Below, one piece after another: positions 1 through 64,000 of a DNA stretch of 64,000 bases. Position numbers and translations under genes: made by a program. This DNA comes from Dyella japonica A8. GTDB lineage: Bacteria > Pseudomonadota > Gammaproteobacteria > Xanthomonadales > Rhodanobacteraceae. The stretch spans positions 3,162,001-3,226,000 of the forward strand of contig NZ_CP008884.1 in NCBI RefSeq assembly GCF_000725385.1, given 5' to 3'. The notes beneath the pieces are model-generated. The model worked only from the letters and a program-made list of their open reading frames with translations. It was not told the DNA's origin and did no database searches. Each line of letters opens with the position of its first letter. Position 1 is the stretch's first letter.

Positions 1-116
1 AGAGGCACCACCAGCCCGCTTATAGACGATGTTACGTCAGCTTGCGCGGCAATTCTTCACAGGGCTGCCGCACTCCATGGCTCTGGGCTTCGCATTGTTA
101 CCTAACGGGGGGAGCC

Positions 117-785
117 ATGAGCTATGCAAGTTCCGTTAAGAGGCTTCAGCAACCGTCCGGCAGGGAGCAATTGCATCTGAAGTATCCGGGAGCTATCTAC
201 GATGAGAGCTATCTATCGGGTACTGGCAATCCCTACAGGCTCATGATTAGTGCCGATCGATTTCCGGTTGTAGTTGTTCATGACCTGCCGTCAGTTAGTG
301 CCGCCATCCAGTTCATCAAGAGCTCCAATCATCGAGCTACACCTGTACACGCACTGGGAACATCCAAGCCCATTTCGGACCAGCTTCGCCTCCACGCAAC
401 TACATACATGCTCGTCGCAAAGACGAGCGCTTACCGGGAACTGACATCCAGGGCAGATATTTGTTCGACGCATTTTCAGGGTGCTCAGATGCAGAACTTT
501 CAGGCCCAGAGCCCGAAAGCCGCCGCCACATCCTATGTCCCTCTTGATGTAGCGAGGCGTCTTGTTCGCTGGATGCCAGGTGGAGCCACGCTTGAGTTGC
601 CGTATCTAAGAGGGGTATTGCAAGGAAATGAATTGAGAGCGGCCACAAACGGTGGCTTGATCCTAACAAGTGTCGGATTGAACGACCCTGACCTGACCCT
701 ACTGGCAAACGAGCGACAATTGGCTGTGGCAGGTGCTCCGGGATGGATTTTGTCCGCCACCACACCACTTAAGGTTGTGGTGTGA
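117..785 (+). CDS. Hypothetical protein, 222 aa, family not recognised
   Basis: I do not recognise this protein. The frame is open from base 42, but the ATG at 117 is preceded by a strong GGGGGGAG ribosome binding site about 4 bases away, so I take that start. No signal peptide, membrane helix or known catalytic motif is visible. The C-terminal half (about residues 145-222) is rich in hydrophobic strand-like stretches such as GGLILTSVGLNDPDLTLLAN, which suggests a beta-rich fold. It stands alone: the next gene is the convergent recombinase at 897, and no operon partner is seen to the left within the window. GC content is clearly lower than in the T6SS genes, in keeping with an accessory region. 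That it is a real gene is likely; any function is unknown. Confidence 0.55.
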   Translation: MSYASSVKRLQQPSGREQLHLKYPGAIYDESYLSGTGNPYRLMISADRFPVVVVHDLPSVSAAIQFIKSSNHRATPVHALGTSKPISDQLRLHATTYMLVAKTSAYRELTSRADICSTHFQGAQMQNFQAQSPKAAATSYVPLDVARRLVRWMPGGATLELPYLRGVLQGNELRAATNGGLILTSVGLNDPDLTLLANERQLAVAGAPGWILSATTPLKVVV

Positions 786-896
786 ACGCATGACTTCGCT
801 TCGCGCATCGTAAATTGGTGCCGAGCCTAAGTCGCCGGAGTGAAACCCGTTCACGCACGGCATGAACTTTAAAGGATCACCATACCCGGCGGTGAC

Positions 897-2033
897 TTAG
901 GACGTCCTTTCTTTATCATTTGTCGGTCGTCGCGCTTGGCGCAAGCCGGTCATGGCATTCGCGCCTGCCTGTGACCGTCGCGTGTAGTACGTCACCATGC
1001 GATCCGTTTTCCAGCCGCCTGCTTGTTGTATCTGGGTGCCTGTTGCACCGTGCTCTGCCAGATCATTCGCCGACCCAATCCGCGCCGAATGCCCGCTAAT
1101 GCTCCCAGCGTTCTCCAATCCGGCCGCTTTCGCACGCCGCCGGAATATCCGCGCCACTTCCTGCGGTAGCAGTGCATCGGCGGAATCACCGTTCGCCTTC
1201 GGGCGGCCACCAATCGGTCGGAAGAGGGCGCCTTCATCGATGCCAGCTGCCGCTTGCCACGCGCGAACGCGCACGATCGTTTCCAGACTCACAAACCGAT
1301 AGTCCGGCGCGGCACCATCCTGGTTGGTCTTGGAGAACGGAACGTGCAGCGACCAGGTGTTGCGCCGGCGGTTGTGGTGCAGGTGCTCGACCCGAATAGC
1401 CACCAATTCCGATTCACGGCACAACGTGTCCGACGCCATCGACAGCAACGCCGCGTCACGCAGGTCCCGCGGGCTGTTGCCCAGCGACGCGAGAATGGTC
1501 TCGATACCGGCCATGTCGAGTTCGCCAGCCTGCTTGCGCGCATGACCGCCAGTCGTCTTCAGGCGCCGGATCAGCTTCTTCCATTTCACCGGCCAGTCCG
1601 GATCCTTCGACGGACTCGGCAAGCCCGCGGCGACATGCACCAGACCGACTGTATAGAGATAGCGATCCACCGTGGCGCGTTTGCGACCTTTATCAATCGC
1701 CGCCGACAAGAACGTCTCCAGTTGGGTGACGGAGGCGGGCAGGGGTGTCGCGCCGGTCGCTTCGCACCAGGCCAGGTACTGCACCCAGTCCGAACGCACC
1801 GCTTTGACCGTGGCCGGCGCGCTGCCTTCGGCAAAGTCCGCCGACCAACTGGCAAGTCGAGCGAGTACGGCCTCGACGGAGGCGGCTAAGGCAGGACGTG
1901 GTGCATGGATCTCGGGCGCAATCGCCGGCACGGTCGTTAGACCTTCGAGGCTATCGACGACACGAAGGGGAAGGGTAGTCGGCTCGGCCATGGGAGGCAT
2001 CCTGGGGCGCTCAGCGCGGCGCCGATGACCCAT
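897..2033 (-). CDS. Cre-like tyrosine recombinase
   Basis: A 378-aa site-specific tyrosine recombinase that closely resembles phage P1 Cre in its catalytic part. An N-terminal SAM-like core-binding domain (about 50-165) precedes the catalytic domain (about 170-365). The full catalytic set is visible: R206 (CRESEL), K235 (FSK), H315 and R318 in SGHSARIG, W341 in AGGW, and Y350 in TYYTR, with W-to-Tyr spacing of 9 as in Cre. It therefore should be active. The frame opens with ATG at 2033, directly against a perfect 12-6-12 palindrome; that ATG has no good ribosome binding site. The internal ATG at 1991 (MAEPTT) has AGGA upstream and may be the true start. A relic of a sister recombinase lies about 300 bp away. 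Likely role: excision, integration or resolution of the surrounding mobile element. Confidence 0.9.
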   Translation of the reverse strand: MGHRRRAERPRMPPMAEPTTLPLRVVDSLEGLTTVPAIAPEIHAPRPALAASVEAVLARLASWSADFAEGSAPATVKAVRSDWVQYLAWCEATGATPLPASVTQLETFLSAAIDKGRKRATVDRYLYTVGLVHVAAGLPSPSKDPDWPVKWKKLIRRLKTTGGHARKQAGELDMAGIETILASLGNSPRDLRDAALLSMASDTLCRESELVAIRVEHLHHNRRRNTWSLHVPFSKTNQDGAAPDYRFVSLETIVRVRAWQAAAGIDEGALFRPIGGRPKANGDSADALLPQEVARIFRRRAKAAGLENAGSISGHSARIGSANDLAEHGATGTQIQQAGGWKTDRMVTYYTRRSQAGANAMTGLRQARRPTNDKERTS

Positions 2034-2063
2034 GATAGCGAATAAGTGCCATTATTCGCTATC
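2034..2063. repeat. Perfect 12-6-12 palindrome, candidate recombinase core site
   Basis: Two perfect 12-bp inverted arms, GATAGCGAATAA (2034-2045) and TTATTCGCTATC (2052-2063), flank a 6-bp asymmetric spacer GTGCCA. The layout (arm, 6-8 bp asymmetric crossover, arm, with AATAA/TTATT next to the spacer) is that of dif, cer and lox sites. It lies immediately upstream of the Cre-like recombinase start codon, so it could be its crossover site, an autoregulatory operator, or both. No second copy was seen in the window. Confidence 0.65.
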
Positions 2064-2212
2064 TTTGTTGTGGTTGAAATCGCATGAATTTCAATAGGAT
2101 GAACGCATCACATGGTGTGGCAAGCACGGTATCACCTGACTGAATCGAAGGCTGTCGAGATCTGGCATCGGCGCCGCAACCTCATGTCGACGGCATCGAC
2201 ACGTTCGGCCGA

Positions 2213-2243
2213 CATGTCGATGTTTCGCACGAAAATCGACATG
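2213..2243. repeat. Imperfect inverted repeat
   Basis: Left arm CATGTCGATGTTTCG (2213-2227) and right arm CGAAAATCGACATG (2230-2243) are nearly perfect reverse complements around a 2-bp centre. It sits in a gene-free stretch between the recombinase palindrome and the recombinase relic. It resembles a mobile-element end or operator; no transposase is adjacent. Confidence 0.5.
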
Positions 2244-2291
2244 TGCGACTTCAGCCGGACAGCAGAGGCAGCCAAGGGGTCAAAGGCTTGT

Positions 2292-2310
2292 GTGACCCGA
2301 GTCGGGTCAC
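2292..2310. repeat. Perfect 9-1-9 inverted repeat
   Basis: GTGACCCGA (2292-2300), G, TCGGGTCAC (2302-2310). The arms are perfect reverse complements. It lies about 45 bp beyond the recombinase relic and 215 bp beyond the 3' end of the HTH gene at 2527. It may be an operator or element-end motif; there is no T-run, so it is not a standard terminator. Confidence 0.5.
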
Positions 2311-2354
2311 CGCCGATAGGGGGTGAACGCCGACGGGCTGGCACGAGGCCGCCC

Positions 2355-2438
2355 CGTTGGGATCGGGATTCTCGTTGCACCGTGCTCCGACCAGTCGTTG
2401 GCCGCCCCCATACGCGTCGAACGCCCATTCGCCCTGAG
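2355..2438 (-). pseudogene. Relic of a Cre-like recombinase C-terminus
   Basis: In one minus-strand frame the translation GRSTRMGAANDWSEHGATRI aligns with GHSARIGSANDLAEHGATGT of the intact recombinase at 897-2033. The DNA also matches, including the 13-mer GTTGCACCGTGCT. The catalytic His has become Arg and the downstream Trp/Tyr part is gone, so this is a dead fragment. It is not a recent duplicate because many positions differ. It suggests that another related element once occupied this spot and decayed or was partly replaced, and it sits where the partner of the 2527 HTH gene would be expected. Confidence 0.7.
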
Positions 2439-2526
2439 TCGTCGCCCAAGGCAGCGTTGGCCCTCGCACTTCCACGGGGCGTCGAAGTGTTTGCCCGTCA
2501 TCGAGCGGGGAATCGCCCCCAGGGCA

Positions 2527-3009
2527 TCAGTCAAGCTCGCCCCGCCACAGCGCCGTGTCCGGTATTTCGGCTTCCGCTTGTTGCAGAAGATGCCGGTAGA
2601 GGTCATCGGACACCGACTGGCCTTCGAGCTTCATGTGGGCGGCGACACGATTGAGCGTCGCGTTGAAGAGCTTCAGACGCTGTTGATCCACGCTGGACTG
2701 CAGAGGCTGCTGAGGTACGACCAACACCACCAATTCGCAATCCATGGCCGCTGCCGCGCGGCGCAGGGTTTCGATGCGCACCGTGCCGGCACGCTCGCTT
2801 TTTTCCAGCTTAACCACTGAACTGGGACGCACACCCAGCCGGCGCGCGAGCTCTGACTGCGACATCCCCAGGGCATCGCGCGTAGCGGCAATCCAGCCTC
2901 CTCGGGGAGTGATTTGGAGCCGAGGAAGCATTTCCCGGCACCAGTTGCCGGCGTGATCGAGTCGTGCGCGGGCGAGGCGGCGCATCTGCTGAGTGGTGTG
3001 GAAGGCCAT
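2527..3009 (-). CDS. Mobile mystery protein A-like HTH protein
   Basis: A 160-aa protein with an XRE-type helix-turn-helix at about residues 45-72 (ALGMSQSELARRLGVRPSSV). The surrounding sequence (PRGGWIAATRDALGMS ... LEKSE.AGTVRIETLRRAA.AMDCELV) is the hallmark of the mobile mystery protein A family. Family members are found in mobile regions, usually directly followed by mobile mystery protein B, a Fic-domain protein, and the pair looks toxin-antitoxin-like. Here no Fic gene follows: the downstream side holds only a recombinase relic and inverted repeats. The protein probably binds DNA and represses its own promoter in the 3010-3258 gap. Start ATG 3009 gives the usual family length. Confidence 0.8.
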   Translation of the reverse strand: MAFHTTQQMRRLARARLDHAGNWCREMLPRLQITPRGGWIAATRDALGMSQSELARRLGVRPSSVVKLEKSERAGTVRIETLRRAAAAMDCELVVLVVPQQPLQSSVDQQRLKLFNATLNRVAAHMKLEGQSVSDDLYRHLLQQAEAEIPDTALWRGELD

Positions 3010-3258
3010 CGATATGCTCTGTATGGACGAAACCGCAGAGCAGATTATGGAGGGCGCAAACAGCCAAGATGGTCGTTCCCTACATGGCGGAATCTACGTG
3101 GCCATTTATGCCCTACAAGGAATAATCAATCCGAATAATCGTACAGCGTCGTCAAATCAATGCGCCGGAAGTCAGCCGATTGTTCCGCGAGCGAGTGGCC
3201 GCGCTAAAATCACACCATCCGGCGAAGCTCATTCGCATCCAGTCACGCAGAAGAAGCC

Positions 3259-3753
3259 ATGTCGATCCATTCAGACTTGACCGTCGAGCAATCAGCGGGG
3301 CCGCGGACGATGGCCGTCTTATTTCTCGAGCTGGATGGCGTTCTCGACATGACCGGATCGTCCGAGTCGCAGCTGGAGGAAGTACTGGCGCCGTACCTGG
3401 CTCAACTGGAGATTGTGATCTCCGATCGGCGAGCCCTTCACACGCCGATCGAAACGCTTCGGAGCAAGCTTCCCAACCGCATAGCGTCTCGGGTGGTCGA
3501 CTCCATGTATCTGCAGGAGCTGACGAACTCGTGCTGGAGCGACTATCACTCGGCTCTCGCCACCCGCTATGCGTGCCTTCGATTGTGGTTGGACCGACGC
3601 CGTAGCCCGGGCACGCGCTGGCTGGCACTTGAACAACGATGGCCACTGGATTCGTGGCCAACCCTAGAGCGGGAGCACTTGGTGTGCGGCCCTATTGCGC
3701 AAGCTTCGGTCCGCCAGCAGCTCACACAAGCACTGAGCCAACTAGTGGGCTAG
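3259..3753 (+). CDS. HAD-like protein with degenerate active site
   Basis: A 164-aa protein that can be aligned along its length with the intact HAD protein at 4213. Its motif I reads VLFLELDGVLD where the sister has ILLDFDGVLHP, so the nucleophilic Asp is Glu. The SSWR motif II is replaced by SDRR, and the WIAVDD motif IV reads WLALEQ. It is therefore likely inactive as a phosphatase and may have a binding or regulatory role. The start at 3259 is weakly supported; ATG 3310 (MAVLFLELDG) is an alternative. It is followed after 52 bp by the MbcA-like gene and then by the intact HAD gene on the same strand, suggesting a three-gene unit. Confidence 0.7.
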   Translation: MSIHSDLTVEQSAGPRTMAVLFLELDGVLDMTGSSESQLEEVLAPYLAQLEIVISDRRALHTPIETLRSKLPNRIASRVVDSMYLQELTNSCWSDYHSALATRYACLRLWLDRRRSPGTRWLALEQRWPLDSWPTLEREHLVCGPIAQASVRQQLTQALSQLVG

Positions 3754-3805
3754 GTCGAGCAACCGACTCTGGTCATGTGTTTCGAACTGACCCAGGAGTA
3801 GCCTC

Positions 3806-4180
3806 ATGGACCCCAGTGACCCATTGACTGGCGCTCGCCAGGAGGCGTTTCGCAGCACCGAATGGCTTCCGGCCAAAAGCCTGGATCACCAACACCTCAA
3901 GCAATGGCTCCGCGAGGAGCGGATATTTGGTGTTCGCCTCGACGGAGTGGACTGGTACCCGGCCTACCTATTCGAGCCCACATCGGGCCGACCTGCTCAG
4001 GGCCTCGACCAGGTGATCCGGGCCTTCGGCGGGGTGGGGGATGGGTGGCGCTTAGCATTCTGGTTCGCGTCCGTGAACAGCTATTTGGGAGGGAAGCGCC
4101 CACAAGATGAGCTACCCAGAGATCCTGCCGCTGTCGCCAGCGCAGCCATCCAGGAAAACCAACCCGTTGAGCATGGTTAA
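3806..4180 (+). CDS. MbcA/ParS-like toxin-binding-domain protein lacking an HTH
   Basis: A 124-aa protein with the pattern found in the C-terminal toxin-binding domain of Xre/MbcA/ParS antitoxins: a segment like FGVRLDGVDWYPAYLF, then GDGWRLAFWFASVNSYLGG, KRPQDEL and a final DPAAVASAA helix. No helix-turn-helix is seen at the N-terminus, which instead has the ST.WLPAKSLDHQHLKQW segment typical of stand-alone relatives. AGGAG sits 6 bases before the ATG. Classic partners of this domain are RES-domain toxins; none is adjacent. Here it is flanked by two HAD paralogues on the same strand. What it binds is unknown. Confidence 0.65.
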   Translation: MDPSDPLTGARQEAFRSTEWLPAKSLDHQHLKQWLREERIFGVRLDGVDWYPAYLFEPTSGRPAQGLDQVIRAFGGVGDGWRLAFWFASVNSYLGGKRPQDELPRDPAAVASAAIQENQPVEHG

Positions 4181-4212
4181 AGTGAGATCCATCCAGTTAG
4201 CTGAGCTACGAC

Positions 4213-4695
4213 ATGCACACCGATTGCTACATTTTGCTCGATTTCGATGGCGTTCTTCACCCGAAGGACGGCGGGCCCGAAACGTATTTCGTCGACCTTC
4301 CTGCGTTTGAGGCTGTGTTGCGCGAGTTTCCTGGTGTGGCTGTGGTCATTGCCTCTTCGTGGCGACATACACAGACTTTGGACGCACTACGCTCGTATTT
4401 TAGCTCCGATCTTCGCGCGCGCATCGTAGACGTGACGCCTGACATTCCGCAGGCCGCAGGTGACACCGATCGCGGCACCCGTCACAAAGAGGCAATGGCG
4501 TGGCTTGAGCGCAACGCCGAGCCAGGCATGACATGGATAGCCGTCGACGACATGCCTCACCTGTACGACCCGAGCGCGCTAGTCGTGGTCACGCGAGACG
4601 GCTTTGGGGACGCGGAGGCCAATGCCTTGCGCGCGGCATTGGTCAATCCTCTTGCTTTGATGCAACAGCGCCAAGCGAGTAACTCGAACAACTAA
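4213..4695 (+). CDS. HAD-superfamily hydrolase, HAD_SAK-like
   Basis: A 160-aa HAD protein with intact motifs: DFDGVLHP at residues 10-17 (nucleophile and acid/base Asp), VVIASSWR at about 46-53, a conserved Arg-Lys region DRGTRHKEAM, and WIAVDDMP at about 115-122. This is the small, cap-less type often named HAD_SAK (Swiss army knife), typical of accessory regions and associated with nucleic-acid phosphate processing in some families. The substrate here is unknown. It lies 32 bp after the MbcA-like gene and is the catalytically complete sister of the protein at 3259. No good ribosome binding site is visible, so translational coupling is possible. Confidence 0.75.
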   Translation: MHTDCYILLDFDGVLHPKDGGPETYFVDLPAFEAVLREFPGVAVVIASSWRHTQTLDALRSYFSSDLRARIVDVTPDIPQAAGDTDRGTRHKEAMAWLERNAEPGMTWIAVDDMPHLYDPSALVVVTRDGFGDAEANALRAALVNPLALMQQRQASNSNN

Positions 4696-4810
4696 CGAGA
4701 CGTGAGGCTTCCGGCTTCAGATGTCCGTCAGCTGGCTTCGACTCTCATGTAGAGTCCAGAGCATATAGAGAGCATATAGAATGACAGCCGTGATCTGCGC
4801 TCAACAAAAT

Positions 4811-4922
4811 TGGCGCAAGTTTCAATGCGGATGGAACACTTTGGCGCAGGTTTCAATGCAGAGTTTTCGAACTGGACGATGTTTTTCTGCAGTTGAAAAA
4901 AATGGACGAGGTTTCGGTGCAG
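4811..4922 (+). repeat. Four imperfect direct repeats at 31/31/30-bp spacing
   Basis: Units begin at 4811, 4842, 4873 and 4903. The first two read TGGCGCAAGTTTCAATGC and TGGCGCAGGTTTCAATGC; the third (TGGACGATGTTTTTCTGC) and fourth (TGGACGAGGTTTCGGTGC) are diverged. Regularly spaced 18-20 bp repeats of this kind are found as multiple transposase-binding sites at the ends of IS21-like and Tn7/Tn5053-like elements. No transposase gene is present, so this may be an isolated or degraded element end. Confidence 0.6.
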
Positions 4923-5045
4923 AAATGGCAAAGGTTGCCTGCAGCAGTGGCTCATGTCTCGGTGCTACAGACAAGAGGGTTCTCTGCGAAGAACAGATCA
5001 GCTGCAAGCAAAAACGTTATTTGGTCGCGAAGGGCCAATCGACGA

Positions 5046-5089
5046 GCAAGTAACAACTTTACTTGGCGGCAAGTAACAAAATTACTTGG
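5046..5089. repeat. Tandem pair of inverted repeats (CAAGTAA...TTACTTG)
   Basis: Two consecutive units starting at 5046 and 5069 (23 bp apart), each with arms CAAGTAA and TTACTTG facing each other across about 5 bp. The doubled palindrome looks like a two-dimer protein binding site, 50 bp before dif. No adjacent gene is obviously controlled by it. Confidence 0.55.
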
Positions 5090-5139
5090 TTCGGGTCTAG
5101 GATGGCCCTAGGTGACGCAACACTCCACAAAGTACCAGT

Positions 5140-5167
5140 AATTCGCATAATGTATATTATGTAAAAT
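5140..5167 (+). other. dif: dif-like XerC/XerD recombination site
   Basis: The 28-bp site has left arm AATTCGCATAA (5140-5150), centre TGTATA (5151-5156) and right arm TTATGTAAAAT (5157-5167). From memory of the E. coli dif sequence, 24 of 28 positions agree, and the core GCATAATGTATATTATGT is identical. This marks either the chromosome dimer-resolution site at the terminus or the attachment site of an Xer-dependent integrative element. The accessory genes directly to the left and a catalase relic to the right are in keeping with a recombination hot spot. Confidence 0.85.
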
Positions 5168-5315
5168 AAGATAATTTGGACGTGATGCCGGTAAGCGTCC
5201 TGCTTCCAAAGCCTTCTCCCTATCCAAGGATGCTCTCAAGACCTCGCTTGGTGCCACCAACCGTCAGCAACCCGCCCGCTTAGCTAGCCAGGCGGGATGC
5301 TGCTCTTGGAGTGCC

Positions 5316-5504
5316 TCAGCGCTGTGGCGGTTTGTGCTTGAGCCAGGCCAGCGCAGCGGCAACGCCTATGCCGTATGCGGGATCGGCTTTCGCGCAGTTG
5401 TCTATGTGGCGTTGTTTCACTTCATCGCGGGCGTCGCCCATTGCCCGGGCCGTGTCGTCGAACAGCAGCTGGCGTTGGGCCTGGCTCATCTGCCCGAAGG
5501 CGGC
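5316..5504 (-). pseudogene. 3' relic of a catalase gene
   Basis: The minus-strand translation [20 protein letters not shown], followed by [20 protein letters not shown], matches the C-terminal end of clade-3 monofunctional catalases (family pattern LM...Q..L..NTA.AM......RHI.NC..ADPAYG.GVA.AL). The heme-binding core and the rest of the gene are absent upstream, where the frame turns into low-complexity Arg-rich sequence. It is thus a truncated remnant about 150 bp from dif, probably left by a deletion or recombination event. A short real gene is less likely. Confidence 0.6.
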
Positions 5505-5714
5505 CTGTATTTCGTGACGCCGACGGCCCGCGCGCGACCGGCCAAAATCACCGCGCTGGCTGATTTCCTTGTGTCGAAACTCGCTGCGGCGGAATGGAAA
5601 ATGGCGCTGGACGGAAAGCCGGAACGGTCGGGCAAACCGGCGCGGAAAAAAGGTGCTGCTTCGTAGCAATGGCACGGCCTGTGACTACCCGGCGGCACGT
5701 GTCCGCCATGATTG

Positions 5715-6548
5715 TCACCGGGGCAGCGTTTCACCGTAATAGAGTCGATAGAACCATGCCCATACCGACTCGATCTGTTTCTGGATCCGCGGTGGCACCG
5801 CATGCGGCGTGGGCGCCACGATGCGGGTGGCCTGCCGGTGCGGGTACTTCATCCGATAGTGGCTGTCGCTTTCCTGCGTTCCCATCATGAGCTGGTCCGG
5901 ATCAATCTCGAACGGCGCCAGCCCCAGCCAGGCATACAGATGCGACATGCAACTCACGGGTTGCGCCACCAGATCCTCGAAACGCACGAAGTACAGGCGC
6001 TGCTTCACCGCCTCCGGCAGGTCCAGTACGGCCTGCAATGAAATAAGCGGCGCACCTATCACGCGGTCTTTCGCGAACAGGGCATCGGCGCGGCCGTAGC
6101 GGTCGTAGTCCGCCAGGTGATCGATGAAGTCCACCAGGATGGTGCGCTGATGCTGCGCTTCGATCGATCCGTAAATCTGCCCCAGTTCCCGCAGGCAGAC
6201 GATCAACTTGGCGTTCGGCTCAATATGCAGAAGCAATTCCACCGCGTGCAGCCAGGCGCGGTTCTTGTCGATCACCACCTTGTGTGCGCCACTGTCGTGA
6301 TGCCAGCCACGCAGGAATCCCTGCATGGCCGAGGCCAGGTGCGCGTAGCTCGTCTCAAACGATGAGTCCAGCTGCGACAGGAAAAACTGATCGTCGCTGA
6401 TCATCCGCCGGATGCCGAGCAGCGCATTGCACAGCGGCGAGCTGCGCCCTTCGCAATGGATGTCGGGGTGCTGCGCAAGCAGCTGGCACAGCAGTGTCGA
6501 GCCTGCGCGCGGCAGGCCGGTGACACCAACGAACGTAGACGCTGCCAC
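5715..6548 (-). CDS. Sulfotransferase, TPST/RaxST-like, in TPS operon 1
   Basis: A 277-aa PAPS-dependent sulfotransferase candidate. The 5'-phosphosulfate-binding loop GLPRAGSTLL is at residues 11-20 and is followed by CQLLAQHPDIHCEGR, as in the family of tyrosylprotein sulfotransferases and Xanthomonas RaxST. A likely 3'-phosphate-binding region is LIVCLRELGQIYGS at about residues 114-127. The later segment YFVRFEDLVAQPVSCMSHLYAWLGL is the conserved FEDL..P...L..L..WLG motif. It starts one base after the tpsB stop, so it is surely co-transcribed with tpsB and tpsA. No signal peptide is seen, so it acts in the cytoplasm. By context, a protein target, perhaps the TpsA adhesin, is plausible; small-molecule targets cannot be excluded. 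Confidence 0.8.
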   Translation of the reverse strand: MAASTFVGVTGLPRAGSTLLCQLLAQHPDIHCEGRSSPLCNALLGIRRMISDDQFFLSQLDSSFETSYAHLASAMQGFLRGWHHDSGAHKVVIDKNRAWLHAVELLLHIEPNAKLIVCLRELGQIYGSIEAQHQRTILVDFIDHLADYDRYGRADALFAKDRVIGAPLISLQAVLDLPEAVKQRLYFVRFEDLVAQPVSCMSHLYAWLGLAPFEIDPDQLMMGTQESDSHYRMKYPHRQATRIVAPTPHAVPPRIQKQIESVWAWFYRLYYGETLPR

Positions 6549-6549
6549 C

Positions 6550-8226
6550 TCAGAACCCCTTGCTCAGCTGCACCCATGCCCGCGTGGACGGGCGCTTGCC
6601 TGCCTGTTCCGGTGTGCTGCCCACCGGCTGCCCCACCTGGACTTGCGCCAACCATTGATCGGGGCCGACCCAGTTCACTCCCAGGCCCGCGCTGGCCAGC
6701 GTAGCGTGGTTGCTGCCGGTGGTTCCAGCCCATGGCTGCGGGTTGATCCACATGCCGCCTTGATCGACAAACATGCTGCCTTGCCAGGCGCCGCCCGGCA
6801 GGCCCAGGTCATGGCGCAGTTCCATCGTGGCCAGGTAGCCGGATGCGCCCGCCAGCGTACTCACTTCGTAGCCCCGCACGCTCTGCATGCCGCCCAGCAG
6901 GAATTGCTCGGAGGAATCGAGGTTGTGATGGCTGTATTGACCGCTGAGCGCCACGTACAGGCGCGTCGAGGCCGTGATCACCTGCAGGCGGCTCAGGTTG
7001 CCATCCCAATGCAGTTCGTGGCCTTGCGTGTGGGCCGTGGCCGCGTCACTGGCGTTGGCCACGGGATCGTCAAAACCCAACTGCCCGCGCGTCAGCGACA
7101 GTTGCGCCTGCGTCACCCCTCCCCCACCCCAGTCGTCGCGATGGTCGAACGTGCCGCTGGCCGTCCAGTCCCACGAGTGGCGGACATCGTGAATGCCGGT
7201 GCTGCCCGTGTCGTCCGACAGATGGCGATTGTCCACTTCCAGTCGCACGCTGAAGTTGGTGTTGGGGCTGCGCACGATGGGCTGAAACAGCCATGCGCTG
7301 GCTTCGTCGGCATGGCCACGGGCATCCAGTTCCGACAGGCCGTCACCCAGCTTGTAGGACAGCGCCGAGTACGCAAGGCCGAAGCGGGTGCCTGCGCCAT
7401 TGAACGCGAAGTCATAGGCGACGCGACCGTAGTGCATGTGGCCGTCGGAGGCCAAGACGCCTGCGCTGAGCTGATCGCCGAGGCCCGCCAGATTGTTCAC
7501 GGCCACGTTGCCGCCCAGGCGAACGCGGCCGGTGTAACGATCCCCGCCATTGTCCAGCGAGAGATTGCCCGTCACAGGTGAAAGCGGTTGCGCATCGACG
7601 GTGAGGTTGCTGGTGCCAGGCGTGTTGCCCGGGCCTAGCACCGCATGCCCCTGCACGCCCGGCAGGTCGTTCAACAACAGCAGTTGGCGATCCAGGGCGT
7701 CCTGCGTCACCAGCTGACCCGATTGCAGCGGGCTGAGTGTGTCCTTGAGCAGGGTCGTATCGACACGGCTGTGATTGCTCACCTGCACCTGGTCGTACCG
7801 TGCTTCGATGACACGCAGTTGCACCACGCCATCATTCAGCGCCTGTGCGGGCACCACCGCGCGGGACAATGGATACCCATGATTGCGGTAGTAATCGGTA
7901 ATGCGCTGCGCCAGGGCGGTGAGCGTGGCGAGCGTCTGCGTGTGGCCCTCGCCATCGGCAACCAGTGCATGCAGCGTCTGGGTATCGAACGACGTGTTGC
8001 CGGCAATGGTTATCTGCCTCACCTCGAAAGAGGTGTTGTCGGTGGCGCGGGCGGCCACGGGCGCCTGGATCTGCACGCCCGTGTCACGGCGGGGCAACGG
8101 CTGCTGCGGGGGCTGGGCCTGCTGCAATAGCTGGCCGCTGCTGGGCGGCACTTGTTGTGCAAACGCGGGAACGGCCAGCCATGCCATGGCAAGGGGCGAC
8201 AAGCGCAACGCGGTGAATCGGGTCAC
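6550..8226 (-). CDS. TpsB outer-membrane transporter (FhaC/ShlB family)
   Basis: Two-partner secretion pore that binds the TPS domain of its TpsA in the periplasm and moves it across the outer membrane. The start is uncertain. The frame runs upstream into tpsA; GTG 8226 gives VTRFTALRLSPLAMAWLAVPAFAQQ, a good signal peptide, but without a clear ribosome binding site. After a Gln/Pro-rich linker, the POTRA-2 domain begins at SFEVRQITIAGNTSFD, followed by a second POTRA-like part and a 16-strand barrel. The protein ends in Phe (VQLSKGF), the outer-membrane insertion signal. It lies 43 bp after the tpsA stop and is followed directly by a sulfotransferase. Length 558 aa is normal for the family. 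Confidence 0.88.
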   Translation of the reverse strand: MTRFTALRLSPLAMAWLAVPAFAQQVPPSSGQLLQQAQPPQQPLPRRDTGVQIQAPVAARATDNTSFEVRQITIAGNTSFDTQTLHALVADGEGHTQTLATLTALAQRITDYYRNHGYPLSRAVVPAQALNDGVVQLRVIEARYDQVQVSNHSRVDTTLLKDTLSPLQSGQLVTQDALDRQLLLLNDLPGVQGHAVLGPGNTPGTSNLTVDAQPLSPVTGNLSLDNGGDRYTGRVRLGGNVAVNNLAGLGDQLSAGVLASDGHMHYGRVAYDFAFNGAGTRFGLAYSALSYKLGDGLSELDARGHADEASAWLFQPIVRSPNTNFSVRLEVDNRHLSDDTGSTGIHDVRHSWDWTASGTFDHRDDWGGGGVTQAQLSLTRGQLGFDDPVANASDAATAHTQGHELHWDGNLSRLQVITASTRLYVALSGQYSHHNLDSSEQFLLGGMQSVRGYEVSTLAGASGYLATMELRHDLGLPGGAWQGSMFVDQGGMWINPQPWAGTTGSNHATLASAGLGVNWVGPDQWLAQVQVGQPVGSTPEQAGKRPSTRAWVQLSKGF

Positions 8227-8269
8227 AGGCAAGCATCCGGAAAACAAACAGGAGAAATGGTGTAGGTCG

Positions 8270-11200
8270 TCATGGCAGGCGCACGCCACCGCCCACCACG
8301 CGTACATCCGGCGTGTAGAGGTCCGGTGCGGCAGCCGGGGTGACGGATCGCAACGGCACGGCCTCCGAGGACGCTTCGTCCGGTGCGGCTGTCGTCGACA
8401 CCAGCAGGCTGACGGCTGCCGGCTGGCCCAGCTGCTGTTGCATGTACGCCACACCAGGCAGGGTCAAGGTGTCGCCTGGTGCCACATTGAGCGCCAGTGC
8501 GTTGCCGGCCGCCTGCACGAAGACGTAGTTGCCATCGTTCGCGGCCAGTCCGTTGCCGTTGATCGCATACTGCCCGACGGGGCTTTGCGCCGTGGCGGGC
8601 GTGGCGAAGGTCGGCGTGCCGGTGGTGGCATTGGCCAAGGTATCGCTCCCCTGGAAGCCAGTGACCGTGCCCGTCAGGGGTGGAATCGCCTGGCCGTTAT
8701 AAACCTGCATCGGCGTCGCTATATAGGTCAGCGTGGCGGGCGATATCGAGAGCGTGCCGCTGTCGTAGGTGATGGCGTAGTTGCCTGATGAAAGACCGCC
8801 GGGCGTAAGCGCGTAGTTACCCACGTTCATCGCGCCTTGCGAATTGCCGCCATAGATCAGCGCGCCACCCAGCACGGAGGCGGTCTGTCCATCGACGAAG
8901 CCGCTATAGGTCACACCATTGCCGCCGCTGTATGCCTTCGCGTTGTAGATGGTGCTGGCGTTGCTGGCCGTGACGGTCAGTGGTGCCGGAGTAATCGTGC
9001 CGATAGCCGCACTGGCTGTGCTGTTGCCCAGGATGTAGTTGCCCGCCCCGTTGCCACTGATCGCCAGCCCGCCCACCTGCACGCCGATGCCGCTGCCGGC
9101 ATTGGCCGTGGCGTAAGTGCCGGTACCGGGGTCGTTGAGGCTTACTGCATCATTGCCCACCACGCCGATCAAGGTGTAATTGCCCGACGTCAGCGTCGCC
9201 GTCGTGGTGCCGTCATAGGCCTTGCCGGCCGTCCCCGTAAGTTCGGCCGTCAACAGGGCTGGGCTCACCGTCAGCAGGCCATCGCGGTAACTGATGGTGT
9301 AATTGCCGGAGCTCAGTCCCATCGGCGTGATGGTGTAGAGCCCGGCGTTCACCGCACCTTGCGAGTTTCCGCCGTAGTTCAGCGCACCACCGAGTGCTGA
9401 TGCGCCTTCACCATTCACGAAGCCGCTATAAAGCACACCGGGGCCGCCGGTGTACGCCAGGCCGTCATAAGCTTTGCCGGCGTTGTTTGCCGTCACCAGC
9501 AGTGACGCTGGCGTGATGCTGGCGGCGCCACTCGCGCTGATGGGCAAGATGTAATTGGACAGGTTCGTGCCGCTGTCAGCGACAAAGTCGCCGCCGACGA
9601 GCGTTGCCGTCGCCGATGTGGCGCTCGCCACGTTGCTGCTGTTGTAGGTGCCGCTGGACAGCGTCACCGTTGCGCCCTGCCCGCTTACGAAACCGCGCAG
9701 CAAGTAATTGCCTGACGCAAGCGTTGCCGCCGTGGTGCCGTCATACACCTTGCTGATCGGGCCAGTAAGACTGGCTGTCAGTGCGGCGGGCGTGATCCCG
9801 GCAGCCACGCTGGCGCTGCGGGATGCCAAGGCGTAATCGCTGGCCAACGAACCGACGCTGCCGACAATGCTGCCGATACCCAGGCCCGTGACCGTGACAT
9901 CCGTGGCGTTGGCCACCTGCGAACTGTTGTAGGCCGCCCCGGTGTCGCTCAGGCTGGCGCCGGTATCACCGGAAACCAGTCCGCTGTAGCTGTAGATTGG
10001 CGTAAAACCGATCGGTGCGCTCGTCGTTCCGTCGTAGACCTTGGTAACGCCACGATTGGCCAGGCTTGCCGTCAACGTTGCCGGCGTGATGGTTGCGGCC
10101 ACATTCGCACTAGTGGAGGCCAGGCTGTAATCGCTTGCCTGCGAGCCATCGCTGCCGCTGATGCTGCCGATGCTCAATCCCGATACCGTGATGCTGGTGG
10201 CGCTGGCCACATGTGCGCTGTTGTAGGACGCCCCCGTGTCGCCCAGGGTCGCGCCGGTATCGCCGGTGGCAAAGCCGCCGTAGCTGTAGGTCGGGGCAAA
10301 ACCGGCCGGTGCAGCGGTCGTGCCGTCGTAGGTCTTGGTCACGCCGCTGTTGGTCAGGCTTGCCGTCAACGTTGCCGGCGTGATGGTTGCGGCCACATTC
10401 GCGCTGGTGGAGGCCAGCATGTAGTCGCTGGCCTGTGAACCGTTGCCGCCGGTAATGCCGTTGATGCTCAGACCCGACACCGAGACATCGGTGGCGCTGG
10501 CCACGTGCGCACTGTTGTAGGCCGCACCGGTGTCACCCAGGGTTGCACTGGTATCGCCGGTGATCAGGCCGATATAGCTGTATACCGGCATAAAGCCAGG
10601 CGGCGTGGCGGCCGTGCCGTCATAGATCTTGGTGACGCCACGGTTGGTCAGGCTCGCCGTCAGCGTTGCCGGCGTGATGCTTGCCGCTCCGTAAGCACTG
10701 GTACTGACCAAGGTGTAATCGCCAAGCACAGAGTTGTCGCTGCCGTTGCCGGTAATCGACTGCAGCGACAAGCCTCCCTGCGTGATGGTTGACGCCGAGG
10801 CGACGTGCGCCGAGTTGAACACCGGTGTTGCCGCGCTGCCTACCGTAGCGCTGTCGCCGGACACCAGGCCCGAGAAACCGTACATCGGGCTGAAGTTGAC
10901 CGGTGCTGCCGTCGTGCCGTCATAGGTTTTGGTGATGCCGGTATTGAGCAGCGATACCGTCAACGGTGCCGGCGTGATGGTCGCCGCCACGTTTGCGTTG
11001 CTGGACGTCAGGGCGTAATCGCTGGCCTGCGAGCCATGGCTCCCGGCGACGCCGCCGATGGCCAGGCCCGAAACCGTGAGGCTGGTGGCGCTGGCTACAT
11101 GCGCGCTGTCGTAGGCCGCGCCCGTATCGGTCAGGCTGGCGCCGGTGTCGCCGGCGATCAGGCCACTGACGTTGTACATGGCGGCAAAACCGGCCGGTGC

Positions 11201-14200
11201 AGCGGTCGTGCCGTCATAGGTCTTGGTCACGCCACTATTGGTCAGCGTTGCCGTCAACATGGCGGGTGTGATCGTTGCCGCCACGCTCGCGTTACTGGAT
11301 GCCAGGGTGTAATCGCTGGTTTGCGAGCCACTGGAGCCAGTGATGCTGCTGATGCTCAGGCCCGATACCGTGACGTCGGTGGCGCCTGCCACATGTGCGC
11401 TGTTGTAACCCGCACCGGTATCGGCCAGGCTGGCGCCGGTGTCGCCGCTAACCAGGCCGATGTAGTTGTATGTCGGGGTGAACCCGGCCGGCGCGGCGGT
11501 CGTGCCGTCATAAACCTTGGTCACGCCGCTATTGGCCAGTATCGCCGTCAGCATCGCGGGTGTAATGGATGCCGCTACGCTCACGCTGGTCGACACCAAG
11601 AGGTAATCGCTGACCTGCGAGCCGTTGCTGCCGACAATGCCGGTGATGCCAAGGCCCGATGCCGTGAGGTTGGTGGCACCGGCCACGTGCGCGCTGTTGT
11701 AGAGCTCGCCAGTGTCGACGAGGCTGGCGTTGGTGTCTCCGGAGGCCAGTCCGTTGAAGGTATACACCGGAGTGAAGCCGGTGGGCGCATGGGTGGTGCC
11801 GTCATAGGTCTTGGTCACGCCGCTATTGACCAGCGTCGCTATCAAAGGCGCAGGTGTGATGGTTCCGGCCACCGGGGCGATGGTGGGCAGTATCACGCTG
11901 TAGTCCGTGCTCTGGCTGCCGTTTGTGCTGCTGCCTATGTTCACCGCCAGGCTTCCGCTCGCGCTGATGCTGCTGGCGCTTGCGGCGTGACTGCTGTTGT
12001 AGGCCAGCGTCACGCCGGAGGTGTCGAGCGACAGGCTGTCACCACTGAGCGCCCCGCTGATGCTGCCGCCTACCAGGCTTGCCCCTGGCGCAAAAAGGGT
12101 GCCGTCGTAAACCTTGGTGGCCACGCCGCCAATGGTCGGGGCGGACACGGTCAGTGTTCTGGGTGTGATGCCCGCCATGCCGACACCGGTGCGGGCCGTG
12201 GTGCTCGACAGGGCGTAATCGCCGAGCACGGAATTGTCACTGCCGTTGCCGGTAACCGATACCAGCGACAGCCCACCTTGCGTGATGTCCGCTGCGGAGG
12301 CGACATGTGCCGAATTGAACACCGGCGTGGCCGAACTGCTCACCGAGGCGCTATCGCCGGAGATCAGTCCCGAGATGCTGTACGTCGGGGCGAACCCGGC
12401 GGGCGCCGTCGTCGTGCCGTCGTAGGTCTTGGTGACGTTGGTGGTGTTGGACAAGCCAATCGTCAGCTCGGCTGGCGTGATGGTTCCTGCCACTGAGGCA
12501 ATGGTCGGAGGCAGCAGGCTGTAATCCGTGCTCTGGCTGCCGTTCGTGCTGCTGAGGATGCCCAGCGTCAGGCTGCCATTGGCATGGATGCTGTTGGCGC
12601 TCGCTACGTGACTGCTGTTGTAGGCCAACGTGATGCCGCTGTCATTGAGCGACAGGCTGTCGCCGCTGAGCGCGCCACTGATGCTGCCACCGATCAGGCT
12701 TGCGCCAGGCGCCGCCGTGGTGCCGTCGTAGACCTTGGTCAGCGTGCCGCTGATGGTCGGCGCCGTGACCGTCAATACCCATGGCGTAATGTTGGCCACG
12801 CCGACACCCGTGGAAGCCGTGGTGCTTGCCAGGGTGTAATCACTGAGCACGGAGTTATCGCTGCCGTTGCCGGTGACGGACGACAGCGACAGGCCACCCT
12901 GCGTGATCGTCGTGGCCGAGGCGACGTGCGCCGAATTGAATACCGCCGCCGCCGAACTGCTCACCGAGGCGCTGTCGCCGGCCAGCAGGCCAGTGATGGT
13001 GTACGTCGGCATGAAGCCAACCGGTGCCGCTGTCGTGCCGTCGTAGGTCTTGGTGGTGTTGGCGGCATTGGACAGCGACGCCGTCAGCGTCATGGGCGTG
13101 ATAGATGCAGCGGCGCTCACGTTGCTGGACGCCAGGGCGTAGTCGCTGACCAGCGAGCCGTTGCTGCCGGCAATGCTGGCGATGCTCAGGCCCGATACCG
13201 TGACACTGGTGGCGCTGGCCACGTGTGCGCTGTTGTAAGCCACGCCGGTTTTAGCCAGCGTGACGGAATCGCCGGCGATCAGTCCACTGTAGCCATACGT
13301 CGGCGTGAAACCGGTCGGCGCATTGGTCGTGCCGTCATAGGTCTTGATCACGCCACTGTTGGTCAGCGTCGGCGTCAACGTCGCCGGATTGATGGTCAGG
13401 GTCGCGCTCGGCGTGCCAATGGTCAGGTCATAGTTGTACGAATAGGCGGACGCCAAGCTCTCGCTGTAGCTGCCGGCGTGCTGCGCCGCCGTCAGTCCGG
13501 GCGCCGTGATGTAGGAATAATTCGGCGATGCGAGCGAAGAGCTGACTGCCGCAGCAAACTGATTGGTTCCGTTATAGGTAACCGTCTGGTTGCTCGCATT
13601 GATCGTCAACGGGATCAGCAGGCTCTCGATCAGGGGCGTGGTGTAGCCAAGGTAGTTGCGCCATGTCAGACCCTGGCCACCTGTCGTGGCGATGCTCCAG
13701 CCTGAGAAGTTATTGGCCTGCTCCATCTGGGGCGTGGTCAGGCCCGATATCCCGCTAGCGCTGCCAGCGCCAGCGCCGACGCCGACGCTGGCGCCACCGG
13801 GCGCCGCGTTGTTCGTGGTATTCCAGTAGCTGGAGGTTACTGGGCCGCTCACGAGTTGCCCGATCAGGCCGCCGCGTATATCGCTCGAGTCGGGACTGGA
13901 CACGGTTCCCGTGGCATAAGTGTCGGTAATCGCGCCGGTGCTGCCGGCGGCCGCGCTGTTGCCCACCAATCCGCCGAGAAAATTCTGGTTGTTGTTGCTT
14001 CGAGGACCGAACGATACGTTGCCTGTGGCGTAAGCATTCGTGATCGTGCCGTAGTTATTGCCTACGAGCCCACCGAGATTGTCATTGGCGGGGTTGCCAC
14101 CACCATAGGAAGCGATCACCGCTCCCGTAGCGTAGGCATTGCTGATGGAGCCATAGTTGGTCCCCGCCAGCCCACCCAAGACCTCCAAGTTTGACAAACC

Positions 14201-16264
14201 GTGGACAGAACCTGTGGCGAATGCGTTGGCAATCGTGCCACCGGTCACCGTGCGGCCGCTCGCCGAATAGATTGGCGTGTCGCCAAACCCATTGCACGCG
14301 TTACATCCGACTAGCCCGCCAACCCAGTTGCGTACCCCTGAGCTTGACCCGCTGACCGATGCCGCCGAATAGTCGTTGACGACGGTGCCGTAGCTCGCCC
14401 CCACCAAGCCGCCGATGGCCGTCCCTGAGCCGCCGGCCGAAACGCTCCCCGACACCCCAACATTCCGGATCACTCCTGACGAAGCGCCGAACAGGCCGAC
14501 GCCTGCAGCCGAACCCGTCGCGTTGTAGTTGATGTAGAGCCCGCTGATCGTATGGCCCAGGCCCTCGAACACTCCCGAGAACGCCGTACCGGCGTTGCCG
14601 CCGCCGATCGGCGTGAAACCCGCGCCACTGTTCCAACTGCTCGTCACGCTTGCGTTGATGTCGGCGCCCAGCGCGTAATGGCCGGAGAGGTTGTTCTTGA
14701 TGCCTTGCAGCGTGGTCGTGCCGCCGTCCCCAGCGACGCCGAGCGTCGTGACGATCGTGTATGGGGTGCCGTTGATGGTCAGCGCCTGGCCCGCGCCGGT
14801 GAAATTCACGCGACCTGCGAACCCGCTGCCGCCCAGTCCCATGTTCAATGTACCGCCGGCCACCGCCGCGTCCGAGCCGTTGGTCGTCGCCGTATTGACG
14901 ACAAGACCCGCCGTGCCGCTTGCCGTCATCGTCGCGTTAACGTTGACGTTGTTGGCCGCTGTCAGCGTCAGCGCGTTCGCGTTCCAGCTGACGTTGTCGT
15001 TGACGTTGACGTTGCCACTGCCACCTGTCGAACTCGCACTCGATTCGATCGTGACGGAGCCACTCGTCAGCGCCCCCGACAACGCCGCGCCCGTGATGTT
15101 GCCGCCGTTCGGCGCAATCGTGAAATCATGTGGGTCGATCAGCCATGTGCCCGTCAGGCCGAGTTGAGCGGCCGTGGTGATCTTTGCGGTATCTGCAACA
15201 TTGACTTTCGCTGCGCTGGTTTCGATCTGGCCGCCATTTCCGCCATGGGGCGCACTGGCATCGAGCGTGCCGCCCACCGTGACCGCGCCGGCCTCCATGC
15301 CGCCCATCAGCATGATATGGCCGTTCTGGTTCTGTACGGTCTGCGCCTCGATGGTGCCGGTGTTGTTCACCGCACTGGCAAGCAGGCTGTCGCGCGCACC
15401 GGCCGTCATCCATACGTGGCCGCCGTTTGCTTCGATCAGCTGGCCATTCTGCGCAAGCGCGTCGAGCGTGCTCTTGTCTACCTGCACGCTCACCAGCTTG
15501 TTGCCGCCAAAGTTGAGCGTAACCGCACTGCCGCCCGCCAGCGCCACGCTGCCCAGCTGGGCATGGATCGCCCCCTGGTTGCCAACCTGGTTGCCCAACA
15601 GGGCTGCGTAACCGCCGCCGGTGACGTTGATGGTGCCCAGATTGATGACGCTGCCCTTGCCAGTGCCGCTGAAGGTCAGCGTGCTGCTGCCCAGCGCTTC
15701 GTCGCCGACATCCAGCGTGGAGGCGACCAGGCCGCCCACGTTCACCTGCGCACCCTTGCCGAACAGGATGCCGTTGGGGTTGATCAGGAACACCTGGCCG
15801 TTGGCGTTCAGGTGGCCAAGGATCTGGCTGCCACGGGTGTCGGCGATGCGGTTGACCGCAATGGCGCTGGCGCCCGGCTGCACGAAATCCACGGTGGACT
15901 GGCTGCCGATGTTGAAGGTTTGCCAGTTGAGCGAGAGGTTCTGGCTCTGCTGGGTGACCGTCAGCGTGTTGCCATGTTGCGAGAGCTGGCCGGCGCCGCT
16001 GGTGACCTGGCCGCCGGTAGGCAGTGCGTTGGCTGCGACGATGGAGGATGCAGTGGCGGCGGTTCTCTCCGCGACGACGCCGGTGGGTAACGCGGCCGCC
16101 CATGCCCATAGCGGCAAGCTCAGGGGGACACCGGCCAGCCACGCGGCACGCCGCATGCCGCCATCAGCGCTGCGACCACCTTTGGTACGGCCGCGTGCGA
16201 ATTCGGACGCAACCTGAAACACGCCCAGCCTGCGGTTCCAGACCAACCGGAAGATATGGTTCAC
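8270..16264 (-). CDS. TpsA exoprotein with ESPR, TPS domain and GLUG/YDG/MBG repeats
   Basis: A giant secreted adhesin of about 2664 aa. I choose GTG 16264, with AGGGG 8 bases upstream, because translation then begins VNHIFRLVWNRRLGVFQVAS, the extended signal peptide region (ESPR) typical of TpsA and autotransporter proteins; ATG 16300 would add 12 residues. Domains: signal peptide (about 1-60), TPS/haemagglutination domain (about 65-320, with NPNGILFGKGAQVNVGGLVAS), GLUG-type repeats (about 570-820, GGLVGNNYGTITNAYATG), about 14 YDG repeats (about 960-2350, KTYDGTTAAP...YNSAHVASAT), and MBG-like domains near the end. No C-terminal cysteine pair is present. It heads a tpsA-tpsB-sulfotransferase operon. 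Likely role: adhesion, biofilm or matrix structure. Confidence 0.9.
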   Translation of the reverse strand: MNHIFRLVWNRRLGVFQVASEFARGRTKGGRSADGGMRRAAWLAGVPLSLPLWAWAAALPTGVVAERTAATASSIVAANALPTGGQVTSGAGQLSQHGNTLTVTQQSQNLSLNWQTFNIGSQSTVDFVQPGASAIAVNRIADTRGSQILGHLNANGQVFLINPNGILFGKGAQVNVGGLVASTLDVGDEALGSSTLTFSGTGKGSVINLGTINVTGGGYAALLGNQVGNQGAIHAQLGSVALAGGSAVTLNFGGNKLVSVQVDKSTLDALAQNGQLIEANGGHVWMTAGARDSLLASAVNNTGTIEAQTVQNQNGHIMLMGGMEAGAVTVGGTLDASAPHGGNGGQIETSAAKVNVADTAKITTAAQLGLTGTWLIDPHDFTIAPNGGNITGAALSGALTSGSVTIESSASSTGGSGNVNVNDNVSWNANALTLTAANNVNVNATMTASGTAGLVVNTATTNGSDAAVAGGTLNMGLGGSGFAGRVNFTGAGQALTINGTPYTIVTTLGVAGDGGTTTLQGIKNNLSGHYALGADINASVTSSWNSGAGFTPIGGGNAGTAFSGVFEGLGHTISGLYINYNATGSAAGVGLFGASSGVIRNVGVSGSVSAGGSGTAIGGLVGASYGTVVNDYSAASVSGSSSGVRNWVGGLVGCNACNGFGDTPIYSASGRTVTGGTIANAFATGSVHGLSNLEVLGGLAGTNYGSISNAYATGAVIASYGGGNPANDNLGGLVGNNYGTITNAYATGNVSFGPRSNNNQNFLGGLVGNSAAAGSTGAITDTYATGTVSSPDSSDIRGGLIGQLVSGPVTSSYWNTTNNAAPGGASVGVGAGAGSASGISGLTTPQMEQANNFSGWSIATTGGQGLTWRNYLGYTTPLIESLLIPLTINASNQTVTYNGTNQFAAAVSSSLASPNYSYITAPGLTAAQHAGSYSESLASAYSYNYDLTIGTPSATLTINPATLTPTLTNSGVIKTYDGTTNAPTGFTPTYGYSGLIAGDSVTLAKTGVAYNSAHVASATSVTVSGLSIASIAGSNGSLVSDYALASSNVSAAASITPMTLTASLSNAANTTKTYDGTTAAPVGFMPTYTITGLLAGDSASVSSSAAAVFNSAHVASATTITQGGLSLSSVTGNGSDNSVLSDYTLASTTASTGVGVANITPWVLTVTAPTISGTLTKVYDGTTAAPGASLIGGSISGALSGDSLSLNDSGITLAYNSSHVASANSIHANGSLTLGILSSTNGSQSTDYSLLPPTIASVAGTITPAELTIGLSNTTNVTKTYDGTTTAPAGFAPTYSISGLISGDSASVSSSATPVFNSAHVASAADITQGGLSLVSVTGNGSDNSVLGDYALSSTTARTGVGMAGITPRTLTVSAPTIGGVATKVYDGTLFAPGASLVGGSISGALSGDSLSLDTSGVTLAYNSSHAASASSISASGSLAVNIGSSTNGSQSTDYSVILPTIAPVAGTITPAPLIATLVNSGVTKTYDGTTHAPTGFTPVYTFNGLASGDTNASLVDTGELYNSAHVAGATNLTASGLGITGIVGSNGSQVSDYLLVSTSVSVAASITPAMLTAILANSGVTKVYDGTTAAPAGFTPTYNYIGLVSGDTGASLADTGAGYNSAHVAGATDVTVSGLSISSITGSSGSQTSDYTLASSNASVAATITPAMLTATLTNSGVTKTYDGTTAAPAGFAAMYNVSGLIAGDTGASLTDTGAAYDSAHVASATSLTVSGLAIGGVAGSHGSQASDYALTSSNANVAATITPAPLTVSLLNTGITKTYDGTTAAPVNFSPMYGFSGLVSGDSATVGSAATPVFNSAHVASASTITQGGLSLQSITGNGSDNSVLGDYTLVSTSAYGAASITPATLTASLTNRGVTKIYDGTAATPPGFMPVYSYIGLITGDTSATLGDTGAAYNSAHVASATDVSVSGLSINGITGGNGSQASDYMLASTSANVAATITPATLTASLTNSGVTKTYDGTTAAPAGFAPTYSYGGFATGDTGATLGDTGASYNSAHVASATSITVSGLSIGSISGSDGSQASDYSLASTSANVAATITPATLTASLANRGVTKVYDGTTSAPIGFTPIYSYSGLVSGDTGASLSDTGAAYNSSQVANATDVTVTGLGIGSIVGSVGSLASDYALASRSASVAAGITPAALTASLTGPISKVYDGTTAATLASGNYLLRGFVSGQGATVTLSSGTYNSSNVASATSATATLVGGDFVADSGTNLSNYILPISASGAASITPASLLVTANNAGKAYDGLAYTGGPGVLYSGFVNGEGASALGGALNYGGNSQGAVNAGLYTITPMGLSSGNYTISYRDGLLTVSPALLTAELTGTAGKAYDGTTTATLTSGNYTLIGVVGNDAVSLNDPGTGTYATANAGSGIGVQVGGLAISGNGAGNYILGNSTASAAIGTITPAPLTVTASNASTIYNAKAYSGGNGVTYSGFVDGQTASVLGGALIYGGNSQGAMNVGNYALTPGGLSSGNYAITYDSGTLSISPATLTYIATPMQVYNGQAIPPLTGTVTGFQGSDTLANATTGTPTFATPATAQSPVGQYAINGNGLAANDGNYVFVQAAGNALALNVAPGDTLTLPGVAYMQQQLGQPAAVSLLVSTTAAPDEASSEAVPLRSVTPAAAPDLYTPDVRVVGGGVRLP
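9740..13400 (-). repeat. YDG repeat array inside tpsA1, 294-bp units in its central part
   Basis: The YDG motif (K[TV]YDGTT) recurs from about 13340 down to about 9240. In the central block the anchor GTCGTA/GTCATA occurs at about 10031, 10325, 10619, 10919, 11213 and 11507, so the DNA unit is 294 bp (98 codons) with a single 300-bp exception. Neighbouring units share long identical stretches, and units near 12.1-12.8 kb belong to a second, shorter subtype (APGASLIGGSISGALSGDSL). Such in-frame repeats can expand or contract by recombination. Confidence 0.8.
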
Positions 16265-16879
16265 CAGATTTTCCCCTGTACGGCGCTCACGCTTGAGCAC
16301 CAGACTTCATGTCATGCGGTAATGGCTCGACCGATATCACGCGCGATACGCACCGACGGTGCGCCCCCTTGGGCGGTGATATCCAAAAACTCAATACGGC
16401 TTTTGCGCCAACTTCCTCGTCTGGCACCTGCCATGGCGTGGTGTCGCAAGAGCATCAACGGCAACGGCTGCTGCTGAAAATGTCGACACGCCAGGACCAT
16501 GTCAGGGCGGCCGCCATGCTGCCCATTTGTGACGTGGATCACAAGATGTCTTTGGTCATCTCCATGCCGGCCATGAGCCCACTTCATGCCGGGCGGCGTC
16601 GCAAAAGATTGCGCATCACTGGCAAGCCGCCATGACCGTCAAAGGTTGAGGCATCCGCCCAGCGGAGCGGCCAGAGGCCTTGTGAAACAGGACTCTCAGC
16701 CCACCCGTTGCCCCGGTTGCGGCCTGGAACTGCATGGCTGCTAGTACCATAGGCGCAGGTACACGGCCGACACCCCCTCGCCGTGCTTTCTTTCTGCATG
16801 AAGGCGATACCGCAAGGCGGCTCGTCGCCCTCGCACGTGCTTCTGCATCGGCAACCCGGCAGCAACGACCCACCTCATC
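16265..16879. other. Divergent regulatory region between tpsA1 and lysR
   Basis: About 615 bp without a convincing gene; short frames here show no family features. It must hold the tpsA1 promoter (minus strand) and the lysR promoter (plus strand), and contains the CRP/Clp-type site at 16528-16543. Confidence 0.6.
16528..16543. promoter_or_regulatory. Perfect CRP/Clp-type binding site
   Basis: TGTGACGTGGATCACA fits the TGTGA-N6-TCACA consensus exactly. It lies 264 bp upstream of the tpsA1 start and 336 bp upstream of the LysR start. In xanthomonads the CRP homologue Clp recognises this same consensus and controls adhesion and virulence genes, so control of the adhesin operon is plausible. The distance is longer than for a simple activator site unless the transcript has a long leader. 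Confidence 0.6.
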
Positions 16880-17812
16880 ATGGAACCTTATCGATTCGGC
16901 GATATCGCCGCCTTCGTGGCGGCTGTCCGCTCCGGCAGCTTCACTGCCGCCGCCACCGGGCTCGGGCTTACGCGCTCCGCCGTGGGCAAGAGCATCACGC
17001 GGCTGGAAAGCCAGCTCGGCGTGCGCCTGCTTCATCGCACCACGCGCAAACTGAGCCTTACCGACGAAGGCGCGGTCGTGTATGACCGCTGGCGACAGAT
17101 CCTGGAAGAGCTGGAAGACGTGGATGCCACCATGGCGCTGCGCCGCAGCCACCCCACGGGCACGCTCAGGCTGATGGTGCCGCCATCGCTCGGGCGGCGC
17201 CATGTGCTGCCGGTGATCCATGACTACCTGAAGCAATGGCCGGAACTGCGTGCGGAGCTGTGGTTCACCGATCGCTTCGTGAGCCTGATCGATGAAGGCT
17301 TCGATATTGCCGTGCGCATCGGTGCACCCAAGGACGACTCGCTGATCCTGACGCGCACCGTGGCATGGCAGCAGTTCATCGTTTGCGCATCGCCCGAGTA
17401 TCTCGCGCGGCGTGGTGCGCCACTGAAGCCGGACGACCTGGCCGATCACGACACCATCGTCTACATCAACGCGGAGCGGCCACGGCCGTGGCGCCTGCAG
17501 ACGGAAGGCGGTGCTTATCTGTACGAAGGCCCCGGACGGATCAGCGTCGACAACTCCGAGGCGATACGCGAATCGGCACTCGCCGGATTCGGGCTTGCGC
17601 ATCTTGCGGATTACGTGATCGGCGATGACCTGCGGGCGGGTCGGCTGGTGGAAGTGTTGCGCGCGTATCGCCCGCCGCCGGATCCCATTCGCCTCGTCTA
17701 TCCCAGCAAGCGGCACCTCACGCCCCGCACCCGTGCATTCATTGATTTTCTGGTGGATCGCTGGGCCGCGGGCGCGCCATGGGAGTCGGCGGCCATGAAC
17801 ATTGGGGACTGA
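16880..17812 (+). CDS. LysR-family transcriptional regulator
   Basis: A 310-aa LysR regulator. The N-terminal winged helix-turn-helix covers about residues 5-62 (FVAAVRSGSFTAAATGLGLT.SAVGKSITRLE..LGVRLLHRTTRKLSLTDEG). A substrate-binding domain follows from about residue 90 to 295 (GTLRLMVPPSLGRRHVLPVIHDYLKQWPELRAEL). It belongs to the large subgroup with the HRTTRKLSLT signature, whose members usually repress or activate a neighbouring oxidoreductase or exporter gene; no such divergent gene is present, since the divergent neighbour is tpsA1, 615 bp away. The target is therefore unclear and control of tpsA1 is possible. Confidence 0.92.
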   Translation: MEPYRFGDIAAFVAAVRSGSFTAAATGLGLTRSAVGKSITRLESQLGVRLLHRTTRKLSLTDEGAVVYDRWRQILEELEDVDATMALRRSHPTGTLRLMVPPSLGRRHVLPVIHDYLKQWPELRAELWFTDRFVSLIDEGFDIAVRIGAPKDDSLILTRTVAWQQFIVCASPEYLARRGAPLKPDDLADHDTIVYINAERPRPWRLQTEGGAYLYEGPGRISVDNSEAIRESALAGFGLAHLADYVIGDDLRAGRLVEVLRAYRPPPDPIRLVYPSKRHLTPRTRAFIDFLVDRWAAGAPWESAAMNIGD

Positions 17813-17826
17813 CAGGACCCTATGAC

Positions 17827-17877
17827 GGGCGCCACCAGTGATTTATCGAAGATGGCGATTCGATGACACTGGCGCCC
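17827..17877. repeat. Nested hairpin downstream of lysR
   Basis: Outer arms GGGCGCCACCAGTG (17827-17840) and CACTGGCGCCC (17867-17877) pair with a 3-base bulge; an inner stem ATCGAA (17845-17850) and TTCGAT (17859-17864) pairs within the loop. There is no T-run, so it is not a canonical intrinsic terminator, but it may stabilise or end the lysR transcript. It begins 14 bases after the stop codon. Confidence 0.45.
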
Positions 17878-18243
17878 CTCGCTGATCCCTGCACGTTCAA
17901 GCAATGACTGCTTCTGTGTTTACCGCGCGATCATCGCGCTGCACTGGCCTGATGCCAGCGTCGTGCACGCCGGGCATGCCCGCCATCGTTGGTGGCACGG
18001 CCCGGGCGCCCGGACACCCCGGCCATCCGGGCGCGCCCGCCGGCTGACGTCCCTCCCCCTTCCCCGAACAGACAGGTCACGCACCACGTGACGACACCTG
18101 CGTCGCACGGGCTTCTGCGCCCTGTGGCCGTGCCTGCCCATGCATCGATTTTCCCGGGAACGCGAGTTGTCCGGCGAACCGATGCACCCGCAACGCGCGG
18201 CGCGTGCCGTGCCTCCCCGTCGACATAAAAGAGAACCTAAGCC
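17878..18243. other. GC-rich intergenic stretch
   Basis: About 365 bp between the lysR hairpin and the lipoprotein gene. It is very GC-rich with several short self-complementary pieces (for example around 17990-18030). I see no supported gene; open frames crossing it on the minus strand run antisense through the lipoprotein gene and lack family features. It presumably carries the lipoprotein promoter. Confidence 0.5.
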
Positions 18244-18768
18244 ATGCCTATCCCATCCCGACTGATCGCCTTTGCCTGTGCCGCCGCCATGTTGCTGCTG
18301 ACCGGTTGCCACGCCACCGTCGATGCGCGCTGGGCAAACTCCGACGATACGGTCGACCACTGGAAGAAGGCCATGCCGAGTCTGCCGGTGGAAGTGCGCG
18401 GCGCCTTGCCCGGCGCCACCAACCAGCAGATCGCGCAGGTCATTCCGAACGCGAAAACCATGGATGGCAGCGCTGGCACCCTTGTTTCGCCGCGACTGGT
18501 GGTGGAACTGGGCGAGCCCGCCAAGCCCCGTGATGATGCCTATTGCGCCAAGCCCGCCCCGGCCGTCGCAACGGGTGGCTCGCCGGCCCAGCAGACCATG
18601 ACGTTGACGATTTGCGATGGTGCGCGACTGGTGGCCACGTCGAGCAAGCCACTCGATGTTGCCCATACGCCCGTGTCGGAACTTCCCAAGCGCCTGGATA
18701 GCCTGAAGAAGCTCGCGCTGATCGGCATTGCACACACACAGACCGAGGCATACCAGATCCAGGGCTGA
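18244..18768 (+). CDS. Putative lipoprotein of unknown function
   Basis: A 174-aa protein with a clear lipoprotein signal: positively charged start, hydrophobic stretch, and lipobox LLTGC with the acylated Cys at residue 22. The mature part has no recognised domain. It contains a conserved-looking central segment (SPRLVVELGEPAKPRDD), one central Cys pair (AYCAKP and LTICDG) that could form a disulfide, and a C-terminal helix. The following residues ATVDARW give no clear Lol-avoidance signal, so outer-membrane location is likely. The neighbouring FUSC-family gene begins 126 bp downstream on the same strand; a link is possible but not shown. Confidence 0.75.
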   Translation: MPIPSRLIAFACAAAMLLLTGCHATVDARWANSDDTVDHWKKAMPSLPVEVRGALPGATNQQIAQVIPNAKTMDGSAGTLVSPRLVVELGEPAKPRDDAYCAKPAPAVATGGSPAQQTMTLTICDGARLVATSSKPLDVAHTPVSELPKRLDSLKKLALIGIAHTQTEAYQIQG

Positions 18769-18894
18769 TCCGGCCCGGCCATCCCCGCGTCAGCGGCGGG
18801 GCCGCGCATGTGATGCCGCACGGACGCCGTGCGGCATCCGTCGCTTCTCGGCACCCGTGATGCCGTCTCTCCATTTCTTAGCAGCAAGGACACG

Positions 18895-21027
18895 ATGAGC
18901 GCGGCAATCACGGTTCGCCCAGGCATGCGGCGACGCTCCCGCATGAGCCTTTTCCTGACGGGCGAACGGCAAGCCTGGATCTTCGTGTTCAAGTGCCTGC
19001 TGGCGTTCTACCTCACGGCCTGGCTGTCGATGCTGCTCCAGTTGCAGCAGCCCGCAACGGCCATGATCACCGTGGCCATCGTGATGCATCCGCAGCGCGG
19101 CATGGTGCTGGCCAAGAGCTTCTATCGCGCCATCGGCACCGTCACCGGCAGCCTGTTTGCGCTGCTGCTCATGGCGCTCTTTCCCCAGCAGAGTGAGTTG
19201 CTGGTGCTCAGCCTGTCGCTGTGGGTGGGGCTGTGCTCGGGTGGCGCCGTGTTCCATCGCAACTTCCGGGCCTATGGCTTTGTGCTGGCGGGTTATACCG
19301 CCGCGGTGGTGGTGCTGCCGGCCGCCAGCGATCCTCACCGCATCTTCGACACGGCGATGCTGCGCGTCAGCGAGGTGATGCTGGGCATCGTCGTCGCGGC
19401 ACTGGTCAGCGATATGGTCTGGCCCGAGGGCCTGCGCGATGTCCTGCAGCGCACCGAGCGCGAGCACTATGAAGACTTCATGGCGTTGGCGCGCGAGAGC
19501 CTGCTCGGCAGCATCCCGCGGGCGCAGCTGGAGCAGGCGCACCTGCGCTGCGTCCGCGCCGCCGTACAGCTGGAAGATCTGCGTGCATCGGTAGTCTTCG
19601 AGGATCCACAGGCGCGCGCACGCAGTAGCCGCATGCGACTGTTGAATTTGCGCTACATGGCCGCGGCGACCAGCTTCCAATCCCTGCACCACCTGATCAA
19701 CCGGCTGGAGCGCGGCCACCACGGCCGTACGGCGCAGGCGCTGATTCAGCTCTACGCCCCTGTTGGGGAGGCGCTTGCGCCCGCTGGATCGCTTGCGCCA
19801 CGACCACTCGCCGCCCGGCTCGATGCCTGCGAAGAACGGCTTCAGGTACGGGCGGCGCAGTTGCGCGCCACCCTCCGGCAGGAGCCGGATCTGCTGCTGG
19901 AATTTGACAGCGGGGCCACCCTGCTGCGTCGTTTCGCCGGTGAGCTGTGCGATTTCGTGGCGCTCGAGGCCACACTGCGCGACACGCAAGGGCACCTGCC
20001 TGGCGCCTCGGAGCGCGTTGTGTTCAGGCGTTCCAATGACCGCGTTGCCGCGCTTATCGCTGCGGCGCGCACGTTCTTCACCATGCTTGGCCTTGGCGCG
20101 TTCTGGCTGATGACTGCCTGGCCTTCGGGCACCACGGCCATGCTGCTGGCCACCTTGTTCAGCGGACTGCTCGCGACCACCAGTGCGCCTGTCGCCGCCA
20201 CCGCCAATACGCTGGCCGGCTTCGCGCTGGGCGCGCTCGCCTCGTATGTGTCGGCGTTCGTGTTGCTGCCCGGTGGCGATGGCTTCGTCATGCTGGTCCT
20301 GGGCACCCTGCCCTTGCTGATGATCGGCCCCTACCTGACCACCCGCAACGCCACCCTGCCGGGCGTGGGCACCGGCTACACGCTGGGCTTTGTGCTCATG
20401 CTTGCGCTGAAGAACCCGATGACGTACGAGTCGGAACGCTTCATCAACGAAGCGCTGGCTTCATTGTTTGGCCTGATGGTCACCGGCATGGCCTTCATGG
20501 TGATACCCGCCGTGGTCGGCACCCGCTGGTTGTGGCGGCGCCAGATGCAGCAATTGCGTCGCCAGGTGCAACGGGCGGCAACGGCGCCGATGCCCGGCCT
20601 GCTCTACGCGTTCGAAAGCGGCCACCGCGATCTTTTTCACCAGATCGTGCAGCACACCCGGCATGGCAGTGCGTCGTCGCGAAGCCTGATGGCATGGGGA
20701 TTGGCGATACACGAGTGCGGCCGCGCCCTGCTCGAACTCCGGCAGGACATGGAAAGCGCGGCGCTGCCGCCAGACGTGCGCGCCTTGGCACAGCAAGCCG
20801 TGCAGGCGCTGGCACAGCTCTATGATGAGCCGGACAAGGCCCGGTGGACGCAAGCCGATCGCGCGGTGGAGTGCGCCATCGTGCGAGTGTGCCACAGCCT
20901 GCCGAGGGCGCGCGCCAGCTGCCAGCCTGTCCTGTCCCATCTGCTGCAGTTGCGCAACGCCCTGCGCGACGACGAATCCGCACTGGCGCCGTACATCGTC
21001 GGACATGCCGACAACCGGCGCGCCTAG
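18895..21027 (+). CDS. FUSC-family inner-membrane exporter (AaeB/fusaric acid resistance-like)
   Basis: A protein of about 710 aa with the layout of the FUSC/AaeB aromatic-acid exporter family: an N-terminal block of about five to six membrane helices (ITVAIVMHPQRGMVLAKSFYRAIGTVTGSLFAL is the conserved FUSC signature), a large cytoplasmic stretch (about 190-380), then a second helix block (about 390-540) and a soluble C-terminal tail. I choose ATG 18895 over 18829 because AAGGA stands 5 bases upstream. Family members pump aromatic acids or fusaric acid together with an HlyD-like adaptor and often a DUF1656 protein; neither is next to it here, so it is either a lone variant or its partners are elsewhere. 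Confidence 0.85.
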   Translation: MSAAITVRPGMRRRSRMSLFLTGERQAWIFVFKCLLAFYLTAWLSMLLQLQQPATAMITVAIVMHPQRGMVLAKSFYRAIGTVTGSLFALLLMALFPQQSELLVLSLSLWVGLCSGGAVFHRNFRAYGFVLAGYTAAVVVLPAASDPHRIFDTAMLRVSEVMLGIVVAALVSDMVWPEGLRDVLQRTEREHYEDFMALARESLLGSIPRAQLEQAHLRCVRAAVQLEDLRASVVFEDPQARARSSRMRLLNLRYMAAATSFQSLHHLINRLERGHHGRTAQALIQLYAPVGEALAPAGSLAPRPLAARLDACEERLQVRAAQLRATLRQEPDLLLEFDSGATLLRRFAGELCDFVALEATLRDTQGHLPGASERVVFRRSNDRVAALIAAARTFFTMLGLGAFWLMTAWPSGTTAMLLATLFSGLLATTSAPVAATANTLAGFALGALASYVSAFVLLPGGDGFVMLVLGTLPLLMIGPYLTTRNATLPGVGTGYTLGFVLMLALKNPMTYESERFINEALASLFGLMVTGMAFMVIPAVVGTRWLWRRQMQQLRRQVQRAATAPMPGLLYAFESGHRDLFHQIVQHTRHGSASSRSLMAWGLAIHECGRALLELRQDMESAALPPDVRALAQQAVQALAQLYDEPDKARWTQADRAVECAIVRVCHSLPRARASCQPVLSHLLQLRNALRDDESALAPYIVGHADNRRA

Positions 21028-21094
21028 TGTTTCGTTGCGCGCGTGGTCGCCCTCCCCTAAGAGCCGCAAACAAAACGTAGTGACATCTCCCATC

Positions 21095-21253
21095 CGTCAT
21101 TCCGGCGAAGGCCGGAATCCAGTGGCGAAGACATGGCGTGGTTGCGATAGCCGGCCATGTTTTTTGGGGCGCCTTGCGAAAACCTACGACAGAGGCCACT
21201 GGATTCCGGCCCACGACGCGAAGCTAGTCCCTGTGGGGCGCCGGAATGATGAA
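21095..21253. repeat. Inverted pair of REP-like elements
   Basis: A perfect 16-bp inverted pair, GCCGGAATCCAGTGGC (21111-21126) and GCCACTGGATTCCGGC (21195-21210), lies inside an outer pair CGTCATTCCGGCG / CGCCGGAATGATG with one mismatch. Each half is itself a small hairpin (ATTCCGGCGAAGGCCGGAAT type). This is the usual form of REP doublets in xanthomonad-type intergenic DNA. It lies between the convergent ends of the exporter and the Lrp-type gene, where it may act as a two-way transcript end. Confidence 0.75.
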
Positions 21254-21333
21254 ACTGGGGTCCCGCGGGGTTTTGTTGGCAGCTCCAAGGCCCTTGCCGA
21301 CGCCCCGCCTTCACCAGGCGTCGCGAGCACCGC

Positions 21334-21807
21334 TCACACCGGCAGCATGGTGGTCTTCTTGACCGTGCGCAGTGCCAGCGTGGATTGCACACGGACCACG
21401 CCGGGGAGCTGGGTCAGGATCTCCGTGTGGATGCGTTCGAAATCCGCGGAGTCCGCATACGCCACGCGCACCATGTAATCGGCAGCGCCGGCCAGCAGGC
21501 AGCACTCGGTGACTTCCGGGTGGTCCTGGATGGCGGCTTCGAATGAGTCGAGCGCCGTGCGCCCCTGCTGGTCCAGTGTGATCAGCACGAAGGCCGTGCC
21601 CGGCAGCCCCGCGGCCTTTTCGTCCACCAGCATGACGTAGCGGGAAATGAGTCCGCGCTCCTCCAGCAATTTCACGCGGCGCAGGCATGCCGAGGGGGAC
21701 AAATTGATCTGTTGGGCGAGCTCCAGGTTGGTCAGTCGACCGTCCTGCTGAAGCAGCCGGAGGATCGCCCGATCCCGGTCGTCAAGGGCGAATTCTGATT
21801 GCAGCAT
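21334..21807 (-). CDS. Lrp/AsnC-family regulator, probably of ald
   Basis: A 157-aa Lrp/AsnC protein. The N-terminal HTH is at about residues 8-60 (LDDRDRAILRLLQQDGRLTNLELAQQINLSPSACLRRVKLLEERGLI) and the C-terminal RAM ligand domain at about 75-150 (ECCLLAGAADYMVRV). It is transcribed divergently from alanine dehydrogenase, with 164 bp between the start codons. That arrangement is common for alanine-responsive activators of ald. A perfect palindrome next to its start suggests autoregulation. Confidence 0.92.
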   Translation of the reverse strand: MLQSEFALDDRDRAILRLLQQDGRLTNLELAQQINLSPSACLRRVKLLEERGLISRYVMLVDEKAAGLPGTAFVLITLDQQGRTALDSFEAAIQDHPEVTECCLLAGAADYMVRVAYADSADFERIHTEILTQLPGVVRVQSTLALRTVKKTTMLPV

Positions 21808-21810
21808 AAG

Positions 21811-21822
21811 ATTTCATGAAAT
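21811..21822. promoter_or_regulatory. Palindromic candidate operator ATTTCATGAAAT
   Basis: A perfect 12-bp palindrome three bases upstream of the Lrp-type regulator's ATG, overlapping its ribosome-binding region. The AT-rich character and position suit binding by the Lrp-type protein itself, giving feedback on its own gene and possibly control of the divergent ald. Confidence 0.45.
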
Positions 21823-21971
21823 ATCCAAAAAGTCGCCAACTATTCTACAGCGAACCCATTCGCCATGAATAATCCGCACTTTATTGCTTGATATCTCAAT
21901 CATACTGCTGCACCGGCGCCCACCCCGGTGGGTCCGCAACCTTTCCTACCCAGCTAGAGAGCATTCAAGCC

Positions 21972-23090
21972 ATGCGCATCGGTGTGCCGAAAGAAATCAA
22001 GAACCACGAATACCGCGTGGGCCTTATCCCGTCGTCCGTGCAGGAGCTCGTGCACAACGGTCACCAGGTGATGGTGCAGGCGGGCGCTGGCCTGGGTGCC
22101 GGCATCACCGACGCCGACTATGTCGCGGCGGGCGCCTCCATCATCGAGAGCGCGGACCAGATCTTTGCCGACGCCGACATGATCGTGAAGGTGAAGGAGC
22201 CGCTGGCCGTCGAGCGCAAGAAGCTCCGCAAGGGCCAGATCCTGTTCACCTACCTGCATCTCGCTCCGGATGCCGAGCAGACCAAGGACCTAATCGATTC
22301 GGGCGCCATCTGCATCGCCTACGAAACCGTGACCTCGCCCAACGGCTCGCTGCCGCTGCTGACGCCGATGTCCGAAGTGGCCGGCCGCCTCGCTCCGCAG
22401 GTCGGCGCGCATTCGCTGGAGAAGGCCCAGGGTGGTCGCGGCGTGCTGCTCGGCGGCGTGCCGGGCGTGCCGGCGGCTGAAGTGGTGATCCTGGGTGGCG
22501 GCGTGTCCGGCACCCATGCGGCCACGATTGCTGTGGGCATGGGCGCCAAGGTGACCGTGGTCGATCGTTCGGCCGATGCCCTCAAGCGTCTGGCTGCCCA
22601 GTTCGGCACCGCCATCTCCACCGTGTTCTCCACCCGCGCAGCCATCGAAGAGCTGGTGCGTCGCGCCGACCTGCTGATCGGCACGGTGCTGGTGCCGGGT
22701 GCCGCCGCGCCGAAGCTGGTGACGCATGACATGGTGCGCACCATGAAGCCGGGTTCGGTGATCGTGGACGTCGCCATCGACCAGGGCGGCTGCGTGGAAA
22801 CCTCGCACGCCACCACCCACTCCGACCCGACCTACGTGGTCGACGGCGTGGTGCACTACTGCGTCGCCAACATGCCGGGCGCCGTGGCCCGCACCTCCAC
22901 CTTCGCGCTGAACAGCGTGACCCTGCCCTTCACCCTTGCACTGGCCAACCAGGGCTGGAAGAAGGCGCTGGCAAACGACGTGCACCTGCGCAACGGCCTG
23001 AACGTGAGCGAAGGCCAGGTGACCTGTGAGCCGGTGGCCCTGGCCCACAACCTGCCGTACGTGAAGGCGGAAACCGCGATCGGCCTGTAA
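21972..23090 (+). CDS. ald: Alanine dehydrogenase
   Basis: A 372-aa NAD-dependent L-alanine dehydrogenase that interconverts L-alanine and pyruvate plus ammonia. The N-terminal signature MRIGVPKEIKNHEYRVGLIPSSV is diagnostic, followed by the conserved VKVKEPL at about residues 73-79 and HLAPD at about 95-99. The Rossmann dinucleotide-binding motif VILGGGVSGTHAA is at about residues 170-182, and the conserved DQGGCVETSHATTHSDPTY follows. ATG 21972 is chosen because it gives the exact family start; the frame is open further upstream. Divergent Lrp-type regulator upstream; a strong terminator follows at 23149. Confidence 0.96.
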   Translation: MRIGVPKEIKNHEYRVGLIPSSVQELVHNGHQVMVQAGAGLGAGITDADYVAAGASIIESADQIFADADMIVKVKEPLAVERKKLRKGQILFTYLHLAPDAEQTKDLIDSGAICIAYETVTSPNGSLPLLTPMSEVAGRLAPQVGAHSLEKAQGGRGVLLGGVPGVPAAEVVILGGGVSGTHAATIAVGMGAKVTVVDRSADALKRLAAQFGTAISTVFSTRAAIEELVRRADLLIGTVLVPGAAAPKLVTHDMVRTMKPGSVIVDVAIDQGGCVETSHATTHSDPTYVVDGVVHYCVANMPGAVARTSTFALNSVTLPFTLALANQGWKKALANDVHLRNGLNVSEGQVTCEPVALAHNLPYVKAETAIGL

Positions 23091-23148
23091 GTCATCGCGC
23101 TGCGTTGCCTTCCTTCGCATGACGAGGGAAGCGCAACGGCGTCATTTG

Positions 23149-23177
23149 GCGGGCACCTTCGGGTGCCCGCTTTTTTT
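23149..23177 (+). terminator. Rho-independent terminator of ald
   Basis: Perfect 9-bp stem GCGGGCACC (23149-23157), TTCG tetraloop, GGTGCCCGC (23162-23170), then seven T residues. It lies 59 bp after the ald stop codon and separates ald from the T6SS cluster. Confidence 0.93.
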
Positions 23178-23281
23178 GTGCCCGACGCCAGCAAGCGCGA
23201 CGCGGCGAGCGACACGAAATGACGGGTGCCATCCCCCGGTGCTGCTTACCATGACGTGCAGGCTCAGCGAGTGTGGACATC

Positions 23282-24334
23282 ATGGCGATCTACGATCTGG
23301 AACCTCTGCTGGCCCCGATCTCCGATGACGCGCCCTCGGGTGAGAACCTGGAATATGACGCCGATTTCCTCGCCCTGGAGCGGGCGGCGGCAACCAAGGC
23401 GGAGCGCGTCGTCGGCGACAGCGTCAAGCAGGCGGAAGAGCCCGACTGGGTCCGCGTGGCGGAGCGCTCGCAGGCCCTGCTCGCACGATCCAAGGACCTG
23501 CGCCTTGCTACGCACCTGACCGCCGCATGGACGCGCACGGCAGGCATCCCCGGCTGGACCGCAGGCCTCGCCCTGATCCGCGGGCTGCTCGAACAGCACT
23601 GGAGCACCGTCCATCCACAACTGGACGCCGAGGACAACGACGACCCGACCTACCGGGTCAACTCCGTGGCGCCCATCAGCGATCCCGTGGGTCTGCTTGG
23701 CCATGTTCGCACCACGCCCTTCGTGCAGTCGCCGCGACTGGGCCGCTTCAGCCTGCGCGATCTGCGCATCGCCAACGGCAGCCTGAAGACCGCCGACGCC
23801 CAGTCGGTGGATGGCGGCGAGCTGCCAACACAGACCGAGATCGAAGCCTGCTGCATGGATTGCCCGTATGAGCAGCTGGCCGAAACCACGGCGGCTGCAG
23901 CGGAGGCCCTGGAGCATGCCAAGGCGATCGATGCCATCTTCATGGACCGCGTAGGCACGGCCGGCCCGGAACTGAAGCCGTTGCTCAGCGACGCCCATGA
24001 GCTGAAAAGTTTTCTTGAAAGCCAGCGCAGCCTGCGCGCGCCGCAAGCATCGACGGATGACATGGCCGCGAATGAAGCGGCTGCGCAGGATGCGGGCACG
24101 GTCAGCGCGGGCGCGGTGCAGGCACAGGGCATCCAGGGCCCGCAGGATGTGTTGCGCTGCCTGGACGATCTTTGCGACTACTACGCACGCAAGGAGCCCT
24201 CCAGCCCGGTGCCGCTGCTCCTGCGTCGCGCCCAGCGCCTGGTGGGCAAGAACTTCCTCGACCTGCTGAAAGACCTCGCACCCGGCGGGCTCGGCGAACT
24301 GCAGGTCGTCTCCGGACAAGGCGACGACGAATAG
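23282..24334 (+). CDS. tssA: T6SS protein TssA
   Basis: A 350-aa TssA (ImpA-type), the protein that primes and caps the sheath-tail assembly of the type VI secretion system. The conserved ImpA N-terminal domain opens with LLAPISDDAPSGENLEYDADFLALE (about residues 9-33) and continues through WTAGLALIRGLLEQHWSTVHP (about 90-110). The C-terminal region DVLRCLDDLCDYYARKEPSSPVPLLLRRA..LVGKNFLDLL is typical of the short TssA class. I take ATG 23282 (MAIYDLEP) rather than 23273. It is the only T6SS gene here on the plus strand, separated from the rest by an 11-kb adhesin locus. Confidence 0.92.
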   Translation: MAIYDLEPLLAPISDDAPSGENLEYDADFLALERAAATKAERVVGDSVKQAEEPDWVRVAERSQALLARSKDLRLATHLTAAWTRTAGIPGWTAGLALIRGLLEQHWSTVHPQLDAEDNDDPTYRVNSVAPISDPVGLLGHVRTTPFVQSPRLGRFSLRDLRIANGSLKTADAQSVDGGELPTQTEIEACCMDCPYEQLAETTAAAAEALEHAKAIDAIFMDRVGTAGPELKPLLSDAHELKSFLESQRSLRAPQASTDDMAANEAAAQDAGTVSAGAVQAQGIQGPQDVLRCLDDLCDYYARKEPSSPVPLLLRRAQRLVGKNFLDLLKDLAPGGLGELQVVSGQGDDE

Positions 24335-24365
24335 CCGTCACGCTGCGATCGGCGCACGCGCCGGC

Positions 24366-25463
24366 TCAATAGAAGCCCGTGCACGCATTGGCCGCACTGC
24401 GCAGCACCAGTTGCCGCACGGCCGGATTCCACTGCAGCGACAACCCGCCCGGCAGGCCGGCGGTGATGGCGGCATCCGCCGGTTGCGCGATGGGGCTAAT
24501 CCCGGCCTGGCTGCCATCGGCGTAGGTCACCTGGGCGGACAGCGTGTAGCCAACGGGCGTTGGGCAGGCATCGGGTTCCACCTGCGCGACCTGTGTCGCG
24601 CCATAGGCCGTCAGCGCCGGCAGACTCCCGGTTTTTGCAGGCTCTCCGCCGGGCTGCGGGGAGCAGCGGGCATCCAGCGTGTAGGTCACGGCAAACCGTG
24701 GCGCGGGCGCGATCTGCAGCACACCCAGCGCCTCGGGCTGTGCTACGCAGCCCACCAGGAATGCCTTGCGCTGGCTTTTGACATGCAGCACATAGCTGCC
24801 CGGCGTGAGGCCGCTTCCAGCGGGTAGCGTCAGCTCGATGCGGCCCGGCTGGGCGTTGGTGACGGTGGGCTGTACGGCGGAAGGTGTGCCTTTTTCATCG
24901 GTGGCGGATACCTGCGGATCAGCGCATTGCGCATCGGCAAGGTTCCTGCCTGCCAGGACTAGGTGCTTATCCCCTTCCCCGCTACGCACCGCGAAGATCG
25001 CGCGTCGGTCCGGCGTCTCCACGGACTCGACCACCGGCGGCGGCGCGGACGGCGCATCCCGCGCATCCGCCAGTCGATCGACGGTCAACGCCAGTGCCTG
25101 GGCCATGACGGCTGCGTCGCCATCAAGGCAATGCGTGCAGCTATCCATGAGGGCTGCCGTGCGCATGGCCGCGGCATGTGCGCGCATGGCTTGTGCGCGA
25201 CGCGCGTCGCCCATCAGGTCCACCGGCTGCGCGGCATCCGTGCCCAGGCTTTTTTTCAGGGCTTCCTGCCATTGCGCCAGGCGCTGCGACACCGTCTTGA
25301 GTGGCTCATCGGGATGCAGCTGGATGCGCGTATCCAGCTTCTGCTGCGCATCCTTCAACTCGGCGATGACTGCACTGCCCGTCAGTCGCGGTCCGGTCTG
25401 GGCCGTGGCGGTCGTGATGACCGCCAGCGCGAACAGTGCCAGACAGAAGCTCAGGCTGCGCAT
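24366..25463 (-). CDS. Secreted protein of unknown function in TPS operon 2
   Basis: A 365-aa protein with a clear Sec signal peptide (MRSLSFCLALFALAVITTATAQ, cleavage near residue 22). An N-terminal helical part (about 25-140) includes a CTHC motif, and a C-terminal beta-rich part (about 150-360) has segments such as KHLVLAGRNLADAQC and PGSYVLHVKSQRKAFLVGC that resemble Ig-like strands. Several cysteines suggest disulfides in the periplasm. It begins 6 bp after the tpsA2 stop, so it is very likely co-transcribed with tpsB2-tpsA2. I recognise no family. By context it may be a periplasmic or surface accessory of the adhesin. Confidence 0.75.
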   Translation of the reverse strand: MRSLSFCLALFALAVITTATAQTGPRLTGSAVIAELKDAQQKLDTRIQLHPDEPLKTVSQRLAQWQEALKKSLGTDAAQPVDLMGDARRAQAMRAHAAAMRTAALMDSCTHCLDGDAAVMAQALALTVDRLADARDAPSAPPPVVESVETPDRRAIFAVRSGEGDKHLVLAGRNLADAQCADPQVSATDEKGTPSAVQPTVTNAQPGRIELTLPAGSGLTPGSYVLHVKSQRKAFLVGCVAQPEALGVLQIAPAPRFAVTYTLDARCSPQPGGEPAKTGSLPALTAYGATQVAQVEPDACPTPVGYTLSAQVTYADGSQAGISPIAQPADAAITAGLPGGLSLQWNPAVRQLVLRSAANACTGFY

Positions 25464-25469
25464 GGGTGC

Positions 25470-28400
25470 TCAATCACTCTGGCAATCGGCGCTGTCCTGC
25501 GGATCGCAGGCCTGCTGGTCGGGCGGCAGGCGGATACCGGAAGGCACGATGCCGTAGGCGCGATAGCTGGCTGTGATGATGCTGGCGTCGATATACGAAT
25601 CCAGGTGGTTGTTGCCGTTCTGCGCGTGGCCGCTCGACATGGTGATGGGCACGTTGATCGACAGCAGGCCAAAGTCGGGCAAGGCATTGCCCTCGCGATC
25701 CAGTGCATAGAAATACGCGGGTGGAAGGCCGATGGATTCGACCAGATACGGCAAGGTGCCAAATTCATAGATGGGTGCCGTCGCCAGGCCGATATGGCCA
25801 CTGGCGGCAAACGTGCCCTGGCTGTCGTAGAGCGGTGTGGTGCCGGCCTGCAGCAGGTCGCCATGCAGCACCGACAGATAGAGCGGCGACGTGCCCGCGT
25901 TCACGGTGTAGCTGCTGCCGCCCACGGAGGCGAGGGTCAGCGTCGGGCCGTTGGTGAGGCTGAACCCTGCGAGTGAGGCAAAGCCACCCAGCGTGCCGAT
26001 GTGGTTGGCGATGGGCTGGTCTTGCGTGCCCAGCGATGTCGTGCCGCCCGCGTTGCCACTCAATGCCGTGGCGATCAGGCTGCCGGAGGTATTTTCGCTG
26101 ATCGCCCCCGCCGCATTGAGCGCCACGTGCTGGCCGCTCAGCGTGCCGGCAATGTCCAGATCGCCGCTCTGCGTGGTGAGCGATACATCGCCGCTGCTGA
26201 GCAGCGGACCGGCCACGATCAACCCACCCGCATTGGTCAGGCTGAAACCGTTGGCGCTGAAACTGCCCACGTTGCGCACCTGGTTGGACTGGCCCAGGCT
26301 GGTTGCCCCCGCCGAACTGCCATCCAGCAGGGCCGCATTCAACAGGCCCGCACTCTGGTTGATGGCGCCGTGGCTGCTGAGCAGGTTCAGGCTGTTTGCT
26401 GCCGTGATGGTGTTGCCGAGGTTGAGGCCGGTGCTTCCCGATAGCGTGACGTTCGCGCCGCTCAGGTCGGCGGCCGTGCTCAGCGCGCCGCCGCCGGAGG
26501 TCAGCAGCAGATCCGCGCTGCCCGTTGTGATCGCGGTGCCCGGCAGGGTCAATGTTCCGCCAAGGGAAATCAGGCTGACGGCGCCGTTCGGGCCATTGGA
26601 CAGCGAGGCGATGCCCAGGTCGTCGGCGTTGGTGATCGCGATGCCCGTGCCGATGGCCGTCACCGGTCCATCCAGGCGGTTGCCGGTGTTGGTCAGCGCG
26701 ATGCTGCCGGTGCCGGCGTTGAAATAACTGCTGCCTCTGACGTGGAGCGGAGCGGTCTGCCCTATCGCCGGATCGTTGCTGATGATGCTCAGGCTGCCGT
26801 TGATCTGACTCGCCCCCAGCGTCAGCGGGCCGCTGTTGACGATCTGCGTGTTGCCCCCGGTCAGGCTGAGCACGCTACCAAGATGGTTCGCGGTATTCGT
26901 CAGCGTGATGGCGTTGCCACCTGCATTCAACGTGGCCGCACCCTGCACCTGCAGGGCGCCGCTCTGCGCGATGGCGGCGCCATTGGTGAGGCTGAAGTTG
27001 CCGCCGCTGCTGTAGCCGCCCAGAAGGCCAATCTGGTTGGCCTGGGTCAGCAGGGTGTCGCCCGAGGAGCCTCCCGTCAAAGTGCCTGCCGTCAGCGTGC
27101 CGGCGGTCTGGTTGACGTTGCCGGCGCCTGTATTCAGGGTCACGGCCTGGCCACTGACGGAGCCAGCCAGCGTGAGGTTGCCGCTGGTACCCAACGTCAT
27201 GTTGCCGCCACTGGTCAACGGGCCGGATACCGTCAACGCACTCGCATCGCCGAGGCTGAAATCACCGCCACTGCTGTAGCTGCCGACGTTGCCGATCGTG
27301 TTCACACCCAGCGTCAGCGAGGTGGCGCCGGAGGAATGGCCGCTCAGCGTGTTCGCCGTAAGCGTGCCGCCGGTTTGGTTCACCGCCCCGTTGGCCGCGA
27401 TGAGCGACACGTCCGTGCCACTCATCGCGCCCAGCAGTGTCAGGTCGCCACTGTGGGTGGTCAACGCCACGCTGCCGGTGCTGGTCAACGGTCCGGCGAC
27501 AGTCAGCGCGCCGGCATTGGTCAGGCTGAAGCCGTTGGCGGCGAAGCTGCCGAGCTGCGTGATCTGGTTGGCCTGGGTCAGTGCCGTGGTGCCCTGCGAG
27601 CTGCCTGTCAGCAGCGGGGCTTTCAGCGAGCCAGCTGTCTGGGTGATCGCGCCGTTGCTGCTGGCGAGATTGAGTGACTGGCTGGCCGAGACATCGTGTG
27701 CCAGCGTCATGCCCTGGCTACCCGACAGCGAGACATGGGCACCATTCAGTGCGCTTGCGGTGGCGAGCACGCCGCCAAGCGAACTAAGGGTCAGATCCGC
27801 CGCGCCGGTGTCGATCGCCTGGTTCGGCAGGTAAAGCGTGCGGCCCGCGATCAGGCGAATGGCGCCGTTCGTGCCATCGCTCAGTGCTCCCATGTGCAGA
27901 TCGCCGCTGCTGCCGATGGCGATGCCCGTGCCCGTGGCGTTGACGGTCGACCCGAAGGCATTGCCCGGGGACATCAGCGCGATCGCGCCGCTGCCGGCGT
28001 TGAAAGTGCTGGTGCCCATCACGCCCAGTGCGCCTGTCTGGGTGATGGCGGCATTGGCCGCGCTCGCACTGAGGTTGCCCGACACCGTGCTGGCGCCCAG
28101 ATCCAGCGCAACAGCATTGTTGATCTGCACATTCCCGCCGGTCAGGCTCACCGCACCCAGCAGGCGGTTGCCACTGCCCAAAGTAATGGCGCCGGCACCC
28201 GCGTTGAATGTGCTCTGCCCCGAAACGCTCAGCGCACCGGCCGTCTGCGTGATCGCCGCGTTGCTGGTCGTGGTTGCGGTCAGGTTTCCTGAAATGCTGC
28301 TGGTGTCCAGCGTCAGGACGCCAGCGTTGTTGATCAGCGTGTTTCCGCCGGTGAGGCTTACCGCACCGCCCAGCGTGTTATTGTTGCCGAGCGTAATGGC

Positions 28401-31400
28401 GTTGGTGCCCGCGTTGAGTGTGGTCTTGCCCTGCACCGCCAGCAGGCCCGACTGAGCGATCGCCGCGCCGTTGGCCAGGTTGAAATCACCGCCGCTAGAG
28501 TAGTTCCCGAGGCTGGTGATCCTGTTGGCAGCCTGGTCCAGCGTCGTACTGCCGGTGGATGCGCCGCTGAGCGTGCCGGTGACGATGCTGCCACCGGCAC
28601 CTTCGGTCACGGCGCCGTTGACGTTCAAGGTGACCGCACTGCTGCTCAATGGCCCGGTAATGGCCAGTGCCGTGCCATCGGCCAGGCTGAAGCCGTTCGC
28701 CGAGAAACCGCCAAGCTGCGCAATGGCGTTGTTGGCCTGGGTGAGCGCGGTGCTGCCGCCCGAGCTGCCGCCGAGGCTCGCCGTGGCGATGCTTCCCGAT
28801 GTCCCCTCGCTGATATTGCCTGCGGCATCAAGCGTGACCGTGCTGCCGGTGACTGCACCATTCAGCGCGAGGTCGCCGCTCTGCACGCTCAGCGCCACGC
28901 TGCTTCCGCCACTCAAGGTGCCGGCAACATTCAACGGGCCGGCATTGTTCAACGCGAAGCCGTTGGCGATGAAGCCATTGAGCTGCGTGATCTGGTTGGC
29001 CTGTGCCAGCGACGTCGCACTGGTTGACTTGCCCGTCAACGTCGCTGCGGTCAACACACCCGCCGACTGGGTGATGGCCGCGCCGTACAGCCCCAGGGCG
29101 CCGGTGGCGTTGACGTTGGCATTCAGGCCAAGTTGATTGCCGGCAGTCAGCGTGACGTTGGCGCCGGTCACCGCGCCGGCCACCGTGAGATCGCTTCCGC
29201 CCGTCGTGGTCAAGGCGATATTGCCACCGGTGCCCGTCAGCGTCCCGGAGACGGTCAGCGGGTTGGCATCGGCCAGACTGAAGCCGTTGCTCGCGTAGTT
29301 GCCCAGGGTGTTGATCGCGTTGGTGGGCTGGTTCAGCGATGTCGCGCCTGCGGACTGGCCGCTCAGCGTGTTCGCCACCAGCGTGCCCGCGGTCTGTGTG
29401 ATCGCGCCGTTGCTGCTGGTCAGCGTCAGGTTGCGTGCCGCCGTGATGTTGTTGGCGAGCGTGACGCCCTGGCTGCCCGACAGCGAGACGTTGTTGCCAG
29501 CCAGGTTTGCCGTCGTTGTCAGCGGGCCGCCAGCGGAAACCAGCGTCAGGTCCGACGTGCCGGTGTTGATCGGTGTGGATGGCAGGGACAAGGTGCCGCC
29601 GGACATCAGGTTGACCGCGCCATTCGCACCATCGGTCAAGGTGCCCATGATCAGGTTGCTCTGACTGGCCAGGGTGATGCCGGTGCCGATCGCGTTGACC
29701 TGCGTGCCGAAGCTGTTGGCCCACTGCCCCGATCCATTCGCATAGGCCAGCGTGATCGGCGCAGCGCCTGCATTGAACGTACTCGCGCCCGACACGGTGA
29801 GCGCACCGACCTGTGTGATCGCCGCGTTGGCGGTTGTCGCGGTCAGATTGCCCAGCACGTTGCTGGTGTTGAAGCTCAAGCCACGATCGTTGTTGATCTG
29901 TGTACTGCCACCGGTGATGCCCACGGCGCCGTGCAGGTCGTTGTTGAGACCCAGCGTGATCGTGTTGTTGCCGGCATTGAGCGCGGTATTGCCCTGCACC
30001 ACAAGGGCACCTGTTTGCCCGATGGCCTGCGCGTTGGTGAGACTGAAGTCGCTGCCGCTGGTGTAGCCGCTGATGGTGCCGACCTTGTTGTTGCCTTGGG
30101 TCAGCCATGTCGCACCGGCGGATTGGCCGGTCAGCGCGCCCGCGTTGAGTGCACCGCCCGTTTGTGCGACGGCGCCATTCGTGCTGACCAGGCTCAAGGT
30201 ATTGGTCGCATTGACGTTGTGGGCCAGGCTGATGCCGAGGTAGCCAGACAGCAAGACGTTGGCGCCGGACAGGTCCACTAAGGGAGCCAGCACGGCGTAC
30301 GAACTCAACGCCAGATCCGCGGTGCCGGTGTTGATCGGGGCGCCTGGCAGGCTCAGCGCGCCATGGAGCGAGACAAGACTGACCGGGTTGTTCAGGCCAG
30401 GGCTCAGGCTGGTGATGTCCAGGTTGCCGCTGTTGGTGATGGCGATGCCGCTGCCGGTCGCACTCACGCCTTGCTGCAGTTGATTGCCGTTGGTGAGGAC
30501 AATGGCGTTGCTGCCCGCATTCAGCGCGGTGGCTCCGGCGACGGTCAGCGTGCTGCCCGTGCCCTGCGCAATGGCTGCACCATTGGTCAGGGTGAAGCCG
30601 CCGCCACTGTTGTAGTTGCCAAGACTGCCGATCTGGTTGCCGGATTGGGCCAGCGTGGTATCGCCAGACGAGCCGCCCGTCAGCACGCTGGTGGAAAGCG
30701 TGCCACCCACTCCTTCACTGATGGCGCCGCCAGCATTCAACGCAACGCTGGCGCCACTCACTGCGTTGTTGATGACCAGGTTGCCGCTCTGGGTCGTCAG
30801 CGCCACGCTGGCACCGCCTGTCAGTGCGCCGGTGACCTGCAGCCCGCTCGCGTTGACCAGGCTGAAGCCGTTGCTTGTATAGGTGCCCAGCGCACCGATG
30901 ACGTTGGTGGGCTGCGTCAACGACGTAGCGCCCGTTGACTGGCCGGTCAACGTGGCGGCCTTCAGTGTGCCCGCCGACTGGGTGACGGCGGCGCCGTACA
31001 GTCCCAGGGTGCCGGTTGCCGTGACGTTGGCACCCAGGCCAATCGTGTTGCCGCCCGTCAGGCTGACATTGGCACCGCTCACCGGGCCACTCACGGACAG
31101 GTTGCCGCCCGTGCTCACCGCCAGGTTGCCACCCGTGCTGTAGTTGCCCAGCGCGCTGATCGCATTGCCGGTCTGGGTCAGCGTGGTGGGGCCGGAAGAG
31201 CCGCCGCTCAGCGTGCCCGCCGTGAGCGTGCCACCGGCCTGGGTGACGGCGCCCGCATTCGCGTTCAAGCTCACGTTGGCGCCACTCACCGCCCCGTTCA
31301 AGGTCAGGTCGCCGCTGGTGGTGGTCAGCGTCACGGCGCTGGTGCCGGACAATGTGTTCGTGACGCTCAGTGCCTGGGCATTCTTCAGGTTGAACCCGTT

Positions 31401-33965
31401 GGCGGAAAAGCCGTTGAGTTGCGCAACCTTGTTGTTGGCCTGATCCAGCGTTGTGCTGCCACCCGAGCTGCCGGTGAGGCCGCTCGCGGTCAGGCTGCCG
31501 TTGATGCCTTCGCTGATGGCGCCCGTGACATTCAACGCGACGTTGCCGCCACTCACCGCGCCATTCAGGGCCAGGTTGCCGGTGTCGCTCAGAGCAAGAT
31601 CACCGCCGCTGTTGTAGTTGCCCAGGGCGCTGATTGCATTGCCGGCCTGCGTCAGCGTGGTGGCGCCGGACGAGCTGCCGCTCAACGTGGTCGCGGTGAG
31701 CGCGCCCCCGGTCTGACTGATCGCGCCACCGAGCGCAGTCAGCGTGACGTTGTTGCCGCTCACCGCGCCATTCAGTGTCAGGGCGCCACTGGTGGCCAGG
31801 GCCAGGTCACCGCCACTGGCGTAGTTGCCCAGAGTGCTGATCGTATTGCCGGCCTGGGTCAGTGTGGTGCCAGCAGAAGAGCCGCCGCTCAGCGTGCCCG
31901 CCGAGAGCGTGCCGCCCGTCTGGTTGACGGCGCCCGCACTCGCATTCAACGCCACGTTGGTGCCACTCACCGCCCCGTTCAAGGTCAGGTCGCCGCTGGT
32001 GGTGGTCAGCGTCACGGCGCTGCCGCCAGACAATGTGTTGGTGACGTTCAGCGCCTGCGCATTCTTCAGGCTGAAGCCGCTGGCGGAAAAGCCGTTGAGC
32101 TGCGCAATTCGGTTGTTGGCCTGATCCAGTGCCGTGCTGCCGCCCGTACTGCCGGTGAGGCCGCTCGCCGTCAGGCTGCCGTTGACGCCTTCGCTGATGG
32201 CGCCCGTGACATTCAACGTCACGTTGTTGCCAATCACCGCGCCATTCAGAGCCAGGTTGCCGATGCTGCTCAGCGCAAGATCACCGGCGCTGACGTAGTT
32301 GCCCAGGGCGCCGATCGCATTGCCGGCCTGCGTCAGCGTGGTGGCACCGGACGAGCTGCCGTTCAACGTGGCCGCGGTGAGCGCGCCTCCGGTCTGACTG
32401 ATCGCGCCACCGAGCGCAGTCAGCGTGACGTTGTTGCCGCTCACTGGGCCCGTCAGTGTCAGGGCGCCACTGGTGGTCAGGGCCAGGTCACCGCCGCTGG
32501 TGTAATTGCCCAGGGCGTTGATCGCATTGCCGGTCTGCACCAGCGAGGTAGCGCCGGAGGAGCCGCCACTCAAACTGGCTGCGCTAAGCGCGCCTCCGGT
32601 CTGATTGATCGAGCCACCGAGTGCATTCAGCGTGACGTTATGGCCACTTACCGCACCATTCAACGTCAGGCCGGCGCTGGTAGCCAAAGACAGATCGCCG
32701 CCACTGGCGTAGTTGCCCAGCGTGCTGATCGCATTGCCGGCCTGGGTCAGCGTGGTGGTTCCGGCCGAGCTGCCAGTCAACGTGGCGGCGCTGAGCGAGC
32801 CGGCGGTCTGGGTGATGACGCCTTGCGAGGTCAGCGTCGTGGGGCTTGCGCCTGAATTGATCGTCGCGCCAAGTGTCAGTGCGTTGCCGGTGAGCGACAC
32901 GCCACTGCCCGCCAATCCGGTGGTGGACATGCTTCCACTCACATTGACGGCCTGGTCGCTGGTGATCGCCACGCTTCCCGCGGTGCCGCCCGTGGCAGCA
33001 TTGGCGGACATCGCGTTGGTGCTCACAACGCCACCACCATTGCCAATCAGCTGCACCGTGCCGCCCGCGCCGCTGTTGATGGTGCTGATGCCATCCGCCT
33101 TGATCACGCCGCTGTTGTTCACCATCTGGGTGAACAGGCCTGGCGTGGCGGATGCCTGCAGTACCACCATGCCTCCGCTCGACTGCAGCAGACCAGCGTT
33201 GTCCACCGCCGTGCCCGAACCCGACGCGAGTGCACCGGTCACCGTGACATTGATCAAGTTGTTGCCGTCGAAATCGAGGGTGGCGTGATCAGCGCCATCC
33301 AGGAAGATGTGGCCGGCGTCGGCCAGGATATAGCCGCTATTGCTCACGCTGCCGCCGACGAGCACGACACCGCCGCCACTGGCCGCGCTGATCGTGCCCT
33401 GATTGACGATGCTGCCCGTCGCGGTGCCTTTGTCCAGGTGGAACGTTTGCGCGCCGCCGGCCAGCGTCGCAGGATTCATGTCCAGCGTACTGGCCAGCAG
33501 GCCACCGACATTCACACTGGCCGAACTGCCGAACACGATGCCGGCCGGGTTGATCAGGAAGACCTGGCCATTGGCGTTGAGGCCGCCGAAGATCTGGCTG
33601 GCCGTCGGAGAGCCCGAGCCAATGCCTATGCGGTTGAGCGCAATCGCGTTCGCACCGGGTTGAGCGAAAACGACGTTGGCGTTGGAAGCAATATCGAAGC
33701 TGGTCCAGTTCATGGCGAGCTGGGCCGACGTCTGGGTCACCGTCAGTGTCGTGCCCGTGGTGTTTACCGTTGCCGTGCCGCTGACGATGCTGTTGCCCGT
33801 CGGCAGGGTGCCGGCGGCAGGCCCTGCGGCCACGGCTTCGCCACACGGCAGCAGCGAACCCGCCACCATGCCGAGCAACGACAGGCTGACCGGCAGCGCC
33901 TTGCGCTTCAGGCGTGGCAACAAGGAGGATGCGGGGTGACGCGTGCGGTCATGGGTACGGTTCAT
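25470..33965 (-). CDS. TpsA exoprotein 2, filamentous haemagglutinin/HMW-like
   Basis: A 2831-aa secreted adhesin. ATG 33965 has GAGGGGAG six bases upstream. A plain signal peptide (to about residue 47, EAVAAGPAAG) replaces the ESPR of the first TpsA. The TPS domain (about 50-300) shows NGQVFLINPAGIVFGSSASVNVGGLLAS. The rest is about 20 copies of a repeat of roughly 66 residues (ITQTAGSLxAATLTGSSxGxTxLTQAxNxIxxLGNY). It ends ACDPQDSADCQSD: a CX7C pair at the very C-terminus, like the disulfide loop that anchors H. influenzae HMW1 to its pore. It may therefore stay on the cell surface. It lies after tpsB2 and before a secreted protein, all in one transcription unit. Confidence 0.9.
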   Translation of the reverse strand: MNRTHDRTRHPASSLLPRLKRKALPVSLSLLGMVAGSLLPCGEAVAAGPAAGTLPTGNSIVSGTATVNTTGTTLTVTQTSAQLAMNWTSFDIASNANVVFAQPGANAIALNRIGIGSGSPTASQIFGGLNANGQVFLINPAGIVFGSSASVNVGGLLASTLDMNPATLAGGAQTFHLDKGTATGSIVNQGTISAASGGGVVLVGGSVSNSGYILADAGHIFLDGADHATLDFDGNNLINVTVTGALASGSGTAVDNAGLLQSSGGMVVLQASATPGLFTQMVNNSGVIKADGISTINSGAGGTVQLIGNGGGVVSTNAMSANAATGGTAGSVAITSDQAVNVSGSMSTTGLAGSGVSLTGNALTLGATINSGASPTTLTSQGVITQTAGSLSAATLTGSSAGTTTLTQAGNAISTLGNYASGGDLSLATSAGLTLNGAVSGHNVTLNALGGSINQTGGALSAASLSGGSSGATSLVQTGNAINALGNYTSGGDLALTTSGALTLTGPVSGNNVTLTALGGAISQTGGALTAATLNGSSSGATTLTQAGNAIGALGNYVSAGDLALSSIGNLALNGAVIGNNVTLNVTGAISEGVNGSLTASGLTGSTGGSTALDQANNRIAQLNGFSASGFSLKNAQALNVTNTLSGGSAVTLTTTSGDLTLNGAVSGTNVALNASAGAVNQTGGTLSAGTLSGGSSAGTTLTQAGNTISTLGNYASGGDLALATSGALTLNGAVSGNNVTLTALGGAISQTGGALTATTLSGSSSGATTLTQAGNAISALGNYNSGGDLALSDTGNLALNGAVSGGNVALNVTGAISEGINGSLTASGLTGSSGGSTTLDQANNKVAQLNGFSANGFNLKNAQALSVTNTLSGTSAVTLTTTSGDLTLNGAVSGANVSLNANAGAVTQAGGTLTAGTLSGGSSGPTTLTQTGNAISALGNYSTGGNLAVSTGGNLSVSGPVSGANVSLTGGNTIGLGANVTATGTLGLYGAAVTQSAGTLKAATLTGQSTGATSLTQPTNVIGALGTYTSNGFSLVNASGLQVTGALTGGASVALTTQSGNLVINNAVSGASVALNAGGAISEGVGGTLSTSVLTGGSSGDTTLAQSGNQIGSLGNYNSGGGFTLTNGAAIAQGTGSTLTVAGATALNAGSNAIVLTNGNQLQQGVSATGSGIAITNSGNLDITSLSPGLNNPVSLVSLHGALSLPGAPINTGTADLALSSYAVLAPLVDLSGANVLLSGYLGISLAHNVNATNTLSLVSTNGAVAQTGGALNAGALTGQSAGATWLTQGNNKVGTISGYTSGSDFSLTNAQAIGQTGALVVQGNTALNAGNNTITLGLNNDLHGAVGITGGSTQINNDRGLSFNTSNVLGNLTATTANAAITQVGALTVSGASTFNAGAAPITLAYANGSGQWANSFGTQVNAIGTGITLASQSNLIMGTLTDGANGAVNLMSGGTLSLPSTPINTGTSDLTLVSAGGPLTTTANLAGNNVSLSGSQGVTLANNITAARNLTLTSSNGAITQTAGTLVANTLSGQSAGATSLNQPTNAINTLGNYASNGFSLADANPLTVSGTLTGTGGNIALTTTGGSDLTVAGAVTGANVTLTAGNQLGLNANVNATGALGLYGAAITQSAGVLTAATLTGKSTSATSLAQANQITQLNGFIANGFALNNAGPLNVAGTLSGGSSVALSVQSGDLALNGAVTGSTVTLDAAGNISEGTSGSIATASLGGSSGGSTALTQANNAIAQLGGFSANGFSLADGTALAITGPLSSSAVTLNVNGAVTEGAGGSIVTGTLSGASTGSTTLDQAANRITSLGNYSSGGDFNLANGAAIAQSGLLAVQGKTTLNAGTNAITLGNNNTLGGAVSLTGGNTLINNAGVLTLDTSSISGNLTATTTSNAAITQTAGALSVSGQSTFNAGAGAITLGSGNRLLGAVSLTGGNVQINNAVALDLGASTVSGNLSASAANAAITQTGALGVMGTSTFNAGSGAIALMSPGNAFGSTVNATGTGIAIGSSGDLHMGALSDGTNGAIRLIAGRTLYLPNQAIDTGAADLTLSSLGGVLATASALNGAHVSLSGSQGMTLAHDVSASQSLNLASSNGAITQTAGSLKAPLLTGSSQGTTALTQANQITQLGSFAANGFSLTNAGALTVAGPLTSTGSVALTTHSGDLTLLGAMSGTDVSLIAANGAVNQTGGTLTANTLSGHSSGATSLTLGVNTIGNVGSYSSGGDFSLGDASALTVSGPLTSGGNMTLGTSGNLTLAGSVSGQAVTLNTGAGNVNQTAGTLTAGTLTGGSSGDTLLTQANQIGLLGGYSSGGNFSLTNGAAIAQSGALQVQGAATLNAGGNAITLTNTANHLGSVLSLTGGNTQIVNSGPLTLGASQINGSLSIISNDPAIGQTAPLHVRGSSYFNAGTGSIALTNTGNRLDGPVTAIGTGIAITNADDLGIASLSNGPNGAVSLISLGGTLTLPGTAITTGSADLLLTSGGGALSTAADLSGANVTLSGSTGLNLGNTITAANSLNLLSSHGAINQSAGLLNAALLDGSSAGATSLGQSNQVRNVGSFSANGFSLTNAGGLIVAGPLLSSGDVSLTTQSGDLDIAGTLSGQHVALNAAGAISENTSGSLIATALSGNAGGTTSLGTQDQPIANHIGTLGGFASLAGFSLTNGPTLTLASVGGSSYTVNAGTSPLYLSVLHGDLLQAGTTPLYDSQGTFAASGHIGLATAPIYEFGTLPYLVESIGLPPAYFYALDREGNALPDFGLLSINVPITMSSGHAQNGNNHLDSYIDASIITASYRAYGIVPSGIRLPPDQQACDPQDSADCQSD
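26080..33000 (-). repeat. Approximately 20-copy repeat array inside tpsA2
   Basis: The coding DNA repeats a unit of roughly 200 bp encoding strands such as GALTAATLSGSSSGATTLTQ. By reading the translation I count about 20 copies of the Q[TS][AG]G.L.A..L.G.S.G.T.L.Q motif, with a recurring variant ISEG...GSLTASGLTG. Units at 31.6-32.6 kb are nearly identical to one another. The array likely forms a beta-helix stalk and is open to recombination. Confidence 0.75.
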
Positions 33966-33977
33966 GGTCGTCTCCCC

Positions 33978-35684
33978 TCAGAACGTCATGCCAAAACGCA
34001 CATACACGTGGTAACCCTTGCCATCGGACGCCTGCAACGAGCTGAGCGCCTTGGCGGCATCCACATGCATTTCAAAGTGATGGAAGCGCGGCAGGCGAAA
34101 CAGGAAGCCCGCACCGATATCGCTGACTTCCTGCGCTGTTACGCCATTGAGCCTGTTGCCACCCACGGACCAGCCCCTGGCATAATCGACGAAGGCCTCC
34201 AGCTCCAGCAGTTCGCGCCACGGCCGGGCGTAGAACGGCGACACCTTGTCGGCGAAGCCGGGCGCGTCGACGTGGTACTCCACCGAGGTGTAATAGCCGC
34301 GATCGCTCAGCACATCGGCAATCGGGTAGGCGCGCACGTTGTCCGGGCCGCCGATCACGAACTGTTCCATCGGCGTCAGCGCATCGTTGGTGTACTGGCC
34401 GGCGACCTTGAAATACAGGCGCTGCGTGCGGGTCAGGAATTGCAGGCGGGTATAGGCCAGCTTGCCGACCAGGAAGCTGCTGTCGTGCCCAGGGCTGACC
34501 AGGTCCACCTGTGACGGCGAACGGTCGCTGATCGACTGGCGCACGCTGGCCTGCAGCAGGTCGATACCATGCCAGCGCGTGTCGGTATGGTTCATCGAGA
34601 AGCCGAGCTCGGCCACGTCGAAGCGCTCGTCCGACATCAGTATCACGCTGCTGTTGAGCTTGGATTCCTCGCGGATCAGGCGAAACGTGCCCAGCGCTTG
34701 CAGGTTGGTATCGTTGACAAACTTCCAGTCGGCGCCGCCATACCACGTGGACGTGGGGCCATGTACGCGCAACGAAGCGAACACGCCATTGTCCACCTGC
34801 AGCTGGCTGCGCGTGGCGCCCACCACCACGGCCAGGCCGGGTACTGCGACGATGGGCGCGCGATAGCTCAGCGCGCCGAACAGGCTTTGCGCCGGCGCGA
34901 ACGCATAGTCGAGGTTGGCATTGAAGACGTCGCCATAGCCCAGCGGATTGTTCCACGCCACGCCCAGCTGCGCGCGATAGCGGCCGGTCACGTCGGTGCC
35001 GTAGTTGTTGGCGCCCACGGTGATCGCATAGGGGCGACGCTCTTCCTGCGTCACCATGACCAGGTCCGTCTCGCCGGTATGCTCGCCCGGCTGGAAAGTG
35101 GACGTGATCGCCACACCAGGCAGGTCGCGCGCATACAGCAGCGCGGTATCCACCTCGTCCTTCTGCAGCGGCTGGCCTTTGAGGCGTTCGGCCGGCGCGG
35201 CAATGATGTCCGTGCCGTAGCGCTTGGCGCCTTTCACCACGACCTTGCCGATGGTGCCCTCCAGCACCTGGATCTCGACGACCTGGTCAGCGCCGACGGA
35301 CTGCGCCGGCACGAAGGCCTGCGCCACGATGAAGCCGCTGGAGCGGTAACGCTTGGTAATGGCGTCGGCCACCTTCTCCAGCTGCGCAATGCTAAGCACC
35401 GCGTGGTCGTTCGTGCCGGCCAGCTGCCTGTACTGCTCATCGGCCAACGCCTGCATGCTCTCGGGCGTGATGTGTGCCGAGGCATGCTCGCCCACGCCCT
35501 TCACGCGGAAGCCGCGCACCGACATCGTTCCGGCACCCGCCTGCTCGCGGTCTTTGACCGGTGGCACGGCGTGTTCGCTGCTGCCTGGCGTCGGCGCTGC
35601 CGTCGTGGCTTCCATGTCCTGCGCATACGTTCGCCCGCTACCCATGGCCAAGGCCAGGGCAGCCGCAAGGCCTGCCATTCGCAC
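33978..35684 (-). CDS. TpsB outer-membrane transporter 2
   Basis: The partner pore of TpsA2, 568 aa. I take GTG 35684 because GAGGGG lies 8 bases upstream and the product starts VRMAGLAAALALAMGSGRTYAQ, a proper signal peptide; an ATG at 35834 would add 50 residues with no signal character and overlap the upstream gene. POTRA regions start near SVRGFRVKGVGEHASAHITPE and continue through SSGFIVAQAFVPAQSVGADQVVEIQVLEG, then the barrel, ending in Phe (VRFGMTF). It differs clearly from the first TpsB. The stop codon falls at the ribosome binding region of tpsA2, so the two are coupled. Confidence 0.88.
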   Translation of the reverse strand: MRMAGLAAALALAMGSGRTYAQDMEATTAAPTPGSSEHAVPPVKDREQAGAGTMSVRGFRVKGVGEHASAHITPESMQALADEQYRQLAGTNDHAVLSIAQLEKVADAITKRYRSSGFIVAQAFVPAQSVGADQVVEIQVLEGTIGKVVVKGAKRYGTDIIAAPAERLKGQPLQKDEVDTALLYARDLPGVAITSTFQPGEHTGETDLVMVTQEERRPYAITVGANNYGTDVTGRYRAQLGVAWNNPLGYGDVFNANLDYAFAPAQSLFGALSYRAPIVAVPGLAVVVGATRSQLQVDNGVFASLRVHGPTSTWYGGADWKFVNDTNLQALGTFRLIREESKLNSSVILMSDERFDVAELGFSMNHTDTRWHGIDLLQASVRQSISDRSPSQVDLVSPGHDSSFLVGKLAYTRLQFLTRTQRLYFKVAGQYTNDALTPMEQFVIGGPDNVRAYPIADVLSDRGYYTSVEYHVDAPGFADKVSPFYARPWRELLELEAFVDYARGWSVGGNRLNGVTAQEVSDIGAGFLFRLPRFHHFEMHVDAAKALSSLQASDGKGYHVYVRFGMTF

Positions 35685-35797
35685 GTTCGATTCCCCTCGA
35701 AAAAGACGCCTCGATCCCCCGATCGACGCCGCGATGACCGGCTCCCCCGGCCCATCGAATGCCGAACGATACATCATGCCGAGGCGGCCGAACCTGG

Positions 35798-36127
35798 TCA
35801 TGCGGCCAGCAGCCAATAGGCCAGCAGGAGGCACAGCACACCACAGGTCGCCCAGGCCCAGGTGCGTCCACTCATCAACCAGGGACGCGGGGGAAACATC
35901 GACGGCAACACATCCGCCTGCCCGGCGCCGCCGTAAGGCGAAGGCGGATCTTGCGGCTCCGGTACACGCATCGTGGTGCGGCGCGTGATGACACCATCGC
36001 CCCCATGCAGCGTACCCAGCAGCCGGCGGCGCCGCGCGCGGTATTCCTCGCGGTTGAGCCGGCCCAGCCGATGCGCTTCGTCCAGCGCACGCAGTCCTTC
36101 GTTGATGCCCTGCTCGCGCTCGCTCAT
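35798..36127 (-). CDS. Small tail-anchored protein with SHOCT-like segment
   Basis: A 109-aa protein. Its N-terminal part INEGLRALDEAHRLGRLNREEYRARRRRLLGTL looks like a SHOCT-type short helical domain. A Pro-rich middle follows, and the C-terminus is a membrane helix (TWAWATCGVLCLLLAYWLLAA) that reaches the end, so it is probably tail-anchored in the inner membrane with the N-terminus in the cytoplasm. The ATG at 36127 overlaps the ppkA stop in an ATGA, which shows tight coupling; an upstream ATG at 36214 inside ppkA is rejected. It may be a target or adaptor of the T6SS kinase, but that is inference. Confidence 0.75.
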   Translation of the reverse strand: MSEREQGINEGLRALDEAHRLGRLNREEYRARRRRLLGTLHGGDGVITRRTTMRVPEPQDPPSPYGGAGQADVLPSMFPPRPWLMSGRTWAWATCGVLCLLLAYWLLAA

Positions 36128-39100
36128 TTCAGCTCCCGGAGCACACGGAAGCCGACATCTTTCTGCGGGGCGCCGCTGTCCGCGCGCCGGGCCTCCACCG
36201 TGCAATCGGACCAATAGCTGTTGAAGCTGCCGCCGCGCACCAGGGTGGCCCCGTCATGGGTGACCCATTCCCACACGTTTCCCGACATGTTGATCAGCCC
36301 CCAGGGATTGGGCTCGCGCCCCCGCGCGGCCACGGGCGCGCCGGCCACATCGGAGCCGTTGGCCGTCGGTGGAATGCAATTGCTGTCTTCCGACTGCTTC
36401 CAGCTGCCGCCCGCCTGCGCGGCGTGCAACCACTCGGCATCGGTCGGCAATCGATAGGTGTAGCCGCTGCTGCTCGTGAGCCATGCCGCATAGGCCTTGG
36501 CCTGGCTCAGACTGATATTGCTCACGGGCAGGTTGCCGAGTTCGGCATCCTCCACGGTCATCGCGTGGCACTGTCCAGTGGCCGTGCAGTAGCGGTTGAA
36601 GTCGTTGACGGTGATCTCTGCGCGCGACAAGGCATAGGCCCCGCCGCTGCCCACGCCCGGCACCACGATCATGGCGGGGCCGCGCTTGCCGTCCAGCATG
36701 TCGAAACAGGCCTTGCCGGCGCCGACCAATGCCGGAACCCCGCAGGGATCCGGGCCGGCCGGCGTATTGGCATTGGATTTGGCTGCGGTTGCCGGCGCAG
36801 CCGTGGTGCCTGCCGCTGCCTTGGCTGCGGCCTGTGCTGCGGGGGCATTCGTCGCGACGGCGGCCGTTGGCGCCGCGGAGCTTGCCTCGGCGGGTGCCGC
36901 TGTCGATGCCTGCGCCGGCTTGCGCGCTTCCAGCCTGGCGGAGAACGAGCCTTGTGGCAGCTGGCCACGCTGCTTCAGGTCGGCTTCCAGGCCATCCAGC
37001 GCGGTGCTGTCGGTCTTGCGCAGGTCCGTCAGCTGCTTCTTCAGGCGATCGTAATCCGTGCCAGCCAGCGCGCTGGTGCCACCCTGCATGACTTCGGCGA
37101 CAAAGCCGTAGCGTTCGCGCGCACTGCGCAGGTCGGCACGATTGCCCAGTGCGCGTACGCCCTGCCCCGTGATATCCGCCGCAGCCTGGTAGCGGCCACG
37201 CTGGAACGCCTCCCTGGCCTGCCCGAGATAGGCGCTCGCCAGCAGTTGCGGGCCCTCGTTCACCAGGAAGGGATGGTTGCCCTGCAAGCTGCGCACGCGG
37301 TCCAGCGATTCTTGCGCCTTGGCCACGTCGTTGGCCGCCGCCGCACGGCGCATCGACTCGATGCGCGAATCGATCTCCGCCGCGACGCTGTCCTTGGCGA
37401 GCTGCGCCTCCATCTGCTGTTGCAGTCCATCCAGACGGCTGCGCTGCTCGAGCAGCCTGGGCGAACGCGGCGCGTACTGCAGGCCGAAGTTCACCCAGGC
37501 AAGCGTGCGTTGCACCTGCATCGGATCGGTGACGCGGGAGGCCTCGCCTGCCATCGCGTCACCCAGTGCGTCGAACAGTCGCTTCGTCTCCGCGGCGCTG
37601 TCGTTCTGCAGCGGGGTTGCCGCGCGGGTCACGGCGGCCTCCCAATCTGCGCTGGTGGCGGGCTTGGCTACGAGGCTGGCCAGCTCGCGGCGGGCATCCG
37701 GCAGGCTCTGCGCGCCGGGCGTGGCCTGGGCAGCGGCAGCGACCTGACGCAACGTCGCCGCCTGCTCGTCCGCAGCGAGCTGTGCGTCGCGTTGCTGCAA
37801 CCGGGCCGAGCCCGGGAACAGTCGCGTGGCGAGCTGCAGGCGTTGCTTCGCTTCGTCGAGCCGGTCGGCGGCCAGCGACTGGCTGATCGCGACGTCGTAT
37901 TTCAATTCCAGTTCGGCGTTCTTCAGTAGCGCACTGCCCGGGTCTACCGCGCGGATGCGCGTCAGGGTGGCCACGACGTTGTCAGGCTGGTTCTCGAAGA
38001 TTGCGCCGGCATCGATCTGCTTGCTCAGCTGCGTGTCCAGCGTGTTGAGCAATTCGTTGCGCTGCCGCTCCAGCTCGCCGCGCTTCATGTCCAGCGCTGG
38101 CGAATACAGGCGAAGCTGATCGCGCAAGGCCAGTACGCGTTGGGCGCCCGCATAGTCGAACCGTTTCTGCGCCGGTTGCCAATAGGCATCGATGCGGCTG
38201 AGCAAATAATTCTGGATGGCCTCACCCTGGTCGATGATGACGCGCTTGCGGTCGTCTTCATCCAGGCTCGACAGGGCCTGCATGGCCTGCACTTCGTTCG
38301 CGTAGCGCTGCTTGCCGGTGGCGGAGAAACTCGCGATCACCTTGGCCAGGTGGTGGCTGTGCATGTAGCGCGTCACGCCCCAGCCGCCTGCCATCAGCAG
38401 TACCAGTGCGAGCGATCCGCCGAGCACGTAGGGGCCCATACGCTCCTTCAGGCCCACCTCGCGCAAGCCCTCAATCAGGGCCTCGGCGCTCTTCAGGCGC
38501 TGGGCGCTGTTCAGCGCCACGCTATCGCACAGCGTCCGGTACTGGCGACGGGTCAGCCCCGGCACGGCGGGCGGCTTGCGCCCCTCCTTCAGTACCACCT
38601 CGGCGCTGACCTTGTCGAATGGATGCTTGCCCGTCAGCAGCTCGAAGCTCACGCAGCCCAGCGCGTAGATGTCATCGCTGGGAGACGGTTCGCCGCCGCG
38701 GATCATCTCCAGGCTGGCATAGGCCGGCGTCAATGCGCCCAGCGTGCCGGCATCGAACACGGTCTGTTCGCCGGCGGCATCTCCGGCGAACTTGCCTGCG
38801 CGGGCAATGCCGAAGTCGAACACCTTGGGCACGCCCTCGCGCGTCACCATCACGTTGCCGGGCTTGAAATCCGAGTGCACGATGCCCGCGGCATGCGCGC
38901 GCGCCAAAGCGCGCGCCATGCCCTCGATCAATGGCCGCGCCTTGGCCAGCGGCATGCCGTTGTACGCGCGCTCGCGGATCAGGCTCTTGAGGTCCGAGCC
39001 GTCGATGAACTCCATCGTCATGAAGACGATGGTTCGGTCCTTGTCAAAGTCGAATACGCGCACGATGTTGTCGTGCGCCAGCAGCTGCGAGCGGCGCGAT

Positions 39101-39798
39101 TCGCGCTGCAGCGCGATCAGGGAATCGGGATGACGACGGAATTCGTCATTCAACACTTTCACCGCGACGTACGGGTCGCGGTCGCGGGCTTCGACCTTGC
39201 GCTCGTCCTTCGCCAGGTAGACCACACCCATGCCGCCGCGACCCAGCTCGCGCTCCAGGTGAAAGCGACCCTTCAGCAACGAGCCCACGGTGACATAGTC
39301 GCCACCCTCCTTCGCCGCGATGCTTTCCCAGCTGCCGAGGCTGGACAGGCTGCTGGTCGTGCCGCGCGTCGAGGTATCACCCGGGGACGCGCCACCCGCC
39401 GGTGCCGCCGGCGCGTGCGGCTTGACCATGGTCATCTCGTCGTCCGGCGCCGGCTGTGCGGTCGGTTGCACCAAGGTCAACTCCGGATCGGGTGCTGGCG
39501 TTGCCGGCGGGGGCTTTGGCGTGACGGCAGGCATCACCACGGTGGCATCCGCATCCACCGGTGGCCGCGCGCCGATGATGCGCATCGCGCCCAGGCGGGC
39601 GATCATCGCAAGCACCACGTCCGCATCCAGCTGGCCGGCGTCGCGCATCTGCTCTAACTGCGCCACCTCCGCGCGGTAGTCGGCCTCGTCCAGCACGCCG
39701 CGCGTCTTGATCGCCTCGAGCAAGGCGGGCAACGCGATGCGGCCGGCGCGGAATTCATCCAGCAGCTCGTTCAGGGGAAGTGCGCGCGGCACGGCCAT
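36124..39798 (-). CDS. ppkA: T6SS Ser/Thr kinase PpkA with C-terminal FGE domain
   Basis: A 1224-aa protein kinase of the T6SS post-translational switch, paired with pppA. The N-terminal part (1-170) has a SHOCT-like helical pair and a Pro/Thr-rich linker. The kinase domain (about 172-430) shows GRGGMGVVYLA, VAVKV, the catalytic loop HSDFKPGN (Ser where most have Arg, so a non-RD kinase) and DFG. One membrane helix is at about 456-478, and a long helical region follows (about 480-930). An Ala-rich linker leads to a formylglycine-generating-enzyme-like domain (about 1036-1224, LPTDAEWLHAA, NPWGLINMSGNVWEW, RGGSF, GFRVLRE). ATG 39798 has GGAGG at 7 bases; ATG 39804 is too close to it. Probably senses a periplasmic signal. 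Confidence 0.92.
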   Translation of the reverse strand: MAVPRALPLNELLDEFRAGRIALPALLEAIKTRGVLDEADYRAEVAQLEQMRDAGQLDADVVLAMIARLGAMRIIGARPPVDADATVVMPAVTPKPPPATPAPDPELTLVQPTAQPAPDDEMTMVKPHAPAAPAGGASPGDTSTRGTTSSLSSLGSWESIAAKEGGDYVTVGSLLKGRFHLERELGRGGMGVVYLAKDERKVEARDRDPYVAVKVLNDEFRRHPDSLIALQRESRRSQLLAHDNIVRVFDFDKDRTIVFMTMEFIDGSDLKSLIRERAYNGMPLAKARPLIEGMARALARAHAAGIVHSDFKPGNVMVTREGVPKVFDFGIARAGKFAGDAAGEQTVFDAGTLGALTPAYASLEMIRGGEPSPSDDIYALGCVSFELLTGKHPFDKVSAEVVLKEGRKPPAVPGLTRRQYRTLCDSVALNSAQRLKSAEALIEGLREVGLKERMGPYVLGGSLALVLLMAGGWGVTRYMHSHHLAKVIASFSATGKQRYANEVQAMQALSSLDEDDRKRVIIDQGEAIQNYLLSRIDAYWQPAQKRFDYAGAQRVLALRDQLRLYSPALDMKRGELERQRNELLNTLDTQLSKQIDAGAIFENQPDNVVATLTRIRAVDPGSALLKNAELELKYDVAISQSLAADRLDEAKQRLQLATRLFPGSARLQQRDAQLAADEQAATLRQVAAAAQATPGAQSLPDARRELASLVAKPATSADWEAAVTRAATPLQNDSAAETKRLFDALGDAMAGEASRVTDPMQVQRTLAWVNFGLQYAPRSPRLLEQRSRLDGLQQQMEAQLAKDSVAAEIDSRIESMRRAAAANDVAKAQESLDRVRSLQGNHPFLVNEGPQLLASAYLGQAREAFQRGRYQAAADITGQGVRALGNRADLRSARERYGFVAEVMQGGTSALAGTDYDRLKKQLTDLRKTDSTALDGLEADLKQRGQLPQGSFSARLEARKPAQASTAAPAEASSAAPTAAVATNAPAAQAAAKAAAGTTAAPATAAKSNANTPAGPDPCGVPALVGAGKACFDMLDGKRGPAMIVVPGVGSGGAYALSRAEITVNDFNRYCTATGQCHAMTVEDAELGNLPVSNISLSQAKAYAAWLTSSSGYTYRLPTDAEWLHAAQAGGSWKQSEDSNCIPPTANGSDVAGAPVAARGREPNPWGLINMSGNVWEWVTHDGATLVRGGSFNSYWSDCTVEARRADSGAPQKDVGFRVLRELK

Positions 39799-39800
39799 GG

Positions 39801-40514
39801 TCATTCCTCCAGACGCACGATCACGGCGGAAACGTTGTCGCGCGCGGCCCGGCTCATGGCCAGGTCGAACAACCGGGCCACCAGGGCCTGGGGTTCCTGC
39901 ACGCGTCGACAGGCATCGTCCATTTCGTCGTCTGACATTTCCTTGTTGATACCGTCGGAACACAGTACGAACTGCGTGCCGGGTTGCGAGCCAGCCACCA
40001 CCCAGTCCACAAACAGTTGCGGCTCGGCACCGATGGCGCGGGTGAGTGCGCCGGGCGAAGGCCCGGGCGCGGCGTGGTGCAGTTGCGTCACGTCGTCCTT
40101 GACGCCATGCACGTGGTCGCGGGTGATCTGCCGCAACCGGCCGTTCTCATAACAGTAGGCGCGGCTGTCGCCGACCCAGCCGCACAGCATGTATTCCTCG
40201 CCGTACAACAGCACCACCACGGTGGAACCGATCAGGTCGACGCCGCGCGTGGCGGCCGATTGCAGCAGGTCGCCATTGATGCGCAGCAGCTCATCCTCGA
40301 CCGCCTCCATGAAATCGACGACGTTGCCCTGGCGGGGAAGCGCCGCGAGCCGCTCCACGATCATCGAGCTGGCATAGTCGCCGGCCGCGTGGCCGCCCAG
40401 GCCATCGGCCACGACCCATAGCCCCACCTCGTCGCGCAACAGGATCGCGTCCTCGTTGTGCGCCCGGACTTTGCCGGTGTCCGTGCGTCCGGCGGACTGG
40501 TAGCGCGTCATCAT
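39801..40514 (-). CDS. pppA: T6SS PP2C phosphatase PppA
   Basis: A 237-aa PPM/PP2C Ser/Thr phosphatase that opposes PpkA. Metal-binding motifs are present: RAHNEDA (about 18-24), WVVADGLGGHAAGDYAS (about 35-51), CSDGINKEMSD (about 190-200) and RDNVSAVIV near the end. ATG 40514 overlaps the tagF stop codon and is preceded by GGAGG at 7 bases; the longer frame to 41168 is an antisense-like extension through tagF and is not used. The ppkA start lies 3 bases after its end of coding. In Pseudomonas this pair tunes T6SS firing through phosphorylation of the Fha protein; an FHA gene is also present here. Confidence 0.94.
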   Translation of the reverse strand: MMTRYQSAGRTDTGKVRAHNEDAILLRDEVGLWVVADGLGGHAAGDYASSMIVERLAALPRQGNVVDFMEAVEDELLRINGDLLQSAATRGVDLIGSTVVVLLYGEEYMLCGWVGDSRAYCYENGRLRQITRDHVHGVKDDVTQLHHAAPGPSPGALTRAIGAEPQLFVDWVVAGSQPGTQFVLCSDGINKEMSDDEMDDACRRVQEPQALVARLFDLAMSRAARDNVSAVIVRLEE

Positions 40515-41260
40515 GAGCAGGCCTCCGATGGCTGCAGGACATCCGGCGAACGCCAGGCGGCGCCGGCATGAATGGCGTCGACGAAACCCGCAAAGGCCTC
40601 GGGCCGGGGCAGCCCGCGCGTGGCGAGCGCGCTGGCGGGCACGCGTGCACCGCCGCCGGACCACCACAGGCACCACGGCTGGGGCATGCCGCTGAGCTGC
40701 GACCACCAGCCAAGCAGCGTCCCCGTGGCGTCGGCGTGTCGCGGCAACGGGAAGCGCCAGTGGTCGGCGGTTGCCCAGTCCACTGCAAACGGAGGTTCGC
40801 GCGCGGGCACGGCCGTTTCGTCGGAAAGGTCCGCCAGTGCGCGTATCTGCGTGTCGAATGTGTCCACGCCCCATGCCGGATCGGTGCAGGCCGCCACACC
40901 CATGCGCTCGGCCTGCGCATACCAGCCATCGTCTTCGCGCCACGCACCCGCACCGGGCGCGTGGGCGATCCGCGTGGCGATCACCATCGGAAAGCAGCGC
41001 CCTACCCGGTCGGTCGACGGCAGCATCACGCCGGCGAACGCGCTCTCGCCGCAGAGGCCTGGCGGCAACACGAAACGCCACGGCGGCCCCGCCTGAAAGC
41101 AGCTCTTCCACCCGGGGCCGAGTGCATCGGGAAGCGCTGCCATGGCGTGCTCGAAATGGCGGTCCCACGCATCCACAAAGGCGGCCGGCAGACGGCGTTG
41201 CACAAAGTCACCCGCGCTGGGCAACTTGCCGAAGAACCCTGCTGCATCGGCATAGGTCAT
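40511..41260 (-). CDS. tagF: T6SS-associated protein TagF
   Basis: A 249-aa TagF (ImpM-like) protein. The N-terminal signature is clear: MTYADAAGFFGKLPSAGDFVQRRLP, then FVDAWDRHFEHAM and GWKSCFQAGPPWRFVLPPGLCGESAFAGVMLPSTDRVGRCFPMVIA, the usual core of the family. ATG 41260 is chosen because it starts at the conserved FGKLP region, 4 bp after the tssM stop. TagF proteins act as post-translational repressors of T6SS in other species, working through Fha. It sits between tssM and pppA, the expected operon place. Confidence 0.93.
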   Translation of the reverse strand: MTYADAAGFFGKLPSAGDFVQRRLPAAFVDAWDRHFEHAMAALPDALGPGWKSCFQAGPPWRFVLPPGLCGESAFAGVMLPSTDRVGRCFPMVIATRIAHAPGAGAWREDDGWYAQAERMGVAACTDPAWGVDTFDTQIRALADLSDETAVPAREPPFAVDWATADHWRFPLPRHADATGTLLGWWSQLSGMPQPWCLWWSGGGARVPASALATRGLPRPEAFAGFVDAIHAGAAWRSPDVLQPSEACS

Positions 41261-41264
41261 CGGC

Positions 41265-44200
41265 CTAGCCGCCACAGCGGAAACGCTGCACGTCGTCGTT
41301 GAGGAACGGGTTGCGCAGATTGCTGGCCTGGATGCCCAGCCTGGCGCCACGGCCACCGAAATCGAAGCCGGCGATGAAGCGCAGGTCCGACTGCTTCTGC
41401 AGTTTCGCGGCCTGGAGTGCGCGGAAGAAGGCCCAGTCGCCCTGGTAATCGAAACTGCTCAACAGGGTTCCGCTCGCGTCATAGGCAGCAATCGACACAT
41501 GCCCGGGCGTCGGGCCCGGCCACTTCATGGCCATGCTGGGCGCACCACCGGGCTGGTAGTCGTACTTCTGTCCGTCCACATCGACCACCAGTCGCGCGAT
41601 GCCGGCATCCAGCACGGGGGTGAGCACGGTGAAATCCACCTCGGGGAGATTGCCGCCGCGGAAGTACATCTGCTTGATGCGGTCGGCCGCCTGCACCTGT
41701 GCCAGCATGGCCGGCGAGCCGGTCACCACGCCCGGCGTGTTCTTCCAGCGCCAGGTCTTGCCGGTGGCGTCGATCAGCTTGTCCAGGTTCTGTTTGTAGA
41801 GCGTGTCGAAGCGACCGCCGTAGCCGAACATCTCGCCGAAGTTCTGCACCGGGATGTCGGTGCGGCTGTCCGGTGCGAACGGGTAGCGCCCGCGGATGAA
41901 GTCGCCGCAATCCTTGACCACCGTCTGCTGGAACTGGTCGTCCAGCGCGCCCTTGGCGCCCGAAGCCACCAGGGCTTCGCTTTTGCCGGTGAGCGAATCC
42001 ACCCAGCCGGATACCGGCGGCGGCAGTTGCGCGGCCTGCTGGCGCGCCAGCAGGAGTTGCGGATTGGGCTGGCTGGCGGCGCTGCTGAAATCCGTCATGG
42101 TCAGCATGGTCTTGCTGAGCTGATCCAGCGCGGTGAGCGTCTGGTCGATGGGTGCGGCCCCGGGCGCACCTTCGCTGAGTTTGTTGAGTGCTGCGAAGTG
42201 ATCGCTGATCGCCTGCCCCGGTTTGTCGGTCGCCGCTTCGGGCTTGCCGCCCGCCGCCTTGGCCAGCGTCGCCGCCAGCGCGTTGCTGGTGGCTTTTTTC
42301 TGGGCCGCGCCCGCTGCGGCAGCCACAGCCTTGTCAGCTGCGTCGGGCGGCGGCGTGCGCATCAGGTCGCTGGTGTTGTCACGCACCAGCTTCAGCAGCA
42401 GCTTCAGGGGCGAACTGGGGCCTGCCAACTTTGCCGCCAGGGCGCTGGCGGACGGCATGTCGCTCACCGGCTGCAATTGCAGGTCGGCCAACAGCGAGTC
42501 CCAGGCCTTGATGTAATCCTGCTCGTAGAGCGCCAGCACCTGCTGCGACAGGCGCGCACGCTGCATAGCGTCGATGGGCTGGGCGCCAAAGACCCAGTCA
42601 TCCTTGGCGAACCCCTGCACGGCCTTCTCGATGCCCTGGTTTGCCTCGTCCTCGAACGCAGCCTGCGTGTAGAGGGGCGGCAAGGGTTGCGACAAGAGTG
42701 TGCCGCTGCGGCGACGGAATACATTGCCGAGCAGGCCCAGCTCCTTGTCGAGCTGCAGCGGTGCGTGATCGCCGCCCTCGGCGGTAAGCAGCAGGTTGCC
42801 GTAGATCAGGCTGGCCAGATCGGCCGAACGCAAGGTGTTGCGGGCCTGCTCCACCAGGCTGTTGTCCAGCGTGATCGCGCGCAACCTGCCGGGGTCGTCC
42901 AGCAGTATCTGGAAGTGCCGTTCCAGCGTCTTCTGCAGTACGACGTCATCAGGAAAGACCCGCCGCCACTCCAGCTGGGTCAGCGCGGCCAGCTCATCGA
43001 CGTTGTCGTGCCTGGGCTGGCCCAGCATCAGATAGGCTTTGAGGTAGTAGTACAAGGCCTGCGGCTCGGAGGCGTGTGCCACCAGCCCCGCACGAAACTG
43101 GGCGGCCACGCCGGGCAGCAACAGCCCGTTGAGTTCGCGCACGTAGGCATCCTGCAGTTCGCTGCCGACCGCACGCCCCTGGTACAACCCAAAGCGCATC
43201 GACAGCGGTTCCTGTCCGCGATATTGCCGGGCGATATCCACGACACCCGACAGGGCTTCCAGGCGCTGCAGCGCCAAAGCGAAATAGGTTTTCTGGTCGT
43301 GCGCGCCGGACAGGTCGGCATGCTCCGGCAGATCCTTCAGCGCGGACTGCACTTGCGCGAGATAGCTGCTGTTGCGCGCGTAACTGCCGGCAAAGCCCAG
43401 CAGCAGGAGCAGCGTGGCGGCGACCACCGCCAGATAGCAGGCAGCCTGCAGCAACAGCTTGCGGCGCTCCAGTGCGGGATTGGTGCCGGCAAAGCCCGAC
43501 TCCTTGAACAGCACGCCCTTGAGCAGGCGCTCGACGAAGAACGTGCGGCTCTGCGCACCCGGCGCATGCACCTGCGATGCCTCCAGCCCGAAGGTGCGCG
43601 CCACCGCGCCCATCATGCGGTCGATCGGCGTGCCCTCCTGCGTGCCGGAGGTGAAATATGCGCCGCGCAGCAACAGTGGCGCACCATAGGCGTGCCCGCT
43701 GAACACCCCTTCCACGAACTGCCGCGCCACGTCGCCCAGGGCGCTGAACTGCTGCGGGAAGGCCAGTATGGCCGCACGCCGGGTGCGGTCGCGCTCGCCA
43801 TGCAGGCGATCCAGCAGTCGTGTGTTGAGTCGCTCCAGCAGCAGCCGGAATTCGTCGGCGAACTGGCGGGCGGCACTGCCGTCCATGGTCTTGCCGACCG
43901 GGAAGGACACTCCCCACACCTGGCTGCGCTGGTCCGGGTTGAGATCGTCGAAGTACTCGGTGAAGCCGGCGACGAGGTCGCACTTGGTGAACACCAGGTA
44001 CACCGGCACGCCGATGCGCAGATGCTCCACCAGTTCGTCCAGGCGACGGCGGATCAGGTGTACGTGCTCATCGCGGCTGGCCTCGTCCATAGTCAGCAGG
44101 TCGGACAGGCTCATGGTCACGATGACGCCGTTCACGGGGCGCCGCCGGCGGTAGCGACGCAGCAGCTTGAGGAATTCACTCCACGCCGACGCATCGGCGC

Positions 44201-44783
44201 CCCGGTCGGAATCCTGCGTGGTGTAGCGGCCCGCAGTATCCAGGAACACCGCCTCGTCGGTGAACCACCAGTCGCAATTGCGGGTGCCGCCGATGCCGCG
44301 CAACGCCTGCTTGCCGAAGCGGTCGGACAACGGAAACTGCAGGCCCGAATGCTGCAGCAGCGTGCTCTTGCCCGAGCCCGGCGGGCCAATCACCACGTAC
44401 CACGGCAGCGTGTAGAGATTGGCGCCGCTGCGGCGCGTCTTGCGCAGCGTGTCCACGGCCTCCTGGAATCGCGCCTGCAGCTGCGCGCGCTCCGCCGCAC
44501 TGCGATCGCCACGATCCTGCTCGCTACGCGCGTCCTGCCCCGAAATCTCCTTGGAGAGCTGCTGCTGCCGATGGCGCGCGCGCAGCTGCTGGATCTGCAG
44601 CCACGCCGCCCATGCGACCACCAGCAGCACGATCAGTACCAGGCGTGCCTGGACGCTAGCCAGTGGCTGCGAGGCGCCGATGCCGAGATAAGGACCGGCC
44701 AGCCAGATCAACAGGGCCAGCAGCACGACACCCACCAGCGTGATGAACCAGCCTGCCTTGAGCAGTGAGACGATGTTCTTCAC
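41265..44783 (-). CDS. tssM: T6SS membrane-complex protein TssM (IcmF)
   Basis: A 1172-aa TssM, the inner-membrane backbone of the T6SS trans-envelope complex. Two N-terminal membrane helices (about 10-34 and 46-64) are followed by a Walker A motif GPPGSGKST at residues 133-141 and a Walker-B-like VFLDTAGRY; a third helix is at about 445-465 (AACYLAVVAATLLLLLGFAG). The large periplasmic part ends with the type VI IcmF C-terminal beta domain (WPGPTPGHVSIAAYDASG, FDYQGDWAFFRALQAA). Length and order match TssM proteins with NTP-binding motifs. It starts 3 bp after the tssL stop. Confidence 0.96.
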   Translation of the reverse strand: MKNIVSLLKAGWFITLVGVVLLALLIWLAGPYLGIGASQPLASVQARLVLIVLLVVAWAAWLQIQQLRARHRQQQLSKEISGQDARSEQDRGDRSAAERAQLQARFQEAVDTLRKTRRSGANLYTLPWYVVIGPPGSGKSTLLQHSGLQFPLSDRFGKQALRGIGGTRNCDWWFTDEAVFLDTAGRYTTQDSDRGADASAWSEFLKLLRRYRRRRPVNGVIVTMSLSDLLTMDEASRDEHVHLIRRRLDELVEHLRIGVPVYLVFTKCDLVAGFTEYFDDLNPDQRSQVWGVSFPVGKTMDGSAARQFADEFRLLLERLNTRLLDRLHGERDRTRRAAILAFPQQFSALGDVARQFVEGVFSGHAYGAPLLLRGAYFTSGTQEGTPIDRMMGAVARTFGLEASQVHAPGAQSRTFFVERLLKGVLFKESGFAGTNPALERRKLLLQAACYLAVVAATLLLLLGFAGSYARNSSYLAQVQSALKDLPEHADLSGAHDQKTYFALALQRLEALSGVVDIARQYRGQEPLSMRFGLYQGRAVGSELQDAYVRELNGLLLPGVAAQFRAGLVAHASEPQALYYYLKAYLMLGQPRHDNVDELAALTQLEWRRVFPDDVVLQKTLERHFQILLDDPGRLRAITLDNSLVEQARNTLRSADLASLIYGNLLLTAEGGDHAPLQLDKELGLLGNVFRRRSGTLLSQPLPPLYTQAAFEDEANQGIEKAVQGFAKDDWVFGAQPIDAMQRARLSQQVLALYEQDYIKAWDSLLADLQLQPVSDMPSASALAAKLAGPSSPLKLLLKLVRDNTSDLMRTPPPDAADKAVAAAAGAAQKKATSNALAATLAKAAGGKPEAATDKPGQAISDHFAALNKLSEGAPGAAPIDQTLTALDQLSKTMLTMTDFSSAASQPNPQLLLARQQAAQLPPPVSGWVDSLTGKSEALVASGAKGALDDQFQQTVVKDCGDFIRGRYPFAPDSRTDIPVQNFGEMFGYGGRFDTLYKQNLDKLIDATGKTWRWKNTPGVVTGSPAMLAQVQAADRIKQMYFRGGNLPEVDFTVLTPVLDAGIARLVVDVDGQKYDYQPGGAPSMAMKWPGPTPGHVSIAAYDASGTLLSSFDYQGDWAFFRALQAAKLQKQSDLRFIAGFDFGGRGARLGIQASNLRNPFLNDDVQRFRCGG

Positions 44784-44786
44784 AAC

Positions 44787-46112
44787 TCAGCTCCCGGGCA
44801 GATACAGGATCTCGACGCGACGGTTGCGCGTACGGTTGGCGGGCAGTTCGGGTGGGCGCGCGATCGGCTGCGAATCGCCGGCACCGCTGGATTCGAGACG
44901 TGCCGGGTTGTCCAGCGATTTGGCGAGCATGTCGCTGACCGCCTTCGCACGCGCCGCGGACAACTCGTAGTTGTCCTTGAACTTGAGCGAGCGCACGGGC
45001 TGGTCATCGGTGTGACCCACCACGATGGCGCGGCCAGGCACCTGGTTGAGCGCCTCGGCGATCTTGCGCAGCAACGGCAGTTGCGAAGGATCGACCTCGA
45101 CCCCGCCCGACGAAAACATGGTGGCTGCGTTGAGGCGCAGTTTGGCGCTGCCATCCGGTTGCTCGTCCACGTCCAGCTGCCCGGCCTGGATTTCAGGCGC
45201 CAGCAGCTGCCGCAGGCTTTTGTGTACAGGCGCCGGGCGCGCCGCATCTGCGGGCGGCACGGCACTGGACAAGCCGATGCGCGCGGCCTGGGCGCTCAAG
45301 GGTGCTGACAGCGCATTCAGCCGTACGTGGAAATACAGGAACGCACCCACCAGCACACTGGCCGCCGCCGCGCCGACCACCCATAGCGGCACGTAGCGCA
45401 TCAGCGGATTGCGCCGGTCTTCGATGCCGCGCCAGTGCGGCGCCAGCTCTTCGGCCGGCGCCGGGCGCTTCGCCTTGATCTGTCGATACAGGCTTTCCTG
45501 CAGGTCGGCCAGCCGGGCGCGCCCGCCGGCCTCTACCTGGTAACGCCCGCCAAAACCCAGAGCAAGACAGGTGTACATCAGCTCGATCAGGTCGATGTGT
45601 GCACCGAAGTCCTGGCATAGCCGGTCGAGGATAAGGAAGAACTTTTCGCCGCCGTAGCTCTCGCCATGGAAGGTCACCAGCAGCGTCTTCTGCGACCAGC
45701 CGCTCTGCTCGCCCCATGGCGCGCTCAGTACGGCCTCGTCGAGCATGGTGCACAGCACGTAGCGCGCAGCGGTGATGGTCTGCGTCGCGATGCCGGCCTC
45801 CTTGGCGCGATGCTCGAACTTGTGCACCTGCACCACGGCCTGCTCGCGCAGATGCGCCGGGTTGGGCGGCGCAACGCTGTGCCTCAGCTGCACACCCAGC
45901 AACAACAAGGGGCTGGCCGCCTGCACCAGCGGGTTCATGCCGCCGCCAAGGAGCTCGCTGATATCCGTGCGCTCGGGCTCCGGCGCGGGCATGACCGGCA
46001 CCGGTCCGGCCGCTGGCGCGGATGGCTGTGCGGCAGGCCCGCCGCTCTGGCGCGGACGCACTATCGTGGCGTCACGCATGGACTCGTCGTCGTAAGGCCG
46101 TTCGGTATTCAT
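44787..46112 (-). CDS. tssL: T6SS TssL with C-terminal OmpA domain
   Basis: A 441-aa TssL (DotU) of the extended class. The N-terminal DotU cytoplasmic domain (about 60-235) includes QTITAARYVLCTMLDEAVLSAPWG and YGGEKFFLILDRL. One membrane helix is at about 245-267 (LWVVGAAAASVLVGAFLYF). A periplasmic peptidoglycan-binding OmpA domain (about 320-441) shows VVGHTDDQPVRSLKFKDNYELSAARAKAVS and NRRVEILYLP. It anchors the T6SS complex to the cell wall. It follows tssK by 4 bp and precedes tssM by 3 bp. Confidence 0.95.
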   Translation of the reverse strand: MNTERPYDDESMRDATIVRPRQSGGPAAQPSAPAAGPVPVMPAPEPERTDISELLGGGMNPLVQAASPLLLLGVQLRHSVAPPNPAHLREQAVVQVHKFEHRAKEAGIATQTITAARYVLCTMLDEAVLSAPWGEQSGWSQKTLLVTFHGESYGGEKFFLILDRLCQDFGAHIDLIELMYTCLALGFGGRYQVEAGGRARLADLQESLYRQIKAKRPAPAEELAPHWRGIEDRRNPLMRYVPLWVVGAAAASVLVGAFLYFHVRLNALSAPLSAQAARIGLSSAVPPADAARPAPVHKSLRQLLAPEIQAGQLDVDEQPDGSAKLRLNAATMFSSGGVEVDPSQLPLLRKIAEALNQVPGRAIVVGHTDDQPVRSLKFKDNYELSAARAKAVSDMLAKSLDNPARLESSGAGDSQPIARPPELPANRTRNRRVEILYLPGS

Positions 46113-46116
46113 CTGC

Positions 46117-47454
46117 TTAGCCCCTGATGGCCCACAGCTGCAGATCCAGACCGGAGAACTCGCTGCCGAAATGGAAGGCGATGCCGCCCGACGTCTTCAG
46201 TTCGCGCCACATGGACGAGTTCTTGTCGAACTCGAAATACACGTAGCCCGAGTGATAGGGAATCTGGCGCGGTGCCACGGCAAGCGGATTGGCCACGATG
46301 CCCGGCAGCTGGAGGTTCACCAGGTCACGGATCTTCTCCACCGGCCCGATCTTGGCCTGCGCGGGCAATTGCCGACGCAGGTCCTCCGACTTGAGATCCG
46401 CCTTGGCGGCCAGCACGAAGGCCGCGGTATCCAGCAGGCCAAGGTCCGGAACAACAGCGACCCACACGCCGTACTTGCGTTGCTGCAGCGGAATGGGAAT
46501 GGCCGTCTGTTCCATCACCGCACTCAGACTCTGGCGCAGGGCCAGCATCACCGGCTCGAAACTTTCCTGCAGCGCATCCTGCCGGTACGGCGGAAAGGCG
46601 GGTGCACGCTTGCCGGCCGTGGTGAACGTGGCCAATTCACCGGCCATCTCCACCAGCACGCGGTAGAGATCTTCCGGGTGCGCCACAGGTGCCGCGGACC
46701 AGTGCGCCACCAATGGCTGGTAGCGGTTGACTACTTGCAGCAGGAGGAAGTCCGCGATCTCCGCGGCACCGCCGCGATCCGTCAGCGCCACGCGACCGGC
46801 CAGCGCCTCCCCACGTTGATGCAGCAGCCCGAGCAGTTCGACCAGAAAGGTGCTCAGGCGCGACGCCGCCTGGCAACTCATGACACTGGGTATGAAACCC
46901 TCGTCCAGCACCACGCGCTGGTCCGGCCGGCATTCCAGTACGCGCACCAGTGGAATGCGCGAAAGCCCTTCCAGCGGATGCGACTGCGGCAGGAGGCGGC
47001 TACTGAGTCCGCCGACCTCGAGCAGCGCCGTACCTTCGACGCTGCCGGAGGCATCGCCTACTTCGGTCTCGCGCACGCGGTAACGGAACAGCTTGTCGGC
47101 GGGCGCATCCGGCCAGCCGCTCTCCGCCTGCGAGGGTGAGCGCAGCGGCAGGGTGAGATAGACGGTCTGGTCACGCCAGTTGAGATCGATCTCCAGCGCG
47201 GGCGGCAACGGATCGTCGCCCGGCATGGCGAAGGGCGTGCCGTCCGGAAAGACGCCGCGTGCACGACGAATGCCGAACTTGCCCATGGCGAGCAGGTTGG
47301 TTTCCAGCTCCAGCTCGGTGAAGCCCCATGCATAAGGCCGCAAGGCCTCGCTGCGCAACGCAACGAAGCGCTCGAGGTAGCGCTCCTGTTGCTGCATGTG
47401 CTGTGGACGAAGGAACAGGCCTTCGCTCCAAACGACTTTGTTGTTCTGGGTCAT
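46117..47454 (-). CDS. tssK: T6SS baseplate protein TssK
   Basis: A 445-aa TssK that links the baseplate to the membrane complex. The start MTQNNKVVWSEGLFLRPQHMQQQERYLE is the universal TssK N-terminus, so ATG 47454 is used although the frame is open to 47601. The rest is typical of the family: LSRIPLVRVLECRPDQRVVLDEGFIPSVMSCQAA in the middle and HSGYVYFEFDKNSSMWRELKTSGGIAFHFG near the C-terminus. Normally tssJ lies next to it; here the upstream neighbour is an AraC-type regulator 121 bp away. Confidence 0.96.
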   Translation of the reverse strand: MTQNNKVVWSEGLFLRPQHMQQQERYLERFVALRSEALRPYAWGFTELELETNLLAMGKFGIRRARGVFPDGTPFAMPGDDPLPPALEIDLNWRDQTVYLTLPLRSPSQAESGWPDAPADKLFRYRVRETEVGDASGSVEGTALLEVGGLSSRLLPQSHPLEGLSRIPLVRVLECRPDQRVVLDEGFIPSVMSCQAASRLSTFLVELLGLLHQRGEALAGRVALTDRGGAAEIADFLLLQVVNRYQPLVAHWSAAPVAHPEDLYRVLVEMAGELATFTTAGKRAPAFPPYRQDALQESFEPVMLALRQSLSAVMEQTAIPIPLQQRKYGVWVAVVPDLGLLDTAAFVLAAKADLKSEDLRRQLPAQAKIGPVEKIRDLVNLQLPGIVANPLAVAPRQIPYHSGYVYFEFDKNSSMWRELKTSGGIAFHFGSEFSGLDLQLWAIRG

Positions 47455-47575
47455 CTGTCGCGCCCGCCCATTGCGATGGCCGTCCGGGTCGTCGCGCGCG
47501 GCACCCGGCCACTCCTGCAGGCGCCGTGGAATGAACTGCGGCGCGAGCGAACGATCGACTGTCGGCAAGTGTGGT

Positions 47576-48163
47576 TCATGGTTTGGTGACGCACCCGGCA
47601 TTCCGTCTCACCGAGTCCGGCGCGAAAGCGACGGCCTCCGACGCCACCGCCAGGTCATACGCTTCTTCGATGACATGGCCGACCTGCTCGTCATCGGTGG
47701 CATGCACAAGCACGGTGCAGCCGCGGCAACGCTTGCGCCACTGTGCCGGCGAGATGCCGTACGTGGCATGGAATGCGCGCTGGAACTGGCGCTCCGAGGC
47801 AAAGCCAAGCTCGTACAGAAGCCAGGTGATGCTGCACCCGGGGTCGTCCATCAGATGCTTGTGCGCATAGCCGAGGCGTCGCTGGCGGATGTATCGGCTT
47901 ACCCCGCCTTCGTCGCCAAACAAGCGGCACAAGGTGGACCGCGATACACCGAACGCACGGATCAACGAAGCGATGCCGAGAGAGTCGTCACCAAGGTTGG
48001 CATCGATGTAGGCGCGTATGCGCCGATGCAGGCCTACCCCGAAATCTGGGTATACCACGGTGCGGGGTGGCGGCACTCCACCGGCCATCGTCGTGGTGGC
48101 ATGCCGTATTTCCTCCGAAAACGCCGCTGCACATGGCGTGCGCCATGTTCCTTCCACGCTCAT
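47576..48163 (-). CDS. AraC-family regulator in the T6SS cluster
   Basis: A 195-aa regulator with an AraC-type double HTH at about residues 45-145 (IRAYIDANLGDDSLGIASLIRAFGVSRSTLCRLF, then SITWLLYELGFASERQFQRAFHATYGISPAQWRK). ATG 48163 is chosen because AGGGGG lies 6 bases upstream. There is no cupin-type sensing domain at the N-terminus; only about 40 residues precede the HTH. A tail of about 45 residues after the HTH (VLVHATDDEQVGHVIEEAYDLA) has no known match. Located just upstream of tssK on the same strand, it probably controls the tssK-M operon. Confidence 0.85.
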   Translation of the reverse strand: MSVEGTWRTPCAAAFSEEIRHATTTMAGGVPPPRTVVYPDFGVGLHRRIRAYIDANLGDDSLGIASLIRAFGVSRSTLCRLFGDEGGVSRYIRQRRLGYAHKHLMDDPGCSITWLLYELGFASERQFQRAFHATYGISPAQWRKRCRGCTVLVHATDDEQVGHVIEEAYDLAVASEAVAFAPDSVRRNAGCVTKP

Positions 48164-48547
48164 CGGTAGCCCCCTGTCGCTAGGCAAAACCGCGCCAACC
48201 TTCCAAGGGTGGCGCGTGTGAGGCAAAGTCATCGGTGGGCGGAGCAGAGAGATGACTTGGCCTCGGGACAAGTGGCGCATCCGTCGGATAGCCTCTTGTT
48301 CGCCAGAGAGCATAGGATCGTGCTTGCCCTGGCGCATCGGACCAAAGTCCTAGTTCGAGGCGGAAATTCGGCAAAAAAGCACTAGGCCTGATGGTGTGGA
48401 CGTTGCGTTCGGCAACACTCTACTGCCTTCCAATCCGATGACTGGAAGTACCGCGACAGCAGCTCTTTGCACTGCGATCGAACCTTTCCCTGGCTTTATC
48501 TGCGTTACCGTCGCGCGATCGCGTCACCGCACGACACAACCTGCTAT
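48164..48547. other. Promoter region of the AraC-type gene
   Basis: About 384 bp without a supported gene, lower in GC than its surroundings. The response regulator ends at 48548 and the AraC-type gene starts at 48163, both on the minus strand. It presumably carries the promoter for the AraC-tssK segment. I see no convincing sigma-54 pattern or terminator. Confidence 0.5.
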
Positions 48548-49195
48548 CTACATCGAATGACGCAACAGGCCGCCGCGACGCGCGACGATGGTTGCCTGCG
48601 TGCGATTGGGCACGTCCAGCACCGCCAGCACGGCCGACATGTGTGCCTTCACCGTTTTCTCGGCCATGCCAAGCCGGCTTGAAATCTCTCCGTTGCGCAG
48701 GCCTTCGCAGGCCAATCGCAACACTTCGGTCTGCCGCGGGGTGAGCCTGCCGAGCAGCACGGCATCATCCGCGCGCATCGCATGCACGCCCGCCTGCGCA
48801 AACGCGGCAGGGACATAGTCCTGTCCTGACAGCACGCGCGCCATGGCATCGAGCAGGCCGTGGCTGTCGGCGCTCTTATGGATATAGCCGTGCGCGCCAG
48901 CGGACAGCGCGCGATGCACATCGACCGGATCCCGCGACGCCGACACCACCAGGATGCGCAGCTTGCGCCTCAATTGGCGCAGGTAACGAAGCAATACATT
49001 GCCTGCGATGTCGGACAAATAGATGTCCATCATCACCAGATCGATTTCCTTGTGCGCATTGAGCACCTCCATGGCTTCCTTGCCGGTGGAGACGGCATGG
49101 ATGGGCATGTCCTGGAATTCCCGCGCGATGGTCAGCGCGATACCTTCGCGGAACATGGCGTGGTCATCGATCAGCAGGAAGCCAGACACTTTCAT
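48548..49195 (-). CDS. NarL/FixJ-type response regulator
   Basis: A 215-aa two-component response regulator. The receiver domain (about 5-120) has the acidic pair D10-D11 (LIDDHAMF), the phospho-acceptor D57 (VMMDIYLSD) and the conserved Lys in HKSADSHG. A LuxR-type HTH (about 145-205) reads LTPRQTEVLRLACEGLRNGEISSRLGMAEKTVKAHMSAVLAVLDV. ATG 49195 follows GGGGGA and lies 25 bp after the FHA gene's stop. No histidine kinase is in the window. Placement inside the T6SS cluster makes T6SS control likely, though the input signal is unknown. Confidence 0.93.
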   Translation of the reverse strand: MKVSGFLLIDDHAMFREGIALTIAREFQDMPIHAVSTGKEAMEVLNAHKEIDLVMMDIYLSDIAGNVLLRYLRQLRRKLRILVVSASRDPVDVHRALSAGAHGYIHKSADSHGLLDAMARVLSGQDYVPAAFAQAGVHAMRADDAVLLGRLTPRQTEVLRLACEGLRNGEISSRLGMAEKTVKAHMSAVLAVLDVPNRTQATIVARRGGLLRHSM

Positions 49196-49220
49196 CGTCC
49201 CCCGTCTTCGTGATCGCCCG

Positions 49221-50513
49221 TCAACGACGTGTCGGCGCCATGGCTGCCCGGCGCGCGGACTTGAGCCGGGCCAGCTGGGCCTCGTAGGCGCGCGCAAACT
49301 CGTCGCCAAACAGACGGCGGAAACAGCCGTCCGGATCTTTCGATAATTCGTCGAAGTTCTCCCGGTACCGCTCCCAGTAGCGCCCCTTGCCCGAGAACGC
49401 CGAGCGGCGCGCGGCACTGTCCGTTTCCCGTTCGAAGCGGTCCGGATTGAAGTGGAACAGCAGCGAGTCGAACGCGGCGCGCATGCCGGCGAGCATCGCC
49501 ATCTGGTGGCAACGGATATCGTCGAAGGCATCGTCGAACGCGGCACTGCCGGCCAGGAAGGCGGCGCTGGGCGGCGCCATGATCTTCTGCATGGCCTCCT
49601 CCGGCGTCGCGGCAAACTTCAGCGGGTTGTTCTCCGAACGCTGGATGATGGTGACCGGCAGGCGGAACGTGTTTTTGATCTCCGCACGTGCGCGCAGCAC
49701 GTCCATCACACCGTCGACCACGATACGGAAAATCTGTTCCAGTTCCGCCGGCATGGAGGCCGCCGCAGGCGCGGGTGCCGGAGCCGGCGTGACCGCCGCC
49801 GGGCTCGCCGCCACCGGTGGCGACGCGAAGTCGCCCATGGTCAGATCCCAGTTCTCCGGCAAGGCCTGGTGCTGGGTGCTCGCATGGGGTGGACGGAAGT
49901 GATCCTCGATGCCGGGACTGTGATTCCAGCCGGGCGATGCCGCCGCCTCGCGGACCGGCGGCTGGGACGATAGCGGCGCGTTGAGGAAGCTCAGCGGATC
50001 AAGATCGCCACCGGGCAGGACGGCACCCGGGCCATCAATCAGATTGTCCAGTGACGACGTGTGCGCCGGGGCGGGCCCGGGGCCCAGCATGTCCAGGTCG
50101 AAGGCCTCGTGCACAGGCAGGGCCGATACAGGAGCCGGTGCCGGTGCCGGCGCGGGTGTCGGCGCGACGTGTGTCCGGTCAGGTTCGGCGGCAGCGCCAT
50201 CGCGCAAGGCCACCTCCACCTCGAAGCTGTCGATCTGCAGGCGGTCGCCGTGATTCAGCGCGGATGGCTCGCCTTTGGCCAGCGCCATGCCGTTGAGCAG
50301 CATGCCGTTGGTGCTGCGGTCTTCGACGAAGTACAGGCCATTGAGGAAGCGGATCATGGCGTGCGTGCGCGACACGCCGGACGCGTTGAGCACCCAATCG
50401 CAGTCGTCCGAACGGCCGATGCTGCCGCCCTGCCCTTCGAACGCCTTGTGGCGACGGCTGCCGAATTGCGCGGCCTGCTGTCCGACAACGGCGAGGATCA
50501 AGGTCTTGGACAC
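49221..50513 (-). CDS. tagH: T6SS FHA-domain protein (Fha/TagH)
   Basis: A 430-aa scaffold protein with an N-terminal forkhead-associated domain (about 25-95: GGSIGRSDDCDWVLNASGVSRTHAMIRFLNGLYFVEDRSTNGMLLNG) that binds phosphothreonine. A long Pro/Ala linker follows, then the C-terminal T6SS-specific FHA-associated domain (about 265-425: FRIVVDGVMDVLRARAEIKNTFRLPVTIIQ.SENNPLKF, and ARLKSARR at the end). I use GTG 50513 (VSKTLILAVV), which has AAGGG upstream. Fha is the classic substrate of PpkA and PppA and triggers assembly of the apparatus. Confidence 0.93.
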   Translation of the reverse strand: MSKTLILAVVGQQAAQFGSRRHKAFEGQGGSIGRSDDCDWVLNASGVSRTHAMIRFLNGLYFVEDRSTNGMLLNGMALAKGEPSALNHGDRLQIDSFEVEVALRDGAAAEPDRTHVAPTPAPAPAPAPVSALPVHEAFDLDMLGPGPAPAHTSSLDNLIDGPGAVLPGGDLDPLSFLNAPLSSQPPVREAAASPGWNHSPGIEDHFRPPHASTQHQALPENWDLTMGDFASPPVAASPAAVTPAPAPAPAAASMPAELEQIFRIVVDGVMDVLRARAEIKNTFRLPVTIIQRSENNPLKFAATPEEAMQKIMAPPSAAFLAGSAAFDDAFDDIRCHQMAMLAGMRAAFDSLLFHFNPDRFERETDSAARRSAFSGKGRYWERYRENFDELSKDPDGCFRRLFGDEFARAYEAQLARLKSARRAAMAPTRR

Positions 50514-50550
50514 GCGTTCATCCCTTTTCCAGTCAATGGCCGTGTACTGC

Positions 50551-51090
50551 TCAAGCGCCCGCACGTTCTGTTTCGAGCAGGTTCATGGCGTGCCCGATGA
50601 AGGCCACGCGGCGCGCCTCGAACGCGTCCGCCACCAGCGCCGCCAACAGGTTGATCACTGCGACAGCGGCGCGCGCCGTCAAATGGTCGGCCGGTGGAAC
50701 TGGCGTGGCCTGTGTCGCGGGTGCAAGGCTGCCGCCCGCCCAGCCCGCCGACGCGGCCAGCCATGCGCCGAGTGACTGGTATCCGCCGGTGGTCGCAAAT
50801 TCGAATGCGGCGCGCCGGTTGCCCTCGCTTGGATCGCGCACCCATTTCTCCGCCAGCGACGCGCCCGCCAGGGCTTCGCCGTCCAGCGCCTGTCCGCGCG
50901 CGCACTGGCACAGCCAGGCCACGGCGTAGCGCTTGGGCAGCAGCCTTGCCAGCAGCTTCAGCGCATCCGTGGTCATGCCGGCATCCAGCAGCTCCCGCAC
51001 GGCGGACTGCGGCGTCATCTCCGCGTGCAGGCGCGCGACGGCGTCGGGCGAAAGATCCATCTGGCGGGCGGCCTGCATCAGGGCGGACAT
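50551..51090 (-). CDS. T6SS-associated protein, DUF6931-like
   Basis: A 179-aa mostly helical protein. The pattern of a Tyr/Trp/Cys-rich helix (LPKRYAVAWLCQCARG), EKWVRDPSEGNRRAAFEFA, and GAWLAASAGWAGGSLAP followed by AVAVINLLAALVA resembles the DUF6931 family found in T6SS gene clusters; the family name is from memory. No enzyme motif is visible. It lies between vgrG (10 bp gap) and the FHA gene (37 bp gap), so it is part of the operon. A loading or adaptor role for VgrG is possible, but only from context. Confidence 0.7.
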   Translation of the reverse strand: MSALMQAARQMDLSPDAVARLHAEMTPQSAVRELLDAGMTTDALKLLARLLPKRYAVAWLCQCARGQALDGEALAGASLAEKWVRDPSEGNRRAAFEFATTGGYQSLGAWLAASAGWAGGSLAPATQATPVPPADHLTARAAVAVINLLAALVADAFEARRVAFIGHAMNLLETERAGA

Positions 51091-51100
51091 GGGCGCTTCC

Positions 51101-53107
51101 TCAGCCGATCATGGTGATGCCGCCACCGAGCTTGGCCATGCCCTCGCCGTTGAGGGTGAGCATGGCGCCCTTCACCGTGGTCATGGCGGCACCATTGACC
51201 TCCAGCATGCCGTCGGAATGCACCTTGAGGCTTGCGCCCGCGCCGATATCCATGGTGGCTCCTGCCTTGACGCCTACTTCGACCTGGCCTTCCACTTTCA
51301 CGCTTACGTCACCCGTGATCTTCACGTTGACGCCCTTGATCTCGATCTCGCCGGAGCTCTTCATCACGATGCTGGACGCGCCGGCCACCAGCTGGATCTC
51401 ACTGCCCGCCGTGAGCTTGAAGGTTTGGCCGACGCTGGTAGTGGCGTTCTGGGTCACGTCCAGCTTGTCGTCGTTGCCGACGCTGAGCTTGCGGTCGTGC
51501 TGCACGGTTTCGGTCTGGTCGTTTTTGACGGTGACCGTCTCATCGTGCGAGATCTCGACGAAGTGGTCATTTTCCACCTCTTCGCGCATGTCCTTCTGTG
51601 CGTGCAGATACAGTTCTTCGCTGCCTTTCTTGTCTTCGAAGCGGATCTCGTTGTAGTCGTCGGTGCCGCCCTGCAGGCTGCGGCTCTTGATGCCGCTCTG
51701 GGTCTTGTTGTCCGGCAGGCTGTACGGCGGCGGGTTGTCGGCGTTGTAGACGCTACCGATGATCAGCGGCCGGTCCGGATCGCCTTCCAGGAAGCTCACC
51801 ACCACTTCCTGGCCCACCCGCGGAATGCTTACCGCACCCCAGCTCTTGCCTGCCCAAGGTGATGCGACCCGTACCGGGCAGGACTGTCGGCCGTTCTGCC
51901 TGTCGAGCTTGTTCCAGTGGAAGATGACCTGGATGCGGCCATGCTTGTCCACCGCGATGTCCTCGGCGGTATCGCCGGCGACCACGGCCGTCTGCAGGCC
52001 GGCGATGGTGGGGCGGATCGCCTGCGGCAGGCTGCGGAACGGCAGTTTGCTTTCGATCGCCTCCAGCTCGCAGGTGAACGGTTCGCCGTCGCTGTCGCCG
52101 GAGGCATACCCGCTTTCGGCCAGGCGGATGCGCGTGGCGATGACCAGGTACTCCTGGTTCCATGCGCGACGCGGAAAATCCTTCAGTTCGAACAACGCGC
52201 CAACCGCCATGCCGCAGGCATTGGTGCTTCCCTCGTAGCGCGAGCGCTGCACATTGCGCGCCTCGGCCTGCACGCGTGCATAGCGCTCGCCCGTGGCGGT
52301 GACCTCATGCGCGCCGGGGTAGTCGAATACCTCCAGGCCGGAAATCTCATGGCAATCGCCCGCCTGCCCGATCTCCTCGGTGGCCAGCAGCGAGGTGCGC
52401 GGATTGAGGGGGTCGTAGTCGGTGAGCTGTACCTTGGTGGCGTGCACCCCGCGCAGTTGCCGCCAGGCATCGACCGATGCCGCGTTGCGCTTACCCTGCT
52501 GCACTGGTGGCGCATAGGGAATCTTTTCGAACGATGGCGTGCGCGCGTGTGCACCCAGCGCATCGGCCAGCACCATGGTGTGCGCGCCGTCCGCATGCGT
52601 GAAGAAATAGTAGATGCCTTCTTGCTCCAGCAGGCGGCTGATGAAGTTGAAATAGTCCTCGCGGTATTGCACGCAGTAATCGCGCTTGTCGTAGTTGCCG
52701 CTCAGGCTCAACTTCAGGTCGCCGTAGCCGATCTCGCCCAGCACCGTGCGCACGATGTCCGGCACGCTCTGGTCCACAAAGATGCGGCAGTCCACCTTGC
52801 GGGTGAGCAGCCAGGGTTTGGGCGCCAGGGTCACGCGGTATACCGCGTAACTGAGCTTGTCGATGGTGCGGAAGCCGGTTTGCGCGGCCTCGATGACAAT
52901 GCCATTGAAGTACCGCGTGTAGCCGTCCGCCGCGACGAACTTCACTGTCATGGACGTACCCAGTAGCTGGCGAAGATTCACCTGGTCGTCCTGGCTCAGC
53001 AGTTCCAACTCATAGCGGAACAGCCGGCCCAGTGGCTCGTCGGCGCGCATGCTGGCAAACAGCAGCTTGTCGCCGAGATCGCTGGACAGGGTGATCGCAT
53101 GAGCCAT
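51101..53107 (-). CDS. vgrG: T6SS spike protein VgrG (TssI)
   Basis: A 668-aa VgrG, the trimeric tip of the T6SS needle. It contains the gp27-like base (about 1-370, with YCVQYREDYFNFISRLLEQEGIYYFFTH), the gp5 OB fold (about 385-470, GRIQVIFHWNKLDRQNGRQSCPVRVASPWAGKSWGAVSIPRVGQEVVVSFLEGDPDRPLIIGSVYN), and the beta-helix needle with VEVGVKAGATMDIGAGASLKVHS. It ends right after the needle (KLGGGITMIG), so it has no C-terminal effector domain; cargo must be carried separately, for example through the adjacent PAAR protein. A 183-bp gap upstream may hold its own promoter. Confidence 0.96.
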   Translation of the reverse strand: MAHAITLSSDLGDKLLFASMRADEPLGRLFRYELELLSQDDQVNLRQLLGTSMTVKFVAADGYTRYFNGIVIEAAQTGFRTIDKLSYAVYRVTLAPKPWLLTRKVDCRIFVDQSVPDIVRTVLGEIGYGDLKLSLSGNYDKRDYCVQYREDYFNFISRLLEQEGIYYFFTHADGAHTMVLADALGAHARTPSFEKIPYAPPVQQGKRNAASVDAWRQLRGVHATKVQLTDYDPLNPRTSLLATEEIGQAGDCHEISGLEVFDYPGAHEVTATGERYARVQAEARNVQRSRYEGSTNACGMAVGALFELKDFPRRAWNQEYLVIATRIRLAESGYASGDSDGEPFTCELEAIESKLPFRSLPQAIRPTIAGLQTAVVAGDTAEDIAVDKHGRIQVIFHWNKLDRQNGRQSCPVRVASPWAGKSWGAVSIPRVGQEVVVSFLEGDPDRPLIIGSVYNADNPPPYSLPDNKTQSGIKSRSLQGGTDDYNEIRFEDKKGSEELYLHAQKDMREEVENDHFVEISHDETVTVKNDQTETVQHDRKLSVGNDDKLDVTQNATTSVGQTFKLTAGSEIQLVAGASSIVMKSSGEIEIKGVNVKITGDVSVKVEGQVEVGVKAGATMDIGAGASLKVHSDGMLEVNGAAMTTVKGAMLTLNGEGMAKLGGGITMIG

Positions 53108-53290
53108 CGGTCGGTTTCCAGGAAGGCAACGCTACGCCGCCCATGCAGCGGCCGGTAAACCGCATACATAGCGAAAGCCGGGCCGGACTGCCCGTCACTT
53201 CGTCTCACGGAATGAGCGCGGCGCCGTGCGCGGCTCGCCGCCGAGCATAGCGTCCAGCGCTTCGGCGGGTCAGTCCCGAAAATGGGGTAG

Positions 53291-54670
53291 TCAGGCGCTC
53301 GCGCGCCGGGCCCGCACGACCCAGCCCCGCACCGGCTGGCCGCCCTCCCGGCGCAGCACGTCGCCCTCGATGCGGGCGTCCGTGAAGCCGGCGTCATCCA
53401 GTACCCGTTGCACGTGACGGCGCGAATGCCGGTAACGCCCGCTGGGCGTCAGTTCCACCCTGTCATCCGCGGCATCCAGCGCTTCCAGCGCTTCCAGCGT
53501 AAAGCCCAGCCAGCCGCCGGGGCGCAACGCGGCGTGGGCCGCCGCAACAACTTGCTGCAGGTCGCCGAAATACACCAGAGTATCGGCCGACAACACCAGG
53601 TCGTACTGTTGCGGGTGGCGTTCCAGATACGCCGTCAGCTCAGCCACCGCCAGTTCGTCGTAGCCGCCACGCGCCCTGGCCTTCTCCACCATGCCGGGCG
53701 ACAGGTCCACGCCAACGAGGTGGGCCGCGTAAGGGCTCAGCAGCGGGCCACACAAGCCCGTGCCGCAACCGGCATCCAGCACATGCAGCGTAGCGTTGGG
53801 ACCGTTCAGCACCGCGGCCATTGTTTCCATCAACACTTGCGGTGCCCGATAGCCCAGGTTCTTCAGCAACTGCTCGTCGAAGCTGTCGGCGAAACCGTCA
53901 AACACGTTACGCACATAGGCATCGTCCGCCCGTGGTGGCGTCTCGGCGCCGCCGCAAGAAGCCAGCATGTGTCGCGGAATCGGGTTGTCCGGCTCGCGAC
54001 CCAGCCAGTCGCGATACACCTGCGCTGCCTCCTCGCGCCGGTTCAGCGCGTACAGCGAGATGCCCATGCCTTCCAGCGCACGCAGGTTGCGGTCGTCCAG
54101 CGCGTAGGCCATGCGAAAGCATTCGACCGATTGCTCGACGTGCTCAATGTTCTGCGCGTAGTTGCGCAGGAAGAGGCCCAGCAGGTAATGGCCCTGAGCA
54201 TACTCGGGCGCGATTTCCAGGAGCCGGGCATAGGCAAGAAAAGCCTCCTCCGGTCGCTCCTGTGCCTCCAGCACGATGGCGAGGTTGTTCTGCGCGTGAT
54301 GGTGCCCCGGCGAGCATGTCAGCGCCTGCCGGTAGCAGGCCTCCGCTTCTTTGAGTCGTCCACATTCCTTGTGGATGTTGCCGAGGTTGTTATGCGCGTC
54401 GGGATGCTTCGGCGTGACGCGCAGCGAAGCCTGGATCAACGTCGCGCCCTCATCGCTCAACCCGCGCTGATGCTGCAATACGCCGAGGTAATGCAGCGCA
54501 TCCGGTTGCGTTGCATGTCGCTCAAGCACTGCTCGATAGAGCTGCTCCGCCCTGTCCAGCTGATTCGCCCGGTGCGCCTCCATGGCCTCGCGCAAGGTGT
54601 CGCGATAGTCAGGCACCTCCAGGCGCAAGGCCGACAGGTTCACCAGGACATGAGCCGAGTGCTGATCCAT
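53291..54670 (-). CDS. TPR-repeat SAM-dependent methyltransferase
   Basis: A 459-aa fusion of tetratricopeptide repeats (about 25-245: LHYLGVLQHQRGLSDEGATLIQASLRVTP, HNNLGNIHKECGRLKEAEACYRQAL and others) with a class I methyltransferase. The SAM motif VLDAGCGTGLCGP is at about residue 293, preceded by VRNVFDGFADSFDEQLLKNLGYRAP, a signature of this TPR-methyltransferase group. ATG 54670 is chosen since the upstream part overlaps the PAAR gene. It sits between paar and vgrG, 11 bp after the former, so it is part of the spike module. Methylation of a spike or cargo protein is possible; the target is unknown. Confidence 0.85.
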   Translation of the reverse strand: MDQHSAHVLVNLSALRLEVPDYRDTLREAMEAHRANQLDRAEQLYRAVLERHATQPDALHYLGVLQHQRGLSDEGATLIQASLRVTPKHPDAHNNLGNIHKECGRLKEAEACYRQALTCSPGHHHAQNNLAIVLEAQERPEEAFLAYARLLEIAPEYAQGHYLLGLFLRNYAQNIEHVEQSVECFRMAYALDDRNLRALEGMGISLYALNRREEAAQVYRDWLGREPDNPIPRHMLASCGGAETPPRADDAYVRNVFDGFADSFDEQLLKNLGYRAPQVLMETMAAVLNGPNATLHVLDAGCGTGLCGPLLSPYAAHLVGVDLSPGMVEKARARGGYDELAVAELTAYLERHPQQYDLVLSADTLVYFGDLQQVVAAAHAALRPGGWLGFTLEALEALDAADDRVELTPSGRYRHSRRHVQRVLDDAGFTDARIEGDVLRREGGQPVRGWVVRARRASA

Positions 54671-54681
54671 GTGCGCTCCCT

Positions 54682-54969
54682 TCACCCGATCAATACCGTA
54701 AAACACCCCAGCACAATCACCCCGCCATGGGCCGTACTGTCCCCCAGCCGCGCCGCTGGCTGACCACCGATCAGTACCGTCGGCGAACCCTTGATGATGG
54801 AATCCGGCGGCCCCACGCATACCGCCATGTCACCCAGTCGCGCTGCCGGCAGACCACCGATCAGCACCGTCGGCGCACCGGGTGCGGAGACCGGACCACC
54901 CACATGCGGCACCACGCCGGTCACCATGGGACAGGTGTGAAGATCAGTTAGGCGTGCAGCGGGTTGCAT
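54682..54969 (-). CDS. PAAR-domain spike-tip protein
   Basis: A 95-aa stand-alone PAAR protein that sharpens the VgrG tip and can carry effectors. The start AARLTDLHTCPMVTGVVPHVGGPVSAPGAPTVLIGGLPAARLGD and the repeat SPTVLIGGQPAARLGDSTAHGG are typical; Cys and His residues for metal binding are present (H11, C13, H22, C51, H81). There is no effector extension. It is followed within the operon by the TPR-methyltransferase and vgrG, and preceded by the deaminase-like gene. Confidence 0.94.
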   Translation of the reverse strand: MQPAARLTDLHTCPMVTGVVPHVGGPVSAPGAPTVLIGGLPAARLGDMAVCVGPPDSIIKGSPTVLIGGQPAARLGDSTAHGGVIVLGCFTVLIG

Positions 54970-55159
54970 GAGTGCTCCGGCTATCGACTACGTCATTGAT
55001 GAATATCGATATCACGTTGTTGTCGATCCAGTAAAATGAATCGCACTGATTTATATGCTTTCGCTCAAGGTCGTGAATATCTTGTCGCGAATGGGCGCGG
55101 GGCAAAGCATGTTTGCGGGTTTCGGTCACTCGTCGCATGCATGAAACCGACACGAAGAA

Positions 55160-56305
55160 CTATCCCAGCCTGATGTCCTGAAATTCGAGAAACCTCACCA
55201 AGTAATCCACCACGCTTTTCGTGTTTGGATTCAATGGGCGATCCGTTAGTGCATACTTCGTCCTCTTTGACCTCAAGGCGGCCTCGGTTGCCTCCATCAG
55301 GCCCCTTGCTTCGTTGCTGACGACATAGTCGATGGGGCTGACCGTGCCGCCCTCTTTTTGACCTTCGAAATTTTCATGCAACGTGCCGGCCAGGGCTATC
55401 TTTTTGTCCCCGTGATTCACCATCAAACCGTAGGGCAAGCTTTCACGCTTGTGGGCATCGAGGGAGAAATTGCGACGACCCCTATCAAGTACCGTGTTCC
55501 TGGCGTCGTCCCCTGAATCCTGCTGGCCAAAATAGACTCGTACCGAGCCGCTACCGCCGACAATCAGGCCCGCGCACATCTTGCAAGGCTTCAGCGTCGA
55601 GAAGATACATCCACCGTCAGGCACTTTTCCGCCAAGCGCCATGACGGCACTGGTCTCACCATGCCAGCACGACACGTCACTATTCTTCATACCCCAGCTG
55701 ACGATGTTTCCACCCCTGTCTACAATAAGGCTGACAACGCCATCCTTCTTTCCGTCCTCATGCTTCTTGTGAAGCAGCAGATACGCCGCCGCAAGATAGA
55801 GGCGATGGACGGTTTGCGTTCCCGCCACACGATAGCCTTCGTCTGACTTCACCGACGCCACAATGGACTGAATATCACTCACGATATTCCCACCAGGTGC
55901 AAGTACTTTGTACTTGTCCGCCAAACTCCTTTGAAGTTCAGCGAGGGAAATGCGCTTCACTTCGCCACCAGGGCTTGGATTCACCCCGGGGGCAACAACC
56001 CTGACGTACTGAGGCGAACCATCGAGCGTCAGTTGCATAATCCCCACCTCTGCCGCCGATCTGTCCTCTTGGCGGCTGAGATAATTGGACCGAAGATCCT
56101 TCCCCTTCAGTACTTTTCGACTCGTCCTCGACATGACCAGTAGCCACAAGGGAGTGATGGTCGAAATCACTGGCTCGGAAGCGAAATAGGTGACGGTTCC
56201 GACCTGGTAGTAAGCCGTTCGATTCTCGGCGTTGGAAAAACATCCCGTCAGCTCATCCCAACTGGACGCCTTTGCTGCTTTCGTCAGAAATTGCTCCAAA
56301 TCCAT
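55160..56305 (-). CDS. Deaminase-superfamily protein, candidate T6SS effector
   Basis: A 381-aa protein whose C-terminal half has the zinc deaminase signature: H215-x-E217 (CWHGETSAVMALGG) and P240-C241-x2-C244 (LKPCKMCAGLIV). It resembles Bd3614-type deaminases found in bacterial toxins; that family match is from memory. The N-terminal 150 residues are unknown and may serve for delivery. ATG 56305 has a GGTGG-type ribosome site. It is directly upstream of paar and vgrG on the same strand, and GC content is clearly lower than in the T6SS core genes, which is a cargo pattern. Substrate (nucleic acid base, nucleotide or protein) cannot be told. No immunity gene is certain; the small protein at 56616 is a candidate. 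Confidence 0.75.
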   Translation of the reverse strand: MDLEQFLTKAAKASSWDELTGCFSNAENRTAYYQVGTVTYFASEPVISTITPLWLLVMSRTSRKVLKGKDLRSNYLSRQEDRSAAEVGIMQLTLDGSPQYVRVVAPGVNPSPGGEVKRISLAELQRSLADKYKVLAPGGNIVSDIQSIVASVKSDEGYRVAGTQTVHRLYLAAAYLLLHKKHEDGKKDGVVSLIVDRGGNIVSWGMKNSDVSCWHGETSAVMALGGKVPDGGCIFSTLKPCKMCAGLIVGGSGSVRVYFGQQDSGDDARNTVLDRGRRNFSLDAHKRESLPYGLMVNHGDKKIALAGTLHENFEGQKEGGTVSPIDYVVSNEARGLMEATEAALRSKRTKYALTDRPLNPNTKSVVDYLVRFLEFQDIRLG

Positions 56306-56615
56306 GGGTCACCACCCTTGTAGAAAATGACGAGATCAAGCTCGCCAGGAACGCATTTGCCAGACCGCAAGCCCGAGAACTTCGCGCCTGACGTCCGACG
56401 CGAGCAGTCCAATCGAATTCAGTCCCAAAGGATGCCGTAAGTGAACCCGACCCCGCTTCTCTCTTCGGGAGTGACTTGCCATGACCCCTTAAACGCCAGC
56501 GCACTCCCTGTCTAAGAATAGCCATCAGGCAATGTCCCTTTTGCCGTGCAGGATCCAACCATCTTCTCTGGGACCGCTTACAGCAATGCCTCGCTTGCCG
56601 ATGCAATAGCCCTCA
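56306..56615. other. Intergenic stretch between small protein and deaminase genes
   Basis: 310 bp with no supported gene; an open minus-strand frame crosses it but reads into the deaminase start and shows no family character. It holds one copy of a short repeat (AAGTGAACCCGACCCCGCTT, 56439-56458). Confidence 0.5.
56439..56458 (+). repeat. Short dispersed repeat near cargo genes
   Basis: AAGTGAACCCGACCCCGCTT here recurs in pieces at 57063-57077 (AAAAGCGGGGTCGGA, reverse orientation) and 57100-57115 (AAGTGAACCCGATCCG). Similar GTGAACC.GACCCCGC strings are scattered in many high-GC proteobacterial genomes. Their placement at both ends of the small gene 56616-56999 suggests that it moved as a unit. 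Confidence 0.5.
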
Positions 56616-56999
56616 CTACAGCATTAGGGCACCCATTTCCTGGGCAACAGCCGATGTGACGAACTTCTGGGTCTTCAAGCCCTTGATCAAGGTTACGAAG
56701 CCATTCTCTGCATCCAGTCCGGCGAAAACCCAATGAAAGTGTCGACCTTCGGCCTTAGTCTGATCGGCATGCACTCCAAGGTTCTGACCAAGAAGAACGT
56801 GAATCGCTTCGTGATCTGATGGAATCTTATTCTGTCCTTTAGCCTCGACCGCCACGGCTGCCACGGCATCGTGCAACAGGCTGTAGCCGTCTGAATCCGC
56901 CGCGTACAGAGTCATGCAGTAGATCTTTCCATTCTCGTAACTGAATACGAGAAACCCCGCCTTTCCCTGCTTGGTTATGTTCAGCTGCCAGCGATTCAT
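56616..56999 (-). CDS. Small protein of unknown function, possible immunity protein
   Basis: A 127-aa protein with no recognised family. ATG 56999 (MNRWQLNITKQGKAGFLVFSY) has AGGGG 5-6 bases upstream; the frame is open to 57101 but the extension is unlikely. The sequence looks like an alpha/beta fold with a strand-turn-strand start and SDGYSLLHDAVAAVAVEAKGQ as a helix. It has no signal peptide. It is on the same strand between two enzyme-like cargo genes and is bounded by short repeats. By size and position it could be an immunity protein for the deaminase or the protease-like protein; this is inference from context only. Confidence 0.6.
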   Translation of the reverse strand: MNRWQLNITKQGKAGFLVFSYENGKIYCMTLYAADSDGYSLLHDAVAAVAVEAKGQNKIPSDHEAIHVLLGQNLGVHADQTKAEGRHFHWVFAGLDAENGFVTLIKGLKTQKFVTSAVAQEMGALML

Positions 57000-57130
57000 T
57001 GATGCCCCTGCGTGGGAGAACCCAAATACTGACTCATGTGTGGCCAGCCACCCCAGAAAGGGAAAAGCGGGGTCGGACTCCGTCAGCCAAGGGGACCACA
57101 AGTGAACCCGATCCGTTTATTTCCATTTCT

Positions 57131-58012
57131 TCATACTGCACGGCCAAGCCAACGCAAACTTTGCCGGAGCTCAGCCATTTTCCCTGTGGCGTTTCGGATG
57201 CTATCGATAGCATCACCCTGTCGCTTATCCTTGTTGTTGATCCAGCCGGTAAATGTGGTGGCGAGCTGTTCCAGCGTCGCTGTGCCTGCGTGGTATTGGC
57301 CGAGCATGCCATCCAGCGCCTTGAGCTTGGCGCTGCGCGACTTGTCACCAAAGCATCCAGATACAGTGGTCTCAGCTACGAACGAAGCCTGACTCGGCAC
57401 CGTCACCGATCCGGCATAGTTGATCTTTCGCTTAAGGCTGTCGTCACCGCACGAATAGATGCACGATGCCGGATCTATCACCGAAGTCAAACTATGGCTC
57501 TCGGCGCGTTGGCGCTTGACCCCAACCCCCCAAAGATCGACGACAAAACTCCCACGCGGAAAATTGTTCTGATAGCTGATGGCTGCACCAGGTGGACAGC
57601 CAACCAGCAGAAACCAATGGCCATTGGCATTGCCCTTGGCCTGCTCGATGACGGAGATATGTCCGCTGCAGCCGTTGGTGCGGAGAAGATAGTAAGCCAG
57701 GGCGGTGCAACTGTCACAGCGGATACCCAGCGGTTCGTTGTCGACGAAGCGCTGATGAATACGGCGGCCGTACTCCAGCCAATAACTTTCTTGGGAATCG
57801 TTGCCAGGAATGCCAACCAGCAACTGGGCGGTGGCCACCTGTGAGCCAGTCATCATCGGGTCATTACCCGGTAGCGCGCCATCATCGACGATAACCGATC
57901 TTGAAACGTCCGCCATCCTGCCGGTGCCAGGGTTGTATGATTTTTTTATTATCGTTCTATGCAAGTAAGGATCGAGGTGATTGGCAACGATATTGATGTC
58001 TTCGGCACGCAT
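57131..58012 (-). CDS. Papain-like cysteine protease candidate, T6SS cargo
   Basis: A 293-aa protein with no close family that I can name. The order Cys (GIRCDSCTALAYYLL, C99 or C102), His (NGHWFLLVG, H132) and Asp (SFVVDLWG, D159) matches the catalytic layout of papain-fold enzymes such as YopT/C58 and related toxins, where His-hydrophobic strand and hhD-W motifs follow a Cys at a helix start. The sequence before the Cys (YWLEYGRRIHQRFV) would be a lead helix. ATG 58012 follows AGGGAA. No signal peptide. Low GC and position between T6SS genes suggest a secreted effector. A transglutaminase-like or amidase activity is the alternative. Confidence 0.6.
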   Translation of the reverse strand: MRAEDINIVANHLDPYLHRTIIKKSYNPGTGRMADVSRSVIVDDGALPGNDPMMTGSQVATAQLLVGIPGNDSQESYWLEYGRRIHQRFVDNEPLGIRCDSCTALAYYLLRTNGCSGHISVIEQAKGNANGHWFLLVGCPPGAAISYQNNFPRGSFVVDLWGVGVKRQRAESHSLTSVIDPASCIYSCGDDSLKRKINYAGSVTVPSQASFVAETTVSGCFGDKSRSAKLKALDGMLGQYHAGTATLEQLATTFTGWINNKDKRQGDAIDSIRNATGKMAELRQSLRWLGRAV

Positions 58013-58378
58013 GATTTTCCCTGCCTGAGAAAGATTTTCGGGTCAACTTCCCAAGGAGACGCAATGATTCAGGCGGCACCTGGAATCGCACGAATCCGCG
58101 CAACGCGTGCCCCACATCTTTTTCTAACCTGGCGCACATAGAGGACTGGCGCTGGCACAACCACTTGCTACCGATTGAAGCTCTCGACCAGTGCGCGTAT
58201 CTGCCAGGTTTTCCGGGATCCGCTCTGAACCTTGCAAGTGGGCACCGTTGTTATTTCGATGTGTCGTCATCAACGGCAATCCTACCGCTCAAATGCCCAC
58301 TCTTTCCCTTGCTTAGGGGGCCATGGTCAGAGCTCACTTTGCCCCGGGTTTTCCGGACAGGCTACCCGCGCCCTCACT
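58013..58378. other. Gene-free stretch in cargo block
   Basis: 366 bp with no supported gene on either strand. A missing or unrecognised small immunity gene might be expected here, but no frame has both a good start site and protein-like composition. Confidence 0.45.
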
Positions 58379-59866
58379 TCACTTGCTGATAGAGATTGAA
58401 TCTTTCAAGCCGGCATTGATGAGGCCGGCCACCCCGTGATACTCAGCGGACAATTGTTCCTTGCGGATTATTTCTCGTGCATCAGCACTTCGCCGATAAA
58501 CATTTGGCGCGACTTCTACAAAGCCATTCTTGGATAGATAGTTCTTGTGTTGCGCGTACCGTGTCCCCTCGATCGGATTGGTAGATCGAAAGCTTTCAGA
58601 GCGGCCACGGACATCCAGGGCCACCGTCGGCAGCGGCGTTGTGATCAAATTGCCATGGCGATCATTAACATGTTTAACCGTTCCGCTTGCGATCTCTCTC
58701 TTGCCAGGAGCTCGCTCCCCGGTCACCTGTCTGTCTCTATCCAGCGTGGAGACCCTCAATGCGCCGAACTGATCTTCAAGTTTCGCCACACCTTCCATTG
58801 CTCGGCGTCCAAGCACTCCACGCTTGGCCCCGTCTTTATCTTCCGGTGACGGATACAGGCTCTCGTCAAACGGCGCCCGACGCCCCGCACGGTGAAGCTG
58901 ATACGAATTTATGAACCAATCGGCTTTGCTTCGCACGAGGTAAGTGACGTTGTTTGGCGAACGATACGTCCCGCCAGCCGAAAATTCCGTCGTAATTGCA
59001 TTCTGAAAATCAAACTTCCCTTGTTCCTGAAGTTTGAAGGTCGCGATGAGATCGCCCTTTGTTGACTCACCTTGCAAGACAAGGCTGCCAATATCGGATT
59101 TTCTGGCTTTACGCTTATCGATGGAGTCGAACTCCGCCTTCCACTTCCCATCGTCCTGAAATAACTCAGTTTTATAAACTTTTCGCAAATATTCATTCGC
59201 AAAATAGGGGTCAACGAAGTCACCGCTCTTCAGGCGGGCGAGCTGAGCGTCCACGTAAGCGCTGACCGCATCCCTGCGATTCGATTCGGAGCACTTGCCG
59301 TCACTATAGTTCGTGCAGTCAACCAAGTACTCCCATAAGGGCGCGCGGCGATATGCCAACCTTCCGTTGTCTATGACGAATAAAGGGGCCACGCTTCGTA
59401 TCTCCGCTACATTCTTGTAGAAGTCGGCGGTCCCCGTGTGCCAGCCAAGCGCTTCACCTGCCGCCAACCACTGATAAGAGTGTGAAAACTCTCCATGATC
59501 AACCGCGAAACTATCCTTCCACAGAACCTTTCCCTTCAAATTGTCTCCAAAGGCCCTGCCGTCAAGCGCGCCGACAAAAACAACGTTTTCCTGGCAAGAG
59601 AAGCCAAGTCCCGCACCCACCCTGATGATGGCAGCAGTGAAGCGATTTGATTGTTCCATGATTTCTGGATTGTTATAGGCAACCCAAATCGATCTCGATA
59701 GTTCATCAAGGGAACTTGTAAATCTTGCGCGCGACTCCTTGCTTGATAAGAAGTCAAGAAGTTGAGACGCTTTGTCGAGATCGCCCGACTTGAAGGCGCC
59801 ATCACCGAAGTAGAGCGTGAGTCGCCTTTTTGCCTCTTCGAAGCCCTCGATTTCGTTGACTGACAT
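58379..59866 (-). CDS. Unknown 495-aa protein in T6SS cargo block
   Basis: I do not recognise this family. ATG 59866 has AAAGGA 7 bases upstream. No signal peptide or membrane helix is seen. Notable segments are DHGEFSHSYQWLAAGEALGWH (about 123-143, His/Glu-rich and possibly catalytic), YRRAPLWEYLVDCTNYSDGKC (about 171-191), and a C-terminal region with KHVNDRHGNLITTPLPTVALDVRGRSESF and YAQHKNYLSKNGFVEVAPNVYRR. It begins 48 bp after the clpV stop on the same strand. Low GC and context suggest a T6SS effector, possibly with an N-terminal delivery part and a C-terminal toxic part, but no activity can be assigned. Confidence 0.65.
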   Translation of the reverse strand: MSVNEIEGFEEAKRRLTLYFGDGAFKSGDLDKASQLLDFLSSKESRARFTSSLDELSRSIWVAYNNPEIMEQSNRFTAAIIRVGAGLGFSCQENVVFVGALDGRAFGDNLKGKVLWKDSFAVDHGEFSHSYQWLAAGEALGWHTGTADFYKNVAEIRSVAPLFVIDNGRLAYRRAPLWEYLVDCTNYSDGKCSESNRRDAVSAYVDAQLARLKSGDFVDPYFANEYLRKVYKTELFQDDGKWKAEFDSIDKRKARKSDIGSLVLQGESTKGDLIATFKLQEQGKFDFQNAITTEFSAGGTYRSPNNVTYLVRSKADWFINSYQLHRAGRRAPFDESLYPSPEDKDGAKRGVLGRRAMEGVAKLEDQFGALRVSTLDRDRQVTGERAPGKREIASGTVKHVNDRHGNLITTPLPTVALDVRGRSESFRSTNPIEGTRYAQHKNYLSKNGFVEVAPNVYRRSADAREIIRKEQLSAEYHGVAGLINAGLKDSISISK

Positions 59867-59914
59867 AGAAGTTCCTTTCTCCCCAAAGAAATCCGGCCAT
59901 CGCTCAAGTCATAC

Positions 59915-62647
59915 TCAGGCGAAGGCGTAGTCGAAATCACCGTTCCTGCTACCCACCCGTACACCTGACACCGCCACACCATCAATCATTCTTGTCAGGA
60001 ATTCTCGACTGACATCCGGCAACATCGAGTTGGTGAGAATCGCATCGATCATCCGTCCACCTGACTCACTCTCCGTGCACCGACTCACCACCAACCTCAC
60101 CACCTCATCGTCATACTCAAACGGAATGCGATAGCGCGCCTCGATCCGCTTCTTGATGCGATTGAGCTGCAGCTTCACTATCTCCCCCAGCATCTCCGGG
60201 CTCAGCGGGTAGTACGGAATCGTCACCAGGCGCCCAAGCAACGCCGGCGGGAAGATCTTCAGCAACGGGTCGCGCAGCGCCTTCGCCATGCCCTCGGGCT
60301 CAGGCATCAGCTCCGGGTCTTTGCACATGCTGGCGATGAGATCGGTGCCGGCATTGGTGGTCAGCAGGATCAGGGTGTTCTTGAAATCGATCTGGCGACC
60401 TTCGCCATCTTCCATCACGCCCTTGTCGAACACCTGGAAGAAGATTTCATGCACATCCGGGTGCGCCTTCTCCACCTCATCCAGCAGCACCACGGAATAC
60501 GGCTTGCGACGGACGGCCTCGGTGAGCACGCCGCCTTCGCCATAACCAACATAGCCCGGGGGTGCGCCCTTCAGCGTGGAAACGGTGTGCGCTTCCTGGA
60601 ACTCGCTCATGTTGATGGTGATCAGGTTCTGCTCGCCACCGTAGAGCGCTTCGGCGAGTGCTAGCGCTGTCTCGGTTTTGCCCACGCCGGAGGTGCCGGC
60701 CAGCATGAATACGCCAATGGGTTTGTTGGGGTTGTCCAGTCCGGCGCGGGAGGTCTGGATGCGCTTGGCGATCATCTCCATGGCGTGGTTCTGTCCGATC
60801 ACACGCTGGGCCATGAGGCTGGCGAGGTTCATCACCGTTTCCAGCTCGCTCTTGATCATGCGCCCGACCGGAATGCCGGTCCAGTCGGCAACGACGGCGC
60901 CGACGGCGGTGTAGTCGACGGTAGGCAGGATCAGCGGCGCGTCACCCTGCAATTCGGCCAACTCGGCCTGTAGCGCCTTGAGTTCGCCCAGCGCCTTTGC
61001 GCGCGTCATCTCGTCAAGCACAGGCTCGTGAACGGCGACATCCGTATCCGCATCGGCAGCTTTTTCCAACGCGCTGCCAGTACCCTCCACGGGCGAGGCA
61101 TCGCCGCGCAGGCGGGCGCGCAACGCCAGGATGCGCTCGACCAGCGATTTCTCTGCCTGCCAGTTGACTTCCAGCGTTTCCAGTCGCGCCTTGGCGAAAG
61201 CGAGTTTTTCGCACGCTGCCGCCTCGCGCTCGGCGACATCCACACCTACCGTGCGTTCGCGGGCGATGATGGCTAGTTCGGTATCCAGTGCCTGGATGCG
61301 CTTGCGGGTGTCGTCCACTTCGGGCGGCACGGCGTGCTGGCTGATCGCCACGCGTGCGCAGGCGGTGTCTAGCAGGCTCACGGCCTTGTCCGGCAGCTGC
61401 CGCGCGGGAATATAGCGATGCGACAGCTTCACGGCGGCTTCAAGCGCTTCGTCAAGAATCTGCACGCAATGATGTTTCTCCATCACGCTGGCCACGCCGC
61501 GCATCATCAGGATGCCCTTCTCTTCGCTGGGCTCGTCCACTTGCACGGTCTGGAAGCGACGGGTAAGCGCGGGATCCTTCTCGATGTGTTTCTTGTATTC
61601 GGCCCAGGTGGTAGCACCCACGGTGCGCAGGTTGCCGCGCGCCAATGCCGGCTTGAGCAGGTTGGCGGCATCGCCCGTGCCGGCAGCGCCGCCGGCACCG
61701 ACCAGCGTGTGCGCCTCGTCAATGAACAGGATGATGGGCCTGGGGCTGGACTGCACTTCTTCGATCACCTGGCGCAGCCGGTTCTCGAACTCGCCCTTCA
61801 TGCTGGCGCCGGCCTGCAGCAGACCGACGTCGAGCGTGCGCAGCTCCACGTCCCTCAGTTGCGGAGGCACATCGCCCGCGACGATACGCAGCGCGAAGCC
61901 TTCCACCACGGCCGTCTTGCCCACGCCGGCCTCGCCCACCAGCATCGGGTTGTTCTGCCGGCGACGCATGAGGATGTCCACCACCTGGCGGATTTCCTCG
62001 TCGCGCCCAACAATGGGGTCGATCTTGCCGCTGCGCGCCTGCTCGGTGAGGTCCACGGTGAACTGGCGCAGCGCCTCCTGCTTGCCCATCTGCGCCGGGC
62101 CCATCGCGCCACTGGCTTCGCCGGGTACCGCGCCACCCATGCGAAAACCGTCACTGGCGTTCTGGCCGTCTTCGGGCGAACCACCCACGACCTCGGCAAA
62201 CTTCTCGCCCAGGGCCTCTGGCTTGATCTTGTCGAACTCTGCCGAGATCGCGATCAGCGCGTTGCGCAGATGACGGGTGCGCAGAATGCCAAGGATCAAG
62301 TATCCGGTGCGCACCTGCGCCTCGCCGAACATCAGCGTGGCGAACACCCAGCCACGCTCTACGGCCTCTTCCACGTTGCTGGACAGGTCGGAGATGGTGC
62401 TGGAGCCGCGCGGCAGGCGATCCAGTGCGTCGGTGACGTCGCGCGCCAGGTTCGACGGATTGAGATTGAACTGCTTGACGATGCGATGCAGGTCTGAATC
62501 CTGCAGTTGCAGGATCTGATGGATCCAGTGCACCAGTTCCACGTACGGGTTGCCCCGCAGCTTGCAGAACACGGTGGCGCTTTCGATGCCGCGGTAGGCC
62601 AGCTTGTTGAGCTTGCCAAACAGAGCGCTTCGACTGATCTCGGCCAT
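59915..62647 (-). CDS. clpV: T6SS ATPase ClpV (TssH)
   Basis: A 910-aa AAA+ unfoldase that recycles the contracted T6SS sheath. Two Clp-N repeats lie at about 1-150, the first Walker A GEAGVGKTAVVEGFA at about residue 240 with Walker B ILFIDEAHTLVGAGG, a coiled-coil middle domain at about 430-560, the second Walker A GTSGVGKTETALALAEAL at about residue 652, and the second Walker B VVLLDEVEKAHPDV. The N-terminus (ALFGKLNKLAYRGIESATVFCKLRGNPYVELVHWIHQ) is typical of ClpV rather than ClpB. AAGGAAG stands before ATG 62647. Confidence 0.96.
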   Translation of the reverse strand: MAEISRSALFGKLNKLAYRGIESATVFCKLRGNPYVELVHWIHQILQLQDSDLHRIVKQFNLNPSNLARDVTDALDRLPRGSSTISDLSSNVEEAVERGWVFATLMFGEAQVRTGYLILGILRTRHLRNALIAISAEFDKIKPEALGEKFAEVVGGSPEDGQNASDGFRMGGAVPGEASGAMGPAQMGKQEALRQFTVDLTEQARSGKIDPIVGRDEEIRQVVDILMRRRQNNPMLVGEAGVGKTAVVEGFALRIVAGDVPPQLRDVELRTLDVGLLQAGASMKGEFENRLRQVIEEVQSSPRPIILFIDEAHTLVGAGGAAGTGDAANLLKPALARGNLRTVGATTWAEYKKHIEKDPALTRRFQTVQVDEPSEEKGILMMRGVASVMEKHHCVQILDEALEAAVKLSHRYIPARQLPDKAVSLLDTACARVAISQHAVPPEVDDTRKRIQALDTELAIIARERTVGVDVAEREAAACEKLAFAKARLETLEVNWQAEKSLVERILALRARLRGDASPVEGTGSALEKAADADTDVAVHEPVLDEMTRAKALGELKALQAELAELQGDAPLILPTVDYTAVGAVVADWTGIPVGRMIKSELETVMNLASLMAQRVIGQNHAMEMIAKRIQTSRAGLDNPNKPIGVFMLAGTSGVGKTETALALAEALYGGEQNLITINMSEFQEAHTVSTLKGAPPGYVGYGEGGVLTEAVRRKPYSVVLLDEVEKAHPDVHEIFFQVFDKGVMEDGEGRQIDFKNTLILLTTNAGTDLIASMCKDPELMPEPEGMAKALRDPLLKIFPPALLGRLVTIPYYPLSPEMLGEIVKLQLNRIKKRIEARYRIPFEYDDEVVRLVVSRCTESESGGRMIDAILTNSMLPDVSREFLTRMIDGVAVSGVRVGSRNGDFDYAFA

Positions 62648-62770
62648 GGCGACGACTTCCTTCTAGAGTTGGGAGCAACGCACCCTGGGGGCACGCGTCA
62701 GCTGATTTGGGGCTAACTGCATCATCGACACCCATTTACCGGCAACATCGGACACATGGGCATGCACGGC

Positions 62771-63793
62771 CTATCGCAGTGGATGGAGAATCACGTCGTC
62801 CACGTCGGCAGCGTGGCGCGGCTTGCCGAGCCAGGTCGTCATCCCTATCCGGCCCTGACGCCCCAGTTGGGCGACCGGGGCGTCATGCGGGTGAAGCACC
62901 AGCTGCACGTCCCACGCCTTCTCGTCGCCGACATAGCCGCGCACGGCGGCGGTGAGTTGCCTCAATGCCTCGCCACCCGGCAGGAAGCGATGGAACTGCA
63001 GGCGATCCAGTGGGCCCAGGCGCAGACGAAAGCGTTGCTGGCAACCGCGCACACGTGCACCGAGCACGGCGGTCTGGCCCAGGCTTGCCACGTCGCTGCC
63101 GCCACCCAGGCGCAGGTGGGCGCTTTCCGGCAGGCTCATCCATTCGGCAACGAATTCCACCACCGCCACGGATACGTGGAAAAAGCGCTCCAACAGACCG
63201 CGCAAGCCCTCCGCGTTGCGCGTCTGCTGCCACAGGCGGCCGGCGAAATGACGCCGATAACGATCGGGCAAGGCATCGCGGCCATCCAGGTGCGGGGTGG
63301 CCTGGCCGATCAGTGCGCCCAGGTACAGGTAGAACCCATCCTCGTCAGGGCGGTCGTGTTGCACCGTGGGTTGGGCATTGGCCCAGGCGCGGTAGAACAA
63401 GCCCATCATGCGGTGGTGAAAAATGTTGGCGAAGGCGACGAAGGTCGTGTCTTTCGCATTGCGCTCGCGATCCAGCGCGTACTCGGTCAGGTGCAGCGGC
63501 AACGGTGCGTTCGGTCCGAACAGGCCGAAAAACAGGCCGTGCAACCGCGACGGCTGACCAGCGCCGCGCATTTCGTAGCGATCGATCATGCGCGGGGCGA
63601 ACGCGAGCGACGGCGCATGGCACAGGCGCACCGGGTCATCGGACGGTTTGGCCGATTCGCCCAGCCGGGGCTGCGACGGATGCGCGCATTCGAGCCGGCG
63701 CAGCGCTTCGAAAAACTCGAAGGCTTCCGGCGTCGCCTGCAGCGCCTCTTCCAGCGCTACAGGATCTGACGCTTGCCGAGCATGGTCGGCCAT
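62771..63793 (-). CDS. tssG: T6SS baseplate protein TssG
   Basis: A 340-aa TssG, part of the baseplate wedge with TssE, TssF and TssK. Typical features are FEFFEALRRLECAHPSQPRLGES near the start, VRLCHAPSLAFAPRMI, LHGLFFGLFGPNAPLPLHLTEYALDRERNAKD in the middle, and HHRMMGLFYRAWANAQPTVQHDRPDED. The ATG overlaps the end of tssF by 37 bp, the usual tssF-tssG coupling. A 123-bp gap separates it from clpV. Confidence 0.95.
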   Translation of the reverse strand: MADHARQASDPVALEEALQATPEAFEFFEALRRLECAHPSQPRLGESAKPSDDPVRLCHAPSLAFAPRMIDRYEMRGAGQPSRLHGLFFGLFGPNAPLPLHLTEYALDRERNAKDTTFVAFANIFHHRMMGLFYRAWANAQPTVQHDRPDEDGFYLYLGALIGQATPHLDGRDALPDRYRRHFAGRLWQQTRNAEGLRGLLERFFHVSVAVVEFVAEWMSLPESAHLRLGGGSDVASLGQTAVLGARVRGCQQRFRLRLGPLDRLQFHRFLPGGEALRQLTAAVRGYVGDEKAWDVQLVLHPHDAPVAQLGRQGRIGMTTWLGKPRHAADVDDVILHPLR

Positions 63794-64000
63794 CGGGCTA
63801 CCTCGTTGCGTTCCAGCGTGCGCAGCACGGTTTCGGTGAAAGCATTGACGGAGACGTAACGCGTGAAAAAGCGCTGCATCACCGCGCCGAGCAGGTAGGC
63901 GCCGGTACCTTCGAAAGCGCCGTCGTCGCAGGTCAGCGTGATTTCAAGCCCGCGACCGAAGGCAATGGGACCGGGCACGGGGATGCGCCGCACGATGGGC
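63757..64000 (-). CDS. tssF: T6SS baseplate protein TssF, C-terminal part
   Basis: Partial gene, cut by the right window edge; only about the last 80 residues are visible. The ending PGPIAFGRGLEITLTCDDGAFEGTGAYLLGAVMQRFFTRYVSVNAFTETVLRT...ARWPTMLGKRQIL is the conserved C-terminus of TssF (VSVNSF-type motif and W....G.R). Its overlap with tssG supports the assignment. tssE, tssC, tssB and hcp would be expected further right. Confidence 0.93.
   Translation of the reverse strand, partial: PIVRRIPVPGPIAFGRGLEITLTCDDGAFEGTGAYLLGAVMQRFFTRYVSVNAFTETVLRTLERNEVARWPTMLGKRQIL

Follow-up and report, generated by a model that had tools for sequence, protein, structure and literature searches.

What does a sulfotransferase (ST) do when its gene is the last of an operon that encodes a giant secreted protein? 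We analyzed this question for a locus of Dyella japonica A8 lying in the window, by which we mean the whole stretch of DNA analyzed (64,000 nucleotides).

The sulfotransferase gene and its operon

The locus contains the following features:

16264..8270, minus strand: tpsA, giant exoprotein of 2,664 aa, GTG start
16121..16261, minus strand: ESPR, extended signal peptide of TpsA (Pfam PF13018, E 1.9e-13)
15284..16030, minus strand: TPS secretion domain of TpsA (Pfam PF05860, E 7.2e-38)
13628..14767, minus strand: GLUG-repeat block of TpsA (aa 500-879; six GG[LIFA][VAI]G copies)
9215..13339, minus strand: YDG region of TpsA, bounded by the first and last of 15 YDG tyrosines, with 12 (S/G/T)DY tyrosines inside
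8273..8326, minus strand: C-terminal tail of TpsA, PDLYTPDVRVVGGGVRLP, conserved in ST-linked TpsAs of the window's lineage
6550..8226, minus strand: tpsB, outer-membrane transporter with POTRA_2 and ShlB barrel (Pfam), putative GTG start at 8226
5715..6548, minus strand: ST gene, last of the operon, 277 aa, GTG start (Sulfotransfer_3, E 1.1e-20)

The genes tpsA, tpsB, and ST lie head to tail on the minus strand in that order. The trio with a 1-bp gap described in an earlier note on this DNA is indeed there: a single base (6549) separates the TGA of tpsB from the GTG start codon of the ST, which is preceded by AAGGGG. A pattern scan of positions 5200-6700 returned no promoter-like site and 4 terminator-like sites, none of them 3' of the ST on the ST strand. 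A single transcript probably encodes both ST and TpsA.

Pfam searches of TpsA detected the ESPR, the TPS domain, 13 YDG stretches, 3 MBG_2 domains, and one GLUG stretch. With the adjoining ShlB-type, POTRA-containing TpsB, this protein forms a two-partner secretion (TPS, type Vb) system, which resembles the filamentous-haemagglutinin-type systems in its ESPR, TPS domain, and POTRA_2 plus ShlB transporter and differs from them in the extra ST gene. The earlier note had recognized the YDG repeats correctly and left the GLUG block (14767..13628) unmentioned. Its count of about 14 K[TV]YDGT motifs fits the looser pattern K.YDGT (14 copies), while K[TV]YDGT itself occurs 12 times and YDG 15 times; in 2,000 shuffles of the TpsA protein, K.YDGT never occurred more than once.

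The ST scored 75.3 bits against Sulfotransfer_3 (cut-off 27), which places it in the sulfotransferase superfamily. Its AF2 model (pLDDT 93.6) has a TPST-like fold, the closest folds being those of TPST1/TPST2, which are also the closest solved sequences. The PAPS-binding positions G11-R14, G16-T18, R120, and S128 are invariant across 47 sequences, and H27, nearly invariant in the same set, lies between the two PAPS motifs as a possible counterpart of the catalytic His or Glu of RaxST. Judged by conservation, D94, H133, D228, and H237 are candidates for the catalytic base. The GLPRAGSTLL loop, which the earlier note had read as being of the TPST/RaxST type, is present, but such a loop binds PAPS in sulfotransferases generally and, taken alone, is no TPST/RaxST mark. 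Because the PAPS loop begins at residue 11, there would be no room for a signal peptide, and the ST is predicted to be cytosolic, without an export signal. Two APS-kinase matches (PAPS synthesis) were found in the host genome. The ST shares with TPST1/TPST2 the fold and the PAPS-binding positions. However, it differs from them in being bacterial and apparently free of an N-terminal membrane segment, and in the alignment (E)GxSSP stands in place of their GEET loop, with Ser36 of the ST opposite the GEET glutamate, which we take to be catalytic. Likewise, R102 and R106 of TPST1 align with P38 and A42 of the ST and are not conserved (sequence alignment with numbering matched by spacing; the local gap placement is uncertain). 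According to the accessible part of PMC5562738, these two arginines bind acidic residues of the substrate.

A second TPS locus is present in the window at 24366-35834 (minus strand), without sulfotransferase. It comprises TpsB (33978..35834), a 2,831-aa TpsA with DUF5649 repeats (25470..33965), whose TPS domain scored 91 bits in the genome search and gave no row in the protein scans, and, at 24366..25463, a 365-aa protein for which Pfam gave no match. The motif V.xGG(V/I)(R/K)LP in the C-terminal tail of TpsA (e.g., 8273-8326 of the window) is common to many TpsAs, ST-linked or not.

Genomic neighbors of the sulfotransferase

Homologues of the ST at E 1e-10 or better comprise 1,885 proteins, and the best 120 are all at least 74% identical. 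The own genome (one contig, 4.83 Mb) contains one ST of this kind, besides four weak matches in frames of 626-754 aa. Within the family the ST is patchy: 12 of 233 genomes carry it, remnants included, versus 124 of 233 with TPS matches. These copies are 7 intact ones of at least 86% identity (own genome included), 2 of 56-59%, and 3 partial or broken ones, in G077, in G089 at a contig end, and in G070 with a stop. The six intact relatives inspected (L035 of Dyella acidisoli, L115-L119) all have the order tpsA-tpsB-ST. In G077 (L121), ST and tpsB remnants remain, with no TpsA match in the 15.5-kb region searched, and on contig C158 of G240 an 83%-identical ST fragment shares the contig with a TpsA of 5,899-aa open frame.

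GTDB loci were compared as the best 80 of 173 confirmed: 39 of a TPS clade (ST of at least 59% identity; L035-L072 and the partial L090, 69%), 18 of a sister set (L073-L089, L091), and 21 control loci with other STs (L093, L094, L096-L114); the partial genes L092 and L095 were omitted. Neighbors within 3.5 kb were scanned with profiles that we built for the TPS domain, TpsB, YDG, GLUG, MBG, the C-terminal Ig-like domain, and the YadA-like end. A TPS-type gene or a typical TpsA repeat segment was found at most 3.5 kb from the ST in 29 of the 39 clade loci, in several phyla, versus 1 of the 21 control loci (L104, which the scan missed owing to overlapping frames and which was entered from locus inspection). 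Strictly counted, a TPS domain or TpsB is present in the locus in 15 of 39 (L035, L038, L040, L042-L046, L049, L050, L052, L055, L056, L058, L065). Genome searches, which covered the clade genomes and not the controls, raise this strict count to 17 of 39; in these searches, the neighbors in Oryzomonas L061 (3,611-aa frame) and Chlorobiaceae L069 (5,030 aa) proved to be TpsAs ending beside the ST. The remaining 12 of the 29 links consist of YDG, GLUG, MBG, or Ig-like segments only, which are typical of TpsAs and not exclusive to them. The ST is codirectional with its neighbor and 3' of it in 24 of the 29 linked loci (exceptions: L036, L039, L046, L055, L056), and both gene orders, A-B-ST and B-A-ST, were found. 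Ten clade loci are unlinked (L041, L047, L051, L053, L057, L062, L063, L067, L070, L071), two of them with less than 700 nt of upstream sequence; TPS genes occur somewhere in the genome in 9 of these 10 cases and in 38 of the 39 clade genomes. Fisher p values against the control were 2e-7 (29/39), 0.005 (15/39), and 0.002 (17/39), to be taken as a guide only because the loci are non-independent. The earlier note had asked whether the gene trio is conserved; it is in the six intact relatives inspected, and the linkage of the ST to TPS-type exoproteins extends far beyond the genus. Altogether, the pairing of ST and TPS genes is not local chance, and a functional link between the ST and the adhesin is very likely.

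All 15 TPS-linked rows (14 of the 29 loci plus the window) of the 42-row ST tree fall into one 21-row clade with support 100/100, which spans alpha-, beta-, and gammaproteobacteria, Geobacteraceae, and Chlorobiaceae. On the 56-row TPS-domain tree, 11 changes are required to explain the distribution of the linked label, at least 8 of them on well-supported branches; label shuffles required 16 on average, and 8 of 500 were as low as 11. The enzyme thus seems to keep with TPS systems while the partner TpsA changes.

Among STs of at most 51% identity, the gene adjoins a YadA-type trimeric autotransporter in L084 of the sister set (Pfam head and stalk), an Ig-like protein in L077 and L078, and a beta-propeller protein in L080. 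The neighbors in L088 and L089 also appear to be YadA-type, to judge from their C-termini; L089 gave a sub-threshold YadA_anchor match only (15.5 bits, cut-off 22.7) and L088 none, and a profile derived from L088 finds L089. In L120 (ST of 56% identity), PATR and Chlam_PMP-repeat proteins come after the ST. TPS genes occur in 7 of 15 sister-set genomes. Ordinary or unannotated neighbors at many sister-clade STs (e.g., L081, L085) count against the explanation that we prefer, in which the ST sulfates the exoprotein encoded beside it. In L086 (6700-9833), the ST lies 3' of two TPR proteins that match glycosyltransferase-9, with the first match exceeding the Pfam cut-off and the second falling below it.

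Characterized bacterial STs mostly act on small molecules, lipids, or glycans, and the substrate might be a surface glycan, lipid, or small molecule bound by the adhesin or displayed with it, instead of the adhesin. A shared non-protein substrate would explain why relatives of the ST adjoin passengers as unrelated as those of L084, L120, L077, L078, and L080, and would agree with the neighbors in L086 and with the loss of the TPST1 arginines for acidic substrate residues. However, the recurrent neighbors are the exoprotein and TpsB, no recurring glycan, lipid, or polyketide gene was seen among the neighbors inspected (few of them family-searched), and the nearest solved folds are protein sulfotransferases. 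We consider a non-protein substrate unlikely; given the link between ST and adhesin, the substrate is, on balance, somewhat more probably a protein.

Alternatively, the ST could be a mobile accessory gene whose only tie to tps genes is residence in the same islands, as its patchy presence (12 of 233 family genomes), the damaged or incomplete copies in G070 and G077, and the 10 of 39 unlinked clade loci would suggest. In G070 (L123), two tandem TpsA genes and tpsB persist beside the broken ST, which also counts against sulfation of TpsA as the best explanation. Such hitch-hiking is nevertheless quite improbable in view of the linkage maintained across phyla, the codirectional arrangement with the ST 3' in 24 of 29 loci, the 1-nt spacing between tpsB and ST in the window, and the rarity of linkage among other STs.

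Candidate acceptor residues in TpsA

The earlier note had proposed that the ST could sulfate the YDG tyrosines, which it saw next to Asp, and this is very improbable: the window TpsA has 15 YDG, and human TPSTs are helped by an acidic residue at +1, but the -1 residue, their main determinant (both according to the accessible part of PMC5562738), is T or V in 12 of the 14 K.YDGT, TPST1 R102/R106 are not conserved, and there are linked TpsAs without YDG as well as YDG-rich TpsAs without ST, one of them in the own genome. Since the same 12 of 14 copies have Lys at -2 and Asp only at +1, the K.YDGT tyrosine is not in an acidic context.

The comparison set comprised 19 ST-linked and 36 unlinked TpsAs; the unlinked ones belong to the own genome or to relatives bearing an ST or remnant. 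Forty regions were taken as unlinked TpsA, 6 of which (L128, L129, L146, L150, L153, L156) gave no profile row and were not counted; the 83-aa L042 match, the short duplicates L124-L126, and one truncated L142 frame were left out, and L123 was counted as linked despite its broken ST. Of the 36 unlinked ones, 7 belong to G070, G077, and G089, whose ST is partial, broken, or truncated at a contig end. TpsAs called unlinked can mostly be trusted as such, since 33 of 37 genomes checked carry just one ST.

YDG number was rejected as a mark of ST linkage, the counts failing to separate linked from unlinked TpsAs. There are 0 YDG in the linked TpsA L055 and, in the 3,303-3,305 residues covered, in the linked GLUG giants L061, L064, and L069. 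The third TPS gene of the own genome, L127 (G000:C1:1231500-1251400), is a 3,516-aa frame with 32 Pfam YDG stretches and an adjoining TpsB, without ST, and nine further unlinked TpsAs of relatives have 11-26 YDG (six from intact-ST genomes, three from partial- or broken-ST genomes). Acidic-cluster tyrosines (at least 3 D/E within 5) were also rejected as acceptor, 1 of 19 linked TpsAs having any.

At least four GLUG copies are present in 19 of 19 linked versus 13 of 36 unlinked TpsAs, with a threshold chosen after seeing the counts. In the family, 22 of 233 genomes have GLUG, among them G089 and every one of the 7 with an intact ST, and 14 have no ST (Pfam search at E 1e-4; by pattern, six copies are also present in the TpsA of G070, a genome that this search misses). 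When corrected for the tree, the association of GLUG with the ST was not significant (mean of 4 pairs for, 0 against, and 4 ties; median p 0.125). In one Gallionella genome, the linked L050 and the unlinked L154 share 90% identity in their first 467 residues and 67% in their last 364, and their middle region holds a GLUG array and YDG in L050 only. A scan of tyrosine contexts, covering 12 of 23 linked representatives and omitting L141 and L142 from the controls, ranked the GLUG context S-N-(S/A)-Y-A-T-G first with a score of 0.73, a weak margin over the highest of 20 label shuffles (0.67). N.YAT occurs in 12 of 12 linked and 6 of 34 unlinked TpsAs and in 7 of 8 GLUG-TpsAs chosen from genomes without this ST; a few other short contexts are likewise in 12 of 12 linked. 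Tyrosine at the GLUG position was not commoner with the ST (120 of 239 linked versus 48 of 89 unlinked repeats, and 43 of 58 repeats in the eight GLUG-TpsAs from genomes without this ST), and no context compared between linked and unlinked TpsAs was universal in the former yet absent elsewhere. From these sequence comparisons, the likeliest acceptor region would be the GLUG repeats, common to linked TpsAs, rather than the YDG repeats.

In the window's lineage, a second tyrosine is preceded by Asp in most YDG repeats (12 in the window TpsA). The 9 linked TpsAs of this lineage have 9-21 (S/G/T/A)DY each, compared with 1-8 in ten unlinked, YDG-rich family members, and all 9 linked TpsAs carry a C-terminal DLYxPD. 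The (S/G/T)DY of the YDG repeats and DLYxPD are further candidate acceptors in this lineage. As general marks both were rejected: the unlinked close paralogues L141 and L142 have 8 and 15 Asp-before-Tyr sites and ten linked TpsAs of other lineages 0-4, and DLYxPD is also in the unlinked L130, L141, and L142 and not in the C-terminal tails of other linked lineages.

The proposed third partner and its precedents

We propose, at about even confidence, that the ST is a cytoplasmic PAPS-dependent third partner of the TPS system, sulfating its TpsA before Sec export. The supports come from computation and are the operon, the far-reaching linkage, the fold, the intact R14 and S128, the lack of room for a signal peptide, and the PAPS genes. 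Against the proposal, besides the sister-clade neighbors and G070, stand the TPST residues replaced by Ser36, P38, and A42, the lack of acidic-cluster tyrosines in 18 of 19 linked TpsAs, the 10 unlinked clade loci, the 12 links seen through repeat segments only, and the failure of GLUG and of the tyrosine contexts to set linked TpsAs apart. We infer that TpsA itself is the substrate, and because of the TPST-like fold of the model the acceptor would be tyrosine. The ST would transfer sulfate from PAPS to unfolded TpsA in the cytoplasm, and Sec and then TpsB would export the sulfated TpsA to the cell surface. More tentatively, and with somewhat less than even confidence, we suggest that the ST clade is dedicated to TPS exoproteins in several phyla and its sister enzymes to trimeric autotransporters or other passengers, with sulfation in the cytoplasm, probably on repeat tyrosines outside acidic contexts, and display at the surface.

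To our knowledge, bacterial protein tyrosine sulfation is known from RaxST acting on RaxX, and we know of no description of sulfated bacterial adhesins. No paper dealing with TPS exoprotein sulfation or with tps operons that contain an ST was among the full-text matches listed in a literature search, whose scope left most subscription literature outside. In the accessible part of PMC3983070, HMW1C is a cytosolic modifying enzyme encoded after tpsB, a precedent for cytoplasmic modification of a TpsA. The HMW1ABC locus of Haemophilus influenzae, as described there, is thus like the present one in having 3' of tpsB the gene of a cytosolic modifying enzyme that could act before export; that enzyme is a glycosyltransferase, whereas here it is a sulfotransferase and modification of TpsA is a proposal. 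What would be new here is a third-partner TPS system with a sulfotransferase as the modifying enzyme. The available portion of PMC6637879 describes RaxST as a precedent for bacterial tyrosine sulfation, acting on RaxX and having an essential Arg in one PAPS motif and an essential Ser in the other. Compared by this description, RaxST of Xanthomonas is likewise a bacterial ST encoded beside a secreted protein, and its Arg and Ser are matched by R14 and S128; it differs in its 60-residue RaxX precursor and raxX-raxSTAB cluster, as opposed to a 2,664-aa exoprotein in a TPS context. If the proposal is true, the conserved ST clade that accompanies TPS adhesins would be a common bacterial route to sulfate on surface proteins, the third-partner concept based on HMW1C would gain a second chemistry, and the clade would be a possible source of soluble sulfotransferases for non-acidic sites.

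In Sphaerotilus mobilis (L104, 8-5006), a 30%-identical ST of another lineage lies behind an ALTTAQ-repeat exoprotein and TpsB, apparently an independent case of the pairing. On a contig of the viral collection (L176), a 55%-identical ST (2066-2887) sits amid small genes, the largest frame within 5.5 kb being 453 aa. On the viral contigs L178, L179, L180, and L182, phage relatives of the ST (29-33% identity) lie directly 3' of long structural-looking genes, and PHROG tail matches (tape measure, tail assembly or fiber, sheath) occur near them in L178, L179, and L182 and not in L180. These phage relatives may represent a parallel, virion-protein-linked sulfotransferase.
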